From Diaphorobacter sp. HDW4A (lineage in GTDB: Bacteria > Pseudomonadota > Gammaproteobacteria > Burkholderiales > Burkholderiaceae_C): a stretch of 64,000 nucleotides of DNA. The stretch's first letter is position 1. Every line of letters begins with the position of its first letter. The stretch is from assembly GCF_011305995.1 (NCBI RefSeq), contig NZ_CP049910.1, positions 1,922,001-1,986,000 on the forward strand, written 5' to 3'. The notes under the pieces were generated by a model. The model was not told the origin of the DNA, searched no databases, and saw nothing but the letters and a program-made list of their open reading frames with translations. Below, one piece after another: positions 1 through 64,000 of the stretch. A program made the translations under genes and the position numbers.

Positions 1-630
1 GTCCAGCAGCAACGCGGGCTCGACACCTGCTCGCTGGCCCAGCACCATCATTTCGGCGAGCGCGGCGGTGTTCTCGAATACCAGTGCGTTGTTGATCAGC
101 TTGACGACCTGACCGCAACCCACGCCGCCGCATAGCGTCACATCCGAGCCGATGTAGCGCAGCCATGGCTCGATGCGTGTGAACAGCCCGGGCTCTGCGC
201 CCACCATGATGCTGAGCTCGCCACGGCGCGCCGATTCGGCCGTGCGTGCAACCGGAGCATCCGCAAACTCGACGCCGAGCGCGGCCAGCAGCGGTGCGAT
301 CTTGCGAGCCGTGGCCACCTGCGTGGTGCTCAGATCCACGATGATGGATGGGCGCTTGCTGCCGCTGGTGAGGCCGTTTTCACCCAGACAGACTGCCTCC
401 ACATGGGAGCTGCCAGGAAGCGACATGAAGACTACATCGGCCTGCGCGCCCAGCTCCGCGAGAGAGCCGACAACGCGCGCCTTGGTGTCGGCAACTGCTT
501 GCAGCGCAGCGGGCTTCATGTCGCACACCAGCACGTCGCCGTCGTGCTTGACTGCCATGTTGCGGGCCATGGGTCCGCCGATGTTGCCAAGGCCTACGAA
601 GCCGATGGTCGGGATGGATGCTTGAGTCAT
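1..630 (-). CDS. NAD(P)-dependent 3-hydroxyisobutyrate dehydrogenase-like protein, 3' end cut by window edge
   Basis: This open frame has no stop inside the window; 210 codons are visible and the C-terminus lies to the left of base 1. The N-terminus reads TIGFVGLGNIGGPMARNM, the Rossmann GxGxxG motif of the 6-phosphogluconate/3-hydroxyisobutyrate dehydrogenase superfamily. It is followed by VVFMSLPGSSHVEAV, a STTQ stretch, and GCGQVVKLINNAL near codon 190, which carries the catalytic lysine of the family (inference from motif position). The family oxidises beta-hydroxy acids such as 3-hydroxyisobutyrate or tartronate semialdehyde in the cytosol. The start ATG at 630 is preceded by AAAAGGAGACAGCACC, a strong ribosome binding site. 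It is the most downstream gene seen of the long minus-strand catabolic block, 66 bp after the aldehyde dehydrogenase. A dehydrogenase plus semialdehyde dehydrogenase pairing fits, but the substrate cannot be assigned. Confidence 0.9.
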   Translation of the reverse strand, partial: MTQASIPTIGFVGLGNIGGPMARNMAVKHDGDVLVCDMKPAALQAVADTKARVVGSLAELGAQADVVFMSLPGSSHVEAVCLGENGLTSGSKRPSIIVDLSTTQVATARKIAPLLAALGVEFADAPVARTAESARRGELSIMVGAEPGLFTRIEPWLRYIGSDVTLCGGVGCGQVVKLINNALVFENTAALAEMMVLGQRAGVEPALLLD

Positions 631-696
631 GGTGCTGTCTCCTTTTGAGAACGGGTTTTTGAAATGTGGTTCTGGTGCGTGCGAAGGTGAAAAAAT

Positions 697-2196
697 TCAG
701 ACCTTGATGACAAACGGGTCCTGGATCTCTTCGCTGGTTTCGCACCAGACGCTTTTGGTCTTGAGGAACTGATCGACGGATTCCATACCGTTCACGCGGC
801 CCTGGCCACTGTCCTTGTAGCCGCCGAACGGCGAATTGAATGCGAGTGCGCGGTAGGTGTTGATCCACACGGTTCCAGCTTGCAGACGGCGGGCGAGGGT
901 GTGAGCCCGTCGGAAATCGCGGGTCCACACGCCTGCGGCCAAGCCGAATCGTGTGCCATTGGCCATTGCGATGACCTGTTCGTCATCGCTGAACGGCGTG
1001 ATCGCCAGTACCGGGCCAAAGACTTCTTCATGCAGCAGCGGGTTGTCGCTGGCCAGTTGATGAACGATGGTGGGCTCGAAGAAGTAGCCGCCCTCCAGCC
1101 CCGGCACGTTGGCGCGTTTGCCGCCGCACAGCAGGCTTGCGCCCGCAGTGAGAGACTTGGCAACCATGGATTCGTTCTTGGCCAGTTGAGCGGCGGTGGC
1201 TGCAGGCCCCATCTGCGTCTGTGGCGAGAGCGGGTCACCGAGGCGGATGGCCTTGGCGCGGGCGGCGAGCTTGTCCAGCACTTCGTCATAGATGCTCTCA
1301 TGCACATAGGCACGTGAGCCCGCGATGCAGGTCTGCCCAGCCGCCGCGAAGATACCCGAGAGAATGCCCACCACGGCATTGTCCACCGCCGCATCGTCGA
1401 ACAAGATGTTCGGGCTCTTGCCGCCCAGCTCCAGCGTGCAACTGGCAAGTCGTGCACCAGCACGCGCGGCGATTGCGCGACCGGCTCCATCGCTGCCGGT
1501 GAAGCTGATCTTGGCCACATCCGGGTGATCGACCAATGCTTCCCCAGCCTGACGGGCACCGGTCACGACGTTGATCACGCCCGGTGGAATGCCCGCTTCC
1601 TGCGCCAGACGTGCCAGCTCGATTGCCGAGGCGGAGGTGACCTCCGACGGTTTGATGACCACCGTATTGCCCGCAGCCAACGCGGGCGCGCAGCTCATGA
1701 TGGTGAGAAATGTGGGGGAGTTCCACGGCACGATGATGCCCACCACACCCAAAGGCTCGCGCAGCGTGTAGTTGAGCACGCTACGTCGCTCCAATGGAAT
1801 CACCCGGCCTTCGACCTTGTCTGCGAGGCCGCCGAAGTAGTAGAGCCAGTCGCAGGCAACCCGCGCCTGGGCTGTCATCTCACTGAGCAGCTTGCCGTTC
1901 TGCAGGGATTCGAGCCGCGCAATGGTCTCGGCATTGGCGGCGATCTTTTCTCCCCAAGCCATCAGCATGCGGCCGCGGCGCGTGGGAGACAACTGGCCCC
2001 AAGGGCCTTCGAGTGCCTGCGACGCAGCGCGCACGGCGGCATCCACATCGGCTGCGCACGATTCAACAAAGCGGCCCCAGTGTTTGCCAGTGGTTGGATT
2101 GGTGGCCTGAAACTGACGTGCCTGCTGACCCGGCACGTTCGCTCCGCCGATGTGATTCAGATAGACGGGGCCATCTGTTGAGGCGAGTTGATTCAT
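697..2196 (-). CDS. NAD(P)-dependent aldehyde dehydrogenase
   Basis: This is a full-length (499 aa) member of the aldehyde dehydrogenase superfamily, oxidising an aldehyde to the acid with NAD(P)+ in the cytosol. Visible family motifs are VVGIIVPWNSP and VVIKPSEVT in the cofactor-binding half, SFTGSDGAGRAI, the glutamate motif LELGGKSPN, the catalytic cysteine in GQTCIAGSR, and EEVFGPVLAI plus PFGGYKDSGQGR near the C-terminus. The ATG at 2196 follows a good CAGGAGACCGA ribosome binding site. Its neighbours are the Bug receptor upstream and the 3-hydroxyisobutyrate dehydrogenase-like gene downstream, so it probably handles a semialdehyde produced by that dehydrogenase or by the RraA-like aldolase further upstream. 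The substrate is unassigned. Length and motifs look intact. Confidence 0.95.
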   Translation of the reverse strand: MNQLASTDGPVYLNHIGGANVPGQQARQFQATNPTTGKHWGRFVESCAADVDAAVRAASQALEGPWGQLSPTRRGRMLMAWGEKIAANAETIARLESLQNGKLLSEMTAQARVACDWLYYFGGLADKVEGRVIPLERRSVLNYTLREPLGVVGIIVPWNSPTFLTIMSCAPALAAGNTVVIKPSEVTSASAIELARLAQEAGIPPGVINVVTGARQAGEALVDHPDVAKISFTGSDGAGRAIAARAGARLASCTLELGGKSPNILFDDAAVDNAVVGILSGIFAAAGQTCIAGSRAYVHESIYDEVLDKLAARAKAIRLGDPLSPQTQMGPAATAAQLAKNESMVAKSLTAGASLLCGGKRANVPGLEGGYFFEPTIVHQLASDNPLLHEEVFGPVLAITPFSDDEQVIAMANGTRFGLAAGVWTRDFRRAHTLARRLQAGTVWINTYRALAFNSPFGGYKDSGQGRVNGMESVDQFLKTKSVWCETSEEIQDPFVIKV

Positions 2197-2276
2197 TCGG
2201 TCTCCTGAAACCGTTTTTTATGGATGTGAGTGGGGTAGGAGGTGGTGGTGCTCACTGTCCCGTGCGGAAGCCGTCT

Positions 2277-3281
2277 TCAGTCGGGCTTGATGTGTGAGTT
2301 CTTCACTATGTCCCGCCACTTCAGCGTTTCGGCGGCCTGGTGCGTCTTCAACGCCTGAGGAGTGCCACCACCGACGATGCCACCTTGCTGCTCGATCCAG
2401 TTCGTGATGTCCTTCTGTGCGAGCACGGCTGAAACATCTGCACTGACCTTGTTCACGATATCGGGTGGCGTATTCGCCGGGGCATGCAGGCCCCACCATG
2501 CATAGACGGTGAAGCCCGGCAGGCCCCCAGCCTCGGCCACCGTGGGGATTTCTGGCAGCACGGCCACGCGCTCCGCGCTGGTGATGCCCATGATCCGTGC
2601 ACCGCCGGCGCGAGCATGCGGAAGCACCACGGAACTGTTGTGAAACAGCACTTCATAGTGTCCGGCCAGTAGATCGGTCATCATCTGCGCGCTGGATTTG
2701 TAGGGAATGCCTTCCATCTCTATGCCAGTCATCTGCTTGAGCAACTCCGCCGAAAGATGGGGCGTGGTGCCTGCGCCGGGATGGCCGTAGCGCAGCTTGC
2801 CCTTGTTCTGCCTGGCGTAGGCGATCAGTTCCTTGAGGTTTTTTGCAGGCACGCTCGGGTGAATTACCAGCAGATTGGGCATGGACATGAGCATGGTGAC
2901 CGGAGCCAGATCTTTGACCGGATCGTAGGGCAGTTTCTCCATCATGCTGCTGCCCACGGATACCGCACCGATGGTGCTCACGACCATGTTGTAGCCATCG
3001 GCTGACGCACGCACGCCGCGCTCGGTGCCGGTAATTCCGCCCAAGCCCGGTACATTCTCGATCACGACCGGTTGATTCCAACGCATGCTCAGTTGGGTCG
3101 CCACTTGGCGGCTGATGGCGTCCGGGCTGCTGCCCGCAGCCGACGCGACGATCAGCTTGACGGAGCGCGTTGGATATCCCACGCTGCCCGAAGTTGTCTG
3201 CGCCCAGGCAGTGATGCTCGTGAAGCCCGTGGTGCTCAACGCAGCGAGGGATATCCCCTTCAGAAAGTCCTTGCGCAACAT
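2277..3281 (-). CDS. Bug-family periplasmic substrate-binding protein (tripartite tricarboxylate transporter receptor, TctC type)
   Basis: The 334-residue product begins with a Sec signal peptide (about residues 1-27, ending near ITAWAQ) and continues with YPTRSVKLIVASAAGS, the typical first strand of Bug (Bordetella uptake gene) receptors. Later blocks such as PVVIENVPGLGGITG, LRYGHPGAGTTPHLSAELL, IEMEGIPYKSSAQMMTDLL and TSAERVAVLPEIPTVAEAG are diagnostic of PF03401. Such proteins bind carboxylates or amides in the periplasm and normally hand them to a TctA/TctB permease, but no permease is adjacent here, so it is an orphan receptor. It lies in the minus-strand catabolic run between the esterase and the aldehyde dehydrogenase and is likely co-transcribed. 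The ligand cannot be inferred. Confidence 0.95.
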   Translation of the reverse strand: MLRKDFLKGISLAALSTTGFTSITAWAQTTSGSVGYPTRSVKLIVASAAGSSPDAISRQVATQLSMRWNQPVVIENVPGLGGITGTERGVRASADGYNMVVSTIGAVSVGSSMMEKLPYDPVKDLAPVTMLMSMPNLLVIHPSVPAKNLKELIAYARQNKGKLRYGHPGAGTTPHLSAELLKQMTGIEMEGIPYKSSAQMMTDLLAGHYEVLFHNSSVVLPHARAGGARIMGITSAERVAVLPEIPTVAEAGGLPGFTVYAWWGLHAPANTPPDIVNKVSADVSAVLAQKDITNWIEQQGGIVGGGTPQALKTHQAAETLKWRDIVKNSHIKPD

Positions 3282-3318
3282 GATTTTTCTCCTTTAGTTG
3301 TGGTTTTTTCTGGTCACG

Positions 3319-4191
3319 TCAGGCACAGCATTGGGTGACGACGAATTGCACGACGTCGTTCACGGCTTTGGCTGTGGAGGGCGAATCCGGCCTGGTCTTG
3401 ACGAATCCTTCCACCTCGCCCGGGTACCAATTGAGCGTGACGTCTCCTCCGGCTTCTCGATAGGCCGTCACGAATCGCTCAAGGTGGGCGCGCGGATGCA
3501 CGATGTCCTTGTCGCCCTGCAGGTACAGCACTGGTGGCAGTCGCGCCGCTTCGCCGCGCTCCAGCGCCAGCGCAGGGCTGCCTTCGCTCATCGCTTCTTC
3601 GTTGCCCCAATACTTGAGATGGTCTGGAATCACGCGATCGATCGTGGGCGGATAGTCGCCACCTGCACGCTGGAGATCGCATGCATAGCGGTAGCGCCCG
3701 AGCGGGTCGATCACCGGCCAGCACAGCACGGCACAGTTCACCGATGCGTCTTGATTTTCATTGGCGAGCGGCAGGGCGCTGTAGCGTGCATCTTTGGGTC
3801 GCATGGCTCCCAGAATGGCCTGGTGTGCGCCGCTGGACAATCCCATGATGCCCACCCGGTTCGCACTGCTGCGCCATTTTTTCGCATTCGCTTTGAGCCA
3901 GCGGATCGCGTAGTTGATGTCCTGCATCGATGCCGGATATGCAGCATCGGGAGGCATGCGGAAATCAATCGCGGCGACGACGATGCCGCGTTGCGCCAGC
4001 GAATAGTTGAAGCGGTCTTCATCCAGCCGATCTCCCCGGCACCAAGCGCCACCGTGGACTTCCGCGATCAGAGGGAATGGGCCGGGCCCTTCGGGTTGGT
4101 GGATTCGCACCTGCAGGGTGATTCCCGGATGCACCAGATAGTCGATGTCATGCGTAGTGACTTCGTGGAGCGTATCGGTGGTTGCCGTCAT
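3319..4191 (-). CDS. Alpha/beta hydrolase (esterase/lipase, hormone-sensitive-lipase-like)
   Basis: The product is about 290 aa when read from the ATG at 4191, which has GGAGA seven bases upstream; the frame also stays open to a TTG at 4224 without a better ribosome site. The oxyanion-hole motif HGGAWCRGDR (around residue 60), the nucleophile elbow GLSSGAHQ and the C-terminal acid region LYLQGDKDIVHPR mark an alpha/beta hydrolase that cleaves a carboxylic ester or related bond. The usual catalytic His is not in a classical motif, and VEGFVKTRP near the C-terminus is not a clear match, so catalytic competence rests on the Ser/Asp motifs. It sits between the RraA-like gene and the Bug receptor. 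A role in hydrolysing an ester or lactone of the imported substrate is inference. Confidence 0.88.
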   Translation of the reverse strand: MTATTDTLHEVTTHDIDYLVHPGITLQVRIHQPEGPGPFPLIAEVHGGAWCRGDRLDEDRFNYSLAQRGIVVAAIDFRMPPDAAYPASMQDINYAIRWLKANAKKWRSSANRVGIMGLSSGAHQAILGAMRPKDARYSALPLANENQDASVNCAVLCWPVIDPLGRYRYACDLQRAGGDYPPTIDRVIPDHLKYWGNEEAMSEGSPALALERGEAARLPPVLYLQGDKDIVHPRAHLERFVTAYREAGGDVTLNWYPGEVEGFVKTRPDSPSTAKAVNDVVQFVVTQCCA

Positions 4192-4240
4192 GTGTTTATT
4201 CTCCAGTGTGTTCGTGGTTTTCAATTCATCACTTGTTCAT

Positions 4241-4948
4241 TCAATCGTCGAAGGCACCGTCCACTTCGTGGACATTCATGCCCGCGTAGATGGCAGCCGC
4301 GCCGCTGAGCTCCCAGACCGGGATGCCAGCACGTACTTTCTCTGCGGCTTCGTCTTCCTTCGCCATCTTGGTCTGGGCAGCATCGACAATGCTGCGCGCT
4401 TCGTCGCGTGGAACGCAGAGCACACCGTCGCCATCGGCAATGATCAGATCGCCCGGGCGCACTTCCACACCTTCACAGACCACGGGTGCATTCACAAAGC
4501 CTTCGCCGCGCTTGTCGGGATGAATCGGCCAGATGTGGGTGGACCAGACGGGGAACCCCAGCGCGCGCACCTGATCCACATCGCGCACGCAGCCTTGGAC
4601 CACGACGCCCGCCAGTCCCTTCCTCTGTGCATAGCGGGTAGCCAGATCGCCCCATTGCGCGCCCGAGAGTTCCGCTTGGCAGACAACCACCAGCACATCT
4701 CCCGGCTCAGCGAGGTAGAGCGCGCGGTGCATCATCAGGTTGTCGCCGGGCCAGCAGAAGGCCGTGACCGCGGGACCTGCGATCTTCTGCTGCCCTTCCT
4801 TGATGGGGTGCATACGTGCCCCCATCAACGCGGGGCGACCGCGCACCCCCATGGATTCGTGCACATCGGCGACGGTAACCGCTTGAGCGCGGGCGACGAC
4901 GGTGGGGTCAACCCGGCGAACTTTCAGATAGACCTTGGAAGCATTCAT
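4241..4948 (-). CDS. RraA/HMG-CHA aldolase-family protein
   Basis: The likely start is the ATG at 4948 (MNASKVYLKVRR), which has AAGGA nine bases upstream; a longer frame reaches 5035 but would overlap the upstream dehydrogenase and has no ribosome site. The protein is about 235 aa. Motifs VVVQGCVRDVDQVRALGFPV and LIIADGDGVLCVPRDEA are the conserved core of the RraA-like fold used by HMG/CHA aldolases (4-hydroxy-4-methyl-2-oxoglutarate / 4-carboxy-4-hydroxy-2-oxoadipate aldolase) and by RraA, the RNase E inhibitor. Presence of the R-D pair and of the ADxDG block favours a divalent-metal aldolase or oxaloacetate-decarboxylase-like enzyme over the regulator. In a catabolic operon a retro-aldol step giving pyruvate is the plausible role (inference). 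Confidence 0.88.
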   Translation of the reverse strand: MNASKVYLKVRRVDPTVVARAQAVTVADVHESMGVRGRPALMGARMHPIKEGQQKIAGPAVTAFCWPGDNLMMHRALYLAEPGDVLVVVCQAELSGAQWGDLATRYAQRKGLAGVVVQGCVRDVDQVRALGFPVWSTHIWPIHPDKRGEGFVNAPVVCEGVEVRPGDLIIADGDGVLCVPRDEARSIVDAAQTKMAKEDEAAEKVRAGIPVWELSGAAAIYAGMNVHEVDGAFDD

Positions 4949-4971
4949 GATGTTGTCCTTGCTTGAGTTGA

Positions 4972-6168
4972 TCAGGCGTGCAGAGCCTGGATTGGCGTTG
5001 GGTGCAGCCTGTGTACGGGTGGCGAGCGCAGCCAATCGGCGCTCAGGTCATTGAAGTCGGCACAGCCCATCTGTGCGAGCACCATGTCGATTTCGTTGTG
5101 CATGATCTGCAGCACCCGGGCCACGCCGGGCTGCCCACCGGCTGCAACGCCAAAGAGCGACGGGCGCCCGAAGATGCAGGCACGCGCGCCCAGGCAACGG
5201 GCGATGACTACGTCGGAGCCGCGCCGCACGCCGCTGTCCAGAATCAGCTCCATGCGATCGCCAACGGCAGCAGCGATCATGGGCAGCATCTCCAGAGACG
5301 CGGGCGCGGCATCCAGTTGACGGCCCCCGTGGTTGGAGACTACAAGGCCGTTGACTCCGAGGCGCGCAGCTTCGAACGCGTCTTCCGGGTGCAGCAGACC
5401 CTTGATCAACATGGGTCCCGGCCACGCGGCGCGGATGCGCTTGATATGTTCCCAACTCACCATGGGCGCTGGCGTCAGGGTGCCGTACAGATCGGCCACA
5501 TCGGTGGCTGCCGCGTTCTGGCCCGCGTAGGGCTTCCAGTTCTGCATCATCGGAACGCCTCCGGTGCGCAGATAGCGCAGCACCCAGGCGGGGTGTCCCA
5601 GCGCTTCCAGAACGATGGCCGGTGTCATCCGAAACGGTCTGGCAAACCCATTGCGTTTGTTGCGTTCCCGGTTGGAGTTGACGGGAACGTCCACGGAAAT
5701 CACCAGTACCTTGACCTGGCAGGCGATGGCGCGCTGCACGAGATCGGCATTGATCTGCTCATTGGTGGTGCAGTACATCTGGAACCAGACATGCTCAGGC
5801 GCGACCTTCATCACGTCTTCCAGTGCTGCGTTGCTGGCGCTGGAGAGCAGAAATGGCACGTTCGCATCGCGGGCTGCCGCCGCCTGCATCAGGTCGGCAT
5901 CGGGTCTCCACAATCCGGCCAATCCGGTGGGCGATATGCCGATGGGGCTGGCGTAACTGCGACCGAAAAGGGACACCGTCTGTATGCGCTTGCTCACGTC
6001 GCGCAGATAGCGGGGAAGCAGGCAATGCCTGGAAAAGGCGTCCCGGTTGCGTTGCATACCCCGTTCGTCATCAGCACCACCGTCAATAAAATCAAACGCG
6101 ATGCGAGGCAGTCGGCGACGCGCCAGAGTGCGCATGTCTTCGAGATTGATGGCTTTTTGAATGTTCAT
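4972..6168 (-). CDS. FMN-dependent alpha-hydroxy acid dehydrogenase (lactate/mandelate dehydrogenase family)
   Basis: The 398-aa protein has the standard length for the family that oxidises L-2-hydroxy acids to 2-oxo acids with FMN. The N-terminal FDFIDGGADDE, GISPTGLAGLWRPDAD (FMN contact), WFQMYCT, MLIKGLLHPEDA (Lys binding FMN) and VVSNHGGRQLD (catalytic His and substrate Arg) are all present, as are LDSGVRRGSDVV and GRPSLFG near the C-terminus. No membrane-anchoring signal is obvious, although family members can associate peripherally. The start at 6168 lacks a strong Shine-Dalgarno. It lies just upstream of the RraA-like gene, with which it may be translated in sequence, and downstream of the SMP-30 lactonase. 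Together the three suggest lactone opening, hydroxyacid oxidation, then retro-aldol cleavage. Confidence 0.94.
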   Translation of the reverse strand: MNIQKAINLEDMRTLARRRLPRIAFDFIDGGADDERGMQRNRDAFSRHCLLPRYLRDVSKRIQTVSLFGRSYASPIGISPTGLAGLWRPDADLMQAAAARDANVPFLLSSASNAALEDVMKVAPEHVWFQMYCTTNEQINADLVQRAIACQVKVLVISVDVPVNSNRERNKRNGFARPFRMTPAIVLEALGHPAWVLRYLRTGGVPMMQNWKPYAGQNAAATDVADLYGTLTPAPMVSWEHIKRIRAAWPGPMLIKGLLHPEDAFEAARLGVNGLVVSNHGGRQLDAAPASLEMLPMIAAAVGDRMELILDSGVRRGSDVVIARCLGARACIFGRPSLFGVAAGGQPGVARVLQIMHNEIDMVLAQMGCADFNDLSADWLRSPPVHRLHPTPIQALHA

Positions 6169-6355
6169 TTTGGGCGGCTTGAATGCTTGCCGTAACCATA
6201 AATCGCGTTGCGGTGCTTGAGTGGCTTGCGGACGTCAACAGTTTCATGTGCTGAACTTCTGTGAGTACCGCGTGCAGGAAGAGGGGAGGGTGACAGGCGG
6301 CGGCATTGCACGGCGGGCCAGTGATACCGCCCGCGCAAGCCGCACCAGAAATAGC
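6169..6355. other. Intergenic gap between lactonase and hydroxyacid dehydrogenase genes
   Basis: This 187-bp stretch separates two co-directional minus-strand genes. No convincing coding frame, hairpin terminator or promoter was recognised in it. It is longer than the other gaps of the block, so a secondary promoter for the downstream half of the operon is possible but not shown. Confidence 0.4.
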
Positions 6356-7279
6356 TCAGCGAGCTTTGGAGTGGGAATACATGCTGCGCCCTGCAACGGG
6401 CACTCGGGCTGTGAGGATGCTGCCGGTACGCGATTCGATCATGTACAGAGTGCGCCCATCAGCACCGCCGTAGGCGCAGTTGGTGGTGGCAAGTCCCTCG
6501 GGGGCGTCAATGCGATACAGCGGCTCGCCCTTGGGGCTGAAGATCCAGACGGCTCCAAAGCCTACGTGGCACACTGCCAGACCGCCTTGTTCATCCAGCG
6601 CAATCCCATCAGGCCCGCCGCCGCCCGACATCTGTATGTAGACGCCTACCTTGGTGGCGCTGCCGTCGGGCATGAGCGGTACCCGCCAGATGGCGTTGTC
6701 GCGGGTGGCCGCGAGGTAGACGGCTGTTTCGTCCAGGTTCATGACGAGCCCGTTGGGGCTGGGTACGCAATCGAGCACCACATCCAGTTGCCCATTGGTG
6801 CGCAAGCGCATGAGGCGGCCGGTGGCGTCATGCAATCCGGTCTGTCCCTGATCGGTGAAGTACAGATCTCCATTGCTGGCGAAGAACAGGTCGTTGCAGC
6901 CTTTGAAGCGCTCGAGCCTTGCGCGCTCCAGATAGGGATCGATGCGGCCCGTACGAGGGTCCAGCACCATGATTCCGTTACGGCAGTCGGCGATGAAGGC
7001 TCGGCCATCGGGGTGAAATTTCAGTCCATTGGGCTCACCTGCATATTCGGTGACGAGTTCGACATTGCCTTTAGGGTCGATGCGGAAGATGCGGCCCCAG
7101 GGGATGTCAACGACCCACAGATTGCCATCGAGATCGAATGAGGGGCCTTCGAGAAACACGCCAGCCTGTGCGCCGTGCAGTTGCGTGTTGCACCACTCGC
7201 TGCGCTTGTCATGCGAAAGGAAATTTTCGGGGATTTTGGTGAAGACTTCCGCCTTCAGTTTTTCAGGAGGTGCGAACAT
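6356..7279 (-). CDS. SMP-30/gluconolactonase-family protein
   Basis: This beta-propeller hydrolase of about 307 aa is read from the ATG at 7279, though a TTG two codons earlier is also open. Blades are visible as repeated short motifs: FLEGPSFDLDGNLWVVDI at the N-terminus, IADCRNGIMVLD, GCNDLFFASNGDLYFTDQG (the N-D metal site), PNGLVMNLDETAVYLA and GGPDGIALDEQGGLAV. Glu near the start and Asn/Asp in the third and fourth blades match the divalent-metal ligands of SMP-30 lactonases. The family opens aldonolactones or similar lactones. A second, shorter homologue is at 63041, in a different operon. Here it follows the TRAP transporter genes and precedes the 2-hydroxyacid dehydrogenase; a lactone intermediate is inferred. 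Confidence 0.92.
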   Translation of the reverse strand: MFAPPEKLKAEVFTKIPENFLSHDKRSEWCNTQLHGAQAGVFLEGPSFDLDGNLWVVDIPWGRIFRIDPKGNVELVTEYAGEPNGLKFHPDGRAFIADCRNGIMVLDPRTGRIDPYLERARLERFKGCNDLFFASNGDLYFTDQGQTGLHDATGRLMRLRTNGQLDVVLDCVPSPNGLVMNLDETAVYLAATRDNAIWRVPLMPDGSATKVGVYIQMSGGGGPDGIALDEQGGLAVCHVGFGAVWIFSPKGEPLYRIDAPEGLATTNCAYGGADGRTLYMIESRTGSILTARVPVAGRSMYSHSKAR

Positions 7280-7303
7280 GTTCAATTTCCAAAGTCGGGT
7301 TGA

Positions 7304-8611
7304 TCAATTGCCGGTGACGCGGTTAGGTAGCCACAGCGCCAATTCGGGCCAGGCCACCAGCATGAGCAGCAGCACGAACATCAACAGGTGAAACGGGACA
7401 GTGCCTACGACCACATCTGAGATGCGGCCACGGGAAATGCTTTGAATCACGAACAGATTGATGCCAATGGGTGGTGTGATCTGCCCCATCTCGATGAACA
7501 GAACCACGATGATTCCGAACCACACCGGATCGATGCCATAGTTGGCCAGCAGCGGGTAGAGAAGGGGCACGGTGATCACGATCATCCCCAGACTCTCCAC
7601 CAGTGCTCCCAGCGCGGTGAACAGGATCAGCAATGCCAGGAAGAATTCGACTTTGCTGAGCTTGAGTCCGATGATGAAGTTCGTCACATCTTCGCCAACG
7701 CCCGCATAGCTCATCGCATAAGAAAAGATGAAGGCCGCGTAGGTTATGAAAAGAATGTTGCTGATGGCGATGGTGGTGCGTTTGAGGCAGGCGACGAACT
7801 CACGCATCGGAAGTCTTCCGAACGTCAGGGCGATGATCAGCGCGAAGATGCATCCCGCTGCAGCTGCTTCCGTGGGTGTGGCGAGGCCCGAGTAGATGGA
7901 GCCCATGATTCCGCCGATCAACAGCATGAATGGCACGATGTCAATCAAGGCACGAAAGAGCAGTCGACGCGTGAGAACGCTGCGCTCTCTGGGGGAGATC
8001 TCAGGACGCATGATGGCTGCGAATCCGATGTACGTCATGAACAGCAGCGTCAGCACGATGCCCGGTACGATTCCCGCCATGAAGAGCTTGGCCACAGACG
8101 TTTCGGTGAACGTTGCATACACGATCATGGCGATCGACGGCGGAATCAGAACGCCCAGTGTGCCGCCTGCTGCTAGTGAGCCTGTGGAGAGTCTGCGGTC
8201 GTATCCCCTTGCCTCGAGCTGTGGTAGGGCCACCTTGCCAATCGCTGCCGCGGTGGCAATGCTGGAGCCACTGACTGCTGCGAAGACCGCGCAGCCGGCG
8301 ACGTTAGTTTGCAGCAGGCCGCCTGGCACCTTGCGCACCAACTGCGACAGTCCTGCGTAGACCTTCATCGCGAGACCACTGCCCTGCAGTATCTCCGCCA
8401 TCAACACGAACAACGGAATCGACGTCAGGGTATAGGCATCCATGCTCCCCCAACTCGTTATCCCCAGTCCATGAAGGGCACCGATACCACCCTGCATATA
8501 CAGATAGACCACCGCTGGCAACATGATCGCAAATGGCACTGCCATGCCTGATGCCAGCAGCAGAAAGAACAAAATAAAAATGAAGACAATCTGATATTCA
8601 CCGAACATCAT
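7304..8611 (-). CDS. TRAP transporter large permease subunit (DctM type)
   Basis: The protein is about 435 aa from the paired ATGs at 8611/8608 (MMFGEYQIVF); the longer open frame to 8779 overlaps dctQ and is not used. The start overlaps the dctQ stop as ATGA and is preceded by AAAGGAGT inside dctQ, the classic translational coupling of TRAP Q and M genes. About 12 hydrophobic segments are visible. Characteristic blocks include GSSIATAAAIGKVALPQLEARGYD, PPSIAMIVYATFTETSVAKLF and GQITPPIGINLFVIQSI, which match DctM (ion transporter superfamily). It couples a sodium gradient to uptake of the acid delivered by the periplasmic DctP at 9176. Confidence 0.95.
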   Translation of the reverse strand: MMFGEYQIVFIFILFFLLLASGMAVPFAIMLPAVVYLYMQGGIGALHGLGITSWGSMDAYTLTSIPLFVLMAEILQGSGLAMKVYAGLSQLVRKVPGGLLQTNVAGCAVFAAVSGSSIATAAAIGKVALPQLEARGYDRRLSTGSLAAGGTLGVLIPPSIAMIVYATFTETSVAKLFMAGIVPGIVLTLLFMTYIGFAAIMRPEISPRERSVLTRRLLFRALIDIVPFMLLIGGIMGSIYSGLATPTEAAAAGCIFALIIALTFGRLPMREFVACLKRTTIAISNILFITYAAFIFSYAMSYAGVGEDVTNFIIGLKLSKVEFFLALLILFTALGALVESLGMIVITVPLLYPLLANYGIDPVWFGIIVVLFIEMGQITPPIGINLFVIQSISRGRISDVVVGTVPFHLLMFVLLLMLVAWPELALWLPNRVTGN

Positions 8612-9174
8612 GACTCCTTTTGTGATTGAGCGGCACGCAGACGCCTGAAATCGGCCGCCACCGTACGAAGCAGCGCCCAGCAGAGAACGGCGGCACCAAT
8701 GGGCAGGGCAATTCGAGGTATCCAGAGTGGCGTCATCAGGTTGGTTGCTGCGACGTCTCCAGAATTCCAGGTCAGCCATTCGAAACGGATGAATTCGAAA
8801 AGCAGGATCAGTGAAACAGTCAGTGATGCAATGTCAAAAAAGAACAACAATCTTGCGCGTCCCACTGGGCCCAGCTTGTGCTCGACGAAGTGCACGCGGT
8901 GATAGGCATGGAGTGTCTGACCTGAACCCAGCGAGAGGAAGGAAATAGCGACCAGTGCGTAGCCGCCCAATTCATTGCTGATCTGGATGGACCATCCAAA
9001 CAGGCTGCGCACCACAATTTCGACACCCATCATCACGATCAGGCCCAGCACAATGAGCTGACTGATCCAGCGACAGATTCTGGAGGGCGTGTCTTCGGCA
9101 GGGCTGAATACATCAGAATCTTCGCTCTCCGATTCGAGTGCACTCCCAATGTTGGCTTGAGAATTTGATGTCAT
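8608..9174 (-). CDS. TRAP transporter small permease subunit (DctQ type)
   Basis: This 188-aa four-helix membrane protein carries the DctQ core: ICRWISQLIVLGLIVMMGVEI, RSLFGWSIQISNELGGYALVA, LGSGQTLHAYHRVHFVEHKL and a last helix ending ALPIGAAVLCWALLRTV. The ELGGYALV and HRVHFVE segments correspond to the conserved motifs of the family. It starts two bases before the dctP stop region (gap of 1 bp after dctP) and ends inside dctM. Its role is to bridge the binding protein and DctM in the inner membrane. An N-terminal acidic stretch (ESESEDSD) of about 30 residues precedes the first helix and is presumably cytoplasmic. Confidence 0.92.
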   Translation of the reverse strand: MTSNSQANIGSALESESEDSDVFSPAEDTPSRICRWISQLIVLGLIVMMGVEIVVRSLFGWSIQISNELGGYALVAISFLSLGSGQTLHAYHRVHFVEHKLGPVGRARLLFFFDIASLTVSLILLFEFIRFEWLTWNSGDVAATNLMTPLWIPRIALPIGAAVLCWALLRTVAADFRRLRAAQSQKES

Positions 9175-9175
9175 C

Positions 9176-10174
9176 TCAACGCCCCACAGCCGCTCGAACC
9201 TTTTGCAGCACAGGAGCAGCCGCAGGACGCTTCTCCCCCCATTCCTTCCAATATGGTGCGATGCGGCGTTCCGCCTCAGCCAGTTCCGCGCTGGTGGGTT
9301 CGGTGATCACCACGCCTTCGGCCGCAAGCTTCTTGGTGACTTCCTGGTCTTCGGCGGCCATGGCGGCTGTCATCTTGGCGGTGTGCTCATCCACCAGCGC
9401 TTGCACCTTGGTGCGAACTTCAGGAGAGAGCTTCATCCATGCATCCTTGTTGGCGAGGATGAGCGAGTCGATGTAGCTCACGTTCAGGCGATAGCTGTAG
9501 CGCAGCAGGTCTCGCCAGACATAGCCATAGCCGGAGCTTGCGGTGAGCGCACCGTCAATCACTCCGCGATCCAGACCCGCAGCCACTTCCGAAGTACCCA
9601 GCGTGACGGGGATGCCGCCCAGCACCTTGATGAACTCGGATTGCTCCGGAGAGATCACGCGGATTTTCTGCCCCTGAATGTCGGCCAGCGAGGTGAGCTT
9701 TTTCTTCGACCAGAAGACGTTCTCTGCATAGATATAGCGACCAAGAAGTACGACTCCGCGTTTGTCGAAATCACTACGCAGCGTTTCAGCTTCGATGTCC
9801 CACGCCTTCTCGAACTGAGGCCTTGTGGGCAGGAACATCGGCAGCCGGACAATGCCGCCCACCGGCACGCTGCCCACGAAGAAGGTATCGTCCGCCATCT
9901 GCACGATGTTGTCGCCAACTGCCTGGGTGATGTTGGTGGCCGCAATGGGCAGCGTTCCACCTAGGTTCAAGCGGATGTTGAGCTGTCCGTTGGTCTCTTT
10001 CTGGATGGCTTCCGTCATGGCGTTCAGGCCCTTGACGGAGGTGACGGTCGCCACCGCGTTGTAGGTGTACGCGCGCCAGTTGGTGTTGGCCGAAGCAGTC
10101 CCGGAGGTGAAGGCGGCAGCCATCAGCGCGCAGGCAGCGCACAGGCGCAGGAAGCGGGGTGGATTGGTCGTCAA
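9176..10174 (-). CDS. TRAP transporter periplasmic substrate-binding protein (DctP type)
   Basis: The 332-aa product has a Sec signal peptide (cleavage near TASANTNW) and DctP features: FVGSVPVGGIVRLPMFLP, VFWSKKKLTSLADIQGQKIRV with the conserved Arg of the ligand pocket, GGIPVTLGTSEVAAGLDRGVIDG, and a C-terminal helical region. The first in-frame start is a TTG at 10174, seven bases after GAGGAGA; no ATG lies at a sensible distance before the signal peptide, so a TTG start is favoured. This is the first of two DctP proteins in the block. The two are dissimilar in sequence, so they probably bind different ligands. It is followed directly by dctQ and dctM. Confidence 0.94.
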   Translation of the reverse strand: MTTNPPRFLRLCAACALMAAAFTSGTASANTNWRAYTYNAVATVTSVKGLNAMTEAIQKETNGQLNIRLNLGGTLPIAATNITQAVGDNIVQMADDTFFVGSVPVGGIVRLPMFLPTRPQFEKAWDIEAETLRSDFDKRGVVLLGRYIYAENVFWSKKKLTSLADIQGQKIRVISPEQSEFIKVLGGIPVTLGTSEVAAGLDRGVIDGALTASSGYGYVWRDLLRYSYRLNVSYIDSLILANKDAWMKLSPEVRTKVQALVDEHTAKMTAAMAAEDQEVTKKLAAEGVVITEPTSAELAEAERRIAPYWKEWGEKRPAAAPVLQKVRAAVGR

Positions 10175-10316
10175 GATAGGTCTCCTCGTTGTATGAATGA
10201 ACGCCCATTGCTATGCACGCAGGGTGATCAACGATAGTGGGCAGAAAGGCAAAGAAACAGGGCGCGGATCACCGCTTTTTCGCACGATGAACTTTCGGTT
10301 TCAGGTGTTCGTAACG

Positions 10317-11219
10317 TCAGTGGTTGGACGCCATTTGAGAGAGGACCAAGGCTATCTGCTGTGGCAGGGGAAGTCGCAGCGCGTGGTGCGGCAACTGGTT
10401 GATGTGCGCGCTCAGTTGCCGCTCGACGATGCGTCGCAACCGGTACCGTGCGCGCTCTGCTTGCACGCCACTTTCCTGTTCGGCACTGCGCAGCCATTGT
10501 TGATGGCGATCTATTTCTGCGGAAAGTTTTTGAATGGAGTCGGCTTGCTTTGCCGATGTAAGCAGCACCGTAGGCCGCCATTGCTCAGCGGAGTGCTTGC
10601 GTGATACGGCGGCGATGCGCTGCAAGTCTGCCACCATGCGCTGCGCACCGGGAAGATCCGCCTTGTTGACCACGAAGATGTCCGCCATTTCCATGATCCC
10701 TGACTTCATGGCCTGAACGGCGTCGCCACTGTCAGGCAGCAGTACGAGCGCCAGCGTATCCACCAGGCAGCGCGCCGCGTATTCGGCCTGGCCTACGCCC
10801 ACGGTTTCGAGAAGCACTTCGTCAAAGCCGTGGGCATCGAACACATCCAGCATTTCGGGCAGGTTGTCAGACAGGCCATCGGTGGTCGAACGCGAGCCCA
10901 CGGAGCGGATATACAGTTCCTCGCTGGCCGCCAGATCGTCCATGCGGATGCGATCACCGAGAATGGCGCCGCCTGATCTGGGGCTGCTGGGGTCCACTGC
11001 CAGCACGCCCACACGTGCTTCCTGCAGTCGGTGCATGGCGAGCAGACCGGTCAAGGTGCTTTTGCCAGCACCGGGAGCGCCGGTGATTCCGATTCTTCGC
11101 GCTCTGTGCTGCGTCGTTGCGATGCTGCCGCGCTCCAGCAGTTGCTCGCTGCTGCAGTTCGACAGCATGCTCAATTGCCGGCCAAGCGCGTAGCGATCAA
11201 GGGCAGGGCGCACGATCAT
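10317..11219 (-). CDS. meaB: MeaB/ArgK-type P-loop GTPase chaperone of B12-dependent mutase
   Basis: This is a G3E-family GTPase of 300 aa. The Walker A GAPGAGKSTL is near residue 50, followed by VDPSSPRSGGAILGDRIRM (switch region with the conserved Asp/Arg), RSVGSRSTTDGLS, ETVGVGQ and the base-specificity motif NKADLPGA. MeaB proteins load adenosylcobalamin onto methylmalonyl-CoA-type mutases and protect them from inactivation, using GTP. The best start is the ATG at 11219, sharing one base with the TGA of the CaiB gene (TGATG); a TTG one codon earlier is also possible. It is the last gene of a five-gene cassette that also encodes both mutase subunits, which strongly supports the assignment. 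The C-terminus (about 40 residues after the GTPase core) is helical, as in MeaB dimers. Confidence 0.95.
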   Translation of the reverse strand: MIVRPALDRYALGRQLSMLSNCSSEQLLERGSIATTQHRARRIGITGAPGAGKSTLTGLLAMHRLQEARVGVLAVDPSSPRSGGAILGDRIRMDDLAASEELYIRSVGSRSTTDGLSDNLPEMLDVFDAHGFDEVLLETVGVGQAEYAARCLVDTLALVLLPDSGDAVQAMKSGIMEMADIFVVNKADLPGAQRMVADLQRIAAVSRKHSAEQWRPTVLLTSAKQADSIQKLSAEIDRHQQWLRSAEQESGVQAERARYRLRRIVERQLSAHINQLPHHALRLPLPQQIALVLSQMASNH

Positions 11220-12364
11220 CAACGCGCCTCCAGTACCTTGTTGTAGTGTTCATTGAGCAGAGGTGGCAGTGCGTAGTTCACAGCATGGCCTTCAAACTTC
11301 AGCGGGCTGGCGACTGCACGCAGCGGAACGCTTCCGTCGCCGAGCTGCACAACCATGTTTCTTGCACGCGTCAAATCGCTCTGCAGCGCCGATGTGAGTG
11401 TGCCGATTTCAGACACCACGATGCCCAGCGGCGCAAGCCTCTGCACCCATTGCGATGCGGATTGAGTCAGCAGAGTGTCGGTGATGGCGTTCAATACATC
11501 GTCGCGATGTTCACGACGTGCAGTCATCGTGGCGAAGTGGGGGTGCGTGCACCATTGCGGCTTGCCGATCTCAACGCAGAACTTCTGCCAGAACTTGTCG
11601 TGAGTGATGAACAAGGTGAGCCACCCATTGTTCGTCGCAAAGATCTGCGCGGGCACCATGTAGGGATGCGAGGAATTGGCCAGGCGCTCGATGACTTCCC
11701 CGGCGTTGAGCGCCGCGCCCGCCAGATAGTTGAGCTGGGAAAGCATCACGTCATACATGGCTACATCCACCTGACCGCCTTGGCCTTCGATGATCCGCGC
11801 GAGCAAGCCCAGCGCCGCGAAGATGCCGGCGGAGTTGTCTACGGCGGAGTAGCCGGCCTTGGTGGGAGGCGCATCCGGGTCGCCTGTGAGCGCCATGACG
11901 CCGGTGATGGCCTGAATCACATAGTCGTACGCCGGGCTTTCGGCGAACTCGCCATCGAGGCCATAACCCGTGAGCGCCACACAGACCAGTGTCGGGTTGC
12001 AGTGTTGCAATGCTTGGTAGGTGAGCCCGAGCTTCTTGATTGCCGAAGGTCGCAGATTGGTCACCAGCGCGTGGGATGTGGATGCGATCTGCTCCAGCGC
12101 ACTGCGCCCTTCAGGCGACGCAAGATCCAGCACCACGCTTTGCTTGTTGCGGTTGAGGCTTGCAAAGTAGGCGTTGTGCTCTCCGATGAAATGCGGACTC
12201 ACGCGGCGGCCGATATCACCTTCCGGTGGCTCGATCTTGATGACCTCAGCGCCCATGTCGGCCAGCAGCAATCCACAATAGGGGCCCGCGAGCATATGCC
12301 CCACCTCGATGATGCGCAGCCCCGCAAGCGGTCCGCGCCCCTGGTGTGCGCCGCGCGTGCTCAT
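11219..12364 (-). CDS. CaiB/BaiF-family (class III) CoA-transferase
   Basis: This 381-aa enzyme transfers CoA between carboxylic acids. The N-terminus LAGLRIIEVGHMLAGPYCG, VIKIEPPEGDIGR, YFASLNRNKQSVVLDL, FAESPAYDYVIQAITGVMA and GYSAVDNSAGIFAALGLL (with the catalytic Asp) are the family hallmarks. The start ATG overlaps the stop of the upstream mutase small subunit as ATGA and the stop overlaps meaB, so all three are translationally coupled. The position between the mutase subunits and MeaB suggests that it activates the mutase substrate, or recycles CoA from the mutase product to the imported acid. The acid is not known. Confidence 0.94.
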   Translation of the reverse strand: MSTRGAHQGRGPLAGLRIIEVGHMLAGPYCGLLLADMGAEVIKIEPPEGDIGRRVSPHFIGEHNAYFASLNRNKQSVVLDLASPEGRSALEQIASTSHALVTNLRPSAIKKLGLTYQALQHCNPTLVCVALTGYGLDGEFAESPAYDYVIQAITGVMALTGDPDAPPTKAGYSAVDNSAGIFAALGLLARIIEGQGGQVDVAMYDVMLSQLNYLAGAALNAGEVIERLANSSHPYMVPAQIFATNNGWLTLFITHDKFWQKFCVEIGKPQWCTHPHFATMTARREHRDDVLNAITDTLLTQSASQWVQRLAPLGIVVSEIGTLTSALQSDLTRARNMVVQLGDGSVPLRAVASPLKFEGHAVNYALPPLLNEHYNKVLEAR

Positions 12365-12777
12365 TCCAGATCTTTCGACAGGCGATTCACGACGCTTTGA
12401 AGTGGCATGTCGGCGGTGAAAATCGCGGTCACTCCCAGACTGTGCAGATGCGAGTGATCTTCCGGCGGAATCGTGCCGCCCACGAATACCTTGATGTCTT
12501 CCGAGTGGCGCTCGCGCAGTTCATTGAGCACATCGCTCACCAGTTCCTTGTGGCTGCCGGAGAGAATGCTCAGGCCCACCGCATCCACGCCCTCGTCCAC
12601 AGCCACCTGCGCGATCTGTTTTGCACTGCGGCGCAAGCCCGTGTAGATGACTTCAGCGCCTGCGTCGCGCAGTGTCAGCGCGATGATCTTTGCGCCGATG
12701 TCGTGCCCGTCCAGGCCCGGCTTTCCAATCAGTATGCGGCGGCCCGTCAGTGGATACTTTTTGGTCGAGTGGTTCAT
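12361..12777 (-). CDS. Cobalamin-binding (small/beta) subunit of acyl-CoA mutase
   Basis: The protein is about 138 aa from the ATG at 12777, which overlaps the large-subunit stop (ATGA). It contains the B12-binding signature DxHxxG in GKPGLDGHDIGAKIIAL, the conserved SILSGSH and the nucleotide-loop VFVGGTIPPEDH. It is a stand-alone B12 domain, as in the two-subunit isobutyryl-CoA and 2-hydroxyisobutyryl-CoA mutases and in archaeal-type methylmalonyl-CoA mutases, rather than the fused bacterial MCM. The His in DGHDIG would be the lower axial cobalt ligand (base-off/His-on). A longer frame upstream, to 12861, is only overlap with the large subunit. Confidence 0.95.
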   Translation of the reverse strand: MNHSTKKYPLTGRRILIGKPGLDGHDIGAKIIALTLRDAGAEVIYTGLRRSAKQIAQVAVDEGVDAVGLSILSGSHKELVSDVLNELRERHSEDIKVFVGGTIPPEDHSHLHSLGVTAIFTADMPLQSVVNRLSKDLE

Positions 12778-14399
12778 AGGTTCACCGGTTCCTTGAATTC
12801 GCCCCATTGCTGCTTGAGTGTGTTCACCATTTCTTCGACGGTTGCATAGGCGTGGCAACAATCGACGAGATAGGGCATGACATTTTCACCATCATTGGCT
12901 GCGGCCTGCGAGAGACTGGCGAGAGTGCGTTGCACCTCGGCAGCGTTGCGTGTGTCGAGCGTGCGCTGATACTTTTCCAGTGCCCGTTGGGCAATGGTCG
13001 GATCCAGCGTGAACAGCTCACCGATCTTGATTTCCTCGTCTGCTTTGCTAAAATGGTTTTGCCCCACGATGACGTTGAGACCTGCGTCGGTGTCGAGCTT
13101 TCTCTCCAGTCCGCGCTCCGCAAGTCGCATCTGGATCCAACCGTCCTCGATGGCTTTCTCCATGCCGCCATATGAGTCGATCTCACGCATCACCTTGAGA
13201 ATCATCTCCTCCATGCGATCTGTGTGTTCTTCCAGAAAATAGCTTCCGCCCAGCGGGTCCACGGTGCGAGCGATACCTGACTCGTAAGCGATCATTTGTT
13301 GGGTTCGCACGGCCAGCTCGGCGGAAAACTCTGTTGGAATCTGGAACGCCTCATCCAGCGCGCAGGTGAAGATGGACTGCGCACCACCGAACACAGCAGC
13401 CATGGTTTCCACAGCGACGCGCACGACGTTGTTATAGGGCTGTGGCGCCACCAGAGAAGAGCCGCCGCAGACCACGCCAAAGCGAAGATGCTGTGCCTTC
13501 GCGTCCTGAACGCCGTAGCGCTCCTTCATGAAGCGCGCCCAGAGCCGGCGACCGGCGCGGAACTTGGCGATCTCCTCGAAGAAATCCATGTGCACGTAAA
13601 AGAAGAAGGACAGACGCTTGGCGAACTTCTCCACGTCACCGCCTCGCGAGCGAAGCTCATCCACGTAGGCCAGTCCGTTGGCCAGGGTGTAAGCCATTTC
13701 CTCCGCTGCTGTGGCACCTGCATCGCGTACGTGTGCACCTGCAATGCTGATGGGGTTGAAGCGCGGCGTGACCTCGTTGGAATACAAGATGGAATCGGCG
13801 ATCAGCCGCATGGAAGGTCGCACCGGGAAGATCCATGTGCCGCGCGCCACATATTCCTTGAGGATGTCGTTCTGGATCGTGCCGGTCAGTTTGGCGCGCG
13901 GCACGCCCTGTTTGTCGGCCACAGCCAGGTACATGGCGTAGATGATGGCGGCTGTGCCGTTGATGGTGAACGATGTGGAGATGCTGGCGAGATCTAGATC
14001 CTTGAACAGGATCTCTGCTTCACTCAGATTGGACAGCGATACACCGACCTTGCCGATCTCGGGGCGCGCCATCGGATGCGTCGGGTCATAGCCGCATTGG
14101 GTTGGCAGATCCAGCGCTACGGACAGGCCAGTCTGCCCCTGATCGAGCAGGAACTTGTAGCGTTCGTTGGATTCCTCAGCGGTGCCAAAGCCCGAGTACT
14201 GCCGGATCGTCCATAACCGGCCCTGATAGCCATCGGGAAAGATACCTCGTGTGAACGGGTACTGTCCCGGCGAGCCGATGCGATCAGCGTGGACGGCACT
14301 TGAATCCACGGATGGCGGAATCTCTATGCCGCTGCGATTGCGGCTTGAGAGCACGGGCTCCATCAAGGGAAGGTTTGAATCGGGTGCGCGCATGTTCAT
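12774..14399 (-). CDS. Large (alpha) subunit of B12-dependent methylmalonyl-CoA mutase-family acyl-CoA mutase
   Basis: The 541-aa TIM-barrel subunit catalyses a radical 1,2-rearrangement of an acyl-CoA with the adjacent B12 subunit. Visible blocks are [92 protein letters not shown] and [10 protein letters not shown]. By motif comparison with the shermanii enzyme, the Tyr in TIRQY (Tyr89) and the Arg in YVARGTW (Arg207), used by methylmalonyl-CoA mutase to hold the substrate carboxylate, are kept. The Tyr of the usual SGYH motif (Tyr243-His244) is Ala here (AGAH). That mixture means methylmalonyl-CoA is plausible but a different branched or dicarboxylic acyl-CoA is equally open. Its cassette partners are the B12 subunit, CaiB, MeaB and an enoyl-CoA hydratase. 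Confidence 0.93.
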
Positions 14400-15190
14400 G
14401 TGGAGCCTTTGGTGAGAATGTTTTCGGACGCAGCCCAGTGATCGTCATGCAGCCAGGTATGCATAAGGTGGCGCTGTTCAACGCGCCGGTGCGCAGCCCA
14501 TGTGTTTTCGCGCCGGGCGGCGATGGCTTGTGCTTTGATGCCCCGGAGCACCTGCGGTGAAACGCGATCCATCGGTTTCAAAAACGCGTTCATGTCTTCG
14601 CCCGACGCTCCATCGGTGATGACGGCGTCACAGAGGCCCCATTGCAGAGCCTGCGCAGCGTCGATCAGCTCGCCCCGGCACATCATCCGCATGGCGCGGG
14701 AAGTGCCCAGCAGTTGGAACAGATCCGGGCCACCACCCCAGGCCGATGTAATTGCAAGGCGCGCCTGTATGTAGCCGATGCGCGCGTTCGCAGCTTGCAG
14801 CCGCATGTCACATGCCAAGGCCAGCTCTGCGCCGCCGCCGATGGCATCACCGTTGAGATACGCCAGGACGGGAACGGGACACAGGCGAATGGCGTCGAGC
14901 GCACCGCAGGCCTCGTCCATCATCGTGCGAACGCTGGCCTCGTCTCGCACGCTGGCGAGATCTTTCAGGTCACCACCGGCTGCAAAGTAGCGATCCCCCG
15001 TGCCGCACAGCACGATGTAGCGGGTCGTAGTATCCGCCGCCGCTTCTCGTACGGCATCCGCCAGCATTTGCAGGACTGGCCGCGCCAGCGCGTTGTGTTT
15101 ATGCGCACGGTTGATGGTGATCCAGGTGGAGCCGGATGTACGCTTCTCTCGAAGCACGGGTAGAGCAGGGAGTTCTGTGAGTGTGTCCAT
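14396..15190 (-). CDS. Enoyl-CoA hydratase/isomerase family protein
   Basis: This 264-aa crotonase-fold protein heads the mutase cassette. The oxyanion-hole segments are AAGGDLKDLASV and GDAIGGGAELALACDMRL, and the usual ARIGYIQARLAITSAWGG follows. The position of the first catalytic Glu of hydratases is occupied by a residue in GGGAELALA, while the second (normally E in PE) is Gln/Ala in IQARLA, so activity as an isomerase, hydrolase or decarboxylase is possible instead of hydration. The stop overlaps the mutase large-subunit start (ATGA). The ATG at 15190 has AGGAAA upstream. It presumably acts on the CoA ester before or after the mutase step. Confidence 0.9.
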   Translation of the reverse strand: MDTLTELPALPVLREKRTSGSTWITINRAHKHNALARPVLQMLADAVREAAADTTTRYIVLCGTGDRYFAAGGDLKDLASVRDEASVRTMMDEACGALDAIRLCPVPVLAYLNGDAIGGGAELALACDMRLQAANARIGYIQARLAITSAWGGGPDLFQLLGTSRAMRMMCRGELIDAAQALQWGLCDAVITDGASGEDMNAFLKPMDRVSPQVLRGIKAQAIAARRENTWAAHRRVEQRHLMHTWLHDDHWAASENILTKGST

Positions 15191-15217
15191 TGGATGTGTG
15201 TTTCCTGATTGCGTCTT

Positions 15218-16489
15218 TTACCGCACCAGGGCCAGTGAAAAGATGGGCATGTAAGTCACCAGCAGAAGCACCACCAGCATCATCAGTACGAAGGGCATGA
15301 TGGCGCGGGCCACGGGCCAAAGCTTCATGTCGCTGATGGCCATGCCGACAAACAGGCAGTAGCCGATGGGAGGGGCCGCCATGCCGATGGCCACGTTGGT
15401 GACGATCATTGAGCCGAAGTGAATGGGGTTCACGCCGAACTGGTTGGCGATGCTGATGAGCATGGGACCGAGAATGACCATGATGGCGATCTCGTCCATC
15501 ACGGCGGCCAGCAGGAAGAAGCCGATGTTCAGCGCCAGCAGCATCATCCATTTCTCATGAATGTTCTGGCCCAGCCATGCGGCGAGCTGGGTCGCAAGCT
15601 GTTCCTGTGCGATCAGAAAGCTGAAGCCGTTGGAGACGGCGACGATGGCCATCACAATGGCGCTAATTGCCATGGCGTTGAATACCACGTTGGGCAGCTG
15701 CCTCCAATGCAGGCGTCGCTCGATCACTACACCCACGAACAGTGCATAGAGACATGCAACGACGGCGGATTCTGTGGGCGTGAAAGCGCCTGCGTAAATG
15801 CCGCCCAACACGACCACCGGGGCGAGCAGCGCCCAGATGCCTTCGCGCAAAGCCGCTTTGATTTCCCCGAGGCTGGCGCGAGGCTCGCGTGGACGCTGGT
15901 TTCTGATGCTTTTACCCACGGCGATCACGGCCATGCCCGTTGCCATCATCAAACCAGGCAACACGCCAGACAGAAACAGCTTGGAGATCGACTGCTCCGC
16001 AATCACACCCCAGATCACGAACGCGATGGAAGGTGGAATGAGTGGCGCGAGAATTCCCGCGCTCACCACAAGCGCTGTGGCATAGGCTTTGTCGTAGCCA
16101 CGCTCCACCATCGCTGGAATCATCACTGCACCAATGGCGGCGGTGGTTGCGGGAGCCGAGCCGCTAACCGCCGCGAAGATCAACGCCGCGCCAATCACAG
16201 CCAGCTCCATGCCGCCTGGCAGATGGCGCACAAAGACATCCGCCACGCGCACCATGCGTTGCGACAGGCCTCCTGCGCTCATGAGTTCGCCTGCCAGCAT
16301 GAAGAATGGAATCGCCAGCAGCGAGAAACTCTGGGTGCCCGCGACGATGGTCTGAGGCAGCAGCATGGGTTCGATGCCAGCGTTGAGGATGACGATGCAA
16401 ACGCATATCGCAATGGCAAATGCGAACGGCATGCCCAATGACACCAATCCGGCAAACCCGGCGGTCAGAATCCAGGCGGTTATTGACAT
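15218..16489 (-). CDS. TRAP transporter large permease subunit (DctM type), second set
   Basis: The protein is about 423 aa from the ATG at 16489 (MSITAWILTAGFAG), 7 bp after the dctQ stop. Around 12 hydrophobic helices are seen, with the motifs FFMLAGELMSAGGLSQRMV, AVSGSAPATTAAIGAVMIPAM, GILAPLIPPSIAFVIWGVI and GMAAPPIGYCLFVGMAI. These match DctM and differ clearly from the first copy at 7304. It lies between its own dctQ and the enoyl-CoA hydratase of the mutase cassette, so the mutase genes and this transporter are probably one transcript. Confidence 0.95.
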   Translation of the reverse strand: MSITAWILTAGFAGLVSLGMPFAFAIAICVCIVILNAGIEPMLLPQTIVAGTQSFSLLAIPFFMLAGELMSAGGLSQRMVRVADVFVRHLPGGMELAVIGAALIFAAVSGSAPATTAAIGAVMIPAMVERGYDKAYATALVVSAGILAPLIPPSIAFVIWGVIAEQSISKLFLSGVLPGLMMATGMAVIAVGKSIRNQRPREPRASLGEIKAALREGIWALLAPVVVLGGIYAGAFTPTESAVVACLYALFVGVVIERRLHWRQLPNVVFNAMAISAIVMAIVAVSNGFSFLIAQEQLATQLAAWLGQNIHEKWMMLLALNIGFFLLAAVMDEIAIMVILGPMLISIANQFGVNPIHFGSMIVTNVAIGMAAPPIGYCLFVGMAISDMKLWPVARAIMPFVLMMLVVLLLVTYMPIFSLALVR

Positions 16490-16496
16490 GGCGTTC

Positions 16497-17027
16497 TCAC
16501 TGTGTAGCTGCGGGCGCTGCGCCACACAAGGCGCGTTCGAAGCCGAACGCTGCGATCAGAAAGCCGCACACCGGAGCACAGGCATACAGGTAAGCAAGCG
16601 GATACGCCATGGCCGCTGAGACATTGCTGCCTTCATCGCGCACATAGTCGATTCCGTACCACATCAGGTACAGACCGAAGATGGCGATGCTCAATGAGAT
16701 CAACCGCTCGACCAGCTTACGAATGGATGAGGGCAAGCGATCCAACAGAAGATCCATGCGCACATGAATGCCGTCCCGCACGCCCAGCCCGATGCTCAGC
16801 AGCATGGCCCAGCTGAAGCAGGTCAGCGCGAGCTCCTCCGTCCAGGGCGGAGCCTGGTTGAAGGCATAGCGCATCAGCACCTGATACGACAACGAGGCAA
16901 GCATTGCGACGGCTAGCAAACACACCACCCATCGCACCGAGCGGGCGAGGGCGTCGCAGCTTCTGGAGAATACGGTGAGCCAATTCATGCCCGATGAGGG
17001 CGAAAAAGATCCTGCGATGTTTCGCAT
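16497..17027 (-). CDS. TRAP transporter small permease subunit (DctQ type), second set
   Basis: The product is 176 aa with four predicted membrane segments. VCLLAVAMLASLSYQVLMRYAF, APPWTEELALTCFSWAMLLSI and GLGVRDGIHVRMDLLLDRL are the usual DctQ blocks (the EEL..T and HVRMD motifs). The start could be the ATG at 17027 or the one at 16988; neither has a strong ribosome site, and the longer form is given. It sits between dctP (61 bp gap) and dctM (7 bp gap) of the second TRAP system. Confidence 0.92.
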   Translation of the reverse strand: MRNIAGSFSPSSGMNWLTVFSRSCDALARSVRWVVCLLAVAMLASLSYQVLMRYAFNQAPPWTEELALTCFSWAMLLSIGLGVRDGIHVRMDLLLDRLPSSIRKLVERLISLSIAIFGLYLMWYGIDYVRDEGSNVSAAMAYPLAYLYACAPVCGFLIAAFGFERALCGAAPAATQ

Positions 17028-17088
17028 GCTGTGCTTTCGGTTGTGAACGATTGGCGCCGAAGCCCGGCGCTTGCGTTGGCGCGGCCTG

Positions 17089-18087
17089 CTACTTGACCTG
17101 ATCCAGAGCCAGTGCCATCAGATCGGCTCCGATGCTGGCGCGGTACTTTTCATACATCGGTGCAACGGCTTTGCGAAAGGCCGCCGGGTCCTGCACCGTG
17201 TTGAACTGCATGCCCTTGGACTTGAGAATCTCGACCATCTTCTGGGTTTGCTCCACATTAGTTCTGCGCTGTTCTTCCACGGCCACCTTGGCGGCACTGG
17301 CAACCGCGCTGCGCTGCTCTGCCGAGAGTCTGGACATGAATCGCTTGCTGGCCAGCAGCTCCAATGCCGTGTAGGTGTGATTAGTCTGAGAGAGATATTT
17401 GGTGACTTCGTAGACCTTCAAAGAGTCGATGAAGCCGAGCGGCATCTCCATCCCGTCGATCATCCCTTGCTGCACGGCGGTGAAAGTCTCGCCCCAAGCC
17501 ATGGGCACGGCCGAGCCACCGAGTGCGGTGAACATGTCGATGAACACCGGGTTCTGCATCACCCGATACTTAACGCCGACCACATCAGCTGGCGTGTTCA
17601 CCGGCTTCTTGTTGTTCACCATGTTGCGAAAGCCGGCTTCGAAATAGCCGAGCACCACGACGCCCTTGGTATCGAGGCGCTTGGCCATCTCTGCGCCTAC
17701 CTTGCCGTCCAGCACTTTTCTGGCCTGTGCTTCGTTGGCGAAGAGAAATGGCAGATCGTTGAGCTGGAACGATGGATCGAACTGCGCCACTACGGCATTG
17801 GTGACGATGGCGGCATCCACAGTGCCAAAGCGCAGGCCCTCCACCATGGGCTTTTCATCGCCCAGTTGGCGGTTGGGAAAGAGCTGTACCTCCATCGAGC
17901 CGTTCGTGGCGCTCTCCAACGCTTTCTTGAAGGCGTGAGCACCAATGGCGGACGGGTCCTGTGCACTGTCCGCCGTAGCCCAGCCAAGCTTGATCACGGT
18001 TTTCGTCTGGCTGAATGTAGCGGTGGCAAAGGTCAGTGCAGCCACGGACAGAAACAGTGCGGAAATGAAAGTCTTGCGCATCATCAT
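17089..18087 (-). CDS. TRAP transporter periplasmic substrate-binding protein (DctP type), second set
   Basis: The 332-aa protein has an N-terminal signal peptide (three Met codons, cleavage near TATFSQTKTV). The DctP core is visible: FLFANEAQARKVLDGKVG, VVVLGYFEAGFRNMVNNKKP, DVVGVKYRVMQNPVFIDMF with the ligand-binding Arg, and GWGETF-like AWGETFTAVQQGMIDGMEMP. Such DctP members of the C4-dicarboxylate group bind carboxylates in the periplasm. It precedes dctQ and dctM of the second system and follows the amidohydrolase by 22 bp. Confidence 0.95.
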   Translation of the reverse strand: MMMRKTFISALFLSVAALTFATATFSQTKTVIKLGWATADSAQDPSAIGAHAFKKALESATNGSMEVQLFPNRQLGDEKPMVEGLRFGTVDAAIVTNAVVAQFDPSFQLNDLPFLFANEAQARKVLDGKVGAEMAKRLDTKGVVVLGYFEAGFRNMVNNKKPVNTPADVVGVKYRVMQNPVFIDMFTALGGSAVPMAWGETFTAVQQGMIDGMEMPLGFIDSLKVYEVTKYLSQTNHTYTALELLASKRFMSRLSAEQRSAVASAAKVAVEEQRRTNVEQTQKMVEILKSKGMQFNTVQDPAAFRKAVAPMYEKYRASIGADLMALALDQVK

Positions 18088-18109
18088 GGGAATGTCTCTT
18101 TCTGCTTAG

Positions 18110-18940
18110 TTAGTTCCAATACAGTCGCGCCGGGTTGTCGGCCAACACCTTCTTGCGTATCACTTCATCCGGCAGCCATTGAGTCATCAAGGTGAGCAAC
18201 TGTTGCGAGGTGGGTATCCGGTTGCTGCATGACGGGTGCGGCCAGTCCGTACCCCAGACCAGGCGATCCGGGTTGACTCGCAGATAGCGCTCCGCCAAAG
18301 ATTGCACGTGGACATCGCTGATGCAGTCTGCAGAGAGCCTGTAAGGTGCAGACAGCTTGAGCCAGATGCCAGATTGCGACAGCTGGGAAAGCAGATTGGC
18401 GAAACCCGCGCTTTGCTGGATCGTGGCCGCATCGTGGTGGCCCATGTGATCAACCACCACGGTCGCACCCATGTCCAGCACCTGGGCCACAAGGTCGGGT
18501 CGCTGCGCTACATCGACCAGCAGTTGCACATGCCAGCCGAAGGGCTTGATCTTGTCCACGATGCGGCGAATGGTCTGGGTGTTCACGTCACCCGAGAAGA
18601 TAGTGGTGATGCGGGTGCCGCGCGCTCCGAGCGCATGCCATCGGGCGATGTCTTCGTCCGGCGTGTCCGGTGCCACAACGGCTACACCCCGCATGCGATG
18701 ACCCTGAGAGCGCAGTACGTCTTCAAAGCTCAGGTGATCGCCACCAAACACCGTGGGGTGTATGAGCACGCTGCGCTGGATCGACAGGTCGTTGCACAGC
18801 GCCAGGTAGTCGTCGAGCGTTGCGTCCTGCGGCGTGTAGTGACGCGCTTCGGCGTACCGGTAGCGCGCCGCTTCAAAGATGTGAAAGTGGCAATCGCAGG
18901 CGCCACTCGGCATGGTGATCGGGCTCATGTGTGGTTTCAT
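18110..18940 (-). CDS. Amidohydrolase 2 family, LigI (2-pyrone-4,6-dicarboxylate lactonase)-like
   Basis: The protein is about 276 aa from the ATG at 18940, which overlaps the dioxygenase stop as ATGA; the frame extends upstream only inside that gene. The HxH motif CDCHFHIFEAARYRY near the N-terminus, the histidine-containing VVVDHMGHHD and the aspartate of WGTDWPHPS are the metal/acid residues of the family that includes LigI and related lactonases, hydrolases and decarboxylases. It is followed by dctP of the second TRAP system. The immediate partner is a TauD-type dioxygenase, so hydrolysis of a lactone or amide released by that enzyme is a reasonable inference. The specific substrate is unknown. 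Confidence 0.92.
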   Translation of the reverse strand: MKPHMSPITMPSGACDCHFHIFEAARYRYAEARHYTPQDATLDDYLALCNDLSIQRSVLIHPTVFGGDHLSFEDVLRSQGHRMRGVAVVAPDTPDEDIARWHALGARGTRITTIFSGDVNTQTIRRIVDKIKPFGWHVQLLVDVAQRPDLVAQVLDMGATVVVDHMGHHDAATIQQSAGFANLLSQLSQSGIWLKLSAPYRLSADCISDVHVQSLAERYLRVNPDRLVWGTDWPHPSCSNRIPTSQQLLTLMTQWLPDEVIRKKVLADNPARLYWN

Positions 18941-19815
18941 GCCTGTGGCGTGCAGTAGTCCCGGGCTGACAAGCGGAAGGTGGTTCGCTTCATGAGCCGT
19001 GGCTGAGCCAGCGTCATTGGATCGCGCCGGTGCATGGTGCAGCCGTTGTCCCACATCATCAGATCGCCATTGCGCACCTTGTGGCGATACGCCAGCGAAG
19101 GGTCGCCGCCTGCAGCGAAGAGGATCGGCAGCACGCGATCATTCTGTTCCTGCGTCAGCCCGTCGATGGAGAGCAACGTGGTCGGGTCGGCATAAAGCGC
19201 CTTGCGTCCGGTGTGCGGATGAGTGAGCACCACGGCGTGCCGGGCATCGGGTAGGTTGAGCATGGCGTTAGCCGCAGCCTTGTCCTTGAGCTCCAGCGGA
19301 TTCAGGATGGCGTAGCGTTTGGCATAGCGGTAGGTCGCCATGCGGCCATCGATAAGCTGCTTCACATCGTCGGGCAATAGTTCCCACGCACCGTATTGAT
19401 TGGCCCAGTAGATGTCGCCGCCATCACGCGGCACTTCGGTTCCATAGAGGATGGCTCCCGTGGCAGGGCGTACCTGAAAGGTCTGATCGGAATGCCAGTC
19501 CACATCTTCGCCACCCGCAAAGCCACCTACGAAGCGGCCATCTGAATATTTCAGCGTGCTGAAGTAGATGATCTTGTCGCTGTATGGCGAGATGATGTCT
19601 TTGCGACCGAACACTTCGCAGGTGCCGAACTCGTTCGAGAAATCCACCAGCTCCGCCTCATCCAGCGCCTGGCGCCGAAAGATCATCACCGGCGAGGCCT
19701 GCCAGAGCCGTTTGAGCTCAGCGATCGCATCGGCGCTCTTGAGCAGGTCGTGAATATTGGCGTGAACCTCGACAGCAAAGTCCGAGTGAAGAGCACTTGT
19801 TCTGAGTGATGGCAT
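18937..19815 (-). CDS. TauD/TfdA-family Fe(II)/2-oxoglutarate dioxygenase
   Basis: The product is about 292 aa from the ATG at 19815, with AGGAGA eleven bases upstream. The iron-binding facial triad is visible: HSD in VDWHSDQTFQVRPATGAILY and the distal His in DNGCTMHRRDPMT, followed by the 2-oxoglutarate-binding Arg in RLMKRTTFRLS. TauD/TfdA enzymes hydroxylate a carbon next to sulfonate, ether oxygen or similar, releasing sulfite, phenol or an aldehyde. It is the first gene of the 20-kb minus-strand block and diverges from an IclR regulator; the amidohydrolase is translationally coupled to it. It may therefore catalyse the first attack on the inducing substrate (inference). Confidence 0.93.
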   Translation of the reverse strand: MPSLRTSALHSDFAVEVHANIHDLLKSADAIAELKRLWQASPVMIFRRQALDEAELVDFSNEFGTCEVFGRKDIISPYSDKIIYFSTLKYSDGRFVGGFAGGEDVDWHSDQTFQVRPATGAILYGTEVPRDGGDIYWANQYGAWELLPDDVKQLIDGRMATYRYAKRYAILNPLELKDKAAANAMLNLPDARHAVVLTHPHTGRKALYADPTTLLSIDGLTQEQNDRVLPILFAAGGDPSLAYRHKVRNGDLMMWDNGCTMHRRDPMTLAQPRLMKRTTFRLSARDYCTPQA

Positions 19816-19940
19816 CCCGGGTTGTCTCCTATGTATTTTTTGTCGGATGCCGCGAATACTAGGTTGGAGAAAGTTCCAATGGAAGGATAAAAGTTCCACA
19901 TTTCGAACAAACTAATCAAATCTGAAGGGGCAGTAAAAAC
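19816..19940. promoter_or_regulatory. Divergent control region between dioxygenase operon and IclR regulator
   Basis: This 125-bp AT-rich spacer separates two divergent genes. It contains a direct repeat AAAGTTCCA at 19870-19878 and 19890-19898, 20 bp apart (two helical turns). The first copy is part of a small palindrome GTTCCAATGGAA (19873-19884). A TTCGAA palindrome lies at 19902-19907. IclR regulators commonly bind such repeats between divergent genes, so the site is proposed as the operator for the IclR gene at 19941. No binding evidence is available. Confidence 0.5.
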
Positions 19941-20735
19941 ATGGTGAAAAGAATTCGAAATACCGAACAATCGGCGCCCGAAACCGGCGCTGAGCCGAAA
20001 CCCGCAGGCGGCGTCGCGGTCACCGCCATCGAGCGGGTGCTGGATATCTTCGAAGCTTTCCAGAGGATGCGTAAACCACTTTCGCTGACTGATCTGTCGG
20101 AGATGACCGGCATACCCAAGAGCAGTTGCCACGCCATCGTCCACACACTGACGGCACGCGGCTATCTGTACACATTGACCAGACCACGAGCGATCTACCC
20201 GACCAGACGCTTGTACGACATGGCAAGTGAGATTCAAGCCAACGACCCGTTCATCGAGCACATCCTGCCCATGTTGGAGCGCCTGCGCGATGCATCACGC
20301 GAGACAGTCATCCTTGGTAAACGACAGGGGGACGCAGTGATCTATCTTCAGGTTGCAGAAGGCCTGCACACCATCCGCTACTCCGCCAAGCCGGGAGAGT
20401 TCAAACCACTGCATTCAAGCTCCATCGGCAAGGCCTTGCTTGGCAGCCTCAAGGAGGTTGAGCTGCGGGCGCAACTCGCTGAGCGCGATTTCCCGGCGAT
20501 CACGGAAACCACGATCACCGACACGCAAGCCCTGATTACCGATATTCAGGACAGCAGACGAAAGGGCTATTTCATTACGCGCGGCGAGAACGTACCTGAT
20601 GTCTGGGCCATATCCGCGTTTTTGAATATCCAATTCCAGACGTTTGGAATTGCCATCGCGGGACCGAGACATCGCATGGAGAAAACCCAAGATGAGTGCG
20701 CCAAGCTTTTAGTTTCGGCTTGTAGTTTGATTTGA
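19941..20735 (+). CDS. IclR-family transcriptional regulator, 3' end clipped by IS insertion
   Basis: The 264-aa protein has an N-terminal winged helix (ERVLDIFEAFQRMRKPLSLTDLSEMTGIPKSSCHAIVHTL, residues about 33-72) and a GAF-like effector domain with TVILGKRQGDAVIYLQV, GEFKPLHSSSIGKALLG and GENVPDVWAISAFLNI. It diverges from the dioxygenase-led operon and most likely controls it. The stop TGA (20733-20735) is the first three bases of the IS3-family left inverted repeat. Joining the flanks across the element and one ATT duplication would extend the protein by six residues (TRQWII) before a native TGA at 21985. The loss is small and beyond the effector domain, so function is probably retained. 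Confidence 0.92.
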   Translation: MVKRIRNTEQSAPETGAEPKPAGGVAVTAIERVLDIFEAFQRMRKPLSLTDLSEMTGIPKSSCHAIVHTLTARGYLYTLTRPRAIYPTRRLYDMASEIQANDPFIEHILPMLERLRDASRETVILGKRQGDAVIYLQVAEGLHTIRYSAKPGEFKPLHSSSIGKALLGSLKEVELRAQLAERDFPAITETTITDTQALITDIQDSRRKGYFITRGENVPDVWAISAFLNIQFQTFGIAIAGPRHRMEKTQDECAKLLVSACSLI

Positions 20736-20758
20736 ATCGCCCCGGATTTTCTAGACAC
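20733..20758 (+). repeat. Left terminal inverted repeat of IS3-family element
   Basis: Twenty-six bases, beginning TGAATCGCCCCGG and ending CTAGACAC, are the reverse complement of 21938-21963 with a single T/C difference. The first three bases double as the stop codon of the IclR gene. Confidence 0.95.
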
Positions 20759-20794
20759 CTCTGAGCCTCAAACTAAGGCCCAATAGGAGGTGCC

Positions 20795-21073
20795 ATGAGT
20801 AAACAAAGATATCCCCAAGAATTCAAGACCGAAGCGGTCAAGCAGATCACTGAGCGCGGCCATAAGGTGGCCGATGTTTCTGCTCGGCTGGGGGTGAGTC
20901 AGCACAGCCTTTATCAATGGATCAAGGCTCAACGAACGCCTGCCCCTGATCGGCAGGCACAGGTGTCGCAAACCGAGGAGTTGCGACGACTGAAGGCTGA
21001 ACTCAAGCGAGTCACAGAGGAGCGCGACATCCTAAAAAAGGCCGCGGCGTACTTTGCCAAGCAGTCCGGGTGA
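20795..21073 (+). CDS. IS3-family transposase OrfA
   Basis: The 92-aa protein has a helix-turn-helix (residues about 8-45: QEFKTEAVKQITERGHKVAD then VSARLGVSQHSLYQWIKAQ) and a C-terminal leucine-rich coiled coil (LRRLKAELKRVTEERDILKK). It binds the IS ends. An AAAAAAG run at 21034-21040, near the end of orfA, is the usual slippery site for -1 frameshifting that would fuse it to OrfB and make the active transposase. It has a GGAGGTGCC ribosome site. Confidence 0.95.
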   Translation: MSKQRYPQEFKTEAVKQITERGHKVADVSARLGVSQHSLYQWIKAQRTPAPDRQAQVSQTEELRRLKAELKRVTEERDILKKAAAYFAKQSG

Positions 21074-21945
21074 AGTACGCATTCATCAAGCGCCATGAAG
21101 GCGAGTACAGCATTCGCCGACTGTGCAAGGTCATGGCTGTACACCCTAGCGGCTACTACGCCTGGAAGGCGCAACCGATGAGCCTTCGTGCAAAGGACGA
21201 TCAACGTCTGTTGGGTCTTCTCAAGCATGCGTGGCTCGAGAGTGGTGGCGTCTATGGCTATCGCAAGCTGACCATGGACATGCGTGATTTGGGCGAGAGC
21301 TGCGGCAAGCATCGCGTGGCACGACTGCTCAAAATCGAGGGGCTGCGCTCACAGACGGGCTACAAACGCCGTGCAGGCATGCGTGGAGGCAAATCTGCCA
21401 TCGTCGCGCCCAATCACTTGCAGCGCCGCTTCGCAGCGGCCGAGCCCAACCAAGCTTGGGTGACTGACATCACATACATCCGCACCCATGAAGGTTGGTT
21501 GTATCTGGCGGTGGTGGTTGACCTGTTCTCACGTCAGGTTGTTGGCTGGTCTATGGGCAGCCGCATCGATACTGGCTTGGTGCTCGATGCACTGTTGATG
21601 GCCTTGTGGCGTCGCAGGCCCAAGCTGCCTGTCATGGTGCATTCGGATCAGGGCAGTCAGTTTACTGGCCATGACTGGCAGGACTTTCTGCGTGATCACA
21701 ACCTTGTCTCCAGCATGAGTCGTCGCGGCAATTGTCACGATAACGCGGTGGCTGAGAGCTTCTTCCAGTTGCTCAAGCGCGAGCGTATTCGTCGCCAGAT
21801 TTACTCGACGCGCGATGAGGCCAGGGCTGATGTCTTCAACTACATCGAGATGTTTTACAACCCCAAAAGGCGTCATGGAACCGCCGGAGATATCTCTCCG
21901 GTAGAGTTCGAAAGACGCCATTCCCAACGGCTCGAAAGTGTCTAG
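21070..21945 (+). CDS. IS3-family transposase OrfB (DDE integrase domain)
   Basis: The frame runs 291 codons from a GTG at 21070 overlapping the orfA stop, and is normally expressed as an OrfAB fusion by frameshifting. The HTH_21-like N-terminus (SIRRLCKVMAVHPSGYYAWK) precedes the rve catalytic core. The DDE acid residues are seen in WVTDITYI, HSDQGSQFT and NAVAESFF, with the K/R finger at LLKRERI. No internal stops are present, so the enzyme is likely intact. Confidence 0.95.
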   Translation: MKYAFIKRHEGEYSIRRLCKVMAVHPSGYYAWKAQPMSLRAKDDQRLLGLLKHAWLESGGVYGYRKLTMDMRDLGESCGKHRVARLLKIEGLRSQTGYKRRAGMRGGKSAIVAPNHLQRRFAAAEPNQAWVTDITYIRTHEGWLYLAVVVDLFSRQVVGWSMGSRIDTGLVLDALLMALWRRRPKLPVMVHSDQGSQFTGHDWQDFLRDHNLVSSMSRRGNCHDNAVAESFFQLLKRERIRRQIYSTRDEARADVFNYIEMFYNPKRRHGTAGDISPVEFERRHSQRLESV

Positions 21946-21963
21946 AGAATCCGGGGCGATTCA
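21938..21963 (+). repeat. Right terminal inverted repeat of IS3-family element
   Basis: This 26-bp repeat ends CCGGGGCGATTCA and pairs with 20733-20758. Its first bases overlap the 3' end of orfB, whose TAG stop (21943-21945) lies inside the repeat. It is followed by ATT, the right copy of the target duplication. Confidence 0.95.
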
Positions 21964-22371
21964 ATTACGCGGCAATGGATCATATGAAGAGGTTGGTATT
22001 GGCGTGTGGGTTGCATGGTGCCCCCTGCGCCCACATTCGGGAGGCTCGGTGCAGGGGCAGAGAAAAGGGCGCTTTACGGGATATGACAAAGTTGCAGGCG
22101 AGGGGCTGCATTTCTGTCATATACGCGGGTCCGTTTCATATAGGCGCTGAATTCAGTCGAGATCGGCTCAACTTGGAGGGCCGTGCGCCGCTTGTCCCGC
22201 ACGATCTGCAACACTGAAATAGGCTCGAATGCATCGTTTGGATGGTCCATGGTCATTACATACGTAAGAGCAGGGTTACCAACTTCTTCATTCATGGCGA
22301 AGCAAAGCAGGCATTCCACTGACTCGAAATGCCTAAGAAAGTGAGGGAATGGCGCGCTTAGCGCGCCGAGC
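21964..22371. other. Non-coding stretch after the IS element
   Basis: These 408 bp lie between the IS and the convergent enoyl-CoA hydratase. The first part is the displaced 3' end of the IclR gene (native stop at 21985-21987). The rest is less GC-rich. A minus-strand frame at 22074-22319 could encode about 80 aa, but it matches no family I know and lacks a good start, so it is not called. No terminator hairpin was recognised. Confidence 0.4.
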
Positions 22372-23148
22372 CTATTTGCGCTTATGCATGATTTCCTGCC
22401 GACGCCGATCCTGGGCTAGTCGGTTGCCTGGATCGCTCATGCCAACAGGCAGTAATGCATCCAGAGCGACGGTGCGTTCATCGATTTGTCTATTCGTTGA
22501 ATCTTGCAGCGCCACCTTGGACATCGCATATGCGATATTGCAGTCTGGTGCGATGCAACGCGCGTAACGGATGGCTGTAGGCAGCAGCTCATCTGGTGCA
22601 ACTACTTCGTGAAAAAATCCCAGTCGTTCGGCCTCCTCCAAACCATAGATTTCCCCTCGCAAGGTAGTCAGTGCTGCCACCTTGTCGCCCAAGGTGTATT
22701 TAATGATTTCAACGTAGGCAGCCGGCATGGGGATGCCAATAGGGACTTCGTTGAGGCCGAACTTCACGTGCTTGCGGGCCGCAACGCGAAAATCGCAGTC
22801 GAGCGCGGTTATCAGACCACCCGCAATAGCGTGGCCGTTGATGGCTGCGACTGTAGGTCTGGGGTATCGAAAGACACGCAGATTGGTTTCGCGGTAGGCC
22901 TTATACCAGTTCTGGATTGTTCCCTGATTGCCGCTGCCGAATATTTCGAAGCTGTATTGGAAATCAATTCCTGCCGAAAATACGTCTCCCTGCCCAGTAA
23001 TAACCACAGGCAGTTCGCTGAACTCACTTTCGAGACGATCAAATGCCCTGTGCAGATCGTCAAAAAAATGTTCGTTCTGGACGTTAACCTTGTTGGTATT
23101 CATGCGTACCACGGCGCATTCGTCAATGACTTCAATATCCCATGCCAT
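22372..23148 (-). CDS. Enoyl-CoA hydratase/isomerase family protein
   Basis: This 258-aa crotonase-superfamily protein starts at an ATG with AAGGAGACTCAC upstream. Oxyanion-hole elements are FSAGIDFQYSFE and GHAIAGGLITALDCDFRVA, followed by HVKFGLNEVPIGIPMPAAY, where Glu of LNEVPIG is in the place of the second catalytic Glu. The first catalytic Glu of hydratases (in GGxxEL) is replaced by Ile/Thr (GGLITAL), so an isomerase or hydrolase role is as likely as hydration. The gene is isolated among mobile debris and is less GC-rich than region A, a possible sign of transfer. No CoA ligase gene is directly linked; the nearest is at 27355. Confidence 0.9.
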   Translation of the reverse strand: MAWDIEVIDECAVVRMNTNKVNVQNEHFFDDLHRAFDRLESEFSELPVVITGQGDVFSAGIDFQYSFEIFGSGNQGTIQNWYKAYRETNLRVFRYPRPTVAAINGHAIAGGLITALDCDFRVAARKHVKFGLNEVPIGIPMPAAYVEIIKYTLGDKVAALTTLRGEIYGLEEAERLGFFHEVVAPDELLPTAIRYARCIAPDCNIAYAMSKVALQDSTNRQIDERTVALDALLPVGMSDPGNRLAQDRRRQEIMHKRK

Positions 23149-23158
23149 GTGAGTCTCC

Positions 23159-23527
23159 TTAGTTGATCAGTTTAAAAGCGATACTGCAGCATGAAAGGTT
23201 CATCCATGAGGCAGCTCCTTGCTTTCGTTGCTTGTAGTGCAATGAAGGAATGCTTGTGTCGGTGAACTTTGTCGGCAATGCGTGTTTAGGTTTCCATACT
23301 TCATTAGTGGTCTTGAACTTCCGGTACAGGACGCGGTGAGACCCCTTGGTAGTTCGCGCCAGTTGCAAGCACTGTGTCCGCTGCGCCACGACGAACTTCA
23401 GCGTGACCTGTATTCCCTGTTTGTGTTTCTCGATCAGCGTCGGATCCGTTGCTGGCTCATGCATGCAAGTGTCAACCCCAAGATATCGTTGAGGACGAAA
23501 GGTGGCTGCACATAATGAGAGGCTCAC
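23159..23527 (-). CDS. Uncertain hypothetical protein upstream of enoyl-CoA hydratase
   Basis: A frame of about 122 codons ends 10 bp before the hydratase start. AAAGGAG lies eight bases before an in-frame GTG at 23527, and that spacing is the only support. The product is basic, has no recognisable domain, and reads like a partially degenerate sequence (for example a patch RTTKGSHRVLYRKFKTTNEV). It could be a decayed gene with frameshifts or just an open stretch. No function is proposed. Confidence 0.25.
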   Translation of the reverse strand: MSLSLCAATFRPQRYLGVDTCMHEPATDPTLIEKHKQGIQVTLKFVVAQRTQCLQLARTTKGSHRVLYRKFKTTNEVWKPKHALPTKFTDTSIPSLHYKQRKQGAASWMNLSCCSIAFKLIN

Positions 23528-23640
23528 AGTGGACACTCCTTTTATGTGTTGGTGAAAACTATGCCTTCACCGCAATTAACTAATACTTGGACCTTTTCGT
23601 ACATTGGCTAAACTGACTTTTTTCATGCTAAATCCGTCAT
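23528..23640. other. AT-rich gap before IS5 relic
   Basis: This short AT-rich stretch is probably the promoter side of the 23159/22372 genes. Nothing definite was recognised in it. Confidence 0.3.
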
Positions 23641-24175
23641 CCACATTCCATCAGTGAGCATGGCGTAGAACGCCGCCGCCAGTGGCGTAAGGTGCACCTT
23701 GGGATTGATGCACAGACGCTGCAGATTCGTGCCATTGTCGTGACCACCAACGAAGTGGGCGACTCGCCAGTGGCAGCCGAACTACTGGCCCAAATACCGA
23801 ACGACGAAGCCGTTGCCAGTTTCACAGGCGATGGCGTGTATGACACGCAGGACGTGTACGAGGCCTGCCATCAGCGCCAAACTATTCCCATTATTCCACC
23901 GCGCAAGGGCGCAAGGCTGCGCAAAGGATTGGTCTTCGCGAATCGCAATGAGGCCATCAAGGCATGCAGGCGGTTGGGCCGCGATATCTGAAAACGCTGG
24001 AGCGGCTACCACCGCAGGTCATTGGTGGAGACGAAGATGAATTGCTTCAAACGATTGGGCGAGAAAGTGATGGCCCGCACGTTCGAGCGACAAGTGGCCG
24101 AGCTCAGCATTCGCGCGTCTGCGCGTCCATCCGCGACATTTTTCTGCGGTTACAGGTCGGGCAATCACTGAGTCA
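23641..24175 (+). pseudogene. IS5-family transposase remnant with internal nonsense codon
   Basis: The frame from 23653 reads EHGVERRRQWRKVHLGIDAQ, then FTGDGVYDTQDVYEACHQRQ and IPPRKGARLRKG, which are conserved in IS5-type DDE transposases. It stops at a TGA (23989-23991). The same frame continues after the stop as KRWSGYHRRSLVETKMNCFK and GEKVMARTFERQVAELSIRA, the C-terminal conserved block with the catalytic Glu. At the TGA the family normally has Trp (IWKRWSGYHRR), so a single TGG to TGA change is enough to explain the break. The 5' part of the gene and both IS ends are missing or unrecognisable. Confidence 0.85.
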
Positions 24176-24235
24176 GAGCTACCACCTATTGAGCTACATT
24201 GTCGGAATTGCCATAATCAATGCTATTTTTGCCAA

Positions 24236-25228
24236 ATGCCGCGTGCCGCAATTCTCACATTCGATGGCTGCTATGCCTCCAGCGCAGCGGGGTTTGCCGA
24301 CATTCTGCAGATTGCGAATTCGCACCTGAAGCTCAAGCAAACACCCCAGTCCACACTATTCGATTGGCGATTCGTATCTCCGACGGGCGAACCCGCAATA
24401 GCGAGTAATGGCCTCCCACTGCAAACCCACAAACTGGGACCACGAGAACGCTACGATTTGGTATTCGTACCCGGATTTCACTATGGAGGGCATCGTCAGT
24501 TTGACCAATTTTTGGACCGCCAGGCCGATGCCTGTGCATGGTTGAAGACGCAGTGGGGCGCTGGAGCGTTGGTTGCCGCAAACTGTACAGGTACGTTCAT
24601 CCTTGCTCAAACTGGGTTGCTTGACGAGCGCATCGCAACAACGACATGGTGGCTCGAGCGATTGTTCAGAGTGAAATTTCCACGTGTGGATCTCCAATTG
24701 CGCCCTGTACTTACGGAGACAGACCGATTGATTTGCGCGGGCGCATCGGCCTCGTACTTGATTCAGACGGTTCACGTCATCGAGCGCTTTGCAGGTCCCG
24801 CAATCGCGTCACAGTGTGCAAAAGCGATGTTGATTGACGTGAGCCAAACGAGTCAAATTCCCTACCTCCCATTACTTGCGCAAAAAAGCCATTCAGATGC
24901 ATTGGTTTATAGAGCCCAGAACTGGCTGCGGAGCAATATGACCAAGGATGTCAGGATTGCTGAGCTTGCTGACACGCTTGCGGTTAGTGATAGAACCCTC
25001 ATCCGGCGATTTCGTAGCGTTCTGGATCAGACACCGCTGGCCTATCTGCAAGACCTCCGGCTTGAGGCAGCACGTGCGCTACTTGAGACCAGTTCAGACA
25101 GCATAGAAGCTGTCGCTTGCCAAGTCGGATATAGCGACACCAGCTCATTTTCTCGACTCTTTCGGCACCGTATCGGAATGAGTCCGGGAGCATATCGTGG
25201 CCGCTTTCATTTGGGTACGACCGTCTAA
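24236..25228 (+). CDS. GlxA-type transcriptional regulator (DJ-1/PfpI domain plus AraC HTH)
   Basis: The 330-aa protein has an N-terminal class I glutamine-amidotransferase-like domain (AAILTFDGCYASSAAGFADI at the start, then LVFVPGFHYGG and AANCTGTFILAQTGLLD, with Cys in the nucleophile-elbow position). A C-terminal AraC domain follows, with two HTH motifs: RIAELADTLAVSDRTLIRRF and VACQVGYSDTSSFSRLFRH. This architecture is a transcription factor, not a protease. It lies 90 bp before a second AraC-type regulator in the same direction. The target is unknown; the acyl-CoA synthetase/nitroreductase genes downstream are candidates. It directly follows an IS5 relic. Confidence 0.93.
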   Translation: MPRAAILTFDGCYASSAAGFADILQIANSHLKLKQTPQSTLFDWRFVSPTGEPAIASNGLPLQTHKLGPRERYDLVFVPGFHYGGHRQFDQFLDRQADACAWLKTQWGAGALVAANCTGTFILAQTGLLDERIATTTWWLERLFRVKFPRVDLQLRPVLTETDRLICAGASASYLIQTVHVIERFAGPAIASQCAKAMLIDVSQTSQIPYLPLLAQKSHSDALVYRAQNWLRSNMTKDVRIAELADTLAVSDRTLIRRFRSVLDQTPLAYLQDLRLEAARALLETSSDSIEAVACQVGYSDTSSFSRLFRHRIGMSPGAYRGRFHLGTTV

Positions 25229-25317
25229 GTCATTGGAACTACTGCGGAAGTCTCTACCCATCGTCGGTGAAGTTAGAGTGGAAACTAAAAGTGGCTCATG
25301 TGAACCTGGTTGCGCAA

Positions 25318-26340
25318 ATGAAGCACGCTGGAGCAAAGGGGACGGTTTCCATTGAGTTGGTACATGAGGCGCTTTATGCAGCGTCTTTGCGCAATATGGA
25401 TATTGGGCGGGTGCTTGAAGCGGCGAAGCTGGATCGTGAGTTACTGGGTTCTGCGCGTGTTCGTATTTCTGCGGCGGCGTACTCGCAAATGTGGGTTGAG
25501 TTGGCCGATCTGATGAACGATGAGTTTTTTGGTCTGGACAGTCATGGGCTCAGGCGTGGGGGCTTTTCGTTGATGGCCCGTTCTGCGGTCAGTGCTCGAA
25601 ATCTTGAGCATGCGCTGCGGCGGATACTGCGCTTTCTTGGCGCTATGCTGGATGATTTTCGTGGTGAGCTGTTGGTTGAGAATGATGAAGCGCGGATCGT
25701 GCTTCACGACGGAGGTGTGCTTCGGCGGCTGTTTGGTTATGGCACCTGGTTTATTCTGGTGCATGGGCTGGCGTGTGGATTGGTGCAGCGCAGGATTACC
25801 CTGAAGGAAATGCAGTTTCGCTGCTGTGCACCGGCGGATGACAGCCACTACCGCACGCGGTTTTGCGACAACGTGGTGTTTGGAGGGAGTTCCACGTACA
25901 TCACGTTTTCAAGCAGTCTGCTGGCGCTGAAGTTGGTGGAGACCCCAGAGACTATTGATCGATTCCTGCGCAATGCGCCTGCCAATCTGTTGGTCAAGTA
26001 TCGCAATGATGCAAGCACGAGTGCGCGGGTTCGCAAGCTGCTGCGCAGTCTGGTGCCCGAGCAGTGGCCGGAATTGGAGAAAGTGGCATCCGATCTCTGC
26101 CTATCCGGCACGACGCTGCAGCGTCGCCTGCAGTATGAAGGGCTGAGCTACCAGCGGCTCAAGGATGAACTGCGACGTGATATTGCCATCGATCTGCTGT
26201 CCAGTAGCGGGTTGACTGTGGCTGAAGTCGCGGGGGAGGTCGGATTTCAGGAGACCAGTGCGTTTCATAGAGCATTCAAAAAATGGACTGGCGTCAGCCC
26301 CGGCGCTTATCGCAGCGCCGCAAATAACGTGAGGGATTGA
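25318..26340 (+). CDS. AraC-family transcriptional regulator (Arabinose_bd N-terminal domain type)
   Basis: The protein is about 340 aa from the ATG at 25318; the frame opens upstream to 25267. The N-terminal domain (LVHEALYAASLRNMDIGRVL onward) resembles the OruR/ArgR-like AraC regulators of Gram-negative bacteria. The C-terminal HTH pair is VASDLCLSGTTLQRRLQYEG and VAGEVGFQETSAFHRAFKKW, ending SPGAYRS. It probably controls the downstream nitroreductase-ligase-MaoC genes, which begin 250 bp further on, but no operator was identified. Confidence 0.92.
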   Translation: MKHAGAKGTVSIELVHEALYAASLRNMDIGRVLEAAKLDRELLGSARVRISAAAYSQMWVELADLMNDEFFGLDSHGLRRGGFSLMARSAVSARNLEHALRRILRFLGAMLDDFRGELLVENDEARIVLHDGGVLRRLFGYGTWFILVHGLACGLVQRRITLKEMQFRCCAPADDSHYRTRFCDNVVFGGSSTYITFSSSLLALKLVETPETIDRFLRNAPANLLVKYRNDASTSARVRKLLRSLVPEQWPELEKVASDLCLSGTTLQRRLQYEGLSYQRLKDELRRDIAIDLLSSSGLTVAEVAGEVGFQETSAFHRAFKKWTGVSPGAYRSAANNVRD

Positions 26341-26592
26341 TCGGGTGGCGTGTACGTCGTGATGTCCGGATCCCCCCTTGTGCGCAGGGGCGCGTGGGCA
26401 GGGCGCTGAACTTCATGGCAAGGGTGTTGTTGGTATTTGCTGATGTTGCTAGTGTCCTCGCCAGATAAGCCCGGGCATCACCAAGCTCCGTGCGCATTGG
26501 CTTTTCTATGCCCAAATACCTCAATCGCAAGGCCGCAATCGGGCATCGACGGCTAGGCGGGCAATCCATAGAGTCAGTGCTGTTCGCATTGA

Positions 26593-27351
26593 ATGTCTAT
26601 GGGGATTTCTGGAATGAACCGCACCGCAGCCTTGCCGTTGGACGAGGCCCAAACTCGATCGATGGTTGATTGGGCCATCATCACCCGGCGCAGTGTCCGC
26701 GCCTTCTTGCCAACTCTGATACCACAGGCGGAGATTGAAGCCATTCTTTCGACCGCGAGACACAGCGCCTCGGGGATGAACATGCAGCCATGGCAAGTAC
26801 ACGTTCTCATGGGTGCCGCAAAGGAGCAACTGACAGCGCAGTTGACCGCCATCGACAACGAACCACAGGCATCGGCTTGCCTGGATGAACCCTACAACTA
26901 CTACCCGACGCAGTGGGTTTCGCCTTACCTGGAGCGACGCAGGAAGGTCGGTTGGGATCTGTATGGCTTGCTCGGCATCGAGAAGGGAGACAAGCAACGG
27001 ATGCATGCCCAGCATGGTCGCAATTACCGCTTCTTCGACGCACCCGTTGGGCTGTTCTTCACCGTTGATCGTGCTCTTCAAGAGGGCAGCTTGCTTGATT
27101 ACGGGATGTTTCTGCAGAGCGTTATGGTGGCCGCGCGTGGGCGCAATCTGCACACCTGCCCGCAGGCGGCGTTTCTGAAGTTTCATCGGCACATTTCAAA
27201 AGCGCTTGCGATTGCAGACAACCAGATGCTGGTGTGTGGCATGAGCCTCGGGTATGCGGACGATTCAGCCATCGAAAACACGCTGGTGACGCAGCGTGAA
27301 CCCATCGCGTCATTCACGACGTTTCATCACACCATCAATCAAGGAGACTGA
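26593..27351 (+). CDS. Nitroreductase-family FMN oxidoreductase
   Basis: The 252-aa protein begins with the FMN-binding signature ITRRSVRAFLPTLIPQAEIE and SASGMNMQPWQVHVL. AFRN-type residues are replaced by YFLDAPVG-like RFFDAPVGLFFTVDRAL, and GMFLQSVMVAARGRNLHTCP marks the second FMN/dimer block. It ends LVCGMSLGYADDSAIEN, as in oxygen-insensitive nitroreductases and related enoate/quinone reductases. Three in-frame Met codons lie within eight residues of the start. The acyl-CoA synthetase begins 3 bp after it, so the two are co-transcribed and it may reduce a CoA-bound or free acid intermediate. The natural substrate need not be a nitro compound. Confidence 0.92.
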   Translation: MSMGISGMNRTAALPLDEAQTRSMVDWAIITRRSVRAFLPTLIPQAEIEAILSTARHSASGMNMQPWQVHVLMGAAKEQLTAQLTAIDNEPQASACLDEPYNYYPTQWVSPYLERRRKVGWDLYGLLGIEKGDKQRMHAQHGRNYRFFDAPVGLFFTVDRALQEGSLLDYGMFLQSVMVAARGRNLHTCPQAAFLKFHRHISKALAIADNQMLVCGMSLGYADDSAIENTLVTQREPIASFTTFHHTINQGD

Positions 27352-27354
27352 CTT

Positions 27355-29007
27355 ATGAGCGCCAAGTCATATGCCGTGGGGCTTGATCGCTGCGAAGCCA
27401 ACCATGTTCCGCTTACGCCTCTGGGCTTTCTTGACCGGGCAGCGCTTGTACACCCAGAGCGAGTTGCGATAGTTCATGGTGAACTGAATCAGACTTGGGC
27501 CGCAACGCGGAAGCGCTGCTACCGCCTAGCCTCTGCGCTGATCAAGCGCGGCATTCAACCGGGCGACACGGTTTCCGTACTGGCTCCGAACACGCCCGCG
27601 ATGCTGGAGGCTCACTACGGGGTGCCGCTTGCAGGGGCCGTACTGAACGCTATCAACCACCGACTTGACGCTGAAGGGATCGCTTTCATTTTGCGGCACG
27701 GCGAGTGCAAGCTGTTGATGGTGGACCGTGAGTTCACGGGGGTTGTCGCCGCTGCCTTGAAGTTGCTCGATCAATGCCCGGTTGTTGTTGACATCGAGGA
27801 TCACCTGGCTGCGCAAGGGCCGTTGATCGGCGAGACGGATTATGAAAGCCTGATTGCAACGGGGGATCAAAGCTTCGAGGGTATCTGGCCCAAGGACGAG
27901 TGGCAACCGATTGCGCTGAATTACACTTCTGGCACAACCGGCGACCCGAAGGGCGTTGTGGCAAGCCATCGAGGCACTTACTTGATGAGCCTGCTCCAGC
28001 TCACAAACTGGGCGATGACACGGGCGCCAAGATACCTCTGGACGCTGCCTATGTTCCATGCCAATGGCTGGTGCTTTACTTGGACGATCGCGGCTGCGGC
28101 GGGCACGCATGTATGCCTGCGCCGGGTCACGGCAGAGGACGTGCTCGATGCCATCGGGAATCACAAAGTGGATCATTTTTGCGCGGCACCCATCGTGATG
28201 GCGATGTTGGCGGATGCTGCCAGACATACGCGATTAGAGCGTACGGTGCGCGTGCTGACTGCGGGTTCGCCGCCGCCCTTGGCGGTGCTGCAATCCGTGC
28301 TGGCGATGGGGTTTGACGTTGAGCATGTCTTTGGCATCACAGAGGTCTCGGGTACGCCGGTCAGTTGCGTGTGGCAAGACGGTTGGGATGACCTTCCTTT
28401 GGCTGAACAAGGCAAGCTGCGCGTGCGACAAGGCACCAGGGCAGCGATGTTTGAAGGACTCATGGTAGGCGATGCCGATACCCTGGTTCCCGTACCACAC
28501 GATGGCGCAACCAGTGGCGAACTCATGCTGCGTGGAAACACCATCATGATGGGCTACTTCAAGAACGAAGCTGCGACGCGCAAAGCCTTTGCCGGTGGCT
28601 GGTTCAGAACTGGCGATGTCGCGGTGTTGCATAAAGGGGGTTATGCACAGATCACCGACCGCTCAAAGGATGTGATCATCTCCGGCGGGGAGAACATCTC
28701 ATCGGTGGAGGTGGAAGATGTAGTGCACGGCCATCCCTGCGTTCTGCATGCAGCCGTTGTGGCGCAGCCCGATCCCAAATGGGGTGAGGTTCCTTGTGTG
28801 TTCATCGAGCTTCGCAATGGCGTCGAAGCCCCGACGCAGGAAGACATCATTGCGTTTTGTCGAGCACGGCTCGCGCACTTCAAGTGCCCGCGCCGCGTGA
28901 TCTTCTGCGCGTTGCCCAAGACGGCTACGGGCAAGATCCAGAAGTTCAAACTGCGACAAGAGGCAGGCAGTCAAGACGCCATCACCCGGTTGGCTAGCCA
29001 TGCTTGA
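27355..29007 (+). CDS. AMP-dependent acyl-CoA synthetase/ligase
   Basis: This 550-aa adenylate-forming enzyme activates a carboxylic acid with ATP and CoA. P-loop LNYTSGTTGDPKGVVASHRG, the A5 motif FGITEVSGTPV, RGNTIMMGYF, the A7/A8 region GGWFRTGDVAVLHKGGYAQI and A10 TATGKIQKFKLR with the catalytic Lys are complete. The overall length and motif set resemble medium-chain/DmdB-like ligases. It starts 3 bp after the nitroreductase, has AAGGAGACT as ribosome site, and overlaps the MaoC-fold gene by 8 bp, forming a three-gene operon with no thiolase or dehydrogenase attached. Confidence 0.95.
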   Translation: MSAKSYAVGLDRCEANHVPLTPLGFLDRAALVHPERVAIVHGELNQTWAATRKRCYRLASALIKRGIQPGDTVSVLAPNTPAMLEAHYGVPLAGAVLNAINHRLDAEGIAFILRHGECKLLMVDREFTGVVAAALKLLDQCPVVVDIEDHLAAQGPLIGETDYESLIATGDQSFEGIWPKDEWQPIALNYTSGTTGDPKGVVASHRGTYLMSLLQLTNWAMTRAPRYLWTLPMFHANGWCFTWTIAAAAGTHVCLRRVTAEDVLDAIGNHKVDHFCAAPIVMAMLADAARHTRLERTVRVLTAGSPPPLAVLQSVLAMGFDVEHVFGITEVSGTPVSCVWQDGWDDLPLAEQGKLRVRQGTRAAMFEGLMVGDADTLVPVPHDGATSGELMLRGNTIMMGYFKNEAATRKAFAGGWFRTGDVAVLHKGGYAQITDRSKDVIISGGENISSVEVEDVVHGHPCVLHAAVVAQPDPKWGEVPCVFIELRNGVEAPTQEDIIAFCRARLAHFKCPRRVIFCALPKTATGKIQKFKLRQEAGSQDAITRLASHA

Positions 29008-29488
29008 GGCAACCGCACACTTCAACCGCCAGGAGGTGGACGCGGGTTACCGGTTTTCCAGACAGCACGGCTTCGATGAAGACCAGGTGAAGCGCTTTGC
29101 GCTCATGGCTGGAGATCACGATCCGACACAACAAGACCTACCCCATGACTTACTCCACGCCAGCGGCGCGTACATCACTGCACTTCTGATGGGGCTGGCC
29201 TCATCGCAGCTTGCACAGGAGGGGCGCGTGCAGGGTATGAATTACTCCATGGACATGCTTCGCCCCGTGTTTGCGACCGAGAAGGTCACTCTGGAATGGG
29301 TCGTCAGCTCGCGAACTCGGCATCTGGAGGGTGGATGGATTCTAGAGCTGGAAGGAAACGCGCATGGCCCGGACCAACTGCCGCGCGTTCTGGCCATCGG
29401 GCGAGTGCTTTTCACTCCTTGGAGTGTGGATAGTAGAAGGGATCTCTCTGATATCGATGTGGCCAATTTGGATGCAGACAGTCCGTAA
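29000..29488 (+). CDS. MaoC-like hot-dog-fold protein lacking the usual catalytic His
   Basis: The 162-aa protein aligns with MaoC-type (R)-hydratases around FALMAGDHDPTQQDLPHDLL. In the family the block GDxNPxHxD supplies a catalytic Asp/His pair; here the His position is Gln (GDHDPTQQD). The remaining strand/helix pattern (GMNYSMDMLRPVFATEKVTL, as in LRFLRPV) is normal. It could be a thioesterase-like or substrate-binding hot-dog protein rather than a hydratase. It overlaps the acyl-CoA synthetase gene. The C-terminal tail (DLSDIDVANLDADSP) is unusual and acidic. Confidence 0.85.
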   Translation: MLEATAHFNRQEVDAGYRFSRQHGFDEDQVKRFALMAGDHDPTQQDLPHDLLHASGAYITALLMGLASSQLAQEGRVQGMNYSMDMLRPVFATEKVTLEWVVSSRTRHLEGGWILELEGNAHGPDQLPRVLAIGRVLFTPWSVDSRRDLSDIDVANLDADSP

Positions 29489-30200
29489 GCGCACAGTGAA
29501 GCTGTGCGTGATCTCTCATCAGCGACGAAACCGATTACCCGTCCCTTGAGCGCCGGGTTACAGGGACAGCAATGCAAATGGCTGGCACTGGTGGCTTGCT
29601 GGAGGCGGCGCTGACCAGAGAGAACCTGCAAGCCGTATGGTGCAAGTCGAAGACAACAAGGGCGTAGCAGGAGTTGATGGACTCAATATCGAGCAGCCGC
29701 ACACCTGCTGCGAACGGCTCGACGGATGAGCGCGCGAGGTGGCCATCCCGACGGTGCAGGACCGATTGATACAGCGAGCCAGTCGACACGCCGCAGCATT
29801 TCAAGTTTGCTGAACGCCTGACTGTTCGGCACAGGTTTTCGCGTGGAGTTTCAGAAAAGGCTGGGTGCTGTCGTCTAACTTTGACAGCTCAATGACTGCT
29901 GAAACCAATAGCGGGCCTTCGTCCGGGACATCGCTGAATTTTTGAACGCACGAAGGAGCGTTATTCCAGTCCCGCAACGTTGCCTGTTTTGGGCGGCATC
30001 AAACCCGAGTTGCCGACCCTGAGCTGCTGATCGATGCCCAAGAAATCGACATCAGGAAGACGTCACTTAACACCAAGGTCAACTCGCCCTACTCATTCGG
30101 TGAAACCACCGCAGTTACAAGTTTGAGTTATGTCACAACGCTTTCCGGTAGGAAAACGGCCATGCGGGTGGTGATGCGCATAGCCGGCATGGCGTTTTCG
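29489..30200. other. Decayed stretch between MaoC-like gene and porin
   Basis: About 710 bp without an intact gene. The part at 29575-29830 is a group II intron reverse-transcriptase relic (separate entry). The remaining sequence up to 30200 has short frames only. No terminator hairpin for the porin or the MaoC-like gene was clearly seen. Confidence 0.5.
29575..29830 (+). pseudogene. Group II intron-encoded reverse transcriptase (LtrA-like) remnant
   Basis: Short pieces in successive frames match the N-terminal part of group II intron maturase/RT proteins: LLEAALTRENLQAVW, then after a frameshift NKGVAGVDGLNIE (the NKGxAGVDG block), then after another break REVAIPTVQDRLIQRA (the GIPTVQDRVxQ block). 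The order and spacing are right for LtrA-type proteins, but stops and shifts interrupt the frame and the catalytic YADD region is missing. It is a small fragment of a dead intron. The ribozyme part was not identified. Confidence 0.75.
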
Positions 30201-31325
30201 TCAGAACCTGTGTGTGACGCCGAGGCCCATGCCCGACGGATCCTGCCCCGGTTTCATGCCGGTGATCGAGTTGGCCGAGAGGTTGTAGTTCGATGTCGCG
30301 CCGTTGGTGATCCTGGTGTATGCCGCCCAGAGATCGGTGCGTTTGGAGAGATGATAGGCGTACCCGAGCGATATTTGCTGCGCCTTCGCATCGGTTCCCG
30401 GAATGCCGATGCCGCCGAGTGATTTGGTCGTGTTGCCCTTGGGTGATTGCGCGTGCACGTAGGAGGCCATGACTTCGTGCTGCGGCGTGAACTGGTGGCT
30501 CAAGGCGATTTGCCAGGCGTTGCGAGTGAGGGATTGGCCGCGCTCGGGCTCGTAGCTCAGGCGCTCGAAGCTGCCGCGCACGCGGGCCGCGCCGAAGGAG
30601 TAGGCTGCGGCGATGCGGTGCGCGTCGTCGTTGCTGCCGCCGTAGAAGTAGGAGCGATGCTGTTCGTATCCCCATGCGGCGTAGAGCGGGCCGTTTTTGT
30701 AGGTGGCGAGCGCGCCGAGCATGCCGGGGTTTTTGTCGTCCGAGCGCTCTTCGCGCATAGCGTAGGCGAGGCGGAATTCAAAACCGTTCCAGTTGGGCGA
30801 CCAGTACTGCAGCAGGTTTGGCTGGCGGCGGTCGAACGAGGTGGGCGACACGCCATTCGCGCCGGTTGCGAAGCCGTTGCCCATGATGGAGTTGGACGCG
30901 AAGATGCCCGCGGTGAACGGGTCGATGGCGTAGACCGAGACGAAGCGTAGCGGCGCCTCCCATTGGCCCATCACTAGCTGGCCGGTGGTGGTTGACAGGC
31001 CGATGGCGGTGTTGCGGCCGCCCCAAGGACCGTCGCCGTTGTCCACGCGCACATTGGTCTCGAACTGGGCCCATACCGAGGTGCCGCCGCCGAGGTCTTC
31101 CTTGGTGCGAAAGCCCAGTACCGACAAGTTGTTGGACAGGCGATTTGTCGACAGCGACGGCGCGACGCCACCGCTTGCGCGCACGTGTTCGACATCAGTC
31201 TTCAGAAATCCATAGATGGTCACCGTGCTGTCAGTGGCCGTCTGTGCGATGGCGCTGGTGGAGCAGAGAGCGGCTGCTGCGGCAGCATGAAACCAGCGGT
31301 GTTGTAGCGTGTGTTTGGTTCTCAT
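30201..31325 (-). CDS. Outer-membrane porin (Gram-negative trimeric porin, Comamonas/Neisseria type)
   Basis: The 374-aa protein has a signal peptide (cleaved near STSAIAQTATDS) and the beginning SSVTIYGFLKTDVEH-like VTIYGFLKTDVEHVR of Porin_4 proteins. Blocks such as FRTKEDLGGGTSVWAQFE, FDRRQPNLLQYWSPNWNGFE, YKNGPLYAAWGYE and the final GLGVTHRF, ending in Phe, are diagnostic of 16-strand beta-barrel porins. A run of 9-bp repeats and a TTGGTATACCAA-like site lie between its start and the upstream gene cluster (separate entries). It is the last gene of region C and is transcribed on the minus strand. Confidence 0.95.
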   Translation of the reverse strand: MRTKHTLQHRWFHAAAAAALCSTSAIAQTATDSTVTIYGFLKTDVEHVRASGGVAPSLSTNRLSNNLSVLGFRTKEDLGGGTSVWAQFETNVRVDNGDGPWGGRNTAIGLSTTTGQLVMGQWEAPLRFVSVYAIDPFTAGIFASNSIMGNGFATGANGVSPTSFDRRQPNLLQYWSPNWNGFEFRLAYAMREERSDDKNPGMLGALATYKNGPLYAAWGYEQHRSYFYGGSNDDAHRIAAAYSFGAARVRGSFERLSYEPERGQSLTRNAWQIALSHQFTPQHEVMASYVHAQSPKGNTTKSLGGIGIPGTDAKAQQISLGYAYHLSKRTDLWAAYTRITNGATSNYNLSANSITGMKPGQDPSGMGLGVTHRF

Positions 31326-31334
31326 TGTATAAAT

Positions 31335-31376
31335 AAAAAATACAAAAAATACAAAAAATACAAAAAATACAAAAAA
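31335..31376 (-). repeat. Tandem 9-bp A/T-rich repeats directly upstream of porin start
   Basis: Four full copies plus a partial copy of the unit AAAAAATAC run from 31335 to 31376 on the plus strand, ending 10 bp upstream of the porin ATG at 31325. The element is in the 5' leader or promoter spacer of the porin. Repeats of this kind expand and contract by slipped-strand mispairing and can change promoter spacing or leader length. Confidence 0.9.
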
Positions 31377-31381
31377 TATTA

Positions 31382-31393
31382 CTGGTATACCAA
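31382..31393. promoter_or_regulatory. Candidate GntR operator, porin promoter region
   Basis: The sequence CTGGTATACCAA matches the palindrome TTGGTATACCAA with one difference at the first base. It lies about 57 bp upstream of the porin ATG, directly beyond the 9-bp repeat tract, and 290 bp after the end of the LVIVD gene. It is one of five copies spread over 31-43 kb. Confidence 0.7.
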
Positions 31394-31514
31394 TTGCGGT
31401 TTGAATTTGACATCAGATATCACTAGCGCAGTTCTGGGGTTTCACCTCATTTACGCGAAGACTTTCGGAAATTTCGAGAACTTTGCAGCATGAACTTCTC
31501 GGTTTGGGTTGACG
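31394..31514. other. Spacer between porin operator and terminator
   Basis: AT-rich, no coding frame recognised. It lies between the porin control region and the hairpin that ends the upstream transcript. Confidence 0.3.
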
Positions 31515-31548
31515 AAAAAAAGCCGCACGATCAAATGAACGTGCGGCT
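31515..31548 (-). terminator. Rho-independent terminator of the LVIVD/porin-2 transcript
   Basis: A perfect 9-bp stem (AGCCGCACG / CGTGCGGCT, 31521-31529 and 31540-31548) with a 10-base loop is followed in the minus-strand reading direction by a T run (the complementary A tract is 31515-31520). It lies about 120 bp downstream of the end of the gene at 31670 and would terminate minus-strand transcripts before the porin promoter. Confidence 0.85.
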
Positions 31549-31669
31549 CAAAGCCTTGGAGGCCCTCTGCGCAAATCGGATCGACTCGTGCGGAGGGTCC
31601 CCGAGGTCGCAACCGCCGCAGGTCGGGGACGGCAGTTGCGAATAACGTCAACGACTCAAATCGGCCCCC

Positions 31670-33472
31670 TCAACGTGCCGGCCAAGGCTTCTTGGGCATG
31701 CCGATCAGTGGCTCACCCAGCAGTGGCGAAGACAGCGCGTAGGCTCCGTGTTCGGTGAACGCCCACATGATGTTGCGGTCGTACTCTGTGTACATCGCAA
31801 GCACGCCCTTGCCGAGGGTGTAGCCGGGCAGTTGTGTCTGATCGGCGAGCGGTGGCACGAAGTAGCCAGCGATCTTGGGTTCGGCCGGATTGCTCACGTC
31901 GAACATCTGTACGCCCGCGTTATAAAACGAGTAGGGCACGATGTTCTGACGCCAGCCGTCGAGTTGGCCAATGGCGTTGGAGCGCTTGGGGCCGAAGTTG
32001 CCGCCGCGCTGGCAGAAGTCAGTGTAGGGCGCGCCTTCCGGTGGTTTGGGACGCGGCAGCGTAGTCTCCACCTTCATCTTCGATGGGTTCTTGGCGTTCA
32101 CTACGAAGATGTCCTTGTAGGGCTCGTAGCAGTCGCGGTTCATCGGGTAGCCGCTGGTGAACACGTAGCCGGTGCGCTCGTACTGGCTCACGTCCGCGTT
32201 GTCGTATTCCGTGCCCGCGAATGAGGGCGGAGTGTTCACGTTGTCCAGGATCTTGGGATTGGACGGATCGGTCATGTCGAACGACCACAGGCCCAGACCG
32301 CCCATCGCGCCGAAGCCGATCTTGCCGCCGTCCTCAAGCGGCTTGGGCAGGAACATCGGAATGCGTGCTCCCATCCACGAGGCTCGGTTGCCCGCGCGCG
32401 GGTTCTTCAGGTATTCGAAGATGCTGGCTTTGTCGTCGACGACCTGACCCGGCACGGTGACCTGCGAGAGGAACTTGGGATCGGCCGGATCGGACATGTC
32501 CCAGACCTGGTAGCCGGGCGAGTACAGATAGTTGGGGTACTCCGACAGTGCGTAACTGTCGTTGGGCGCGGCGGCCAGAATCATGTACTTGCCGCCGTAG
32601 TATTCGGGCGAATCGAGCGAGCCGGAACCCTGCTGTTGACCGATCGGCGCGTCGGGGTGCTGGTAGTCTGTGGTGCGTGTGGCGATCAGCTTCCAGTCGC
32701 TGGGCAGCGGGCCGTTCATCTCGTAGACTTTGAAGCCCTTGAGCGAGCTGTAGCTGCGTTGTGCAGCCACCTTGTCGGGCTCTTGCATCTTTTCGTTCAT
32801 CAGGCCGTAGCGACCGATTTCATACGAGGCCACCATCACCGGTTTGTTCAGCTTCTTACTCCAGGCGATGGTTGCGCCTCCGAGGTAGTCGGTGACGGTG
32901 GCTGCATTCCAGCGCTCGCTCGGGCCCTTGGGTCCCCAGACCGCACCCTTGGAGAACACGACCTTGGCGTTGGCCGGATCGGTTACATCCATGATGCGCA
33001 GGTAGTCGCGATCATGCAGATACAGATAGCGCTTGCCGTCGAAGTCGATGATGTTGTTCCACACATGGAAGGGCGACGCGACGTTCTCATAGAACGCGAG
33101 CACCTTGACGTTCTTGCTGAACGTGGTCTTGTCCCAGTGGTCGAGCATGCCGGGGAACTTCTGGCCCTTGTGCACTTCAGGCGTAGCCTTGGGCCAGACG
33201 AACTCGCCGGTTTTCGGGTTCATGCCGTAGTCCACGCCGGGCTTGAGTTCCTTGGGCGTGCGGTCGGGCGTGGCAGCCAGCCACTTGGCGAGCCAAGGGT
33301 CCTTGATGTCGGGCGTGCCGGGCACATGGTTGGGGTCGGTGGCTGGGGGCTGCGTGGGAGCGGCCGCGACGGCCTTATCTTGCGCGAAGGCACTTGCGCC
33401 CAGTGCCGCGAAAAGCGTGACGGCGGCGGCCGACCGGCTCAGATTTCTGGGAATGCGAAGTGAAAAATTCAT
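31670..33472 (-). CDS. Exported LVIVD-repeat beta-propeller protein
   Basis: This 600-aa protein has a signal peptide (cleavage near ASAFAQDKAV). It shows at least four copies of a repeat ending in a D-x-S/T-D/N-P-x-x-P/A-K motif: MDVTDPANAKVV, WDMSDPADPKFL, FDMTDPSNPKIL, FDVSNPAEPKIA. This is the LVIVD/propeller signature of secreted proteins. A Pro-rich linker follows the signal. No catalytic motif was recognised, so a binding or structural role in the periplasm or outer surface is likely. It is 60 bp downstream of porin 2 and probably co-transcribed with it, ending at the terminator at 31515-31548. A link between the propeller and uptake of the regulon substrate is inferred only from position. 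Confidence 0.85.
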   Translation of the reverse strand: MNFSLRIPRNLSRSAAAVTLFAALGASAFAQDKAVAAAPTQPPATDPNHVPGTPDIKDPWLAKWLAATPDRTPKELKPGVDYGMNPKTGEFVWPKATPEVHKGQKFPGMLDHWDKTTFSKNVKVLAFYENVASPFHVWNNIIDFDGKRYLYLHDRDYLRIMDVTDPANAKVVFSKGAVWGPKGPSERWNAATVTDYLGGATIAWSKKLNKPVMVASYEIGRYGLMNEKMQEPDKVAAQRSYSSLKGFKVYEMNGPLPSDWKLIATRTTDYQHPDAPIGQQQGSGSLDSPEYYGGKYMILAAAPNDSYALSEYPNYLYSPGYQVWDMSDPADPKFLSQVTVPGQVVDDKASIFEYLKNPRAGNRASWMGARIPMFLPKPLEDGGKIGFGAMGGLGLWSFDMTDPSNPKILDNVNTPPSFAGTEYDNADVSQYERTGYVFTSGYPMNRDCYEPYKDIFVVNAKNPSKMKVETTLPRPKPPEGAPYTDFCQRGGNFGPKRSNAIGQLDGWRQNIVPYSFYNAGVQMFDVSNPAEPKIAGYFVPPLADQTQLPGYTLGKGVLAMYTEYDRNIMWAFTEHGAYALSSPLLGEPLIGMPKKPWPAR

Positions 33473-33532
33473 TGTGTTAGTCTCTCGGAAAACTAGTGAG
33501 TCGCGTTTGAATCGCTTGTGAATCAGCGTCGC

Positions 33533-34579
33533 TCAGAACGCATGGCGGATACCGACTGCAACGCCCGTCGGGCTCTGGCCAGCGGAAGGGCTCGCTGTCC
33601 AGGTCACGGGATAGGCGATGGCCACGTCCTTCTTGTTCTTCACGTGCGAAGCAAGAAAATAGACATCGGTGCGTTTGGACAGACCGTGTGTCACGCCCAG
33701 CGTCAAGCCGTCGGCGGTGCCGATGTCGGCGTTCTTGTTGTCCTTGCGGTGCACGTAGCTCGCGTGAACGCGGGTGCGGTCAGTGACGTTCCAGCGCATG
33801 CCGAACTGCGCATCCCAGCCCTTGGAGGTGAAGCCGACATAGGGCGGATAGGCGTAGTAGCCGTCGTAGGTGTGGTAGACGAAGGTGGGCTCGACGCTGC
33901 CGAAGCGGTAGGTGGCGGACAGGTAGTTGTCGCGCGCGCTGCGCATTTCTGTTTTGTTGAACACATCGCGTTGGTAGGCCTTTTCAGCGGCAAAGCCGAC
34001 GAACAGCGGGCCGCTGCGGTACTCGGCAGCGGCGCTCATGAAGCGTCCGGCCTTGGAGCTGTCTTCCTTGCCGAAGGAATACATGAGGCGGCCGGTCAGT
34101 CCACCAAAGCTTGGCGTCCTATATTGCAGGGCATTGTCCACGCGGTAAGACGCGTAGAAGAACTGCATCGCGTTGACCATGCTGTAGGCGGATGCCCAGT
34201 TCGGGTCTGCATAGCCGGCCACCCAGAACGATGGTGTGAACTGGCGGCCCATCGTCACGTCACCCCAGTCGCCACGCAGGCCCAGGAAGGACTGGCGGAA
34301 CTGCGCGCTCATCTCGCCTGTATCCGCACCGAACATCGGCTCGATGGTGAAGTAGGCGCGGTTGCTGCCGCCCAGATCTTCGATGCCGCTGATGTTGAAG
34401 CGCGAGTTGTTCAAACCACCGCTGCTGATGCGCTTGACTGATCCGCTCTTGCCCGAGTCCTTCAGGTATTCGAGGTTCAGATCGACGAAGCCCGAGAGCG
34501 TCACCTTCGATTGAGCGCACACTGCGCCACCCGCGAGCAGCATCGCCGCCGTCGCCACCAGTTTCATCTTTGTCTTCAT
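33533..34579 (-). CDS. Outer-membrane porin (Gram-negative trimeric porin), second copy
   Basis: The protein is about 348 aa from the ATG at 34579 (MKTKMKLVATAAMLLAGGAV, a signal peptide ending near CAQSKVT). The frame is open to 34642, but that start is upstream of the signal. VTLSGFVDLNLEYLKDSG, LGGSNRAYFTIEPMFGA, FRQSFLGLRGDWGDVTMGRQ (the LRGDWG block), and the C-terminal VAVGIRHAF mark a Porin_4 barrel. It is distinct in sequence from the porin at 30201. The LVIVD gene follows it by 60 bp. An operator candidate lies at 34809-34820, about 230 bp upstream. Confidence 0.95.
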   Translation of the reverse strand: MKTKMKLVATAAMLLAGGAVCAQSKVTLSGFVDLNLEYLKDSGKSGSVKRISSGGLNNSRFNISGIEDLGGSNRAYFTIEPMFGADTGEMSAQFRQSFLGLRGDWGDVTMGRQFTPSFWVAGYADPNWASAYSMVNAMQFFYASYRVDNALQYRTPSFGGLTGRLMYSFGKEDSSKAGRFMSAAAEYRSGPLFVGFAAEKAYQRDVFNKTEMRSARDNYLSATYRFGSVEPTFVYHTYDGYYAYPPYVGFTSKGWDAQFGMRWNVTDRTRVHASYVHRKDNKNADIGTADGLTLGVTHGLSKRTDVYFLASHVKNKKDVAIAYPVTWTASPSAGQSPTGVAVGIRHAF

Positions 34580-34808
34580 ATCACTAAGTCTCCAGTTGAA
34601 TGATTCTTCTGCCTGCGGATGCGCACACGGTGCGTGCATCACCCGTCGTGTTCCGTTGCCTCGTCATGTCGTCACTCTGTCTAACTTGTTCGTCGATGCA
34701 TGTCCTGTGCTTCCTGCTCACCTTCGCGAAAGGGCTGAGCCCGGCTTCCTCACAGTTGCGCGAACAGGAGAATCTATTGATTCAAAGAAAAGAATACATA
34801 GACATGTG

Positions 34809-34820
34809 TAGGTATACCAA
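34809..34820. promoter_or_regulatory. Candidate GntR operator upstream of porin 2
   Basis: TAGGTATACCAA differs from the TTGGTATACCAA consensus at one base. It lies in the AT-rich stretch between porin 2 (minus strand) and the decayed surface-protein gene (plus strand), so it could serve either side. Confidence 0.65.
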
Positions 34821-34833
34821 TTAAATATAATTA

Positions 34834-36090
34834 GTGCAATCAAATATCGTTAGAGATGCGAATTTCTACGTGAAAACGAGCATGAAAAGGGATGGGAAAG
34901 ACATGAATGGAGTTGCTTCTGTTGACGTTGCGTCGATTTCTCTCCGTCATGAAAATGGATTCGAATACATCATGAAAACAGCACTATCCATCTGTTTTTT
35001 GCGATCAGGATGGGGGGCGTTCCGGAAGATGAACGGATTTCAAGCCTCAGAAGATATGGTGGGGCAGGTTGGCCAGACCAGCAGCGGTAGCGCCAATGTC
35101 ACGGCGGATTTTCCGAATTCGACCAATGGATCCATGCGCCTTGATTTGTCGAACACCAGCTCCAAGGCCGGGGTTGCTTTTTACCCGACTGCAACTTTCG
35201 GCAAATTGTCGGAGCTGAGCAAGGTGTCGTACCAAAGGCTGGTGCACACCACGGATGTGGTCGACCGGGCGCCGGTGCTGCGTCTGTATCTTCGGACTGC
35301 GGCGGGAGTGCATACACAGACGCTGGTCTACACGCCGGATATTGCGGGTGTGAAAGGCGTCAAGGGCGTAGGACTGGATACGTGAACCACCACGGATGCA
35401 ATGAGTGGCATTGTCTGTCAGGGCCGGAGCGCGCGATTCACGGAGGGATCGAGCCGAACATTGCGCACCCATTTTCCTATTTCAAGGCGAATCCCGATTT
35501 CGCTGATTTGGTGGTTTTTGCGGTCGGGGGCGGTGCGGGCAACGGCTCGAGCGGCTTGGTGAGGACCCTTGCCGCCGTTTCGGCCAACTTTGGCGTCGCC
35601 ATCGGCCACCATCAGCTGCGACAAGGCGGTGCTGGTGGACTCGGACGCACAGACATCCAATTGTGCGGTCACGCTGTCCAGATCCACGCAAATTGCGGCC
35701 ACCATTCAGTTGGCAACGACGGGTGACTCTACCCGCCACAGCGGCTGCGTCGGCGCATTGACCATTGCAGTGGGGGCAGCACTGCTGCATGTGTGGTAAC
35801 CGCGACGGCCAATACGGTGCAAGGCGATGGGAGTGTCACCGTGAGTGTCGCCGTCGCGCCGCCCAGTCACGTGGATGACTACGTTGTACCTTCGGCAGGT
35901 GCGGCGGTGTCGATCCAGATTGACAACGACGACGGTAACCGCCCACTGGTTGTCACGCCAGCAACGCCTGTTCTGTTCCTTGGGCAATGGGCGCTGATGC
36001 TTCTTGCAGCCATGCTTGCGGGCATTGGGTTGATGGGCCAGAGACGAGCCCGCAAACGTCGATCACCGTCAGCGAGCATCCATGCCGCAC
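34834..36090 (+). pseudogene. Frameshifted exported IPTL-CTERM-type surface protein
   Basis: The frame at 34834-35385 encodes an exported-type sequence (GSANVTADFPNSTNGSMRLD, FYPTATFGKLSELSKVSYQR, LYLRTAAGVHTQTLVYTPD). The signal lies after a hydrophobic MKTALSICFL near codon 50. It then stops, and sequence continues in other frames: ISCDKAVLVDSDAQTSNCAV up to about 35760 (frame of 35569), then GGSTAACVVTATANTVQGDG from 35770 onward, a second shift. The last part (35920-36080) has PVLFLGQWALMLLAAMLAGI followed by GLMGQRRARKRR, a transmembrane helix and basic cluster like the IPTL-CTERM sorting signal. Reading frames are broken at two or more places, so it is called a pseudogene. The order of the pieces is continuous. 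Confidence 0.7.
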
Positions 36091-36104
36091 CCGATGGACC
36101 AGGG

Positions 36105-36518
36105 TTACGCAATGCAGGCGACTGCCTTGATCTCCACCACCATGTCCGGATGCGGCAGGCCGCGCACGACGACAGTGGTGCGGGCCGGTGGTTGGTGTTC
36201 TCCGAAGAATTCCGCCCACGTCGCGTTGAATGCGGTGAAGTCTTTCTGATCGACGAGGTAGCAGGTCAGGTCGATGCAGTCCGCAAGGCTCGCTCCGGCC
36301 TCGCTCAGGATGGCTTCGATGTTGCGGAGCACGCGTCTTGTCTGTGTGGGAACGTCGAATTCGACGCGGCCGTCGGCGTGGCGTTGCACGCCGACGATAC
36401 TGCCATCGGGCATGCGCGCGCTCACGCCGGCGACATAGATGGTGTTGCCGCTCTGCCGCCAGCGGGCATAGTTGCCTAGCGGTTTCGGCAGGACTGAGGG
36501 AGCCTCTTTGTTCGTCAT
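36105..36518 (-). CDS. RidA/YjgF/UK114-family deaminase, AmnD (2-aminomuconate deaminase)-like
   Basis: The 137-aa protein matches the RidA fold. Its pattern (GNYARWRQSGNTIYVAGVSA, VQTRRVLRNIEAIL-like QTRRVLRNIEAILSEAG, DFTAFNATWAEFFGE, ARTTVVVRGLPHPDMVVEIK) is nearer to 2-aminomuconate deaminases of aminophenol/nitrobenzene pathways than to short RidA, judged from memory of those sequences. The RTTV block holds the conserved Arg that binds the substrate carboxylate. The stop of the upstream aldolase overlaps its ATG by 4 bp. In a ring-cleavage pathway it would hydrolyse an enamine/2-amino-muconate-type intermediate; the exact substrate is inference. Confidence 0.85.
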   Translation of the reverse strand: MTNKEAPSVLPKPLGNYARWRQSGNTIYVAGVSARMPDGSIVGVQRHADGRVEFDVPTQTRRVLRNIEAILSEAGASLADCIDLTCYLVDQKDFTAFNATWAEFFGEHQPPARTTVVVRGLPHPDMVVEIKAVACIA

Positions 36519-37459
36519 CGCTGCACGCCCTCAGTGCCCCCCATTTGCTCCATGCCCATATCGAAGCCGATGTCGCGCAGTTGCGCCATCATGCCGTCGG
36601 CCCAGGATGCGTCGGCGGGTGTCAGCGGTGGGCGCACGTGCTTCCACTCCTTGTCGCCAAAGGCCTTGGAGACGGCGTGCTTGAGCGCGGGAATCATGGG
36701 CTGAGTCTGGAAGATGCTGCGCACGGCCTTGAGCTGGGCTTGCTGTGCCTCGAACTCTGGCGTGCCCCAGGCCTTGAGTGCGCGGGCGATCAGTTGGGGC
36801 TGGACGTTGGCGGTGGCCGAGATGCAGCCCGCTGCGCCGAGTGGCAGAGCCTTTTCAAGCAGTGCCTCGGAGGCGGGGTAAACCTCGAAGCCGGGGAATT
36901 CGCGCAGCATGCGTTCGGTGTTTTCCCAGTTGCCCGAGCTGTCCTTGATGCCGACGACGGTCTTGGGATAAGACTTGATCAGGCGCACGATCAGATCGCA
37001 GCTGATGGGCACGCCGGTGAACTGGGGGATGTGATAGAGGTAGAGCCTGAACCTGTCGGATCCCACGGCTTCGATGAGATTGGCGTAGTAGGCGAACAGG
37101 CCGTTGTCCGATGCGGGCTTGAAGTAGAAGGGCGGCAGGGTGAGTGTGCCCGCGCAGCCCAACGCCACGGCGGCGCGGGTGAGGGAGATGGCCTCGGGCA
37201 GGGCGCAGAGGCCGGTGCCGGGAATCATGCGGTTGGCGGGGATGCCTGCGTCTACCAACTGTTCTAGCAGCGTGATCTTTTCTTCAAGCCCGAGCGAGTT
37301 GGCTTCGCTGTTGGTGCCGAAGACGGCCAGACCTGCGCCCTGCGAGATCAGCCAGCGGCAGAAGTCGATGAAGGCTTGGCTGTTGACGGTAAGGTCGGCG
37401 TTGAAGGGGGTGAGCGCGGGGGCAAAAACCTGCGTGCTGCGTGCTGTGTTTTCTGTCAT
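36515..37459 (-). CDS. Dihydrodipicolinate synthase/N-acetylneuraminate lyase-family aldolase
   Basis: The 314-aa TIM-barrel class I aldolase has the Schiff-base lysine motif VVGIKDSSGNWENTE, the Tyr block LYLYHIPQFTGVPI (Y-H-x-P), and the N-terminal FAPALTPFNADLTVN with the Gly/Thr motif FGTNSEANSL. The usual GTTGE is FGTNSEA, as in catabolic family members. The family forms or cleaves C-C bonds next to pyruvate. It is 4 bp coupled to the RidA-like deaminase and about 30 bp downstream of the esterase, in an operon with a perfect GntR operator. A retro-aldol step releasing pyruvate is inferred. Confidence 0.93.
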   Translation of the reverse strand: MTENTARSTQVFAPALTPFNADLTVNSQAFIDFCRWLISQGAGLAVFGTNSEANSLGLEEKITLLEQLVDAGIPANRMIPGTGLCALPEAISLTRAAVALGCAGTLTLPPFYFKPASDNGLFAYYANLIEAVGSDRFRLYLYHIPQFTGVPISCDLIVRLIKSYPKTVVGIKDSSGNWENTERMLREFPGFEVYPASEALLEKALPLGAAGCISATANVQPQLIARALKAWGTPEFEAQQAQLKAVRSIFQTQPMIPALKHAVSKAFGDKEWKHVRPPLTPADASWADGMMAQLRDIGFDMGMEQMGGTEGVQR

Positions 37460-37492
37460 GTTGTCTGTCTCCGTTGTGGAACTATTGAGTAC

Positions 37493-38443
37493 TTAGAGCG
37501 TGGGCTTGTGTGCATCTCGCATGAAGGCGATGAGCTCGGGACCCAGCGTATCCTCGCCGCTGTTGAAGTGGGCGACGATGGAGGTGTGGTTGTGCCGTGG
37601 CAACGCCACAAAGCGGGTGAGGGCGGTACGCGGGGGCTGCTTGGCTGCTTCGAAAAACTCTTGGCCGTAGCGGTCCAGATGCGTGTTCTCGTGCTCGGCC
37701 ACGGCGACCAGCAGCGGCACGTTGCAACTCTGAACATGGGAAGAGGGCGAGCGCACGGCGTAGAGCGACTCGTCTTCTCCGAAATAGGCGCGCACGCCGT
37801 TGGCGTTGGGGTTGTCGGGCAGCACATCGGCGGTGAGACGCGCGCTGATCAGCATGGCACCTGCGATGTCGCGCTCCGTGAGCCGGTCGTTCACTGTGGG
37901 GTCAAACAGCGCGCTTGCCACGTGTGATCCGCCCGCAGAGTGGCCCATGAGAAAGATGCGCGAAGGGTTGCCGCCGAAGGCCGCGATGTGCTGTTGCACC
38001 CAGCGCACGGCGGCAATCACGTCATCCGCGCCACCGGGATAGGGCGCATCGTGGGCAAGGCGATATTCCACATTCACCGCGACGCAGCTCTGGTGCGCGA
38101 ACCAGTAGGTGACGTTGTCGTAGATGGCTCCGTTGGCGCTCTTGTTGCCACGAATGAAGGCACCGCCATGAAAGAACATCAGCACGTCGCGCGGCTGTTC
38201 CGCTGCGTTGCGCCATGCTGCGCGACTGTAAACATCGAGCCGCTGGCGCTCGGCATCGCCGTAGTGGACGTCGCGCTCCCTGTCGATGCCTCCATTGTCC
38301 GCCTGCAGGACCAGCGGCGAATAGGTCTTCACCACGAGATCGCGGTACGCATTGATGTCGGTGGTCCAGATGGCTCCGGCAGCGTCGAGTTGCGCTTGCT
38401 GTTCCGCGCTCAACGTGCCAAAGGGTTGTGATGAATGATTCAT
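37493..38443 (-). CDS. Alpha/beta hydrolase, esterase/arylformamidase-like
   Basis: The 316-aa protein belongs to the hormone-sensitive-lipase/arylformamidase group. The oxyanion-hole HGGAFIRGNK, the nucleophile motif GHSAGGSHVA and a C-terminal His in LPRHNHTSI form the expected triad, with Asp/Glu in AVAEHENTHLD. The predicted -10 (TATAAT, 38451-38456) lies only seven bases from the ATG and no Shine-Dalgarno is present, so the mRNA may be leaderless. The perfect operator at 38469-38480 overlaps the -35. It starts the minus-strand arm of the divergent pair and is followed by the aldolase and RidA genes. Possible roles are ester, formamide or amide hydrolysis. Confidence 0.92.
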   Translation of the reverse strand: MNHSSQPFGTLSAEQQAQLDAAGAIWTTDINAYRDLVVKTYSPLVLQADNGGIDRERDVHYGDAERQRLDVYSRAAWRNAAEQPRDVLMFFHGGAFIRGNKSANGAIYDNVTYWFAHQSCVAVNVEYRLAHDAPYPGGADDVIAAVRWVQQHIAAFGGNPSRIFLMGHSAGGSHVASALFDPTVNDRLTERDIAGAMLISARLTADVLPDNPNANGVRAYFGEDESLYAVRSPSSHVQSCNVPLLVAVAEHENTHLDRYGQEFFEAAKQPPRTALTRFVALPRHNHTSIVAHFNSGEDTLGPELIAFMRDAHKPTL

Positions 38444-38450
38444 GGTAAAA

Positions 38451-38456
38451 ATTATA
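38451..38456 (-). promoter_or_regulatory. Predicted -10 box of the esterase operon
   Basis: TATAAT on the minus strand, 7 bases before the esterase ATG (38443). TTGGTA at 38475-38480 (minus strand) would be the -35 with an 18-bp spacer and overlaps the GntR palindrome. The transcript would start at or within a few bases of the start codon. Confidence 0.65.
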
Positions 38457-38468
38457 CATATTTATTTC

Positions 38469-38480
38469 TTGGTATACCAA
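38469..38480. promoter_or_regulatory. Perfect GntR operator between divergent esterase and VOC genes
   Basis: TTGGTATACCAA is a perfect 12-bp palindrome centred between the esterase (minus) and the VOC gene (plus). It covers the predicted -35 region of the esterase promoter; on the plus side a TATAAT at 38497-38502 could be the -10 of the VOC/dehydrogenase operon. Binding here would repress both directions. Confidence 0.8.
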
Positions 38481-38496
38481 AACATCATTTAATCGA

Positions 38497-38502
38497 TATA
38501 AT
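38497..38502 (+). promoter_or_regulatory. Predicted -10 box of the VOC/2-hydroxyacid dehydrogenase operon
   Basis: TATAAT lies 34 bases before the VOC start. The region 17 bp upstream overlaps the operator, so the -35 is weak and within the palindrome. Confidence 0.5.
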
Positions 38503-38536
38503 TTTCTCGCCAACACACTCAAAAGGAGACTCTGGT

Positions 38537-38965
38537 ATGGAAAAACTCAGACACATCGCCCTTTCCGTCAGCGACCCCGAAGCCGCTGCAACCTTCTTTG
38601 AACAGGCCTTCGGCATGACGCGCGCCGGTCGTGCGATGCGCGGCTGGTACATGACGGACGGCGTGATGAACGTCGCGCTGCTGAACTTCAAGGACGAGGC
38701 TGTGCCGGGCTACGAAAAGCTCAAGGACGTGCGCGGCGTGATCCACTTCGGCATGTGGGTGGACAACCTCGAAGAGGCCGAGAAGAAGGTGATCGCCGCT
38801 GGCGGCACTTACCTCACGGGCCGCAAGGAGACCGATCCCAATGTGTTCTACGAAGTGAAGTACCGCACGCCGGACGGCATCGTGTTCGACATCACCGAAT
38901 CGGGTTGGAAGGGCGCGGTCAAGGAGGTTGCTCCGGTGGAAGCCGCAGAGGTCAAATCCGCGTGA
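38537..38965 (+). CDS. Glyoxalase/VOC-family protein
   Basis: The protein is 142 aa from the ATG at 38537, 10 bases after AAAAGGAGA. It is a single betaalphabetabetabeta pair protein with LRHIALSVSDPEAAATFFEQ, VIHFGMWVDNLEEAEKKV and YRTPDGIVFDITESGW. The first two metal-ligand His positions are visible, whereas the usual Glu of DPDGNxxEL is Asp (PDGIVFDI), so its metal site may be altered. It is probably an isomerase/lyase of the VOC superfamily. It overlaps the 2-hydroxyacid dehydrogenase as GTGA. It is the first gene of the plus-strand arm of region C. Confidence 0.88.
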   Translation: MEKLRHIALSVSDPEAAATFFEQAFGMTRAGRAMRGWYMTDGVMNVALLNFKDEAVPGYEKLKDVRGVIHFGMWVDNLEEAEKKVIAAGGTYLTGRKETDPNVFYEVKYRTPDGIVFDITESGWKGAVKEVAPVEAAEVKSA

Positions 38966-39927
38966 GCGATCTGGCCGCATCAAGTGCCATGCTGCCTCGT
39001 CCGCATGTGCTGGCGCTGATTCAGTTGCCAGAGGTGACGCGTCAAGCGCTTTCGTCGGTGTACGAGCTGCACATGGCAGCGCGTGGACTCGATGAAGCGA
39101 GCGATGCTGTGCCGCTAGATCGCATTGTGGCCGTGGTCACCAATGGCACGACGGGGCTCGGCGCGGACCTGATGCGCCGCATGCCCGCGCTGCGCGTGGC
39201 GAGCGCGTTCGGCGTGGGATACGAGAACGTCGATCCGGCCTGCGCGGCGGAGATGGGCGTTGTCGTCACCAACGCGCCGGGCACGAACGACGAGACCGTG
39301 GCCGATCACGCGCTGGGCTTCATGCTGGCGCTCGGACGTGGCTATGGCGCGCTCACGCAGGCGGTGCGCGCGGGCGGCTGGGAGCAGTCGCGCGCCGCGC
39401 GGCCCACGCTTAGCAGTAGCGTGGTCGGCATCATCGGCATGGGCCGCATCGGCCAGGGCATTGCACGGCGCTGTGCGGCCTTCGGCATGCGGGTGATCTA
39501 CTGCACTCGCACTCCGCGCGCGGAGCTGGCGTATGACTACGAGGCCGATCTGCTCGCGATGGCTCAGCAGTGCGACTATCTGGTCGCCGCCTGCCCTGGC
39601 GGTGCCGTCACCCGGCACATCATCCACGCCGGGGTGCTGCGCGCGCTCGGGCCGCAGGGCTTTGTGGTGAACGTGGCGCGCGGCTCGGTGGTGAATACCG
39701 ACGATCTGGTGCAGGCGTTGCAGCAGGGGCTGATCGCCGGTGCCGGGCTCGACGTGCTGGAAGGCGAGCCAGAGGTGCCCGATGCCCTCAAGGCCATGGA
39801 CAACGTGCTGATCACGCCTCACATGGCCGGCCGCTCGCCCGCAGCCCAGCAGGCGCAGACCGATGTGCTGCTGACCAGCTTTGCCGATGTGCTCGCGGGT
39901 CGTCGGCCAGAGCATGCAGTGGAATGA
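38962..39927 (+). CDS. D-isomer-specific 2-hydroxyacid dehydrogenase (NAD-dependent)
   Basis: The protein is 321 aa from the GTG at 38962, coupled to the VOC stop (GTGA). The Rossmann motif GIIGMGRIGQGIARR, the conserved Arg in NVARGSVVNTDDLVQAL, Glu in LDVLEGEPEVPDAL and the catalytic His in ITPHMAGR are complete. It reduces a 2-oxo acid or oxidises a D-2-hydroxy acid such as glycerate or hydroxypyruvate. A longer in-frame extension upstream is overlap only. A bidirectional terminator follows 28 bp after the stop. Confidence 0.93.
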   Translation: MSDLAASSAMLPRPHVLALIQLPEVTRQALSSVYELHMAARGLDEASDAVPLDRIVAVVTNGTTGLGADLMRRMPALRVASAFGVGYENVDPACAAEMGVVVTNAPGTNDETVADHALGFMLALGRGYGALTQAVRAGGWEQSRAARPTLSSSVVGIIGMGRIGQGIARRCAAFGMRVIYCTRTPRAELAYDYEADLLAMAQQCDYLVAACPGGAVTRHIIHAGVLRALGPQGFVVNVARGSVVNTDDLVQALQQGLIAGAGLDVLEGEPEVPDALKAMDNVLITPHMAGRSPAAQQAQTDVLLTSFADVLAGRRPEHAVE

Positions 39928-39948
39928 ATCGCTGATTCATGCAGCGCC

Positions 39949-39987
39949 AAAAAAAACTCAGGGACCATTTCGGTCCCTGAGTTTTTT
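39949..39987. terminator. Bidirectional rho-independent terminator
   Basis: A strong hairpin (AACTCAGGGACC / GGTCCCTGAGTT with a short loop, about 39957-39983) is flanked by an A run on the left and a T run on the right. It sits between the converging 2-hydroxyacid dehydrogenase (plus) and VOC-2 (minus) genes and would stop transcripts in both directions. Confidence 0.92.
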
Positions 39988-40004
39988 ATCGTCGCATTAA
40001 CGGT

Positions 40005-40568
40005 TTACTTCTTCTCTTGCGTTTTTGACGCGACCAGATGAGCCGGTGGCGGCACCACGAAGCGTTCGAGTCGGTACTGGTCGAAGCTCTCCAGATTACG
40101 CTCCCATACTTCGGCGTGGTGCTTGCCGTCCTGGGGGATCTGGGTCATCTCGCAATAGACCTCGACGTTGTTGCCGTCCGGGTCCTTGAACACGAGGAAC
40201 AGGTTGTTGCCCGGGCCGTGGCGGCCGATGCCGCGCACGATCTCGACGCCGTGTTCCTGCAGCACTTTGACCGAGCGCTCCATTTCGTCCTCGCTGTCGA
40301 TCAGGTAGGAGAAATGCTCGAGTCCCGGGCGCGAGTAACGCGGCAGGTCGTCGTAATCGGGCGAGTCCTTGTCGGGCAACTGGGCCAGCGCCAGGTCGTG
40401 GTGGTCGGTGCCTGCGCGCAGAAACACCATGTTTTCGCCGATCCAGTCCGACACTTCAAGGCCCAGCACCTCGGTGTAGAACTTTGCGGACTTCTGGATG
40501 TCGCGCACCATGAGCACCATGTGCCCGAGGCGGCGCGGACGGAGTCTGTTGGCTGTCGTTGTCGTCAT
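40005..40568 (-). CDS. VOC-superfamily protein with extradiol-dioxygenase-type metal triad
   Basis: The 187-aa protein has ligand His in GHMVLMVRDIQK, a second His in LEHFSYLIDSEDEME and Glu in DPDGNNVEVYCEMTQIPQ. This is the 2-His-1-Glu set of Fe(II) or Mn(II) type I extradiol dioxygenases and related glyoxalases. GPGNNLFLVFKDPDGNN and FLRAGTDHHDLALAQ recall the BphC-type ring-cleavage dioxygenases. The length corresponds to a one-domain form. It has AAAGGAGACACGAG as ribosome site and is 36 bp upstream of... downstream of the FAH-family gene's partner order (minus strand: Bug, FAH, VOC). It may be the ring-cleavage enzyme of the pathway (inference). Confidence 0.88.
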   Translation of the reverse strand: MTTTTANRLRPRRLGHMVLMVRDIQKSAKFYTEVLGLEVSDWIGENMVFLRAGTDHHDLALAQLPDKDSPDYDDLPRYSRPGLEHFSYLIDSEDEMERSVKVLQEHGVEIVRGIGRHGPGNNLFLVFKDPDGNNVEVYCEMTQIPQDGKHHAEVWERNLESFDQYRLERFVVPPPAHLVASKTQEKK

Positions 40569-40603
40569 CTCGTGTCTCCTTTGCCGTGCGTTGAGGAAGC
40601 GGG

Positions 40604-41554
40604 TCAGGCCTTTGCCGCGACGATGTGGTTTTCGATGGAGCCGATGCCGTCGACCGAGGCCACCATCACGTCACCAGGCTTGAGGAAGATGCCCTTGCCC
40701 ATGCCCACCCCGGTGGGAGTGCCGGTGGCGATCATGTCGCCGGGGCGCAGCGTGAGGATGCTCGAGAGATATTCGATCTGCTCGGCGATATTGAAGATCA
40801 TGCCTTCGGTCAGCGCGTCCTGCATGCTCTCGCCGTTCACCGTGAGGCGCATGCGCAGCTTCATCGGATCGCCGAGGCAGTCGCGTGGCACAAACCATGG
40901 GCCGATGGGTGCGAAGGTGTCAAAGCTCTTGCCACGGAACCAGTCGTGCGAAAACGGGTAGTCAGAGCGACGCGTGAGATCGCGCGCGCTCACGTCGTTG
41001 ATGACGGTGTAGCCCGCGATGTACTCGTAGGCATTGGCCGCGCTGATGTGGCGCCCACCCTTGCCGATGATGACGGCGAGCTCCACTTCCCAGTCGAGCT
41101 TCATGGTGTTCGACGGCATCACCACGGCGGTCCTCGTGGCAGTGATGCTGCTGTCGGCCTTGATGAAGATATAAGGCGTGCTTTCGCTGCGCGCGGCCAG
41201 TTTGGTGCCCATTTCTGCCGCGTGTTCGTAGTAATTGGACGCCGTCGCGAAGATACGCGTGGGGGCATAGGGCACGCCGAGCGCGCCGGTCTGCGCGGGC
41301 AGTTCGATCTTGCGGCTGCGGATTGCGTCGCCTGCGGCTTCCAGCGACTTGATCGCGTCCGAAGAACCTTCCCATTGGGCAAGCAGAGTGCCCAGATCGG
41401 CGGGCAGTGCTGCCGCCTTGTTCGCGTCGATGGCGGCGACGGCTGCGTGCGCGTCGTAGACCTTGTCGTCTACCACCAGCCCCAGGCGCTCGCCTGGGTT
41501 GTCGGTTGTACCGTTCACATTGGCCGCGTAGGCGGCGATTCCAAACCATTGCAT
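40604..41554 (-). CDS. Fumarylacetoacetate hydrolase-family protein
   Basis: The protein is about 316 aa from the ATG at 41554 (MQWFGIAAYAANVNG), which has AAGGAA as ribosome site; the longer open frame to 41605 lacks this. The FAH-fold metal motif is seen in LDWEVELAVIIGKGGRHI (E..E), followed by VINDVSARDLTRR, RGKSFDTFAPIGPWF and DMIATGTPTGVGMGKGIF with the Lys/Gly loop. The family includes 2-oxopent-4-enoate hydratase, 4-oxalocrotonate decarboxylase and acylpyruvate hydrolase, which act after aromatic ring cleavage. It lies between the Bug receptor (upstream) and the VOC-2 gene (downstream) on the minus strand. A hydrolase or hydratase/decarboxylase role is not separable from sequence. Confidence 0.93.
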   Translation of the reverse strand: MQWFGIAAYAANVNGTTDNPGERLGLVVDDKVYDAHAAVAAIDANKAAALPADLGTLLAQWEGSSDAIKSLEAAGDAIRSRKIELPAQTGALGVPYAPTRIFATASNYYEHAAEMGTKLAARSESTPYIFIKADSSITATRTAVVMPSNTMKLDWEVELAVIIGKGGRHISAANAYEYIAGYTVINDVSARDLTRRSDYPFSHDWFRGKSFDTFAPIGPWFVPRDCLGDPMKLRMRLTVNGESMQDALTEGMIFNIAEQIEYLSSILTLRPGDMIATGTPTGVGMGKGIFLKPGDVMVASVDGIGSIENHIVAAKA

Positions 41555-41638
41555 GTCTCGTTCCTTGCTTCTCTGACTGCGCCCGTCGGGCGCATTACCT
41601 TCCATTGCCTGCGGCGTTCGCGCGTGACTTTTCTTTGT

Positions 41639-42601
41639 TCAATCAGCGCGAATGCCGGAGTTCTTCAAAACCTTGCTCCACATGTCGACCTCGCGCTGGA
41701 TCTGCGTGCCGAAGGCCGCGCGGGTCACGAACATCGGCACCACGCCCATGTCTTCCAGCTTCTTGAGGATGGCGGGGTCGTCCTTCATCTTTGCGACCTC
41801 ACTGGCGATGCGATCGAGCACTTCGGCAGGCGTTCCTGCGCGTGCGACCAGACCGTTCCAGGTGCTGACCTCGTAGCCCGGATAGGTCTCTGCGATGGTC
41901 GGCACATTCGGCAATTCCTTCAGACGTGCAGGGCTGGAGATCGCAAGCAAGCGGATCTTTCCAGCGCTCAACTGTGGAATCACTTCCGAGGGGCTGGCCG
42001 AATACATGTCGATCTGGCCGCCAATCAGATCAGTGATCACCGCAGCGCCGCCCTTGTACGGCACGTGCGTCATGTCGATGCCTGCGCGCTTACCGAACAT
42101 GAAGGCCGACAGTTGCGTGAGTGCACCTGCACCGCCGCTGCCATAGGTGATCTTGCCCGGCTCCTTCTTCGCGAGCTCGACGAATTCGCCGAGATTCTTC
42201 GCGGGCAGCGAGGCGCGCGTGGTGATCACGAAGGCGTTCGCACCGATGTTGACCACCGGTGCGAATTCCTTGAGTGGATCGAAGTTGAAGCTTGCGTTGA
42301 CGAAGGGCGCAGTCACCACCTGCGTGGCGGTCGCCATGAACAACGTGTGGCCATCGGCGGGCTGACCCAGCACCTGACGCGCGGCGATCAGGCCCGATGC
42401 GCCGGGCTTGTTGTCGACCACTACCGAGGTTCCGAGCACTTTGGTCAGATGCGTGGCGGTGAGGCGCGCCATCACGTCGGTGTTTCCACCCGCGCCGAAC
42501 GGTACGACGATGGTGATGGGCTTGCTGGGCCAGTTGCCCTGCGCCACGGCGGCGCTGGCCGCAGTGAACGCGAAGGCGGTGGCAACGAGTGCTCGGAGCA
42601 T
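41639..42601 (-). CDS. Bug-family periplasmic substrate-binding protein (TctC type)
   Basis: The protein is about 320 aa from the ATG at 42601 (MLRALVATAFAFTAASAAVA, signal peptide). The ribosome site AAAGGAAG lies 5 bases upstream. The core has WPSKPITIVVPFGAGGNTD, TSVVVDNKPGASGLIAARQV, ITYGSGGAGALTQLSAFMFG, TWNGLVARAGTPAEVLDR and VDMWSKVLKNSGIR, all typical of PF03401. The perfect operator TTGGTATACCAA lies 21 bp upstream (42622-42633). It is followed by the FAH-family and VOC-2 genes. There is no TctAB permease here; the ligand is probably the inducing acid of region C. Confidence 0.95.
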   Translation of the reverse strand: MLRALVATAFAFTAASAAVAQGNWPSKPITIVVPFGAGGNTDVMARLTATHLTKVLGTSVVVDNKPGASGLIAARQVLGQPADGHTLFMATATQVVTAPFVNASFNFDPLKEFAPVVNIGANAFVITTRASLPAKNLGEFVELAKKEPGKITYGSGGAGALTQLSAFMFGKRAGIDMTHVPYKGGAAVITDLIGGQIDMYSASPSEVIPQLSAGKIRLLAISSPARLKELPNVPTIAETYPGYEVSTWNGLVARAGTPAEVLDRIASEVAKMKDDPAILKKLEDMGVVPMFVTRAAFGTQIQREVDMWSKVLKNSGIRAD

Positions 42602-42621
42602 TGTCTTCCTTTGTTTATTTA

Positions 42622-42633
42622 TTGGTATACCAA
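42622..42633. promoter_or_regulatory. Perfect GntR operator upstream of the Bug receptor
   Basis: TTGGTATACCAA (perfect palindrome) lies 20 bp before the Bug ATG, between the Bug gene and the end of the RutE-like gene. It would sit at or just after the transcription start, as a roadblock or repressor site. Confidence 0.8.
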
Positions 42634-42693
42634 GAATACATATAAAAATACAAAAACTCAAGAGTGGTTGCCATGAATCAATGTTTTTCGCAC

Positions 42694-43278
42694 TCAGAGT
42701 ACTTGACAGGCCTCCTCGAAATCCAAGCGCGGCAGCTTTCCGAACAGCTTGCCTGGATCGCCATGGCCGAGGTTGCAGAGAAAGTCGATGCGCAACTGTC
42801 CGTCGGGGAAGAAGGTGGAATTCACCAGTGCCTCGTCGAACCCCGACATCGGTCCGCAGTCCAGACCCACGGCGCGCGCCGCCATCAGAAAATAGCCGGC
42901 CTGTAGCGTGGCATTGCGCCGCGCGGTGGAGTCCGCGTGCGCTGCGTCGTTGGCGAAAGTACTATAGAACTGTGGGTTGTGCGGGAAGAGGCGCTCAGCC
43001 TGCTCGTGAAAGCGCGTGTCGCGTGCGAGCAGGGCGGTCACCGGGGCAGACTGGACCTTGGCGACGTTGCCCGGACTGAGTGCAGGCAGCAGCCGCTCGC
43101 GTGCCTCGGGCGTCGTGATGAACAGCACGCGCAGCGGGCAGCAGTTCGCGCTTGTCGGGCCCATCTTCATGAGGTCGTAGAGTTGACGCAGTTGGTCCTG
43201 CGACACGAGTGTGTTCAGAAATCCGTTCTGCGAACGGGCGTGGAGAAAGAGCGCTTCCACTGAGGAGTTGTCGGGCAT
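42694..43278 (-). CDS. RutE/HadB-like nitroreductase-family protein
   Basis: The protein is about 194 aa from the ATG at 43278 (MPDNSSVEALFLHARSQNG), a good match in length and pattern with the RutE/HadB (malonic semialdehyde reductase-like) family. Motifs are YDLMKMGPTSANCCPLRVLF, LSPGNVAKVQSAPVTALLA, MAARAVGLDCGPMSGFDEA, and a C-terminus LGHGDPGKLFGKLPRL. RutE acts with the RidA-family protein RutC in uracil degradation. Having both families in one regulon is suggestive but the other rut genes are absent. A one-mismatch operator lies at 43405-43416, between this gene and gntR. Confidence 0.9.
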   Translation of the reverse strand: MPDNSSVEALFLHARSQNGFLNTLVSQDQLRQLYDLMKMGPTSANCCPLRVLFITTPEARERLLPALSPGNVAKVQSAPVTALLARDTRFHEQAERLFPHNPQFYSTFANDAAHADSTARRNATLQAGYFLMAARAVGLDCGPMSGFDEALVNSTFFPDGQLRIDFLCNLGHGDPGKLFGKLPRLDFEEACQVL

Positions 43279-43404
43279 TGCTGCGGCACCTTGTTCGGTT
43301 GATGAGATGAGGAATCCACCATGCCAGTCGTACAAGGGAAGGCGCCAAGCCTCGTGCGGACGATCCGGCCATGGATCGCCCGAAATTCTACGTCAATAAT
43401 TTTT

Positions 43405-43416
43405 CTGGTATACCAA
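43405..43416. promoter_or_regulatory. Candidate GntR operator upstream of the RutE-like gene
   Basis: CTGGTATACCAA matches the palindrome except the first base. It lies about 127 bp upstream of the RutE-like ATG and 20 bp beyond the 3' end of gntR. Confidence 0.7.
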
Positions 43417-43436
43417 AATTAATATGGCACTATAAA

Positions 43437-44255
43437 TCAGGAAGTGGCGCGTTTGCGTGCTGCCGTCGTCGCCGTAGTGCCCGTGGCTTTTGTCGCCGCC
43501 TTGGCGGGACGTCCGCGCTTGGCCGGAGTATCAGTGCCGCGCTCGACTTTGGCGGCCGCGCGCTTGCGTGCAGGCTTGGCTGCTTCTTCCTGTGCGGCCA
43601 CGGCAACTTCGGCCTCTTTGGCCTGGCGCAGCGCGCGCAGGGCCGCATTGCCCAAGTGCGCATTGTGCGCACGCATTGCCAGATAGGCCGCCTCGCCCTG
43701 ACCACCGACAATGGCTTCGACAATCTCCTTGTGTGCATCGTGCGAGGTCGCGAGGCGGTCGGTCTCGGCCGGGTGGAACTGACGATAGGGGCTCAGGCGA
43801 TCTCGGATTTCGCCTACCATGCGGCCGATCACCGTGTTGTGCGCGCCTTCAAGAATCAGCCGGTGCAGCTCGCGGTTGGCGTCCAGATACTTGTCCAGAT
43901 TGCCCTCGGTCACATACTCTTTGGTGCGCTCGTGAATGTATTGCAGCTCGGTCTTTTCCATGGTCGTCATTGACTCGGCCGCCAGTCGCGCGCACATCGC
44001 CTCGAGCTCGCAATTGGCGTGAAGGATCTCGGTGAGATCCTTCACGCTGATCTCGGAGACCACAACCCCGCGCATCGGAAGCAACTGAGTGAGTCCACGC
44101 GCCGCTAGTTGCCTGAGTGCCTCACGTACCGGTGTGCGCGACACATTGAACTGCTGGGCAAGCTCGCGCTCATCCAGCCGTGTTCCGGGCTTGAAATGGC
44201 CACTGATGATTTGCTCGGATATCAGCGACTGGACCTTGGCGGCGATGGTGGGCAT
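43437..44255 (-). CDS. GntR/FadR-family (FCD) transcriptional regulator with AT-hook-like C-terminal tail
   Basis: The 272-aa protein has a GntR winged helix (GTRLDERELAQQFNVSRTPV and REALRQLAARGLTQLLPMRG, residues about 25-65) and an FCD effector domain (RELHRLILEGAHNTVIGRMV, SHDAHKEIVEAIVGG). About 50 extra residues follow the FCD domain: EEAAKPARKRAAAK, then RGTDTPAKRGRPAKAATKAT, then a basic end. The KRGRPAK core is an AT-hook-type DNA-binding motif and the whole tail resembles H1/AlgP-like Ala/Lys sequence. It is the only regulator inside region C and is the likely ligand of the five TTGGTATACCAA sites. Confidence 0.93.
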   Translation of the reverse strand: MPTIAAKVQSLISEQIISGHFKPGTRLDERELAQQFNVSRTPVREALRQLAARGLTQLLPMRGVVVSEISVKDLTEILHANCELEAMCARLAAESMTTMEKTELQYIHERTKEYVTEGNLDKYLDANRELHRLILEGAHNTVIGRMVGEIRDRLSPYRQFHPAETDRLATSHDAHKEIVEAIVGGQGEAAYLAMRAHNAHLGNAALRALRQAKEAEVAVAAQEEAAKPARKRAAAKVERGTDTPAKRGRPAKAATKATGTTATTAARKRATS

Positions 44256-44415
44256 TGAATGGTATTTCTTTGGCTTAGGATGCTCCGCATTCTAAGAGCC
44301 GTACATGGATGTTGATTTCCACATAGAAGTGATCTGGGGATGTGGATGAAGTCTTGGACTGCTTAGAGGTAGTTCATGTGTTCATACGAAGGTCGAATCC
44401 TGGTGGTGGAGCTGT

Positions 44416-44545
44416 ACGTCAAGCTAGGGCAGGTTCAACAGGTCGTCGCAGCACATGCATTGAACAGTTCAGCCGGGGTTTTGAATCCCGGAGTTTTTTG
44501 GGGGCCTTCGTTGAATTGTCTCGCAATGGAGTCCAGGCGCTCTTG
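44416..44545 (-). pseudogene. IS30-family transposase C-terminal remnant
   Basis: A minus-strand frame ends with SQERLDSIARQFNEGPQKTP then GFKTPAELFNACAATTC and a stop. The block of the form ERLDxIAxxLNxRPRKTLGF, TPAExFN is the conserved C-terminus of IS30 transposases. Only this tail is left; the DDE core is missing upstream, where the sequence goes out of frame. Confidence 0.7.
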
Positions 44546-44696
44546 CGAGTGACCGACAGATCCTGCATGCCTGTGGTGGGTACTGCCTGAGCGAGCCATT
44601 CTTGTTTCCATTCGAGCCGCGCGGCCATGGGTGGTGTGGATCACGGAAGTAGACTTGGATGTCAGTTGCCAATGTGAAGCGCTTGTTCCCTGCCAT

Positions 44697-44720
44697 CGAA
44701 AAGACCCGTGTAACGGGTCT
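44697..44720 (-). terminator. Possible terminator downstream of the alpha/beta hydrolase
   Basis: AGACCCG TGTAA CGGGTCT (44702-44720) forms a seven-bp perfect stem, with a short T run on the minus strand (AAAA at 44698-44701). It is 20 bp downstream of the hydrolase stop. Confidence 0.6.
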
Positions 44721-44740
44721 CCAAGATGGATGAGCTGTGT

Positions 44741-45433
44741 TCAAGACGCGGTTGCTACGGCTGCTTCATGAATCAGCTCAGCCACTTCAACGGGCTGGGA
44801 GGCGAGCGAGGCATGGCTTGCATTGAGCGTAACCACTTTGCGAGCATTCATGCGGCTTGACATCTGCGCCTGATTCTCGGGCGCAATCATGTGATCTTGG
44901 CTAGAGATCTGATACCAGGAAGGCTTGTGTTTCCATGCTGGATCGGTCACTGTGTCACCGAAAGTGCTTGCCGATGGGGCTTTCTGAGTCACTGCCATTA
45001 CTAGACCTTCATCCTCGGAGAGGTCTTGACAGAAACTTTCATGGAATTTTTCAGGTTTCAGCCACAAGTACCCGTCGCTGTCCGGAGCAAGGTTTGGTGC
45101 TGCAGCAGGAAGATGCTGTTGCGTGATACCGCCCGGGCTTTCTCCTGCATCAGGAGCAAACGCAGCGATGAAGACGAGGGCCTTGACATTCGGTTGATTG
45201 CCTGCCTCGCTGATGACAGCTCCTCCATAAGAGTGACCTACCAATACAACCGGGCCACTGACTTGTCCAATCATTTTGCGTGTTCTCTCGGCATCATCGG
45301 CCAAAGAAGTCAACGGATTCTCTACTGCTCGGATGTCCTCGTAATCGAGCTTCTTCAGCTCAAGAATCACTTTTGCCCAATGGGCGGCGCCTCCCCAGAA
45401 ACCATGTACAAGAATGATGGTTGGCTTGGTCAT
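44741..45433 (-). CDS. Alpha/beta hydrolase (esterase-like)
   Basis: The protein is about 230 aa from the ATG at 45433, ten bases after CAAGGAGACA. Motifs are IILVHGFWGGAAHWAKV (oxyanion hole), VLVGHSYGGAVISEAG (Ser nucleophile) and LNASHASLASQPVEVA (His), with QDHMIAPENQ supplying the acid, so the triad is complete. The fold is that of small cytosolic esterases near the RsbQ/MhpC group; no substrate can be named. No signal peptide. It stands alone on the minus strand. Confidence 0.9.
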   Translation of the reverse strand: MTKPTIILVHGFWGGAAHWAKVILELKKLDYEDIRAVENPLTSLADDAERTRKMIGQVSGPVVLVGHSYGGAVISEAGNQPNVKALVFIAAFAPDAGESPGGITQQHLPAAAPNLAPDSDGYLWLKPEKFHESFCQDLSEDEGLVMAVTQKAPSASTFGDTVTDPAWKHKPSWYQISSQDHMIAPENQAQMSSRMNARKVVTLNASHASLASQPVEVAELIHEAAVATAS

Positions 45434-45765
45434 GAAAATGTCTCCTTGTGAACTGGAACACTGATTGCTCGGTGATGGGTTCGTCAATAGGGCGAAAGTA
45501 GTCTTCACCTTCTGCGCCTCCTTCCCGGGAAGAGAAAGGAGGTGTTTCATAATAAATGACTATCAATATTGCCTGGTAATTTATTTGGTATCGCCGCATC
45601 GCCTGTGTTTGGATTGCAAGCTTGCACACTCTTGGCGCTACGTCGTGCCCCCCAACCGGAGTCAACAGAAAGGCTCAACGCATATATTTTCACGAAACCT
45701 GGAATATATGCGCACCGGTTTCCGTCTATCCAAGTACCTATCCACCTGCCTTGAAAGACACACTC

Positions 45766-46131
45766 ATGAAGTACCGCTACCTTCCCGTACTCGCCTTCTC
45801 GCTCATCACCGCCCTGGCGCAGGCTGAACCCGTCGCCAGGATGGAGAGTGGAGTGCTGGTCAATGCCAGTGGAATGACGCTTTATACGTTTGACAAAGAC
45901 GTGGCGGGCAGTGGCAAGAGCGCGTGCAATGGTCCTTGCATTGCGTTGTGGCCCGCTGTATCGGCGGCTGGCGACGTCAAACCTGAAGGCGTTTTCAGTG
46001 TGATCACCCGCGATGACGGCAGCAAACAATGGGCCTACCAAGGCAAGCCCTTGTATACCTATTCCGTGGACAAGAAGGTGGGTGATCAGTTGGGCGACAA
46101 TTTCAAGGAAGTGTGGCACGTGGTGAAGTAA
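45766..46131 (+). CDS. Secreted repeat-type protein (PF03640-like)
   Basis: The 121-aa protein has a signal peptide (MKYRYLPVLAFSLITALAQA) and a pair of the lipoprotein-repeat motifs, VLVNASGMTLYTFDKDVAGS plus CNGPCIALWPAVSA and WAYQGKPLYTYSVDKKVGD. This is the COG4315-type secreted domain with two Cys (CNGPC). It lies 55 bp upstream of an ECF sigma factor/anti-sigma pair, an arrangement seen often with this family. Its role in the envelope response is not known. Confidence 0.9.
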   Translation: MKYRYLPVLAFSLITALAQAEPVARMESGVLVNASGMTLYTFDKDVAGSGKSACNGPCIALWPAVSAAGDVKPEGVFSVITRDDGSKQWAYQGKPLYTYSVDKKVGDQLGDNFKEVWHVVK

Positions 46132-46185
46132 GTGTTTCTCTTCGACGATGCACTCTCCGTTGATTTGAAATTGCTCTGAATTCGT

Positions 46186-46722
46186 ATGCACGCACAGGAC
46201 GAAGCTGACATCGTGGCCTGCATTCCGAGCCTGCGGCGGTACGCACGCGGGCTCGTGTCCGATCCAGATCGCGCCGATGATCTGGTGCAAGACACGCTTG
46301 AACGCGCTTGGTCACGCTTTTCGCTGTGGAAGAGGCGCAGCGAGGTGCGGGCGTGGATGTTTGGCATCATGCACAACCACTTTATTGATCGCGTTCGCGC
46401 CCAGCGCAGTCGGCCCGAAGACAGCGCTGGCGACGAGTTGCCCGAGCAGCCCCAGCGTCCGCGGCAGACCGATGGTCTGGAAGTGCGTGACCTCGATCGG
46501 CTGTTGCAGCGCTTGCCCCCCGAGCAGCGCGAAGTGTTGCTACTGGTCGGTGTTGAGGAACTCAGCTACCAGGAAGTAGCGGCGATCATCGACGTGCCGG
46601 TTGGTACGGTGATGTCGCGCCTATCCCGCGCCCGTGCTCGTTTGCGTGACGAGATGGCCGGACAGGGTCAGGCGCGTGACAAGGTCAGCGCAGTTGCCGA
46701 CAAAATCCAACGCGTGAAGTGA
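46186..46722 (+). CDS. ECF-type RNA polymerase sigma factor
   Basis: The 178-aa protein has sigma region 2 (DPDRADDLVQDTLERAWSRF, RAWMFGIMHNHFIDRVR) and region 4 (LPPEQREVLLLVGVEELSYQ followed by VPVGTVMSRLSRARARLRD), joined by a linker. It recruits RNA polymerase to stress or envelope genes. The stop overlaps the start of the anti-sigma gene, and the secreted protein is upstream. The signal it responds to is unknown. Confidence 0.95.
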   Translation: MHAQDEADIVACIPSLRRYARGLVSDPDRADDLVQDTLERAWSRFSLWKRRSEVRAWMFGIMHNHFIDRVRAQRSRPEDSAGDELPEQPQRPRQTDGLEVRDLDRLLQRLPPEQREVLLLVGVEELSYQEVAAIIDVPVGTVMSRLSRARARLRDEMAGQGQARDKVSAVADKIQRVK

Positions 46723-47564
46723 ATATGGACAAGCCACAGCTCCAAGCCCTTGATGATTCCCCGGTGCGCCCCATCACCGAAGCCGATCTGCACGCCTATG
46801 TCGATCAGCAACTAAGCAGCGCGAGGCGTTTGCAGGTTAAGCAATACCTCGCAGACCACCCGGAAGAACGGGGGCGGGTGCAAGACTGGCAGCAACAAAA
46901 CGTGCAACTGCGTGCCATGTTGGCCCCGGTGCTCGAAGAACCCGTGCCCTTGGAGCTGCCACTGTATCCCGAGGTTCAACGTTTTCCCTGGCGCGCATGC
47001 GCTGCCAGTGTGGTGGTTGCCATCGTCAGCGCTACGTCTGCCTGGTCGATACGTGGTGCCGTTGATGCCGAAGCCATGCGGCTTGCTTTGGCACCGCCCT
47101 CACAAACAACCGCCGCCAACGGCGTCCGCTTGAGCGGGTTTGCACAACGCGCCGCGATTGCGCACGTGGTCTATAGCCCGGATATGCGGCGCCCGGTAGA
47201 AGTGGGGGCGGACCAGGAACAAGCACTGGTCACCTGGCTCACCAAACGCATGGGCACGCAGGTGCGGCCGCCGGCCTTGTCGGCCCTGGGCTATGAGCTG
47301 ATAGGCGGGCGCCTGCTGCCTGGCGAACAAGGCCCGGTGGCGCAGTTCATGTACGGCGCTGGAAGTGGCCAGCGCCTCACGCTTTATGTGACGCGTGAGG
47401 TGCCGCAAAAGACCGATACGCAGTTCCAGTTTGGCAAGGACGGCCCGGTGAACGTGTTCTATTGGGTGGAAAATCAGCTGGGCTACGCCATTTCGGCAGG
47501 AGCAGACAAGGCCGAGCTGATGCGCGTAGCCCAAGAGGTGTACAGGCAACTGCAGCCGTCATGA
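46719..47564 (+). CDS. Anti-sigma factor (membrane-spanning, zinc-finger-like type)
   Basis: The protein is about 280 aa; the frame starts at a GTG overlapping the sigma stop (46719), with an ATG two codons later at 46725. The cytoplasmic N-terminus (ITEADLHAYVDQQLSSARRL, then HPEERGRVQDWQQQN) is the anti-sigma domain; its usual HxxxCxxC cysteines are absent. One transmembrane helix (CAASVVVAIVSATSAWSI, residues about 90-107) is followed by a large periplasmic part. It should sequester the ECF sigma at the membrane. Confidence 0.9.
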   Translation: MNMDKPQLQALDDSPVRPITEADLHAYVDQQLSSARRLQVKQYLADHPEERGRVQDWQQQNVQLRAMLAPVLEEPVPLELPLYPEVQRFPWRACAASVVVAIVSATSAWSIRGAVDAEAMRLALAPPSQTTAANGVRLSGFAQRAAIAHVVYSPDMRRPVEVGADQEQALVTWLTKRMGTQVRPPALSALGYELIGGRLLPGEQGPVAQFMYGAGSGQRLTLYVTREVPQKTDTQFQFGKDGPVNVFYWVENQLGYAISAGADKAELMRVAQEVYRQLQPS

Positions 47565-48289
47565 AGTGACACGTCTTGTCAGCATGACTCTCTGGCCGCG
47601 CTGGATCTGTCACAACGCTTGAGCCTCACCCGGCCTTGTTATCTAAGCCCTGCAGCAGAAATTCGTTAACGGGTGGAATAGACCGCTCAGTCCAAACGTC
47701 TATCCACGAACACACCATGCTGTATTTCGCAAGATCGCCTCGATTTTTCGATCTTTGCTTTGCGGATTCACGGCTTCGTCTCGTTCGAAAATTCGGCTCT
47801 CAGAAGCTTGGTCCATTGGGGGGCGATTCAGCCAGCTCGGAGACGGAGTGGGCGGGCAAGCCGCGTTTGACGACATGCACGCGCTCTATCGGCCCAAGGT
47901 TCCAAAGCAGAAGCGGAATAGAGCTGTGCTGAAGAATCGATTCGACGGCCTCGCGTGGCGAGACATTCATTGACTTGATTTCGGAAGAATTCCTCGCTTT
48001 GTCAGTGATATTTATTTGCTCGCTATTGGGGGGGCGTGCATGCATGGAGCTTCCACACGCCTTGAACATCTCCAGCTGTACTGGCGAAGTCCGTGAGACT
48101 GTCACGCACCACCCCGAATACAGCATCCCAAGGCTGCTTTTTCACGGACTCAGTGCGAAGATGTTTCTGTGGCTTTTGGGGAGCAGCGGCAGAAGTGGGT
48201 ACGGCAGCGTCCTTTCATTTGGTGGAGCAAATTCTCTCAAATGAGAGTTTTCAGCGGAGATGAAGGGTATGGCAACGCTATAGAACAAG

Positions 48290-48785
48290 ACCAAGACGGG
48301 ACTCGATCATGCCGTTGCGGTCAAACGAGGCACATCAGGGGGCTTGTCTGCATTGACCTCTTTGCCCATGTTGCGCTGACCGCATACCTCGTCAAATTGA
48401 TGGCTGTCATGCTCGCTGGCTGTGCCTGCGGGACACCCCAGATAAGCCCGTGTTTGTGATACACGCTCACGCTGAGCTTGTAGCCAAAGTAGCTCAGGCC
48501 GTACCTCGGGGTGTGGTCGCCTCGTTGTCCTTTTGTTGGCGCTTGGTATCACTCCGGACGGGCTGTCAGCCTTTCTGGAGCTTGCGACGATCGTCCTTGC
48601 TGATGTGCTGAGGGCACCAATGTTGCATAGCTGGACTGTTCACCCGAGTGATGTTGCTGTGGCGATGCAGTTGCTCATCTACGCCTTGCCGCAATGCGGT
48701 CGCACCATCCGCACCGATGCGTTGGCCAAAGCTCCAGATGGGGTTGCGATCTGGCACGTTTATGGAGGGCGATCTCAAACTTGAA
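48290..48785 (-). pseudogene. IS5-family transposase remnant (second)
   Basis: Read on the minus strand, the N-terminal part VPDRNPIWSFGQRIGADGAT and ISKDDRRKLQKG is followed by DTKRQQKDNEATTPRYG and SYFGYKLSVSVYHKHGLIWG, then GTASEHDSHQFDEV and NMGKEVNADK in a shifted frame. These are consecutive conserved blocks of IS5-group transposases (IPDRNTIWHFxE, FGYKLSVSVDHKHGLI, ASEHDSxxFDEV, NADKAY). Stops and at least two frameshifts break it, and the ends were not identified. It is a different subgroup from the relic at 23641. Confidence 0.75.
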
Positions 48786-48858
48786 ACGAGGGTTGACCCT
48801 TGTTAAAAGCACTTGTTGGGCTTCATAAATGCATGTACATTGGTATTAATGAATAATT

Positions 48859-48875
48859 AATTCGCATTGCAAATT
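48859..48875. promoter_or_regulatory. Candidate IclR operator upstream of the MBL operon
   Basis: AATTCGCATTGCAAATT is a 17-bp palindrome (AATTcGC-N3-GCaAATT) with one mismatch. It resembles the sites at 59285-59303 and 60768-60784. It lies 77 bp before the MBL start. Confidence 0.65.
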
Positions 48876-48951
48876 AAACTCGGTTTTTTGAAAAAACGCC
48901 ATTTGTGCGTTTACTCATTTCCGGTGTAACGATTGTGTTTCGGGAGCTATT

Positions 48952-49875
48952 GTGGAAAATTTCGATTGCATGCTGGGTGACATTCGCGTCACTCGTGTTG
49001 AGGAGGATGTGCGCCCTGGCGGCGAGGCGCATGAGTTCTTTGCTCCGTATTGCAGGGAGGAGCTTGAACCGTACTTGCATTGGTTGGCGCCCAAATATTT
49101 TTCTCTTGAACTCAACAAGCCGATCTCGAGCGTGCATACATGGGTGATCCGCACTCCAAGTCAGGTAATTCTTTTAGACACATGCACCGGCAACCACAAG
49201 GATCGACCGGGGTATCCGCGCTTTCACATGCTGAACACGCCTTATCTGGATAGGTTGCGCGTTGCTGGCGTCACGCCTGAGGAGGTGGACATCGTGTTCT
49301 GTTCGCATCTGCATGCGGACCACGTGGGATGGAACACGCAGCTGCTGGACGGCCGGTGGGTGCCCACGTTTCCGAACGCGAAGTACCTCATGTCACGCAA
49401 GGACTACGAGTACAGCGTGCAAATCGCGCATGACGAGACTGCAATGCAGTCCCGACGCAATACCTACTTCGACAGCGTGCTGCCCGTGGTCGAGGCAGGG
49501 CAGGCGATTTTCGTGGATGGACACGAAGAGCTGGATCACGGCCTGGTGCTCCGTCCAGCGCCAGGGCACACACCGGGTCAGACGCGCCTCGATCTCACAT
49601 CGGGATCGCGCATGGCTTGCTTTTGTGGTGACGTGCTGCACAACCCACTGCAAGTGCCTCTTTGGCAATGGAGCACTTCGGCATGTGCTGACCCCGTGGA
49701 ATCCGCCAGAAGCCGACGCGCGGTACTGGAGCACTGCGTGGAGACAGGGGCCATGCTGATGCCCGCGCACTTCGCTCACCCATACAGCGCGTACATCCAG
49801 GCTGCTGGCGATTCGTTCGGCATCTTGTGGCCCAACCGCCCGGGCGCGCTTCGCGGCGATTCAACGCCGGCGTGA
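48952..49875 (+). CDS. MBL-fold metallo-hydrolase
   Basis: The 307-aa protein starts at a GTG with GGGAG five bases upstream. The metallo-beta-lactamase motif is HLHADHVGWNTQ (HxHxDH, di-zinc), with VILLDTCTGNHKD before it, GHTPGQTRLDL (His ligand) and FCGDVLHNP (Asp) later, and a C-terminal His in MPAHFAHPYS. Lactonases, sulfatases and hydrolases share this fold; no subgroup was recognised. It leads the region E operon, with a palindromic operator candidate 77 bp upstream. Confidence 0.92.
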   Translation: MENFDCMLGDIRVTRVEEDVRPGGEAHEFFAPYCREELEPYLHWLAPKYFSLELNKPISSVHTWVIRTPSQVILLDTCTGNHKDRPGYPRFHMLNTPYLDRLRVAGVTPEEVDIVFCSHLHADHVGWNTQLLDGRWVPTFPNAKYLMSRKDYEYSVQIAHDETAMQSRRNTYFDSVLPVVEAGQAIFVDGHEELDHGLVLRPAPGHTPGQTRLDLTSGSRMACFCGDVLHNPLQVPLWQWSTSACADPVESARSRRAVLEHCVETGAMLMPAHFAHPYSAYIQAAGDSFGILWPNRPGALRGDSTPA

Positions 49876-49956
49876 AGGCAGTTCTTCAGGCTCCGCTGCC
49901 GCTTTCGCGGTGAAGACGGGCCTGCAGCAAGACTTCGCAAATCAAGGAGAAGCATT

Positions 49957-50991
49957 GTGCTGAACGTTCGCGAGACATCCTTGTCCAATTCGTCGATTCG
50001 CCCGGTGACGCGGCGTCGGTCTCTGCTTGCTCTGGCGGCAGTGGGGACCGCAGGTCTGTGGAGAAATGCCGCAGCCCAGCCCTCGTGGCCGCCTGCAGGA
50101 CGTGTCGTGAAAATCGTCGTTCCGTTTCCAGCGGGCATGGGTTCCGACGAGCCTGCAAGATTGATTGCGAAACTTCTGGCGGACAGGGTTCCGGGAGCGA
50201 ATGTAGTCGTCGTGAACAAGCCGGGCGCCAGCACCATCATCGGAGCGCAGGAAGTCACGGCCGCGGCGCCGGACGGACTGAGCTTGCTCTACACGACCGT
50301 TGCAACGCATACCCAGAACCCGTACCTGCATGCCAATCTGCCCTATGACGCGGACAAGGGCTTCACGCCGTTGGTGCAGACCATCAAGACTGGCACGATT
50401 CTGATTGCCTCCAGGCATGCGCCGTTCAAGACACTCAAGGAAATGATCGCGTATGGCAAGGCCAACCCGGGAAAGATTTCCATCGGTTCCTACGGCGCCG
50501 GCTCGACGGGGCACCTCAATGCCCTGCTGTTGATGGAGCAGAGCGGCGTGAAGATGGAACCGGTGCCCTACAAGGGCAGCGCCGAGAGCACGCGGGCGCT
50601 CATTGCTGGTGAGATACAGCTTTCGTTTGAAGGAAGCACCGGGGCGTTTCCGCTGGTGGAGCGCGGCATGGTGACCGCTTTGGGCGTCGCGTTTCCTGAA
50701 CGCATCCAGGCATTGCCGAACGTCCCCACGATGACCGAGCAAGGCATTCGCGGCATCGACGTCGCCGGATGGCACGGCATCTTCGGGCCTGGAGGCATGG
50801 AGCCCTCGCTGGCCCAGTCCATCTCCGACATGCTTTCCGCCGTGGTCCGGTCACCGCCATTTCTGCAACTGGTCAGCAGAGTCGGCGGTACTCCTTCGGG
50901 CGTGGTCGGCGAAGACTTCAAACGCATCGTACAGGCGGACAGCCGCCATTGGGCAGCAGTCATCAAGAAGTCGAACATACGACTGGAATGA
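49957..50991 (+). CDS. Bug-family periplasmic receptor (TctC type), first of pair
   Basis: The 344-aa protein starts at a GTG after AAGGAGAAGCATT. The N-terminus VTRRRSLLALAAVGTAGLWR with a twin-Arg could be a Tat signal. The core has GRVVKIVVPFPAGMGSDEPA, VNKPGASTIIGAQEV, GKISIGSYGAGSTGHLNALL and MEPVPYKGSAESTRALIAGE. It is followed by a second Bug gene 52 bp downstream. The pair sits in an operon for CoA-linked degradation; ligand unknown. Confidence 0.93.
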   Translation: MLNVRETSLSNSSIRPVTRRRSLLALAAVGTAGLWRNAAAQPSWPPAGRVVKIVVPFPAGMGSDEPARLIAKLLADRVPGANVVVVNKPGASTIIGAQEVTAAAPDGLSLLYTTVATHTQNPYLHANLPYDADKGFTPLVQTIKTGTILIASRHAPFKTLKEMIAYGKANPGKISIGSYGAGSTGHLNALLLMEQSGVKMEPVPYKGSAESTRALIAGEIQLSFEGSTGAFPLVERGMVTALGVAFPERIQALPNVPTMTEQGIRGIDVAGWHGIFGPGGMEPSLAQSISDMLSAVVRSPPFLQLVSRVGGTPSGVVGEDFKRIVQADSRHWAAVIKKSNIRLE

Positions 50992-51043
50992 CGAGCCCGC
51001 CCGGATATCCACAAGTGTGATTTCCAACCATAAGGAGCGAGAC

Positions 51044-52021
51044 ATGAAGAACCATTGGATAAAGAAGCCGCTGCGTGCCGCCATGGTGTGCGCCGCATTC
51101 GGCGTCGCAGCCATCGGCGCGATGGCGCAGTCGTTTCCGAACCGTCCCGTCACGATGATCGTCCCGTGGCCGCCAGGCGGAGGAAGCGACACGCAGCTGC
51201 GGGCACTGGCGCACGCGGCCAGCAAACACCTCGGTCAACCCATCGTCGTCGAGAACAAGGCGGGGGCGTCGGGAACGATGGGCGCGCTGGCGCTCACATC
51301 GGCCAAACCGGATGGCTACACGATCACGCAGATTCCCCTTGGCGTGATCCGTCGTCCTCTGATCCAGAAGGTGAACTACGACCCGAAGAAGGACTTCAGC
51401 TATGTGATCGGCGTGAGTGGCTACACCTTCGGGCTCGTCGTTCCCGCAAGCTCTCCATTCAAGACCTTCAATGACCTGATTGACTACGCGAAAGCCAATC
51501 CGGGCAAGCTGATGTATGGCTCGGCGGGGAACTACACCGGCCCGCATCTGACGATGGAAGAGATCCAGATGAACAACGGCGTCCAGTTCGAGCATGTTCC
51601 GTACAAGGGGACGACCGATCTGTTGCAGGCGCTGTTGGCGGGGCAGCTCATAGCCGGAGTCGAAGCCACGGGATGGGCGCCCTACGTTGACAACGGCAAG
51701 CTGCGATTGCTCGTGACCTGGGGCGAACAGCGCACCAAGCGTTGGCCCAATGTGCCCACGCTCAAGGAGCTGGGCTACGGCATTGTCTCGAACGCACCGT
51801 ACGGACTCGCAGTCCCCAAAGGCACGGATCCCAAGGTGGTGAAGGTGCTGCATGACGCGTTCAAGAAGGGGATGGAAGACCCGGAAAACCTGAAGATGAT
51901 GGAGATGTTCGATCAGGAGCTGATGTACATGAACACGGCGGACTACAGCCGATACGCGATGGAGGCTTATGACAAGGAAAAAGTCATGCTGGAGCGTCTT
52001 GGCACGCGACTCAAGGAGTGA
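51044..52021 (+). CDS. Bug-family periplasmic receptor (TctC type), second of pair
   Basis: The 325-aa protein starts at the ATG at 51044 with TAAGGAGCGAGAC before it, and has a signal peptide ending GAMAQSFP. The core has RPVTMIVPWPPGGGSDTQLR, VVENKAGASGTMGALAL, LMYGSAGNYTGPHLTMEEIQ, FEHVPYKGTTDLLQALLAGQ and GLAVPKGTDPKVVKVLHDAF. It differs clearly from the first receptor. The FadJ-like gene begins 53 bp downstream. Confidence 0.95.
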   Translation: MKNHWIKKPLRAAMVCAAFGVAAIGAMAQSFPNRPVTMIVPWPPGGGSDTQLRALAHAASKHLGQPIVVENKAGASGTMGALALTSAKPDGYTITQIPLGVIRRPLIQKVNYDPKKDFSYVIGVSGYTFGLVVPASSPFKTFNDLIDYAKANPGKLMYGSAGNYTGPHLTMEEIQMNNGVQFEHVPYKGTTDLLQALLAGQLIAGVEATGWAPYVDNGKLRLLVTWGEQRTKRWPNVPTLKELGYGIVSNAPYGLAVPKGTDPKVVKVLHDAFKKGMEDPENLKMMEMFDQELMYMNTADYSRYAMEAYDKEKVMLERLGTRLKE

Positions 52022-52074
52022 TGCATGACGCAGCACCGTGCGCCGCTTCAAGTTCAAAGGTCGTGAGTGAGTGA

Positions 52075-54204
52075 ATGAAATCTTCCCCTAAAAACCCCAT
52101 GCCAGATTCGGTCGACTATTCGGTGCGCGGCCCTGTGGCCGTGCTGACGATCCACAATCCACCCGTCAATGGTCTTGCTCTGCGGGTCCGGCAAGGCATC
52201 GCGGAGTCCCTGCGCGCGGCGCTGTCGGACGATGCGGTCAAGGCGGTGATCATCCGCGGAGCGGGGAAGGGCTTCTGCGGCGGAGCGGACATACGCGAGT
52301 TCGGCAGCGACACGGGGCGCGCGGAACCGCACCTGAGAACCCTCTGCACGCTGCTCGAAGCCGCGCACAAACCGGTCATCGCTGCCATGCACGGAGATGC
52401 GGTGGGCGGAGGTCTTGAGCTGGCCCTGGCATGTCACCACCGAGTTGCCGCGAAAGGCGCGCGATTGGGATTGCCCGAAGTGAAGCTCGGCTTGCTGCCG
52501 GGTGCCGGAGGCACGCAGCGACTCCCGCGATTGATCGGCGTCGAAGCGGCGCTGGCAATGATCGTGAGCGGTGATTCTGCCGACGCGCAGCGTGCGTTGC
52601 AGCTCGGTCTTGTGGATGAGATCGCGGACGATGAACTGCTGTCTTTCGCCATCGAATTCGCAACGGGAAAATGCAAGTCGTTGGCAGAACAGTCGGCAGC
52701 ACTTCCCGTCGTTTCCAGCCGGCCGTTGCGCCCGGAGGATGGCGTGGAAAGCCTTCGCGCTGCAAGGCAGAAATTGGCGGTCTCCAGGCATGCTTCATCG
52801 GCTGCGCGCGCATGCATTGAATGCATCGAAGCAGCGACGCGCCTGCCGATGGAGGAGGGCCTACGGTTCGAGCGCGAGAAGTTCGATGAGCTGCTGGCGT
52901 CGAATGAGTCCAAGGCCATGCGCCATCTGTTCTTTGCGCAGCGAGCGGCATCGAAGGTGCCCGGCATCCCGACCGATACCGCAGTGGCAAGAATCGAAAC
53001 GGTGGGCGTCGTCGGCGCGGGAACGATGGGCGGCGGCATCGCGATGTGTTTTGCGAACGCGGGCATTCCCGTCACCGTGCTGGACACGAGTCGCGATGCA
53101 CTGGAGCGCGGGATCGATCGCATCCGCAGCAACTACGCGAACAGCGTCTCTCGCAACTCGCTGAGCGCGCAGGCGATGGCCGAGCGCATGGCGCTGATTT
53201 CGACGTCGGTGGACGACAGTGATCTGCGAGAGGTGGATCTGGTGGTCGAGGCGGTGTTCGAAGACATGGACGTGAAGAAGGACGTCTTTCGACGCCTCGC
53301 GAGTGTGTGCAAACCGGGAGCGATTCTCGCCACCAATACCTCGCGTCTCGACGTGGATGAGATCGCCGCAGTCACGGGCCGAGCCGGCGACGTCATCGGG
53401 CTGCACTTTTTCAGCCCGGCCAACGTGATGCGGTTGCTTGAAGTCGTGCGTGGCAAGGAAAGTTCATCGCGCGTCATCGCCGCATCCATGCAACTGGCCA
53501 GGCGCATAGGCAAGCTCGCCGTGCTGGTGGGGTGCTGCGATGGATTCGTGGGCAACCGGATGCTGGCGCATTACAGCCGCGAGGCCGATTTCCTTTTGGA
53601 GGAGGGCGCAAGCGTGCAGCAGATCGATCAGGCATTGCAAGGCTTCGGCATGGCGATGGGACGGTTTGCGATGGCCGACATGGCGGGCCTTGATATCGCA
53701 TGGTCGATCCGCAAGCGGCTCGCGGCCCATCGGCCGGCCCATCTGCGCTATTCACGGGTGGCCGACCGCATCTGCGAAATGGGCCGCTTTGGTCAGAAGA
53801 CCGGCGCAGGCTACTACCGCTACGAAGCGGGTGGACGGCAGCCCATGGCGGATGCTGGGATCGAGGCGCTGGTCGAGCAATGCGCACGCGATGCGGGCAT
53901 CGCTCGCCGCGTGGTGCGCGACGAAGAGATCGTGGAACGCACGATGTACGCGCTGATCAACGAGGGTGCCCGCATTCTCGAAGAAGGCATTGTTTCCAGG
54001 GCTTCCGATATCGATCTCGTGTATGTGAACGGCTACGGCTTTCCGGCATGGCGGGGTGGTCCCATGTTTCTTGCCGACTCGCTGGGCCTGGACAAGGTGC
54101 ATGCACGGATCTGCGAATTCCACGCGCAGCACGGTGAGCACTGGGCTCCTGCGCCACTGCTCAAGACGCTGGTCGTGCAAGGAAGGACCTTCGCCCAAGC
54201 GTAG
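52075..54204 (+). CDS. Bifunctional enoyl-CoA hydratase/3-hydroxyacyl-CoA dehydrogenase (FadJ/FadB-like)
   Basis: The 709-aa protein has an N-terminal crotonase domain (GAGKGFCGGADIREFGSD, DAVGGGLELALACHHRVA, GLPEVKLGLLPGAGGTQRLP, residues about 10-190) and a C-terminal dehydrogenase (GVVGAGTMGGGIAMCFANAG NAD site near residue 310, GLHFFSPANVMRLLEVV with the catalytic His, then FVGNRMLAHYSREADFLL and GFPAWRGGPM). Both Glu residues of the hydratase (GGGLELA, LPEVKLG) are present. It performs two consecutive beta-oxidation steps on an acyl-CoA. It is followed by two acyl-CoA dehydrogenase genes and an acyl-CoA ligase. Confidence 0.95.
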   Translation: MKSSPKNPMPDSVDYSVRGPVAVLTIHNPPVNGLALRVRQGIAESLRAALSDDAVKAVIIRGAGKGFCGGADIREFGSDTGRAEPHLRTLCTLLEAAHKPVIAAMHGDAVGGGLELALACHHRVAAKGARLGLPEVKLGLLPGAGGTQRLPRLIGVEAALAMIVSGDSADAQRALQLGLVDEIADDELLSFAIEFATGKCKSLAEQSAALPVVSSRPLRPEDGVESLRAARQKLAVSRHASSAARACIECIEAATRLPMEEGLRFEREKFDELLASNESKAMRHLFFAQRAASKVPGIPTDTAVARIETVGVVGAGTMGGGIAMCFANAGIPVTVLDTSRDALERGIDRIRSNYANSVSRNSLSAQAMAERMALISTSVDDSDLREVDLVVEAVFEDMDVKKDVFRRLASVCKPGAILATNTSRLDVDEIAAVTGRAGDVIGLHFFSPANVMRLLEVVRGKESSSRVIAASMQLARRIGKLAVLVGCCDGFVGNRMLAHYSREADFLLEEGASVQQIDQALQGFGMAMGRFAMADMAGLDIAWSIRKRLAAHRPAHLRYSRVADRICEMGRFGQKTGAGYYRYEAGGRQPMADAGIEALVEQCARDAGIARRVVRDEEIVERTMYALINEGARILEEGIVSRASDIDLVYVNGYGFPAWRGGPMFLADSLGLDKVHARICEFHAQHGEHWAPAPLLKTLVVQGRTFAQA

Positions 54205-54285
54205 TCGTAGTCGCCTGCGCTCCCGCGCTCGTGCGCATATGAAAACACCTGTGGGGCCGAGCTTCGGACTCCTTGAGGAAGCGAT

Positions 54286-55482
54286 ATGGATTTGAACTAC
54301 ACGGAAGAAGAGCACGCGTTCCGGTTGCAGGTGAGAGCCTTTCTGCAAGCGCAGTTGCCGCAAGACATCCGCAGACGGGTGACCGAGCACAAGCGCATGC
54401 GCAAGCAGGACCACACGCGCTGGCACAAGATTCTGGCGAGGCAGGGCTGGGTGGCTCCGGGCTGGCCCGTCGAACATGGCGGGACGGGCTGGTCGCCGGT
54501 GCAGACCCACATCTTCGAGGAGGAATGTGATCAGGCCGGCGCGCCGCGCGTGATCGCTCTGGGCGTGAAGATGATCGGCCCGGTGCTGATCGCGTTTGGA
54601 AACGAAGAGCAGAAGCGCCGACATCTCGCGAGGATCTACAGCGGCGACGAGTGGTGGTGCCAGGGCTATTCGGAACCGGGCGCGGGCTCCGATCTGGCCT
54701 CGCTGGCCACCCGTGCGGAGCTGGACGGCGACGCCTTCATCGTGAACGGGCAGAAGACATGGACCACGCTGGGCCACTATGCCGACATGATGTTCTGTCT
54801 CGTGCGCACCGACCCGCACGCGAAGAAGCAGGAGGGGATTTCGTTCCTGCTGATCGACATGAAATCGTCCGGCATCACCGTGCGTCCCATCGTCACCATC
54901 GAGGGTGAACATCACGTCAATGAAGTGTTCTTCGACAATGTGCGCGTGCCCGTCTCCAACCTGGTGGGTGAGTTGAACAAGGGGTGGACCTACGCCAAGC
55001 ATCTGCTCGGGCATGAGCGCTTCAGCATCGCGCAGGTGGGCAAATCCAAGCGCGAGCTGGTCACGCTCAAGCGCATGGCGCGTGAGCAGATGAGCGATGG
55101 GAGACCGATGATCGAAGACCCGCTGTTCGCGGAAAAGATGGCGCGTGTGGAGATCGAACTGATGGCGTTGGAGTTCACCAATCTGCGCCTGATATCGGCG
55201 GCGCAAAGCGGGCAGAAGATGGGCGCCGAGCCGTCCATTCTCAAGATCAAGGGCTGCGAAGTGGTGCAGAGCATCACGGAGCTGATGGTCGAGGTCGCAG
55301 GGCCGCACGGGCTTGCATGGAATCCTCGATTCAGGGATCTGGATGGCACGCGCGAGGTGGCGGGGGCCGCATGGTCAGGCCCTCTGGCTTCGGAGTATCT
55401 CGATGCGCGAAAGATTTCCATCTTTGGCGGTACGGACGAGATTCAGAAAAACATTCTTGCCAAGCTGTCGCTGGGTTTGTAG
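54286..55482 (+). CDS. Acyl-CoA dehydrogenase
   Basis: The 398-aa protein has the ACAD N-terminal helices (MDLNYTEEEHAFRLQVRAFL), the FAD-binding motif WWCQGYSEPGAGSDLASL, WTTLGHYADMMFCLVRT, EGEHHVNEVFFDNVRVPVSN, and a C-terminal helix domain ending KISIFGGTDEIQKNILAKLS. The catalytic base Glu is in the region of the C-terminal helices but was not pinned down. The next gene codes a second ACAD, 380 aa long, and the two may form a heteromer, as in steroid side-chain degradation. It starts 82 bp after the FadJ-like gene. Confidence 0.95.
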   Translation: MDLNYTEEEHAFRLQVRAFLQAQLPQDIRRRVTEHKRMRKQDHTRWHKILARQGWVAPGWPVEHGGTGWSPVQTHIFEEECDQAGAPRVIALGVKMIGPVLIAFGNEEQKRRHLARIYSGDEWWCQGYSEPGAGSDLASLATRAELDGDAFIVNGQKTWTTLGHYADMMFCLVRTDPHAKKQEGISFLLIDMKSSGITVRPIVTIEGEHHVNEVFFDNVRVPVSNLVGELNKGWTYAKHLLGHERFSIAQVGKSKRELVTLKRMAREQMSDGRPMIEDPLFAEKMARVEIELMALEFTNLRLISAAQSGQKMGAEPSILKIKGCEVVQSITELMVEVAGPHGLAWNPRFRDLDGTREVAGAAWSGPLASEYLDARKISIFGGTDEIQKNILAKLSLGL

Positions 55483-55495
55483 GCGGAGACATATC

Positions 55496-56638
55496 GTGGA
55501 TTTTTCATTCAGCAGTGACCAGCGGATGCTGGCGGATTCGGTCGAACGCTATGTCAGCGCCAGATATCTGCCTGATGTGCGGATCGTGCGCGGCGCCGAT
55601 GGCGCGCAGCAGCGCGAGATGCACCGGCGTGCCTTTGCGGACATGGGACTTTTCGGATTGACCATTGGTGAAGACTGGGGCGGCTTCGGTGGCGGCGGAA
55701 CGGAGACGGCCATCGTCATGGAGGCGTTCGGCAAAGGCTTGGTCACCGAGTCCTGGGTGGGGAGTGCGCTTGTTTGCGCATCGTTGCTTGCGCAGTCAGG
55801 TAACGAGGTCCTGAAGGCGGAACTGCTGCCGCAGATCGCCTCAGGCGAGTTGCAGGTCGCCCTCGCGCATGCCGAGCCACAGGCGAGACACGCGCTCAGC
55901 GACGTCGAGACCACGGCCACGGCGCAGGGTGAGCACTTCGTTCTCAACGGTCGCAAGTCGCTGGTGGTGCAGGGCGGCAATGCGAAACGGCTGCTGGTGT
56001 CCGCGCGCACGTCGGGATCCAGGCGCGACGAGGAGGGGATTTCGCTGTTCGTGCTGGACCCTGAAGCGGAAGGCGTTTCATGCGTCCGGTATGCCACCCT
56101 GGACGGATCGAGCGCCGCAGACTTCGAGTTCAAGAATGTGCATGTGCTGGCGGCGGCAATGCTGCATGAGCCAGGCGGTGCGTTGCCGATGCTGGAGCAC
56201 AGCGTGGACGCGGGCGCTACGGCGCTGTGTGCCGAGGCGGTCGGGATCATGTCGGCGCTCCTGAGTGCGACGCTTGACTATGTGAAGACGCGCAAGCAGT
56301 TCGGCGTGAACCTCTCTAGTTTTCAGGCGCTGCAGCACCGTCTGGTGGATATGCACATGCATATCGAGCAGGCCCGCTCGCTCAGCTGGCTTGCGGCCTC
56401 TAAGGTCAATGCGCTCGATACCTCGGAACGCAAGCGCGCGGTGTCTGCCGCGAAGTGGCGGGTGGGAACAGCGGCACGTCTTGTCGGGAAGGAAGCCATC
56501 CAGATGCATGGTGGAATCGGGATGACCGATGAACTCATCGTGGGGCACTACGTCAAGCGTCTGATGGCCATCGAGCAGACGTTCGGAGACACCGGCTATC
56601 ACCTCAAGCGTTTCATCCAAGTGGCCTACGTCCATTGA
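55496..56638 (+). CDS. Acyl-CoA dehydrogenase, second of pair
   Basis: The protein is 380 aa from the GTG at 55496, 14 bp after the first ACAD stop, with GGCGGAGA as ribosome site. The ACAD pattern is MGLFGLTIGEDWGGFGGGGT, FVLNGRKSLVVQGGNAKRLL, a middle domain with FEFKNVHVLAA, and GTAARLVGKEAIQMHGGIGM followed by TDELIVGHYVKRL, the C-terminal block with the Glu. SEPxAGSD is missing (LAHAEPQARHALSD instead), so its FAD loop is divergent. With the first ACAD it may form an alpha/beta pair. Confidence 0.92.
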   Translation: MDFSFSSDQRMLADSVERYVSARYLPDVRIVRGADGAQQREMHRRAFADMGLFGLTIGEDWGGFGGGGTETAIVMEAFGKGLVTESWVGSALVCASLLAQSGNEVLKAELLPQIASGELQVALAHAEPQARHALSDVETTATAQGEHFVLNGRKSLVVQGGNAKRLLVSARTSGSRRDEEGISLFVLDPEAEGVSCVRYATLDGSSAADFEFKNVHVLAAAMLHEPGGALPMLEHSVDAGATALCAEAVGIMSALLSATLDYVKTRKQFGVNLSSFQALQHRLVDMHMHIEQARSLSWLAASKVNALDTSERKRAVSAAKWRVGTAARLVGKEAIQMHGGIGMTDELIVGHYVKRLMAIEQTFGDTGYHLKRFIQVAYVH

Positions 56639-56683
56639 TGCGCAGGCCATTCACAAAGCACAAGCAAAGAGGAGACATCACAC

Positions 56684-58351
56684 ATGTCGCAAACCCATTT
56701 TCAGCACTGGCCTCTGGGATTACCGCGCCATCTGTCGACGCCGCAGACCAGCCTCTACTACAACCTCGAAGTCAGCGCACGGCGATTCTCTGACCGCGAT
56801 GCCATCGTCTTCTATGACTCGCGCATCAGCTACTCTGAACTGAAAAATCAGGTCGATGTTCTGGCGGGCTATCTGCAGCAGCGTTGCGGCGTCAAGCGTG
56901 GCGACAGGGTGCTGCTGTACATGCAGAACTCACCCCAGTTCATCATCGGCTATTACGCTATTTTGCGTGCGGATGCGGTCGTGATTCCCGTGAATGCGAT
57001 GAACAAGGCGATCGAGTTGGCGCACTACGCCAAGGACACCGAAGCGACCACCATTCTTGGCGCACAGGATCTGTATGAGCAGGTGCGCGAGGTGCAAAGG
57101 TCTGGCGATACCGATCTGCGCCACGTCGTCGTCGCCACGTATTCGGACTACCTTACCAAGCCCACGGAACTGAGCGTTCCCGATTTCGTCAGCCAGCCGC
57201 CGATCGACTGCTCGCCAGCTACCGCATGGCGCGATGCGCTCGCCGCCGGGTTGGCGCCGGGGCCGCATCTTGCGCAGCCGGACGACCTGAGCGTCATGCC
57301 CTACACCTCGGGTACGACGGGTCATCCCAAGGGTTGCGTTCACACCCATCGCACAGCAATGCACACAACCGTGGGCTCCATGGTGTGGGGCTACGCGCAG
57401 ACCGAGGTGATCCTCGCGGTGATGCCCATGTTTCATGTGACGGGCATGCAAAGCGGCATCAATGGACCAATCTACACGGCGAGCACCATCGTGGTGATGC
57501 CGCGCTGGGATCGCGATACCGCGTCCGCCCTGATCAGCCGCTACCAAGTGAGTCATTGGACCTGCACGCCGACGATGGTAGTGGACATGCTCTCCAACCC
57601 CGATCTGGGACGTTACGACTTCTCCAGTCTGCGCCTGATGCGTGGCGGTGGCGCGGCTATGCCCGAGGCGATTGCGCAGAAGCTCAAGGATCTGTGCAAC
57701 ATCGAGTTTGTGGAGGGCTACGGTTTGAGCGAGACGATGATGACCTCACACACCAATCCCGTCCAGCGGCCCAAGAAGCAGTGCCTTGGCATTCCCATCT
57801 TCGACACCGAGTCGCGCGTCATCGATCCTGCGACTCTAAAGGAACTTCCACCCGGTGAAGTGGGTGAGATCGTGACCAGCGGTCCGCAGATCTTTCTGGA
57901 GTATTGGCGCAATCCGGAGGCGACGAAACAGGCCTTTTTGCACATCGACGGCAAGCGGTTCTTCCGGACCGGCGACCTCGGTAGCACGGATGCCGACGGG
58001 TATTTCTTCATCACCGATCGCCTCAAGCGCATGATCAATGCGTCCGGGTTCAAGGTCTGGCCTGCGGAAGTGGAGGCGCTGCTCTACAGGCATCCGGACA
58101 TCCTGGAGGCCTGCATCGTCAGTACGCCGGACACTTACCGTGGCGAGTCGGTCAAGGCCATCGTGGTGCTCAAGCAGGGATCGCGTGGCAAGGTGTCCGA
58201 GGACGACGTCATCCGGTGGGCCAAGGAGAATATGGCCGCCTACAAGTACCCGCGTGTTGTGGAGTTCGTGGACGCGTTGCCCAAGTCAGCCACCGGCAAG
58301 GTGCAATGGCGCGAACTGCAGGAGCAGGAACGCGCACGCAAGGCGGCTTGA
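56684..58351 (+). CDS. AMP-dependent acyl-CoA ligase (long/medium-chain type)
   Basis: The 555-aa enzyme has the P-loop MPYTSGTTGHPKGCVHTHRT, FVEGYGLSETMMTSHTNPV, RFFRTGDLGSTDADGYFFIT and A10 SATGKVQWRELQEQE with the catalytic Lys. It activates the carboxylic substrate for the FadJ/ACAD enzymes. It is the last gene of the operon that starts with the MBL gene, and it converges with the IclR gene, whose stop is 24 bp further on. A ribosome site AAAGAGGAGACATC precedes the ATG. Confidence 0.95.
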   Translation: MSQTHFQHWPLGLPRHLSTPQTSLYYNLEVSARRFSDRDAIVFYDSRISYSELKNQVDVLAGYLQQRCGVKRGDRVLLYMQNSPQFIIGYYAILRADAVVIPVNAMNKAIELAHYAKDTEATTILGAQDLYEQVREVQRSGDTDLRHVVVATYSDYLTKPTELSVPDFVSQPPIDCSPATAWRDALAAGLAPGPHLAQPDDLSVMPYTSGTTGHPKGCVHTHRTAMHTTVGSMVWGYAQTEVILAVMPMFHVTGMQSGINGPIYTASTIVVMPRWDRDTASALISRYQVSHWTCTPTMVVDMLSNPDLGRYDFSSLRLMRGGGAAMPEAIAQKLKDLCNIEFVEGYGLSETMMTSHTNPVQRPKKQCLGIPIFDTESRVIDPATLKELPPGEVGEIVTSGPQIFLEYWRNPEATKQAFLHIDGKRFFRTGDLGSTDADGYFFITDRLKRMINASGFKVWPAEVEALLYRHPDILEACIVSTPDTYRGESVKAIVVLKQGSRGKVSEDDVIRWAKENMAAYKYPRVVEFVDALPKSATGKVQWRELQEQERARKAA

Positions 58352-58375
58352 GGACGAGGCGCCGTCCGCTGCGCT

Positions 58376-59221
58376 TCAGCGCTGCAGCGCCAGCAGACTC
58401 GTGAGCTGCTGCACGAGCTCCAGAAATCTCGGCGCGACCTGTTTTTGCAACTGTTTGGCGGACACGGTCGCGGCGGACGAGCCGCAATTGAGCACGTAGG
58501 GGATGTTGCCATCGGGCGCGATGATCGGCGCCGCGAGCGTGTTGTAGGCCGAGTGGAACACGCCTGCGCTCAGGATGTATCCCAGCTTTTCATATTGCTG
58601 GATGCTCTCCAGACATTCGGTGCGGTGCTGGATCCAGAAGGTCTCCTTCTGTTCATCGAGCTGCGCCAGCAACTGCAGGCGATCCTGCGAGCGCAGACCG
58701 GCCAGATGGGCCCATCCGAAGGACGATTCGGCCACGCTCAGCACCGAGCCCGCGCGCAGGCTCATGAGCAACTCGTTGTTGCTCTCCACCCGCTCGATCA
58801 CCATCATGTTCAGGCCATGGCACACCGCCATGCTGCAGGCGCCGCGGAACTCGTTGGCCAGCTCCTGCATGTGCGGGCGGGCGAGCTCGACCAGGTTCAT
58901 CCCGGCAATGGCGCTGTGCCCGAGGTGAAGCACAGAAAGCCCGGGGCGGAAACGTTCCCCGGCTGTTGGTACCAGCGTGCCGGTCTTGACCATGGTGTAG
59001 CAAAGACGCCAGACCGTGGGCTGGGGGAGTCCGGTGAGCCGCGCGATTTCGGAGCCCGACAGCTCGGGGCGCGCCGTTGTGAAGCAGCCCAGAACCTGCA
59101 GACCGCGCGCCAGTGCGGTCACGAATTGACGGTCTTTGGCCACGGTCTTTTTTGCCGGTACTTCGTTCGCGTCTGCTGCGGTCGATTTCTTGGTGGAACG
59201 CGGTGTGAGCTGTGTACTCAT
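58376..59221 (-). CDS. IclR-family transcriptional regulator
   Basis: The protein is about 281 aa from the ATG at 59221; an in-frame start at 59272 gives a longer N-terminus. The basic N-terminus (STKKSTAADANEVPAKKTVA) precedes a winged helix (FVTALARGLQVLGCFTTARP, SGSEIARLTGLPQPTVWRLC) and the effector domain. It diverges from the OYE gene at 59566. The palindrome at 59285-59303 in the divergent region and two others at 48859 and 60768 are proposed as its operators. Confidence 0.93.
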   Translation of the reverse strand: MSTQLTPRSTKKSTAADANEVPAKKTVAKDRQFVTALARGLQVLGCFTTARPELSGSEIARLTGLPQPTVWRLCYTMVKTGTLVPTAGERFRPGLSVLHLGHSAIAGMNLVELARPHMQELANEFRGACSMAVCHGLNMMVIERVESNNELLMSLRAGSVLSVAESSFGWAHLAGLRSQDRLQLLAQLDEQKETFWIQHRTECLESIQQYEKLGYILSAGVFHSAYNTLAAPIIAPDGNIPYVLNCGSSAATVSAKQLQKQVAPRFLELVQQLTSLLALQR

Positions 59222-59565
59222 GCGGGTGCTCTTTCGCTTGTGTGTCTGGGCAATATCATGTAATCTATGCACTTGGCGATTAAGTTATTTGCATAGCGAA
59301 TTATGTCACCTTTGGCAGATCCTGTTCACCCACGCGGAATATGCGTCGGACATCAGCGCATTCATGGCGTCGATGTGGGGTGCTGTCGCCGTCATCCGGG
59401 ACGCGGGGTCGATGTGCACCAAGTGGTGCGCCTCGAATGTGCGGCGTCGATGGGACATGCTTTCGCTTCAGGATCAAGCCGGTCGGGCCGATCATATGTT
59501 CGGCGGTCGAGGATACACCGCGACGCCGCAGTCCAAGAAATTCACAGTAGCTGCCGAGGTGCGCC
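59222..59565. other. Divergent intergenic region between iclR-type gene and OYE gene
   Basis: 344 bp with promoter-type AT-rich sequence on the left and GC-rich sequence on the right. A plus-strand frame overlaps the OYE gene but lacks support. The operator candidate is listed separately. No terminator was found. Confidence 0.4.
59285..59303. promoter_or_regulatory. Candidate IclR operator in the divergent region
   Basis: TTATTTGCATAGCGAATTA contains the palindrome ATTTGC-ATA-GCGAAT with one mismatch; it is the reverse-complement relative of the site at 48859. It is 64 bp upstream of the IclR gene start and 263 bp before the OYE gene. Confidence 0.65.
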
Positions 59566-60762
59566 ATGACGGAGTCCATATTGCTGTCTCCTTGGCGCCT
59601 GCGTGATCTGCAGTTGCGCAATCGCGTGGTGCTCTCGCCGATGCTGACCTATCAGGCGCGAGGCGGGGCGATCACGCCGTGGCATCTGGTCCATCTCGGA
59701 CAGTTCGCGAGCGGTGGGGTAGGGCTGGTGTTCATGGAGTCCACCAAGGTCGATCCTCTCGGTTGCACCACATCGTCAGATCCGGGTCTCTGGTCGGATG
59801 AGTTCGTTCCCGCGCTGCGTCAGTTGACCGACTTCATTCATCAACAGGGTGCCGCTGCCGGCATACAGCTCGGGCATTCCGGCCGCAAGGCCCGCAACTC
59901 GTTGCCGTGGGAAGGGCGCAAACCGTTGATCGAGGTGCAGCGCGTGGACGGCAAAGGCGACTGGGAACTGATCGCTCCGAGCGCCCTGGCACATGGTGCA
60001 GGCGCTGGCGTTCCCCGGGCAATGACGCAGGCCGACATCGACGCGCAGATCGACCACTGGATCGCAGCCACGCGGCGTGCGGATGCAGCCGGGTTCGACG
60101 TGTTGGAAATCCATTGCGCGCATGGCTATCTGCTGCACCAGTTCCTCTCGGCGGCGGCGAACCGGCGCAGCGATCGCTACGGTGGATCACTCGAGAATCG
60201 CATGCGCTTTCCCCTGGATGTGGTGCGCGCTGTCAGAGCCGCCTGGCCGCAAGGCAAACCGCTGTTCGTCCGGGTATCGGCGGTGGATGAAAGCGGCGGC
60301 TCTCTGCAGGAAACGATTACCTTCGCGCAGCAGCTCAAGCGGGCTGGAGTGGACGTGATCGACTGTAGCGCCGGTGGCATGGCGGGCCCTGTGGGCGAGC
60401 ATTCCGTGCGGCCTGCCTTCGGATATCAGGTGCCATATGCGACTGCCGTGCGGGCACGGGCCAGCATCGCCACCATGGCCGTAGGTCTGATCGTGCATGC
60501 GCAGCAGGCCGAGGCCGTGCTCGCTTCGGGCGCGGCCGATTTGGTGGCCATTGGGCGCGAGTTGCTGCACAACCCGCACTGGGTATTGGATGCCGCCGTG
60601 AAGCTGGGATGCGACAGGCCTTATGCGTCCTCACCGCCCAGTTACGCCTACTGGCTGGACAAACGCGCGCAGATCGGCGTCGACCGGGAGACGTCCACCT
60701 GGGGATTGGCCCCCGCAGAAGCCTTGGACAGCAAACGCTTTTTTTTGCCTGAATACTTGTGA
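59566..60762 (+). CDS. NADH:flavin oxidoreductase/old yellow enzyme family protein
   Basis: The 398-aa FMN-dependent enzyme has the N-terminus LQLRNRVVLSPMLTYQARGG, GIQLGHSGRKA, FDVLEIHCAHGYLLHQFLSA (the active-site His pair), NRRSDRYGGSLENRMRFPLD, and VAIGRELLHNPHWVLDAA. The pattern is of the YqjM/XenA group that reduces activated C=C bonds with NAD(P)H. Length and motifs are complete. It stands between the IclR regulator and the CaiB operon and may reduce an unsaturated acyl intermediate. Confidence 0.94.
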   Translation: MTESILLSPWRLRDLQLRNRVVLSPMLTYQARGGAITPWHLVHLGQFASGGVGLVFMESTKVDPLGCTTSSDPGLWSDEFVPALRQLTDFIHQQGAAAGIQLGHSGRKARNSLPWEGRKPLIEVQRVDGKGDWELIAPSALAHGAGAGVPRAMTQADIDAQIDHWIAATRRADAAGFDVLEIHCAHGYLLHQFLSAAANRRSDRYGGSLENRMRFPLDVVRAVRAAWPQGKPLFVRVSAVDESGGSLQETITFAQQLKRAGVDVIDCSAGGMAGPVGEHSVRPAFGYQVPYATAVRARASIATMAVGLIVHAQQAEAVLASGAADLVAIGRELLHNPHWVLDAAVKLGCDRPYASSPPSYAYWLDKRAQIGVDRETSTWGLAPAEALDSKRFFLPEYL

Positions 60763-60767
60763 ATAAA

Positions 60768-60784
60768 TAACTCGCATAGCAAAT
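60768..60784. promoter_or_regulatory. Candidate IclR operator upstream of the CaiB operon
   Basis: TAACTCGCATAGCAAAT has the core ACTCGC-ATA-GCAAAT and is similar to the sites at 48859 and 59285. It lies 15 bp before the CaiB start, in the gap after the OYE stop. Confidence 0.6.
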
Positions 60785-60798
60785 AAATAGGAGATGAG

Positions 60799-62013
60799 AT
60801 GCAAGCACATGGACCATTGAAGGGAATCAAAGTCGTCGAGATAGGTGTGGCGATGGCCGGCCCGTTCTGCGCGATGCTGCTGGGTGACTATGGCGCCGAC
60901 GTCATCAAGATCGAAAAGGTCGAGGGCGGTGACGACAGCCGCACATGGCCGCCATATTTTCACGGAAAGCTCAGCTACTACTACGCCAGCACCAACCGCA
61001 ACAAGCGCTGTATCGCGCTCGATCTGAAGCAGCCCGAGGCCGTGGAGATCGCACGCGAGCTGATCCGCGACGCCGACGTGCTGGTGCAGAACTACCGTCC
61101 GGGCGCGCTCGACCGCATGGGGTTGGACTGGGAGTCGCTCTCCAAACTCAATCCAAGGCTGGTGTACTGCGCCATCTCCGGCTTCGGGCGCAAGGGAGAC
61201 ATGGCGCTCGATCCGGCCAACGATCTGTTCATGCAGGCGTTCTCGGGCGGCATGAGCGTCACCGGATTTCCGGGGCAGTCGCCGGTGAAGATGGGCATCT
61301 CGGTGGCCGATATCGGGGCCGGCATGTTCGCGGCGCTGGGCGTGATGATGGCGCTGCGCGAACGTGACCGCACGGAACGGGGGCAACGCGTGGACACCTC
61401 GTTGCTCGAAGGGCAAGTAGCCATGCTGGCCCACTTCTTCACACGTTATTTCGCGAGCGGCATCGTTCCCGGCCCGATGGGCGGCGGGGCCTTGAACAAC
61501 CCCACGTACCAGTCCTATCAGGCGGCCGATGGCTGGATCGTCATCGCCGCTTTCAACGACCGCATGTGGCGCGGACTGGCGCAGGCCGTGGGCGCGCCCG
61601 AATGGCTTGAGGTTCCCGAGTATGCGACGCAGGACAAGCGCGAGGTCAAGCGTGAGGAAATCATCCGCCTGTTGGCCGAACGTATTGCAAAGAAGAACCA
61701 GGCGCACTGGCTGGAAGTGCTCTCGCAGGCCGGCGTGCCGTGTTCGCCAGTGCACCGACTCGACCAGGTGGCCGCGCACCCGCAGGTACATGCGGCGGAA
61801 ATGATCCAGACGCTGATGGCCGATCAGCTCGGCGAGATTCGCATGGCCGGACTGCCCATCAAGCTGGAGCAGGCGCCCGGCAGCGTGCGCATGCCGCCGC
61901 CACGTCTGGGCCAGCACACCGAGGAGATCTTGAAGCAGGCAGGCCGCACGCAGGCAGACATCGACGCCCTGAGCGCGAGCCGCGCCGTGAAGCTGGATAC
62001 GGGTTGGAACTGA
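60799..62013 (+). CDS. CaiB/BaiF-family (class III) CoA-transferase
   Basis: The 404-aa protein has KGIKVVEIGVAMAGPFCAML, VIKIEKVEGGDDSR, YYASTNRNKRCIALDLK, NDLFMQAFSGGMSVTGFPG, and VKMGISVADIGAGMFAALGV with the catalytic Asp. It is a second CoA-transferase, distinct from the one at 11219. It leads an operon with two MaoC-like genes, SMP-30 and an HMG-CoA-lyase-like gene. It has AGGAGATGAG as ribosome site. Confidence 0.95.
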   Translation: MQAHGPLKGIKVVEIGVAMAGPFCAMLLGDYGADVIKIEKVEGGDDSRTWPPYFHGKLSYYYASTNRNKRCIALDLKQPEAVEIARELIRDADVLVQNYRPGALDRMGLDWESLSKLNPRLVYCAISGFGRKGDMALDPANDLFMQAFSGGMSVTGFPGQSPVKMGISVADIGAGMFAALGVMMALRERDRTERGQRVDTSLLEGQVAMLAHFFTRYFASGIVPGPMGGGALNNPTYQSYQAADGWIVIAAFNDRMWRGLAQAVGAPEWLEVPEYATQDKREVKREEIIRLLAERIAKKNQAHWLEVLSQAGVPCSPVHRLDQVAAHPQVHAAEMIQTLMADQLGEIRMAGLPIKLEQAPGSVRMPPPRLGQHTEEILKQAGRTQADIDALSASRAVKLDTGWN

Positions 62014-62025
62014 CGGAGGAAATCC

Positions 62026-62544
62026 ATGAGCCTTTTGACTGAAGACGTGCGCCGGTTCATCGGCCACAAAAGTGAGCGCTTTGCTGCATGCGAGGCCATC
62101 GAGGGTGGCGCGGTACGGCGCTTTTGCCAAGCCATCATGGATGGCGACGAGGCCTACCGCGAGCAGGGCGCGACGCCGGGCGACGCACATGCCATCACGC
62201 CGCCGCTGTATCCGGTGTTCTCGTTCCGCACGCCGTTTGGCGCGAACGACGTGCTGACCGAACGCGCCAGCGACGGGCACTTCGACGGACTGGTGGCTGG
62301 CGTCGGCAATGGCTTGCCGGAGCTGCCGCTGCGCGGTCTGGCACTGCTCAACGGCGGTGCGGAAGTGGAGTTCTATCAGGACGCGATGGTGGGCGATCTG
62401 GTCTTCCAGCAGTCCACGTATCACGACATCGTCGAGAAGCAGTCCAAGGCGGGACCGATGCTGCTGGTCCGCATCGACACGCTCTACACCAACCAGCACG
62501 GGCAGGCCCTGCTGCGCTACCGCAGAACCCAGATCCGGAGATGA
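62026..62544 (+). CDS. MaoC-like dehydratase (N-terminal FAS1-type half)
   Basis: The 172-aa protein is a hot-dog-fold protein with the pattern ERFAACEAIEGGAVRRFCQA, ITPPLYPVFSFRTPFG, GLALLNGGAEVEFYQDAMVG, and a C-terminal YRRTQIRR. It matches the N-terminal dehydratase-type half of MaoC-like pairs, which need the second half for activity. It overlaps the second MaoC gene by ATGA. GGAGGAAATCC is its ribosome site. Confidence 0.88.
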   Translation: MSLLTEDVRRFIGHKSERFAACEAIEGGAVRRFCQAIMDGDEAYREQGATPGDAHAITPPLYPVFSFRTPFGANDVLTERASDGHFDGLVAGVGNGLPELPLRGLALLNGGAEVEFYQDAMVGDLVFQQSTYHDIVEKQSKAGPMLLVRIDTLYTNQHGQALLRYRRTQIRR

Positions 62545-63044
62545 ATGAAATGCAGCATTCCATGTGCTTTGAAGACGTGCAGGTAGGGCAGGAGCTGCCC
62601 GTGCTTGAAAAGGGGCCGCTCACCACCGCCCACTTGATGCGCTGGTCCGCCGCCATCGAAAACTGGCACAAGATCCATTACGACCTGCCGTTCGCGACGG
62701 AGCACGACAAGCTACCGGCGCTGCTCATCAATGGCTCGCTCAAGCAGCAGTTCATCGCCCAGCTGCTCAAGGACTGGGCGCGTCCTGCGGGCTGGGTCTG
62801 GAAGATCAGCTTTCAGTTCCGCGCGATGAACGTCGTGGGCGAGACGCTGGAGATATGGGCTCGGGTGACCGAGCTGCAGCGCGCGCCGAAATTCGGCCTC
62901 GTGCATCTGGAGCTTGGCATTCGCGGGCCGGACGGCAAGGACTCCGCGCCGGGCACGGCCGTGGTGGTCCTGCCGTATCGCAACGGTCTCGCCGTGCCGT
63001 ATCCGTTCGTTCCGCCCGCCGAGCAGGAGGTCTGCCCAGCATGA
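62541..63044 (+). CDS. MaoC-like dehydratase, second half
   Basis: The protein is 167 aa from the ATG at 62541, coupled to the preceding gene by ATGA. LMRWSAAIENWHKIHYDLPF holds the hydratase-type motif (the His in NWHKIHYD and an acidic residue before it), followed by LPALLINGSLKQQFIAQLL, ISFQFRAMNVVGETLEIWA. It probably forms a heterodimer with the 62026 product, hydrating an enoyl-CoA of the branched dicarboxylate type. Confidence 0.9.
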   Translation: MNEMQHSMCFEDVQVGQELPVLEKGPLTTAHLMRWSAAIENWHKIHYDLPFATEHDKLPALLINGSLKQQFIAQLLKDWARPAGWVWKISFQFRAMNVVGETLEIWARVTELQRAPKFGLVHLELGIRGPDGKDSAPGTAVVVLPYRNGLAVPYPFVPPAEQEVCPA

Positions 63045-63925
63045 AGCGAAACGCCTATTCGGTGCGCGTGGTTCCCAACGTCCACAACCTGCTCGGCGAG
63101 TGCCCTATGTGGCATCCGGTGGAGCAGCGTCTCTACTGGATCGATACGCGCCTGCCCGCAGTGATGCGCCAGGAAGAGGACGGTTCGGTGTCGCAGTGGC
63201 CCATGCCCGTGAACATCGGCTCCTATGTGTTCCGCGAGCAGGGCGGGCTGATCGCCGGTCTGCAGACCGGGTTCAGCGAGATTGCGCTCGACGATTTCAG
63301 CGTCGCGCCCCGCGTCAATCCCGAGCCGCACAAGCCGCTGAACCGACTCAACGATGGCCGGTGCGATCGCCGGGGCCGCTACTGGGCCGGCACGCGCGAC
63401 CCCGGAAACGACTGCGCGAGCGGATCGCTGTACTGCCTCACGTCCGACTTCGAAGTCAGCAAGAAGGACGAGGGCTTCATCGTTCCCAACGGACTCGCGT
63501 TCAGCCCGGATGACCAGAGCCTGGTGTTCGGCTGCACGCGTGGCGACACCATCTACCGATACGACTTCGATCTGCCAAGCGGAGATATCGGCAACCGCCG
63601 CATCTTCATCGACACGTCGGGCACACCGTGGCGCGTCGATGGCGCGACGTTCGATTCCGAGGGCTTCTACTGGGCCGCCCTGATCGGTGGCGGAGCCATC
63701 GGCCGATTCGACGCGAATGGCCGGCTGGATCGCTTCATTCCGCTGCCCTACCAGTACCCGACGATGTGCAACTTCGGTGGCAAGGATCTCGATGTCCTGT
63801 ACGTCACCACGGGCACGTTCTTCGTCGACGAAGACGGACGCCGTCGCCAGCCGCTGGCCGGTTGCATGTTCGCCATCCATGGCCTCGGCGTGCAGGGTGT
63901 TCCCGAACCGATTTTCCCCGGCTGA
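63041..63925 (+). CDS. SMP-30/gluconolactonase-family protein
   Basis: The protein is 294 aa from the ATG at 63041, overlapping the MaoC stop by 4 bp. LLGECPMWHPVEQRLYWIDT is the N-terminal blade with the metal Glu, then LNDGRCDRRGRYWAGTRD (N and D in the metal site) and IVPNGLAFSPDDQSLVFG. It is a shorter and different homologue of the gene at 6356. It presumably hydrolyses a lactone or an enol ester in this pathway. The ribosome site GAGGAGGTCTGCCCAGC is within the preceding gene. Confidence 0.93.
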   Translation: MKRNAYSVRVVPNVHNLLGECPMWHPVEQRLYWIDTRLPAVMRQEEDGSVSQWPMPVNIGSYVFREQGGLIAGLQTGFSEIALDDFSVAPRVNPEPHKPLNRLNDGRCDRRGRYWAGTRDPGNDCASGSLYCLTSDFEVSKKDEGFIVPNGLAFSPDDQSLVFGCTRGDTIYRYDFDLPSGDIGNRRIFIDTSGTPWRVDGATFDSEGFYWAALIGGGAIGRFDANGRLDRFIPLPYQYPTMCNFGGKDLDVLYVTTGTFFVDEDGRRRQPLAGCMFAIHGLGVQGVPEPIFPG

Positions 63926-63942
63926 CAAACAAGGAGACATCC

Positions 63943-64000
63943 ATGACGGATCTACCCAAACGCGTTCAGATCAACGAAGAGGGGCCACGAGAAGGCTTCC
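63943..64000 (+). CDS. Hydroxymethylglutaryl-CoA lyase-family protein, 5' part only
   Basis: Nineteen codons from an ATG with CAAGGAGACATCC in front give MTDLPKRVQINEEGPREGF. The INE-GPREGF pattern is the N-terminal signature of HMG-CoA lyases and their relatives (the conserved Arg is in GPREGF). The gene continues beyond the window. It would cleave the product of the CaiB/MaoC steps to acetyl-CoA (or an analogue) and a ketoacid. Confidence 0.75.
   Translation, partial: MTDLPKRVQINEEGPREGF

Follow-up and report, generated by a model that had tools for sequence, protein, structure and literature searches.

Why does one short section of the Diaphorobacter sp. HDW4A genome carry five near-identical palindromes between its genes, and which protein reads them? 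The original prediction assigned five copies of TTGGTATACCAA in the window (the whole 64,000-nucleotide stretch of DNA analysed) to a GntR regulon. We found all five at the predicted coordinates and with the predicted numbers of mismatches (by position, CTGG.., TAGG.., two perfect copies and CTGG.. again). As also claimed, the window holds no further copy; these were the sole matches in a scan allowing ≤2 mismatches. Shuffled windows gave a mean of 0.57 matches at this threshold, and none of 100 shuffles gave five. Across the whole genome (6,761,832 bases), sites with ≤1 mismatch occur in five places, exactly the five in the window, while a reversed control pattern occurs in one. Five randomly placed sites would all fall within 12,035 bp with a probability of about 5e-11, and the whole-genome counts rule out a chance origin. 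At ≤2 mismatches, 61 places match the palindrome vs 79 for the control pattern, so this level is background genome-wide; weaker genomic sites were therefore rejected as extra regulon members, and none are claimed.

Relative to the likely gene starts (Table 1), all five sites are intergenic, as had been proposed. Mechanically called ORFs with earlier ATG or TTG starts overlap some of the sites, and the inner starts were chosen from homology and sequence. The GntR protein was the only regulator among the 20 ORFs run against Pfam, bearing out the claim that it is the sole regulator of this zone. The 600-aa protein had no match in Pfam, NCBIfam or PDB, and we found nothing useful in the literature on LVIVD; its gene is likely co-transcribed with porin 2. 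No known structured RNA was detected in 29500-46500 (Rfam, E≤0.5).

Table 1. Genes, putative operators and promoter elements of the proposed regulon (window coordinates).
Feature	Coordinates	Strand	Remarks
Porin 1	30201..31325	-	Pfam Porin_4 6.7e-46; likely ATG 31325
Operator 1, CTGGTATACCAA	31382..31393	.	Upstream of porin 1; one mismatch
600-aa protein (LVIVD in the original prediction)	31670..33472	-	Also in related clusters
Porin 2	33533..34579	-	Pfam Porin_4 6.4e-49; start from sequence, likely ATG 34579
Operator 2, TAGGTATACCAA	34809..34820	.	Upstream of porin 2 and 600-aa gene; one mismatch
RidA family	36105..36518	-	TIGR00004 2.3e-21, below its cut-off
DHDPS/DapA-family aldolase or lyase	36515..37459	-	Pfam 5e-41; below dapA cut-off
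Alpha/beta hydrolase (esterase)	37493..38443	-	Pfam Abhydrolase_3 7.9e-22; best PDB relative 4zrs; likely ATG 38443
-10 element TATAAT, esterase promoter	38451..38456	-	7 nt ahead of ATG
Operator 3, perfect	38469..38480	.	Between divergent esterase and VOC1 operons
-35-like hexamer TTGGTA, esterase promoter	38475..38480	-	Within operator 3
-10-like TATAAT, VOC1 promoter	38497..38502	+	16 nt past operator 3
VOC1	38537..38965	+	Likely start 38537; clade I relatives 86-99% identical; in L050 two pieces, 93% and 76%
D-2-hydroxyacid dehydrogenase family	38962..39927	+	Pfam 7.1e-50; GTG start by eye, overlaps VOC1 by 4 bases
VOC2, single-domain glyoxalase/extradiol-dioxygenase-like	40005..40568	-	Pfam Glyoxalase 6.4e-26; HpaD 3e-20, below cut-off
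Fumarylacetoacetate-hydrolase (FAH) family enzyme	40604..41605	-	Start codon uncertain; Pfam 4.8e-72; PDB relatives 1gtt, 8gsr
Bug/TctC-type periplasmic binding protein	41639..42601	-	Pfam TctC 8.3e-61; likely ATG 42601
Operator 4, perfect	42622..42633	.	Upstream of Bug gene, over its likely -10/+1
RutE-like malonic semialdehyde reductase / nitroreductase family	42694..43278	-	NCBIfam NF003768 273.7 bits, cut-off 152; start from sequence, likely ATG 43278
Operator 5, CTGGTATACCAA	43405..43416	.	Between gntR and RutE-like gene; one mismatch
GntR/FCD regulator, 272 aa	43437..44255	-	Pfam GntR 1.3e-20, FCD 5e-26; alignments; basic C-terminal tail with RGRP

The protein at 43437 contains both a GntR (73.3 bits, cut-off 27) and an FCD domain (92.0 bits, cut-off 24.3), and its placement in the FadR subfamily is therefore right. 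Orthology to UxuR, ExuR, PhnR, PdhR, LldR or NanR was not indicated, as all these NCBIfam models scored below their cut-offs (the best, phnR_burk, reached 119.9 of 271.5 bits). The metal-binding effector pocket of FCD proteins has an Asn/Asp plus three His pattern; N127, H131, H175 and H197, invariant across 30 aligned homologues, are presumably the metal ligands. The basic tail is variable in sequence, with RGRP present in some members only (alignment). Our literature search on GntR proteins with AT-hook and lysine-rich tails returned nothing useful, and a function for the tail is a guess.

FadR-subfamily operators are described as A/T-rich palindromes with TKGT/ACMA boxes, typically with 3 nt between GT and AC (PMC4494728; this and the other papers cited here are drawn on in excerpt). 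The palindrome TTGGTATACCAA contains TGGT-AT-ACCA and fits the box pattern. The original prediction called such a core usual for this subfamily; the subfamily is correct, but the GT-AC spacing here is 2 nt rather than the typical 3 (PMC4494728).

Conservation beside orthologous genes was the test by which the original prediction could fail, and the hypothesis survived it. In clade I (12 genomes, window included), we counted sites with ≤2 mismatches upstream of a target gene. A site precedes the Bug gene in 10/10 covered loci and lies at esterase/VOC1 in 11/11, at the RutE-like gene in 9/12 (one with 2 mismatches) and at porin 2 in 5/5 (one with 2 mismatches). Porin 1 has a site in 5/7 loci, and in the other two it directly follows RidA. 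The tally of 44 clade I sites from these 12 genomes is conditioned on the mismatch threshold; outside it, with no target assigned, are three sites with 0-1 mismatch (L040:11207, L049:6822, L050:15303) and four with 2 mismatches (L039:5515, L048:16884, L049:513, L050:14069).

Four of the five other genomes of the genus encode a regulator orthologue (85-93%). The sites cluster beside it in G002 (6/6), G004 (6/7) and G005 (6 among the 8 matches listed of 11). The fifth genome, G001, lacks the orthologue, and its three 1-mismatch matches all differ at a central base. Among 399 family genomes, at least two perfect sites were found in 6/7 genomes with a GntR orthologue (our own included) vs 1/392 without (Fisher P 9e-12, the rows being related); the seventh orthologue genome, G178, carries sites at these same genes, but with 1-2 mismatches.

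Short identical palindromes can also be repeats, and the flanks of the 44 clade I sites are not conserved overall, save for an A/T bias. The sites might thus be a non-operator element, such as a repeat family, a mobile-element remnant or a nucleoid-protein site. We consider this extremely improbable: the rest of the genome lacks the palindromes (≤1 mismatch), the spacing to -10 elements and start codons is kept in relatives though the flanks diverge, and the operator bases change in step with the regulator.

The promoters point to how operators at these sites could act. Between 29500 and 45000, the only sigma-70-like promoter found was that of the esterase (TTGGTA-18-TATAAT), and one half-site of operator 3 is its -35; the esterase mRNA is likely leaderless. 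The 18-nt spacing between these two elements is fixed in relatives. The fixed -10 spacing in relatives was reached by only 16/2000 column-joint shuffles for the esterase, 1/2000 for VOC1 and 50/2000 for the RutE-like gene. For porin 2 the signal is weak (565/2000 shuffles reach it), and porin 1 failed the test (1609/2000). Autoregulation of gntR is not supported in the window, where its upstream region has no operator.

Wherever a promoter can be recognised, the operators overlap it, at the -35, the spacer or the -10/+1. Activator sites usually lie around -41 or further upstream, and no such positions were seen. This makes it unlikely that the 43437 GntR protein binds the sites as an activator or dual regulator, although some FCD regulators are dual and E. 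coli FadR is annotated as such in its database record.

A repressor bound at these sites need not be the neighbouring GntR protein, and its adjoining gene could be incidental. The genome encodes two further homologues of the regulator at E≤1e-30, plus the GntR2 of the kynurenine block. The kynurenine-block promoter of HDW4B also contains a 1-mismatch site, possibly a sign of overlap with a second regulator. G236 has two perfect sites 4.9 kb apart while the cluster genes are absent, one of them 182 bp away from a different GntR homologue, which has 24-28% identity and Ala as residue 28. The 12-mer is therefore not exclusive to this regulator and was rejected as its sole marker; likewise, Arg28 is no strict rule. 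However, the sites and the 43437 orthologue co-occur across the family, and the kynurenine block of our own genome has no site at ≤1 mismatch. GntR2 was rejected as the binder because the conserved element in its divergent promoter is a different one, of TACCAAGAT..TGGTA type (five relatives, by eye), and because its position 28 is Thr, not Arg (by eye). Overall, it seems quite unlikely that the sites belong to a GntR-family regulator elsewhere.

Co-variation between regulator and operator points instead to the 43437 GntR protein. In all 12 regulators of clade I, HTH position 28 is Arg and position 59 is Met, and the K base of their operators' TKGT box is G. Five more distant regulators, whose loci were found by similarity (clade II: L069, L070, L077, L079, L082), have I, P, K, K and K at position 28 and Arg at 59 (alignment; Ensifer by eye), and their operators are mostly T-GTATAC-A or T-GTATGC-A, compared with G-GTATAC-C in clade I. 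In four clade II clusters, 8/12 intergenic GTATAC sites have T..A at the K base, 0/12 have G..C and 4/12 are of neither type; the fifth (Ensifer) has three TGTATGCA sites, by eye. These sites were read around GTATAC/GTATGC cores rather than by an unbiased motif finder, and the count excludes GTATAC copies that fall within genes or beyond the cluster (L078, L080, L079:13606, L082:22005).

HTH positions 28 and 59 have both been correlated with this operator base pair (PMC4494728, section 10). Our numbering is the FadR residue minus 7, which we deduced ourselves and checked only so far as FadR having Gly at the paper's stated position and Arg, Thr and Thr at the others. Pro at position 40 is said to avoid G/C at that base (PMC4494728); both clades have Pro there, a point against the proposal. 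The shift amounts in essence to a single split, that between the two clades, and is therefore weak as independent statistics. Fourteen other homologues (P0057-P0068, P0074, P0082) combine Arg28 with Arg59.

Taken from sequence comparison, site conservation and the fit of co-variation support the claimed GntR regulon. The five palindromes are most likely operators of this FCD-type GntR protein, which would repress some 12 genes locally. We base this on observed site exclusivity, conservation, co-occurrence, co-variation and promoter geometry, from which we infer binding, repression, ligand and substrate. The proposed regulon comprises two outer-membrane porins, the 600-aa protein, the Bug solute receptor, the esterase, the DapA-like aldolase, RidA, two VOC proteins, the 2-hydroxyacid dehydrogenase, the FAH-family enzyme and the RutE-like reductase. 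A GntR dimer on each TTG-GTATAC-CAA would block RNA polymerase because the operator would overlie the -35 box at the esterase and perhaps at porin 2, sit just ahead of the -10 at VOC1 and the RutE-like gene, or cover the -10/+1 at Bug. The FCD domain would then bind a small carboxylic acid that triggers release; this ligand is probably aromatic, or a product of ring cleavage derived from the imported substrate. This mechanism is of an ordinary, known kind.

The regulon is most likely catabolic, perhaps for an aromatic acid. Kynurenine/3-hydroxyanthranilate genes adjoin 8/17 clusters examined. More tentatively, and less likely than not, the regulon could represent an undescribed system for import and catabolism of a kynurenine/3-hydroxyanthranilate-family compound or a ring-cleaved relative, in which the basic GntR tail, whose RGRP resembles an AT-hook and occurs in the window protein and in some of its relatives, adds contacts to the A/T-rich operator flanks, and the natural operator switch (G to T at one base pair) follows residues 28 and 59. 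The open-access papers searched did not describe this regulon; in the excerpts of PMC6449761, GntR is named once (AphS) and 'kynurenin' is absent. With this proposal, a GntR protein lacking both in the searched sources acquires a DNA site and a set of targets, and some 12 genes come together as one co-regulated unit. The published correlation of positions 28/59 with the base pair can readily be tested on the two regulator clades and their matching operators, and the identity of the ligand would reveal the pathway.

Among the open-access papers searched, none pairs TTGGTATAC or GGTATACC with GntR. UxuR, PrpR and MdcY, FCD proteins with 2-nt GT-AC spacing, resemble the window system in their wHTH and FCD domains, TKGT/ACMA palindrome and catabolic regulon (PMC4494728). 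Their target genes differ, however, and the window regulator scores far below the cut-off of the UxuR model. Atu1419 of Agrobacterium fabrum belongs to the VanR group of FCD proteins, which is told apart from the FadR group by the number of effector-domain helices (PMC7797058). Like the regulator proposed here, it is an FCD repressor of a catabolic regulon, with a palindrome (ATGTATACAT) that overlaps the -10 or sits between -35 and -10 (PMC7797058). Some clade II operators (TATGTATACATA) share the core of this palindrome. In contrast, it reads T-GTATAC-A where clade I has G-GTATAC-C, its gene set is for hydroxycinnamate, unlike the window's, and its description includes a tetramer and looping (PMC7797058). 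NanR is likewise a GntR repressor that reads GGTATA, although three of its dimers occupy a (GGTATA)3 repeat (PMC8012715), whereas the window has single palindromes.

The five palindromes mark a real and conserved local FCD-GntR regulon. With up to two mismatches allowed, a pattern search found TTGGTATACCAA five times in the window, at the positions and with the mismatch counts originally noted and, as also noted, nowhere else in it; shuffled windows gave a mean of 0.57 matches, with 0 of 100 shuffles reaching five. Across the whole genome (6,761,832 bases, 3 contigs), TTGGTATACCAA with at most one mismatch occurs at these same five places, and the control pattern (reversed TTGGTATACCAA) at one. 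Sites with two mismatches are background, since their genome-wide number (61) is below that of the control (79). By random placement, five sites would fall inside 12 kb with a probability of about 5e-11.

All five predicted operators lie upstream of gene starts (see table). Gene products were assigned by Pfam and NCBIfam searches, while operon groupings were read from gene spacing. Judging by its enzymes (VOC, FAH, lyase, RidA, reductase), the pathway may handle products of aromatic or heteroaromatic acid ring cleavage. A 600-aa protein has no Pfam, NCBIfam or PDB relative, though it matches 54 plasmid records from several Alpha- and Betaproteobacteria; in Shinella, its homologue adjoins porin and kynureninase genes.

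Features of the predicted regulon in the window
Feature	Position	Predicted target or assignment
Operator 1	31382..31393	porin 1
Operator 2	34809..34820	porin 2 + 600-aa gene
Operator 3 (perfect)	38469..38480	esterase-lyase-RidA / VOC1-dehydrogenase (divergent)
Operator 4 (perfect)	42622..42633	Bug-FAH-VOC2
Operator 5	43405..43416	RutE-like
Porin 1, porin 2		two Gram-negative porins (Pfam/NCBIfam)
Esterase		alpha/beta hydrolase (Pfam/NCBIfam)
Lyase		DapA family (Pfam/NCBIfam)
RidA		RidA-like protein (Pfam/NCBIfam)
VOC1, VOC2		two VOC proteins (Pfam/NCBIfam)
Dehydrogenase		D-2-hydroxyacid dehydrogenase (Pfam/NCBIfam)
FAH		FAH-family enzyme (Pfam/NCBIfam)
Bug		Bug/TctC receptor (Pfam/NCBIfam)
RutE-like		reductase (NCBIfam score above cut-off)
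Regulator	43437..44255 (-)	GntR/FCD (Pfam/NCBIfam)
Regulator C-terminal tail	43437-43640	
600-aa protein	31670-33472	
Tandem repeat	31335-31378	
Porin 2 leader region	34579-34809	
Esterase promoter and start	38443-38480	
RidA-porin 2 interval	34834-36105	

Among 80 relatives (own genome included), four of the five other same-genus genomes have regulator orthologues of 85-93% identity. Sites with at most one mismatch adjoin the orthologue in 6/6 cases in G002, 6/7 in G004 and, among the matches listed, 6 of 8 in G005 (11 in all); both perfect sites in G003 lie beside cluster genes. The fifth genome (G001) lacks the orthologue, and its three motif matches are each altered at a central base. Named relatives include Diaphorobacter caeni, Acidovorax soli, Acidovorax sp. 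CF316, Variovorax sp. E3, Xylophilus sp. ASV27 and Diaphorobacter sp. HDW4B, whose locus and that of G005 are one and the same stretch. In clade I (the window's locus and its nearer relatives), among the loci reaching each promoter, sites with up to two mismatches lie upstream of Bug in 10/10, esterase/VOC1 in 11/11, porin 2 in 5/5, RutE-like in 9/12 and porin 1 in 5/7. The RutE-like gene is located elsewhere in L048 and L050, and the L065 contig ends shortly beyond it; in L049 and L064, porin 1 directly follows RidA without its own site. The motif is thus conserved beside orthologous gntR genes.

In a family sample, 7 of 399 genomes (own included) carry the orthologue (E<=1e-70). Of these 7, 6 contain at least two perfect 12-mers, versus 1 of the 392 others (Fisher P 9e-12, descriptive because the rows are related genomes), and this co-occurrence, together with site conservation, supports the predicted GntR regulon. 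The seventh orthologue genome, G178, also carries sites at the regulon's genes, but with 1-2 mismatches, and 26 of the genomes lacking the orthologue have exactly one perfect 12-mer. In the sole exception lacking the orthologue, G236, two perfect TTGGTATACCAA (L063:8332 and 13215) each adjoin a TGGTGCAC box; this regulon's genes are absent around them, and other GntR homologues are present, one (24-28% identity) lying 182 bp and ~4 kb from the sites.

Regulator and operator also co-vary in more distant clusters (clade II). Regulators of Burkholderia arboris, Cupriavidus metallidurans CH34, G049 and G569 are 42-44% identical to the window's, and that of Ensifer sp. PDNC004 is 48% identical to the B. 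arboris regulator. In the first four clusters, the GTATAC core has T before and A after it in 8/12 intergenic sites (TGTGTATACACA, TATGTATACATA and imperfect forms), G..C in 0/12 and neither in 4/12; the Ensifer cluster has three TGTATGCA (read by eye). PMC4494728 reports a correlation of both HTH positions 28 and 59 with this base pair, G/C being favoured by Arg at 28. In that numbering, as inferred here, these are Arg30 and Met61 of the window's regulator, aligned with 35 and 66 of E. coli FadR. All 12 clade I regulators have Arg28/Met59, while the four have I, P, K and K at 28 and Arg at 59, and Ensifer has K (by eye) and Arg. This co-variation supports the window's regulator as the binder but does not prove it, because the phylogeny shows a single split and the paper's trend is contradicted by Pro at position 40.

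Only one sigma-70-like promoter emerged from a consensus scan of 29500-45000, below the shuffle mean of 3.7; it reads TTGGTA-18-TATAAT, and its TTGGTA falls within operator 3. Scored against 2000 column shuffles, the -10 in relatives lies 18 nt from TTGGTA for esterase (score reached by 16 shuffles), 22 nt for VOC1 (1) and 20-21 nt for RutE-like (50); the 18 nt at porin 2 is weak (565), and no set spacing is supported in relatives for porin 1 (1609). At Bug, TATTC immediately precedes the operator, with TTGA further upstream, in 5/10 loci. That predicted operators overlap the core promoter speaks for repression, most likely by the neighbouring GntR protein. An ATG with an esterase-like N-terminal frame lies 22-27 nt past the palindrome in 10/11 loci; the esterase mRNA is probably leaderless, because in the window this ATG is 7 nt after TATAAT. 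Operator 2 stands ~230 nt ahead of the porin 2 ATG, implying a long leader, in which an Rfam search found no match. A perfect tandem repeat, AAAAAATAC x4.9, occupies the gap from operator 1 to the porin 1 start codon; the aligned relatives lack it, so slippage could make porin 1 expression variable.

The regulator's C-terminal tail is rich in Lys/Ala/Pro, with an AT-hook-like RGRP. Clade I relatives have similar basic tails (RGRP in some only), while those of the clade II regulators examined are short and of different composition. In two relatives gntR might be autoregulated, since its start is preceded by a perfect site at a distance of ~0.5 kb (L049:6822) or ~0.1 kb (L050:9909); the window lacks a site of this kind.

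Kynurenine/3-hydroxyanthranilate/2-aminomuconate genes lie inside or beside 8 of the 17 clusters examined, as full or nearly full blocks (G004, G002, HDW4B) or in part (G003, A. soli, G183, CH34, B. arboris); for CH34, 3-hydroxyanthranilate and kynU genes also appear in PMC8879955. They are absent within the examined stretch from the window, L048, L049, L050, L064, L077, L079, L082 and L083. The regulon is thus frequently tied to kynurenine catabolism, yet here the two are separate: the block in the window's genome (C1:1548766-1562428) is ~0.39 Mb from the regulon and has no TTGGTATACCAA-type site at up to one mismatch. HDW4B has a 1-mismatch site in its kyn-block promoter. The RidA-porin 2 interval, which houses the kynurenine/3-hydroxyanthranilate block in G004 and G002, holds short ORFs in the window, one with an IPTL-CTERM match. 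The separate block has its own regulator, GntR2, and a different promoter element. A conserved inverted element of TACCAAGAT..TGGTA type, read by eye in the divergent promoter that the kyn ABC transporter shares with GntR2 (L071:31095-31266; L084), might serve as the GntR2 operator.
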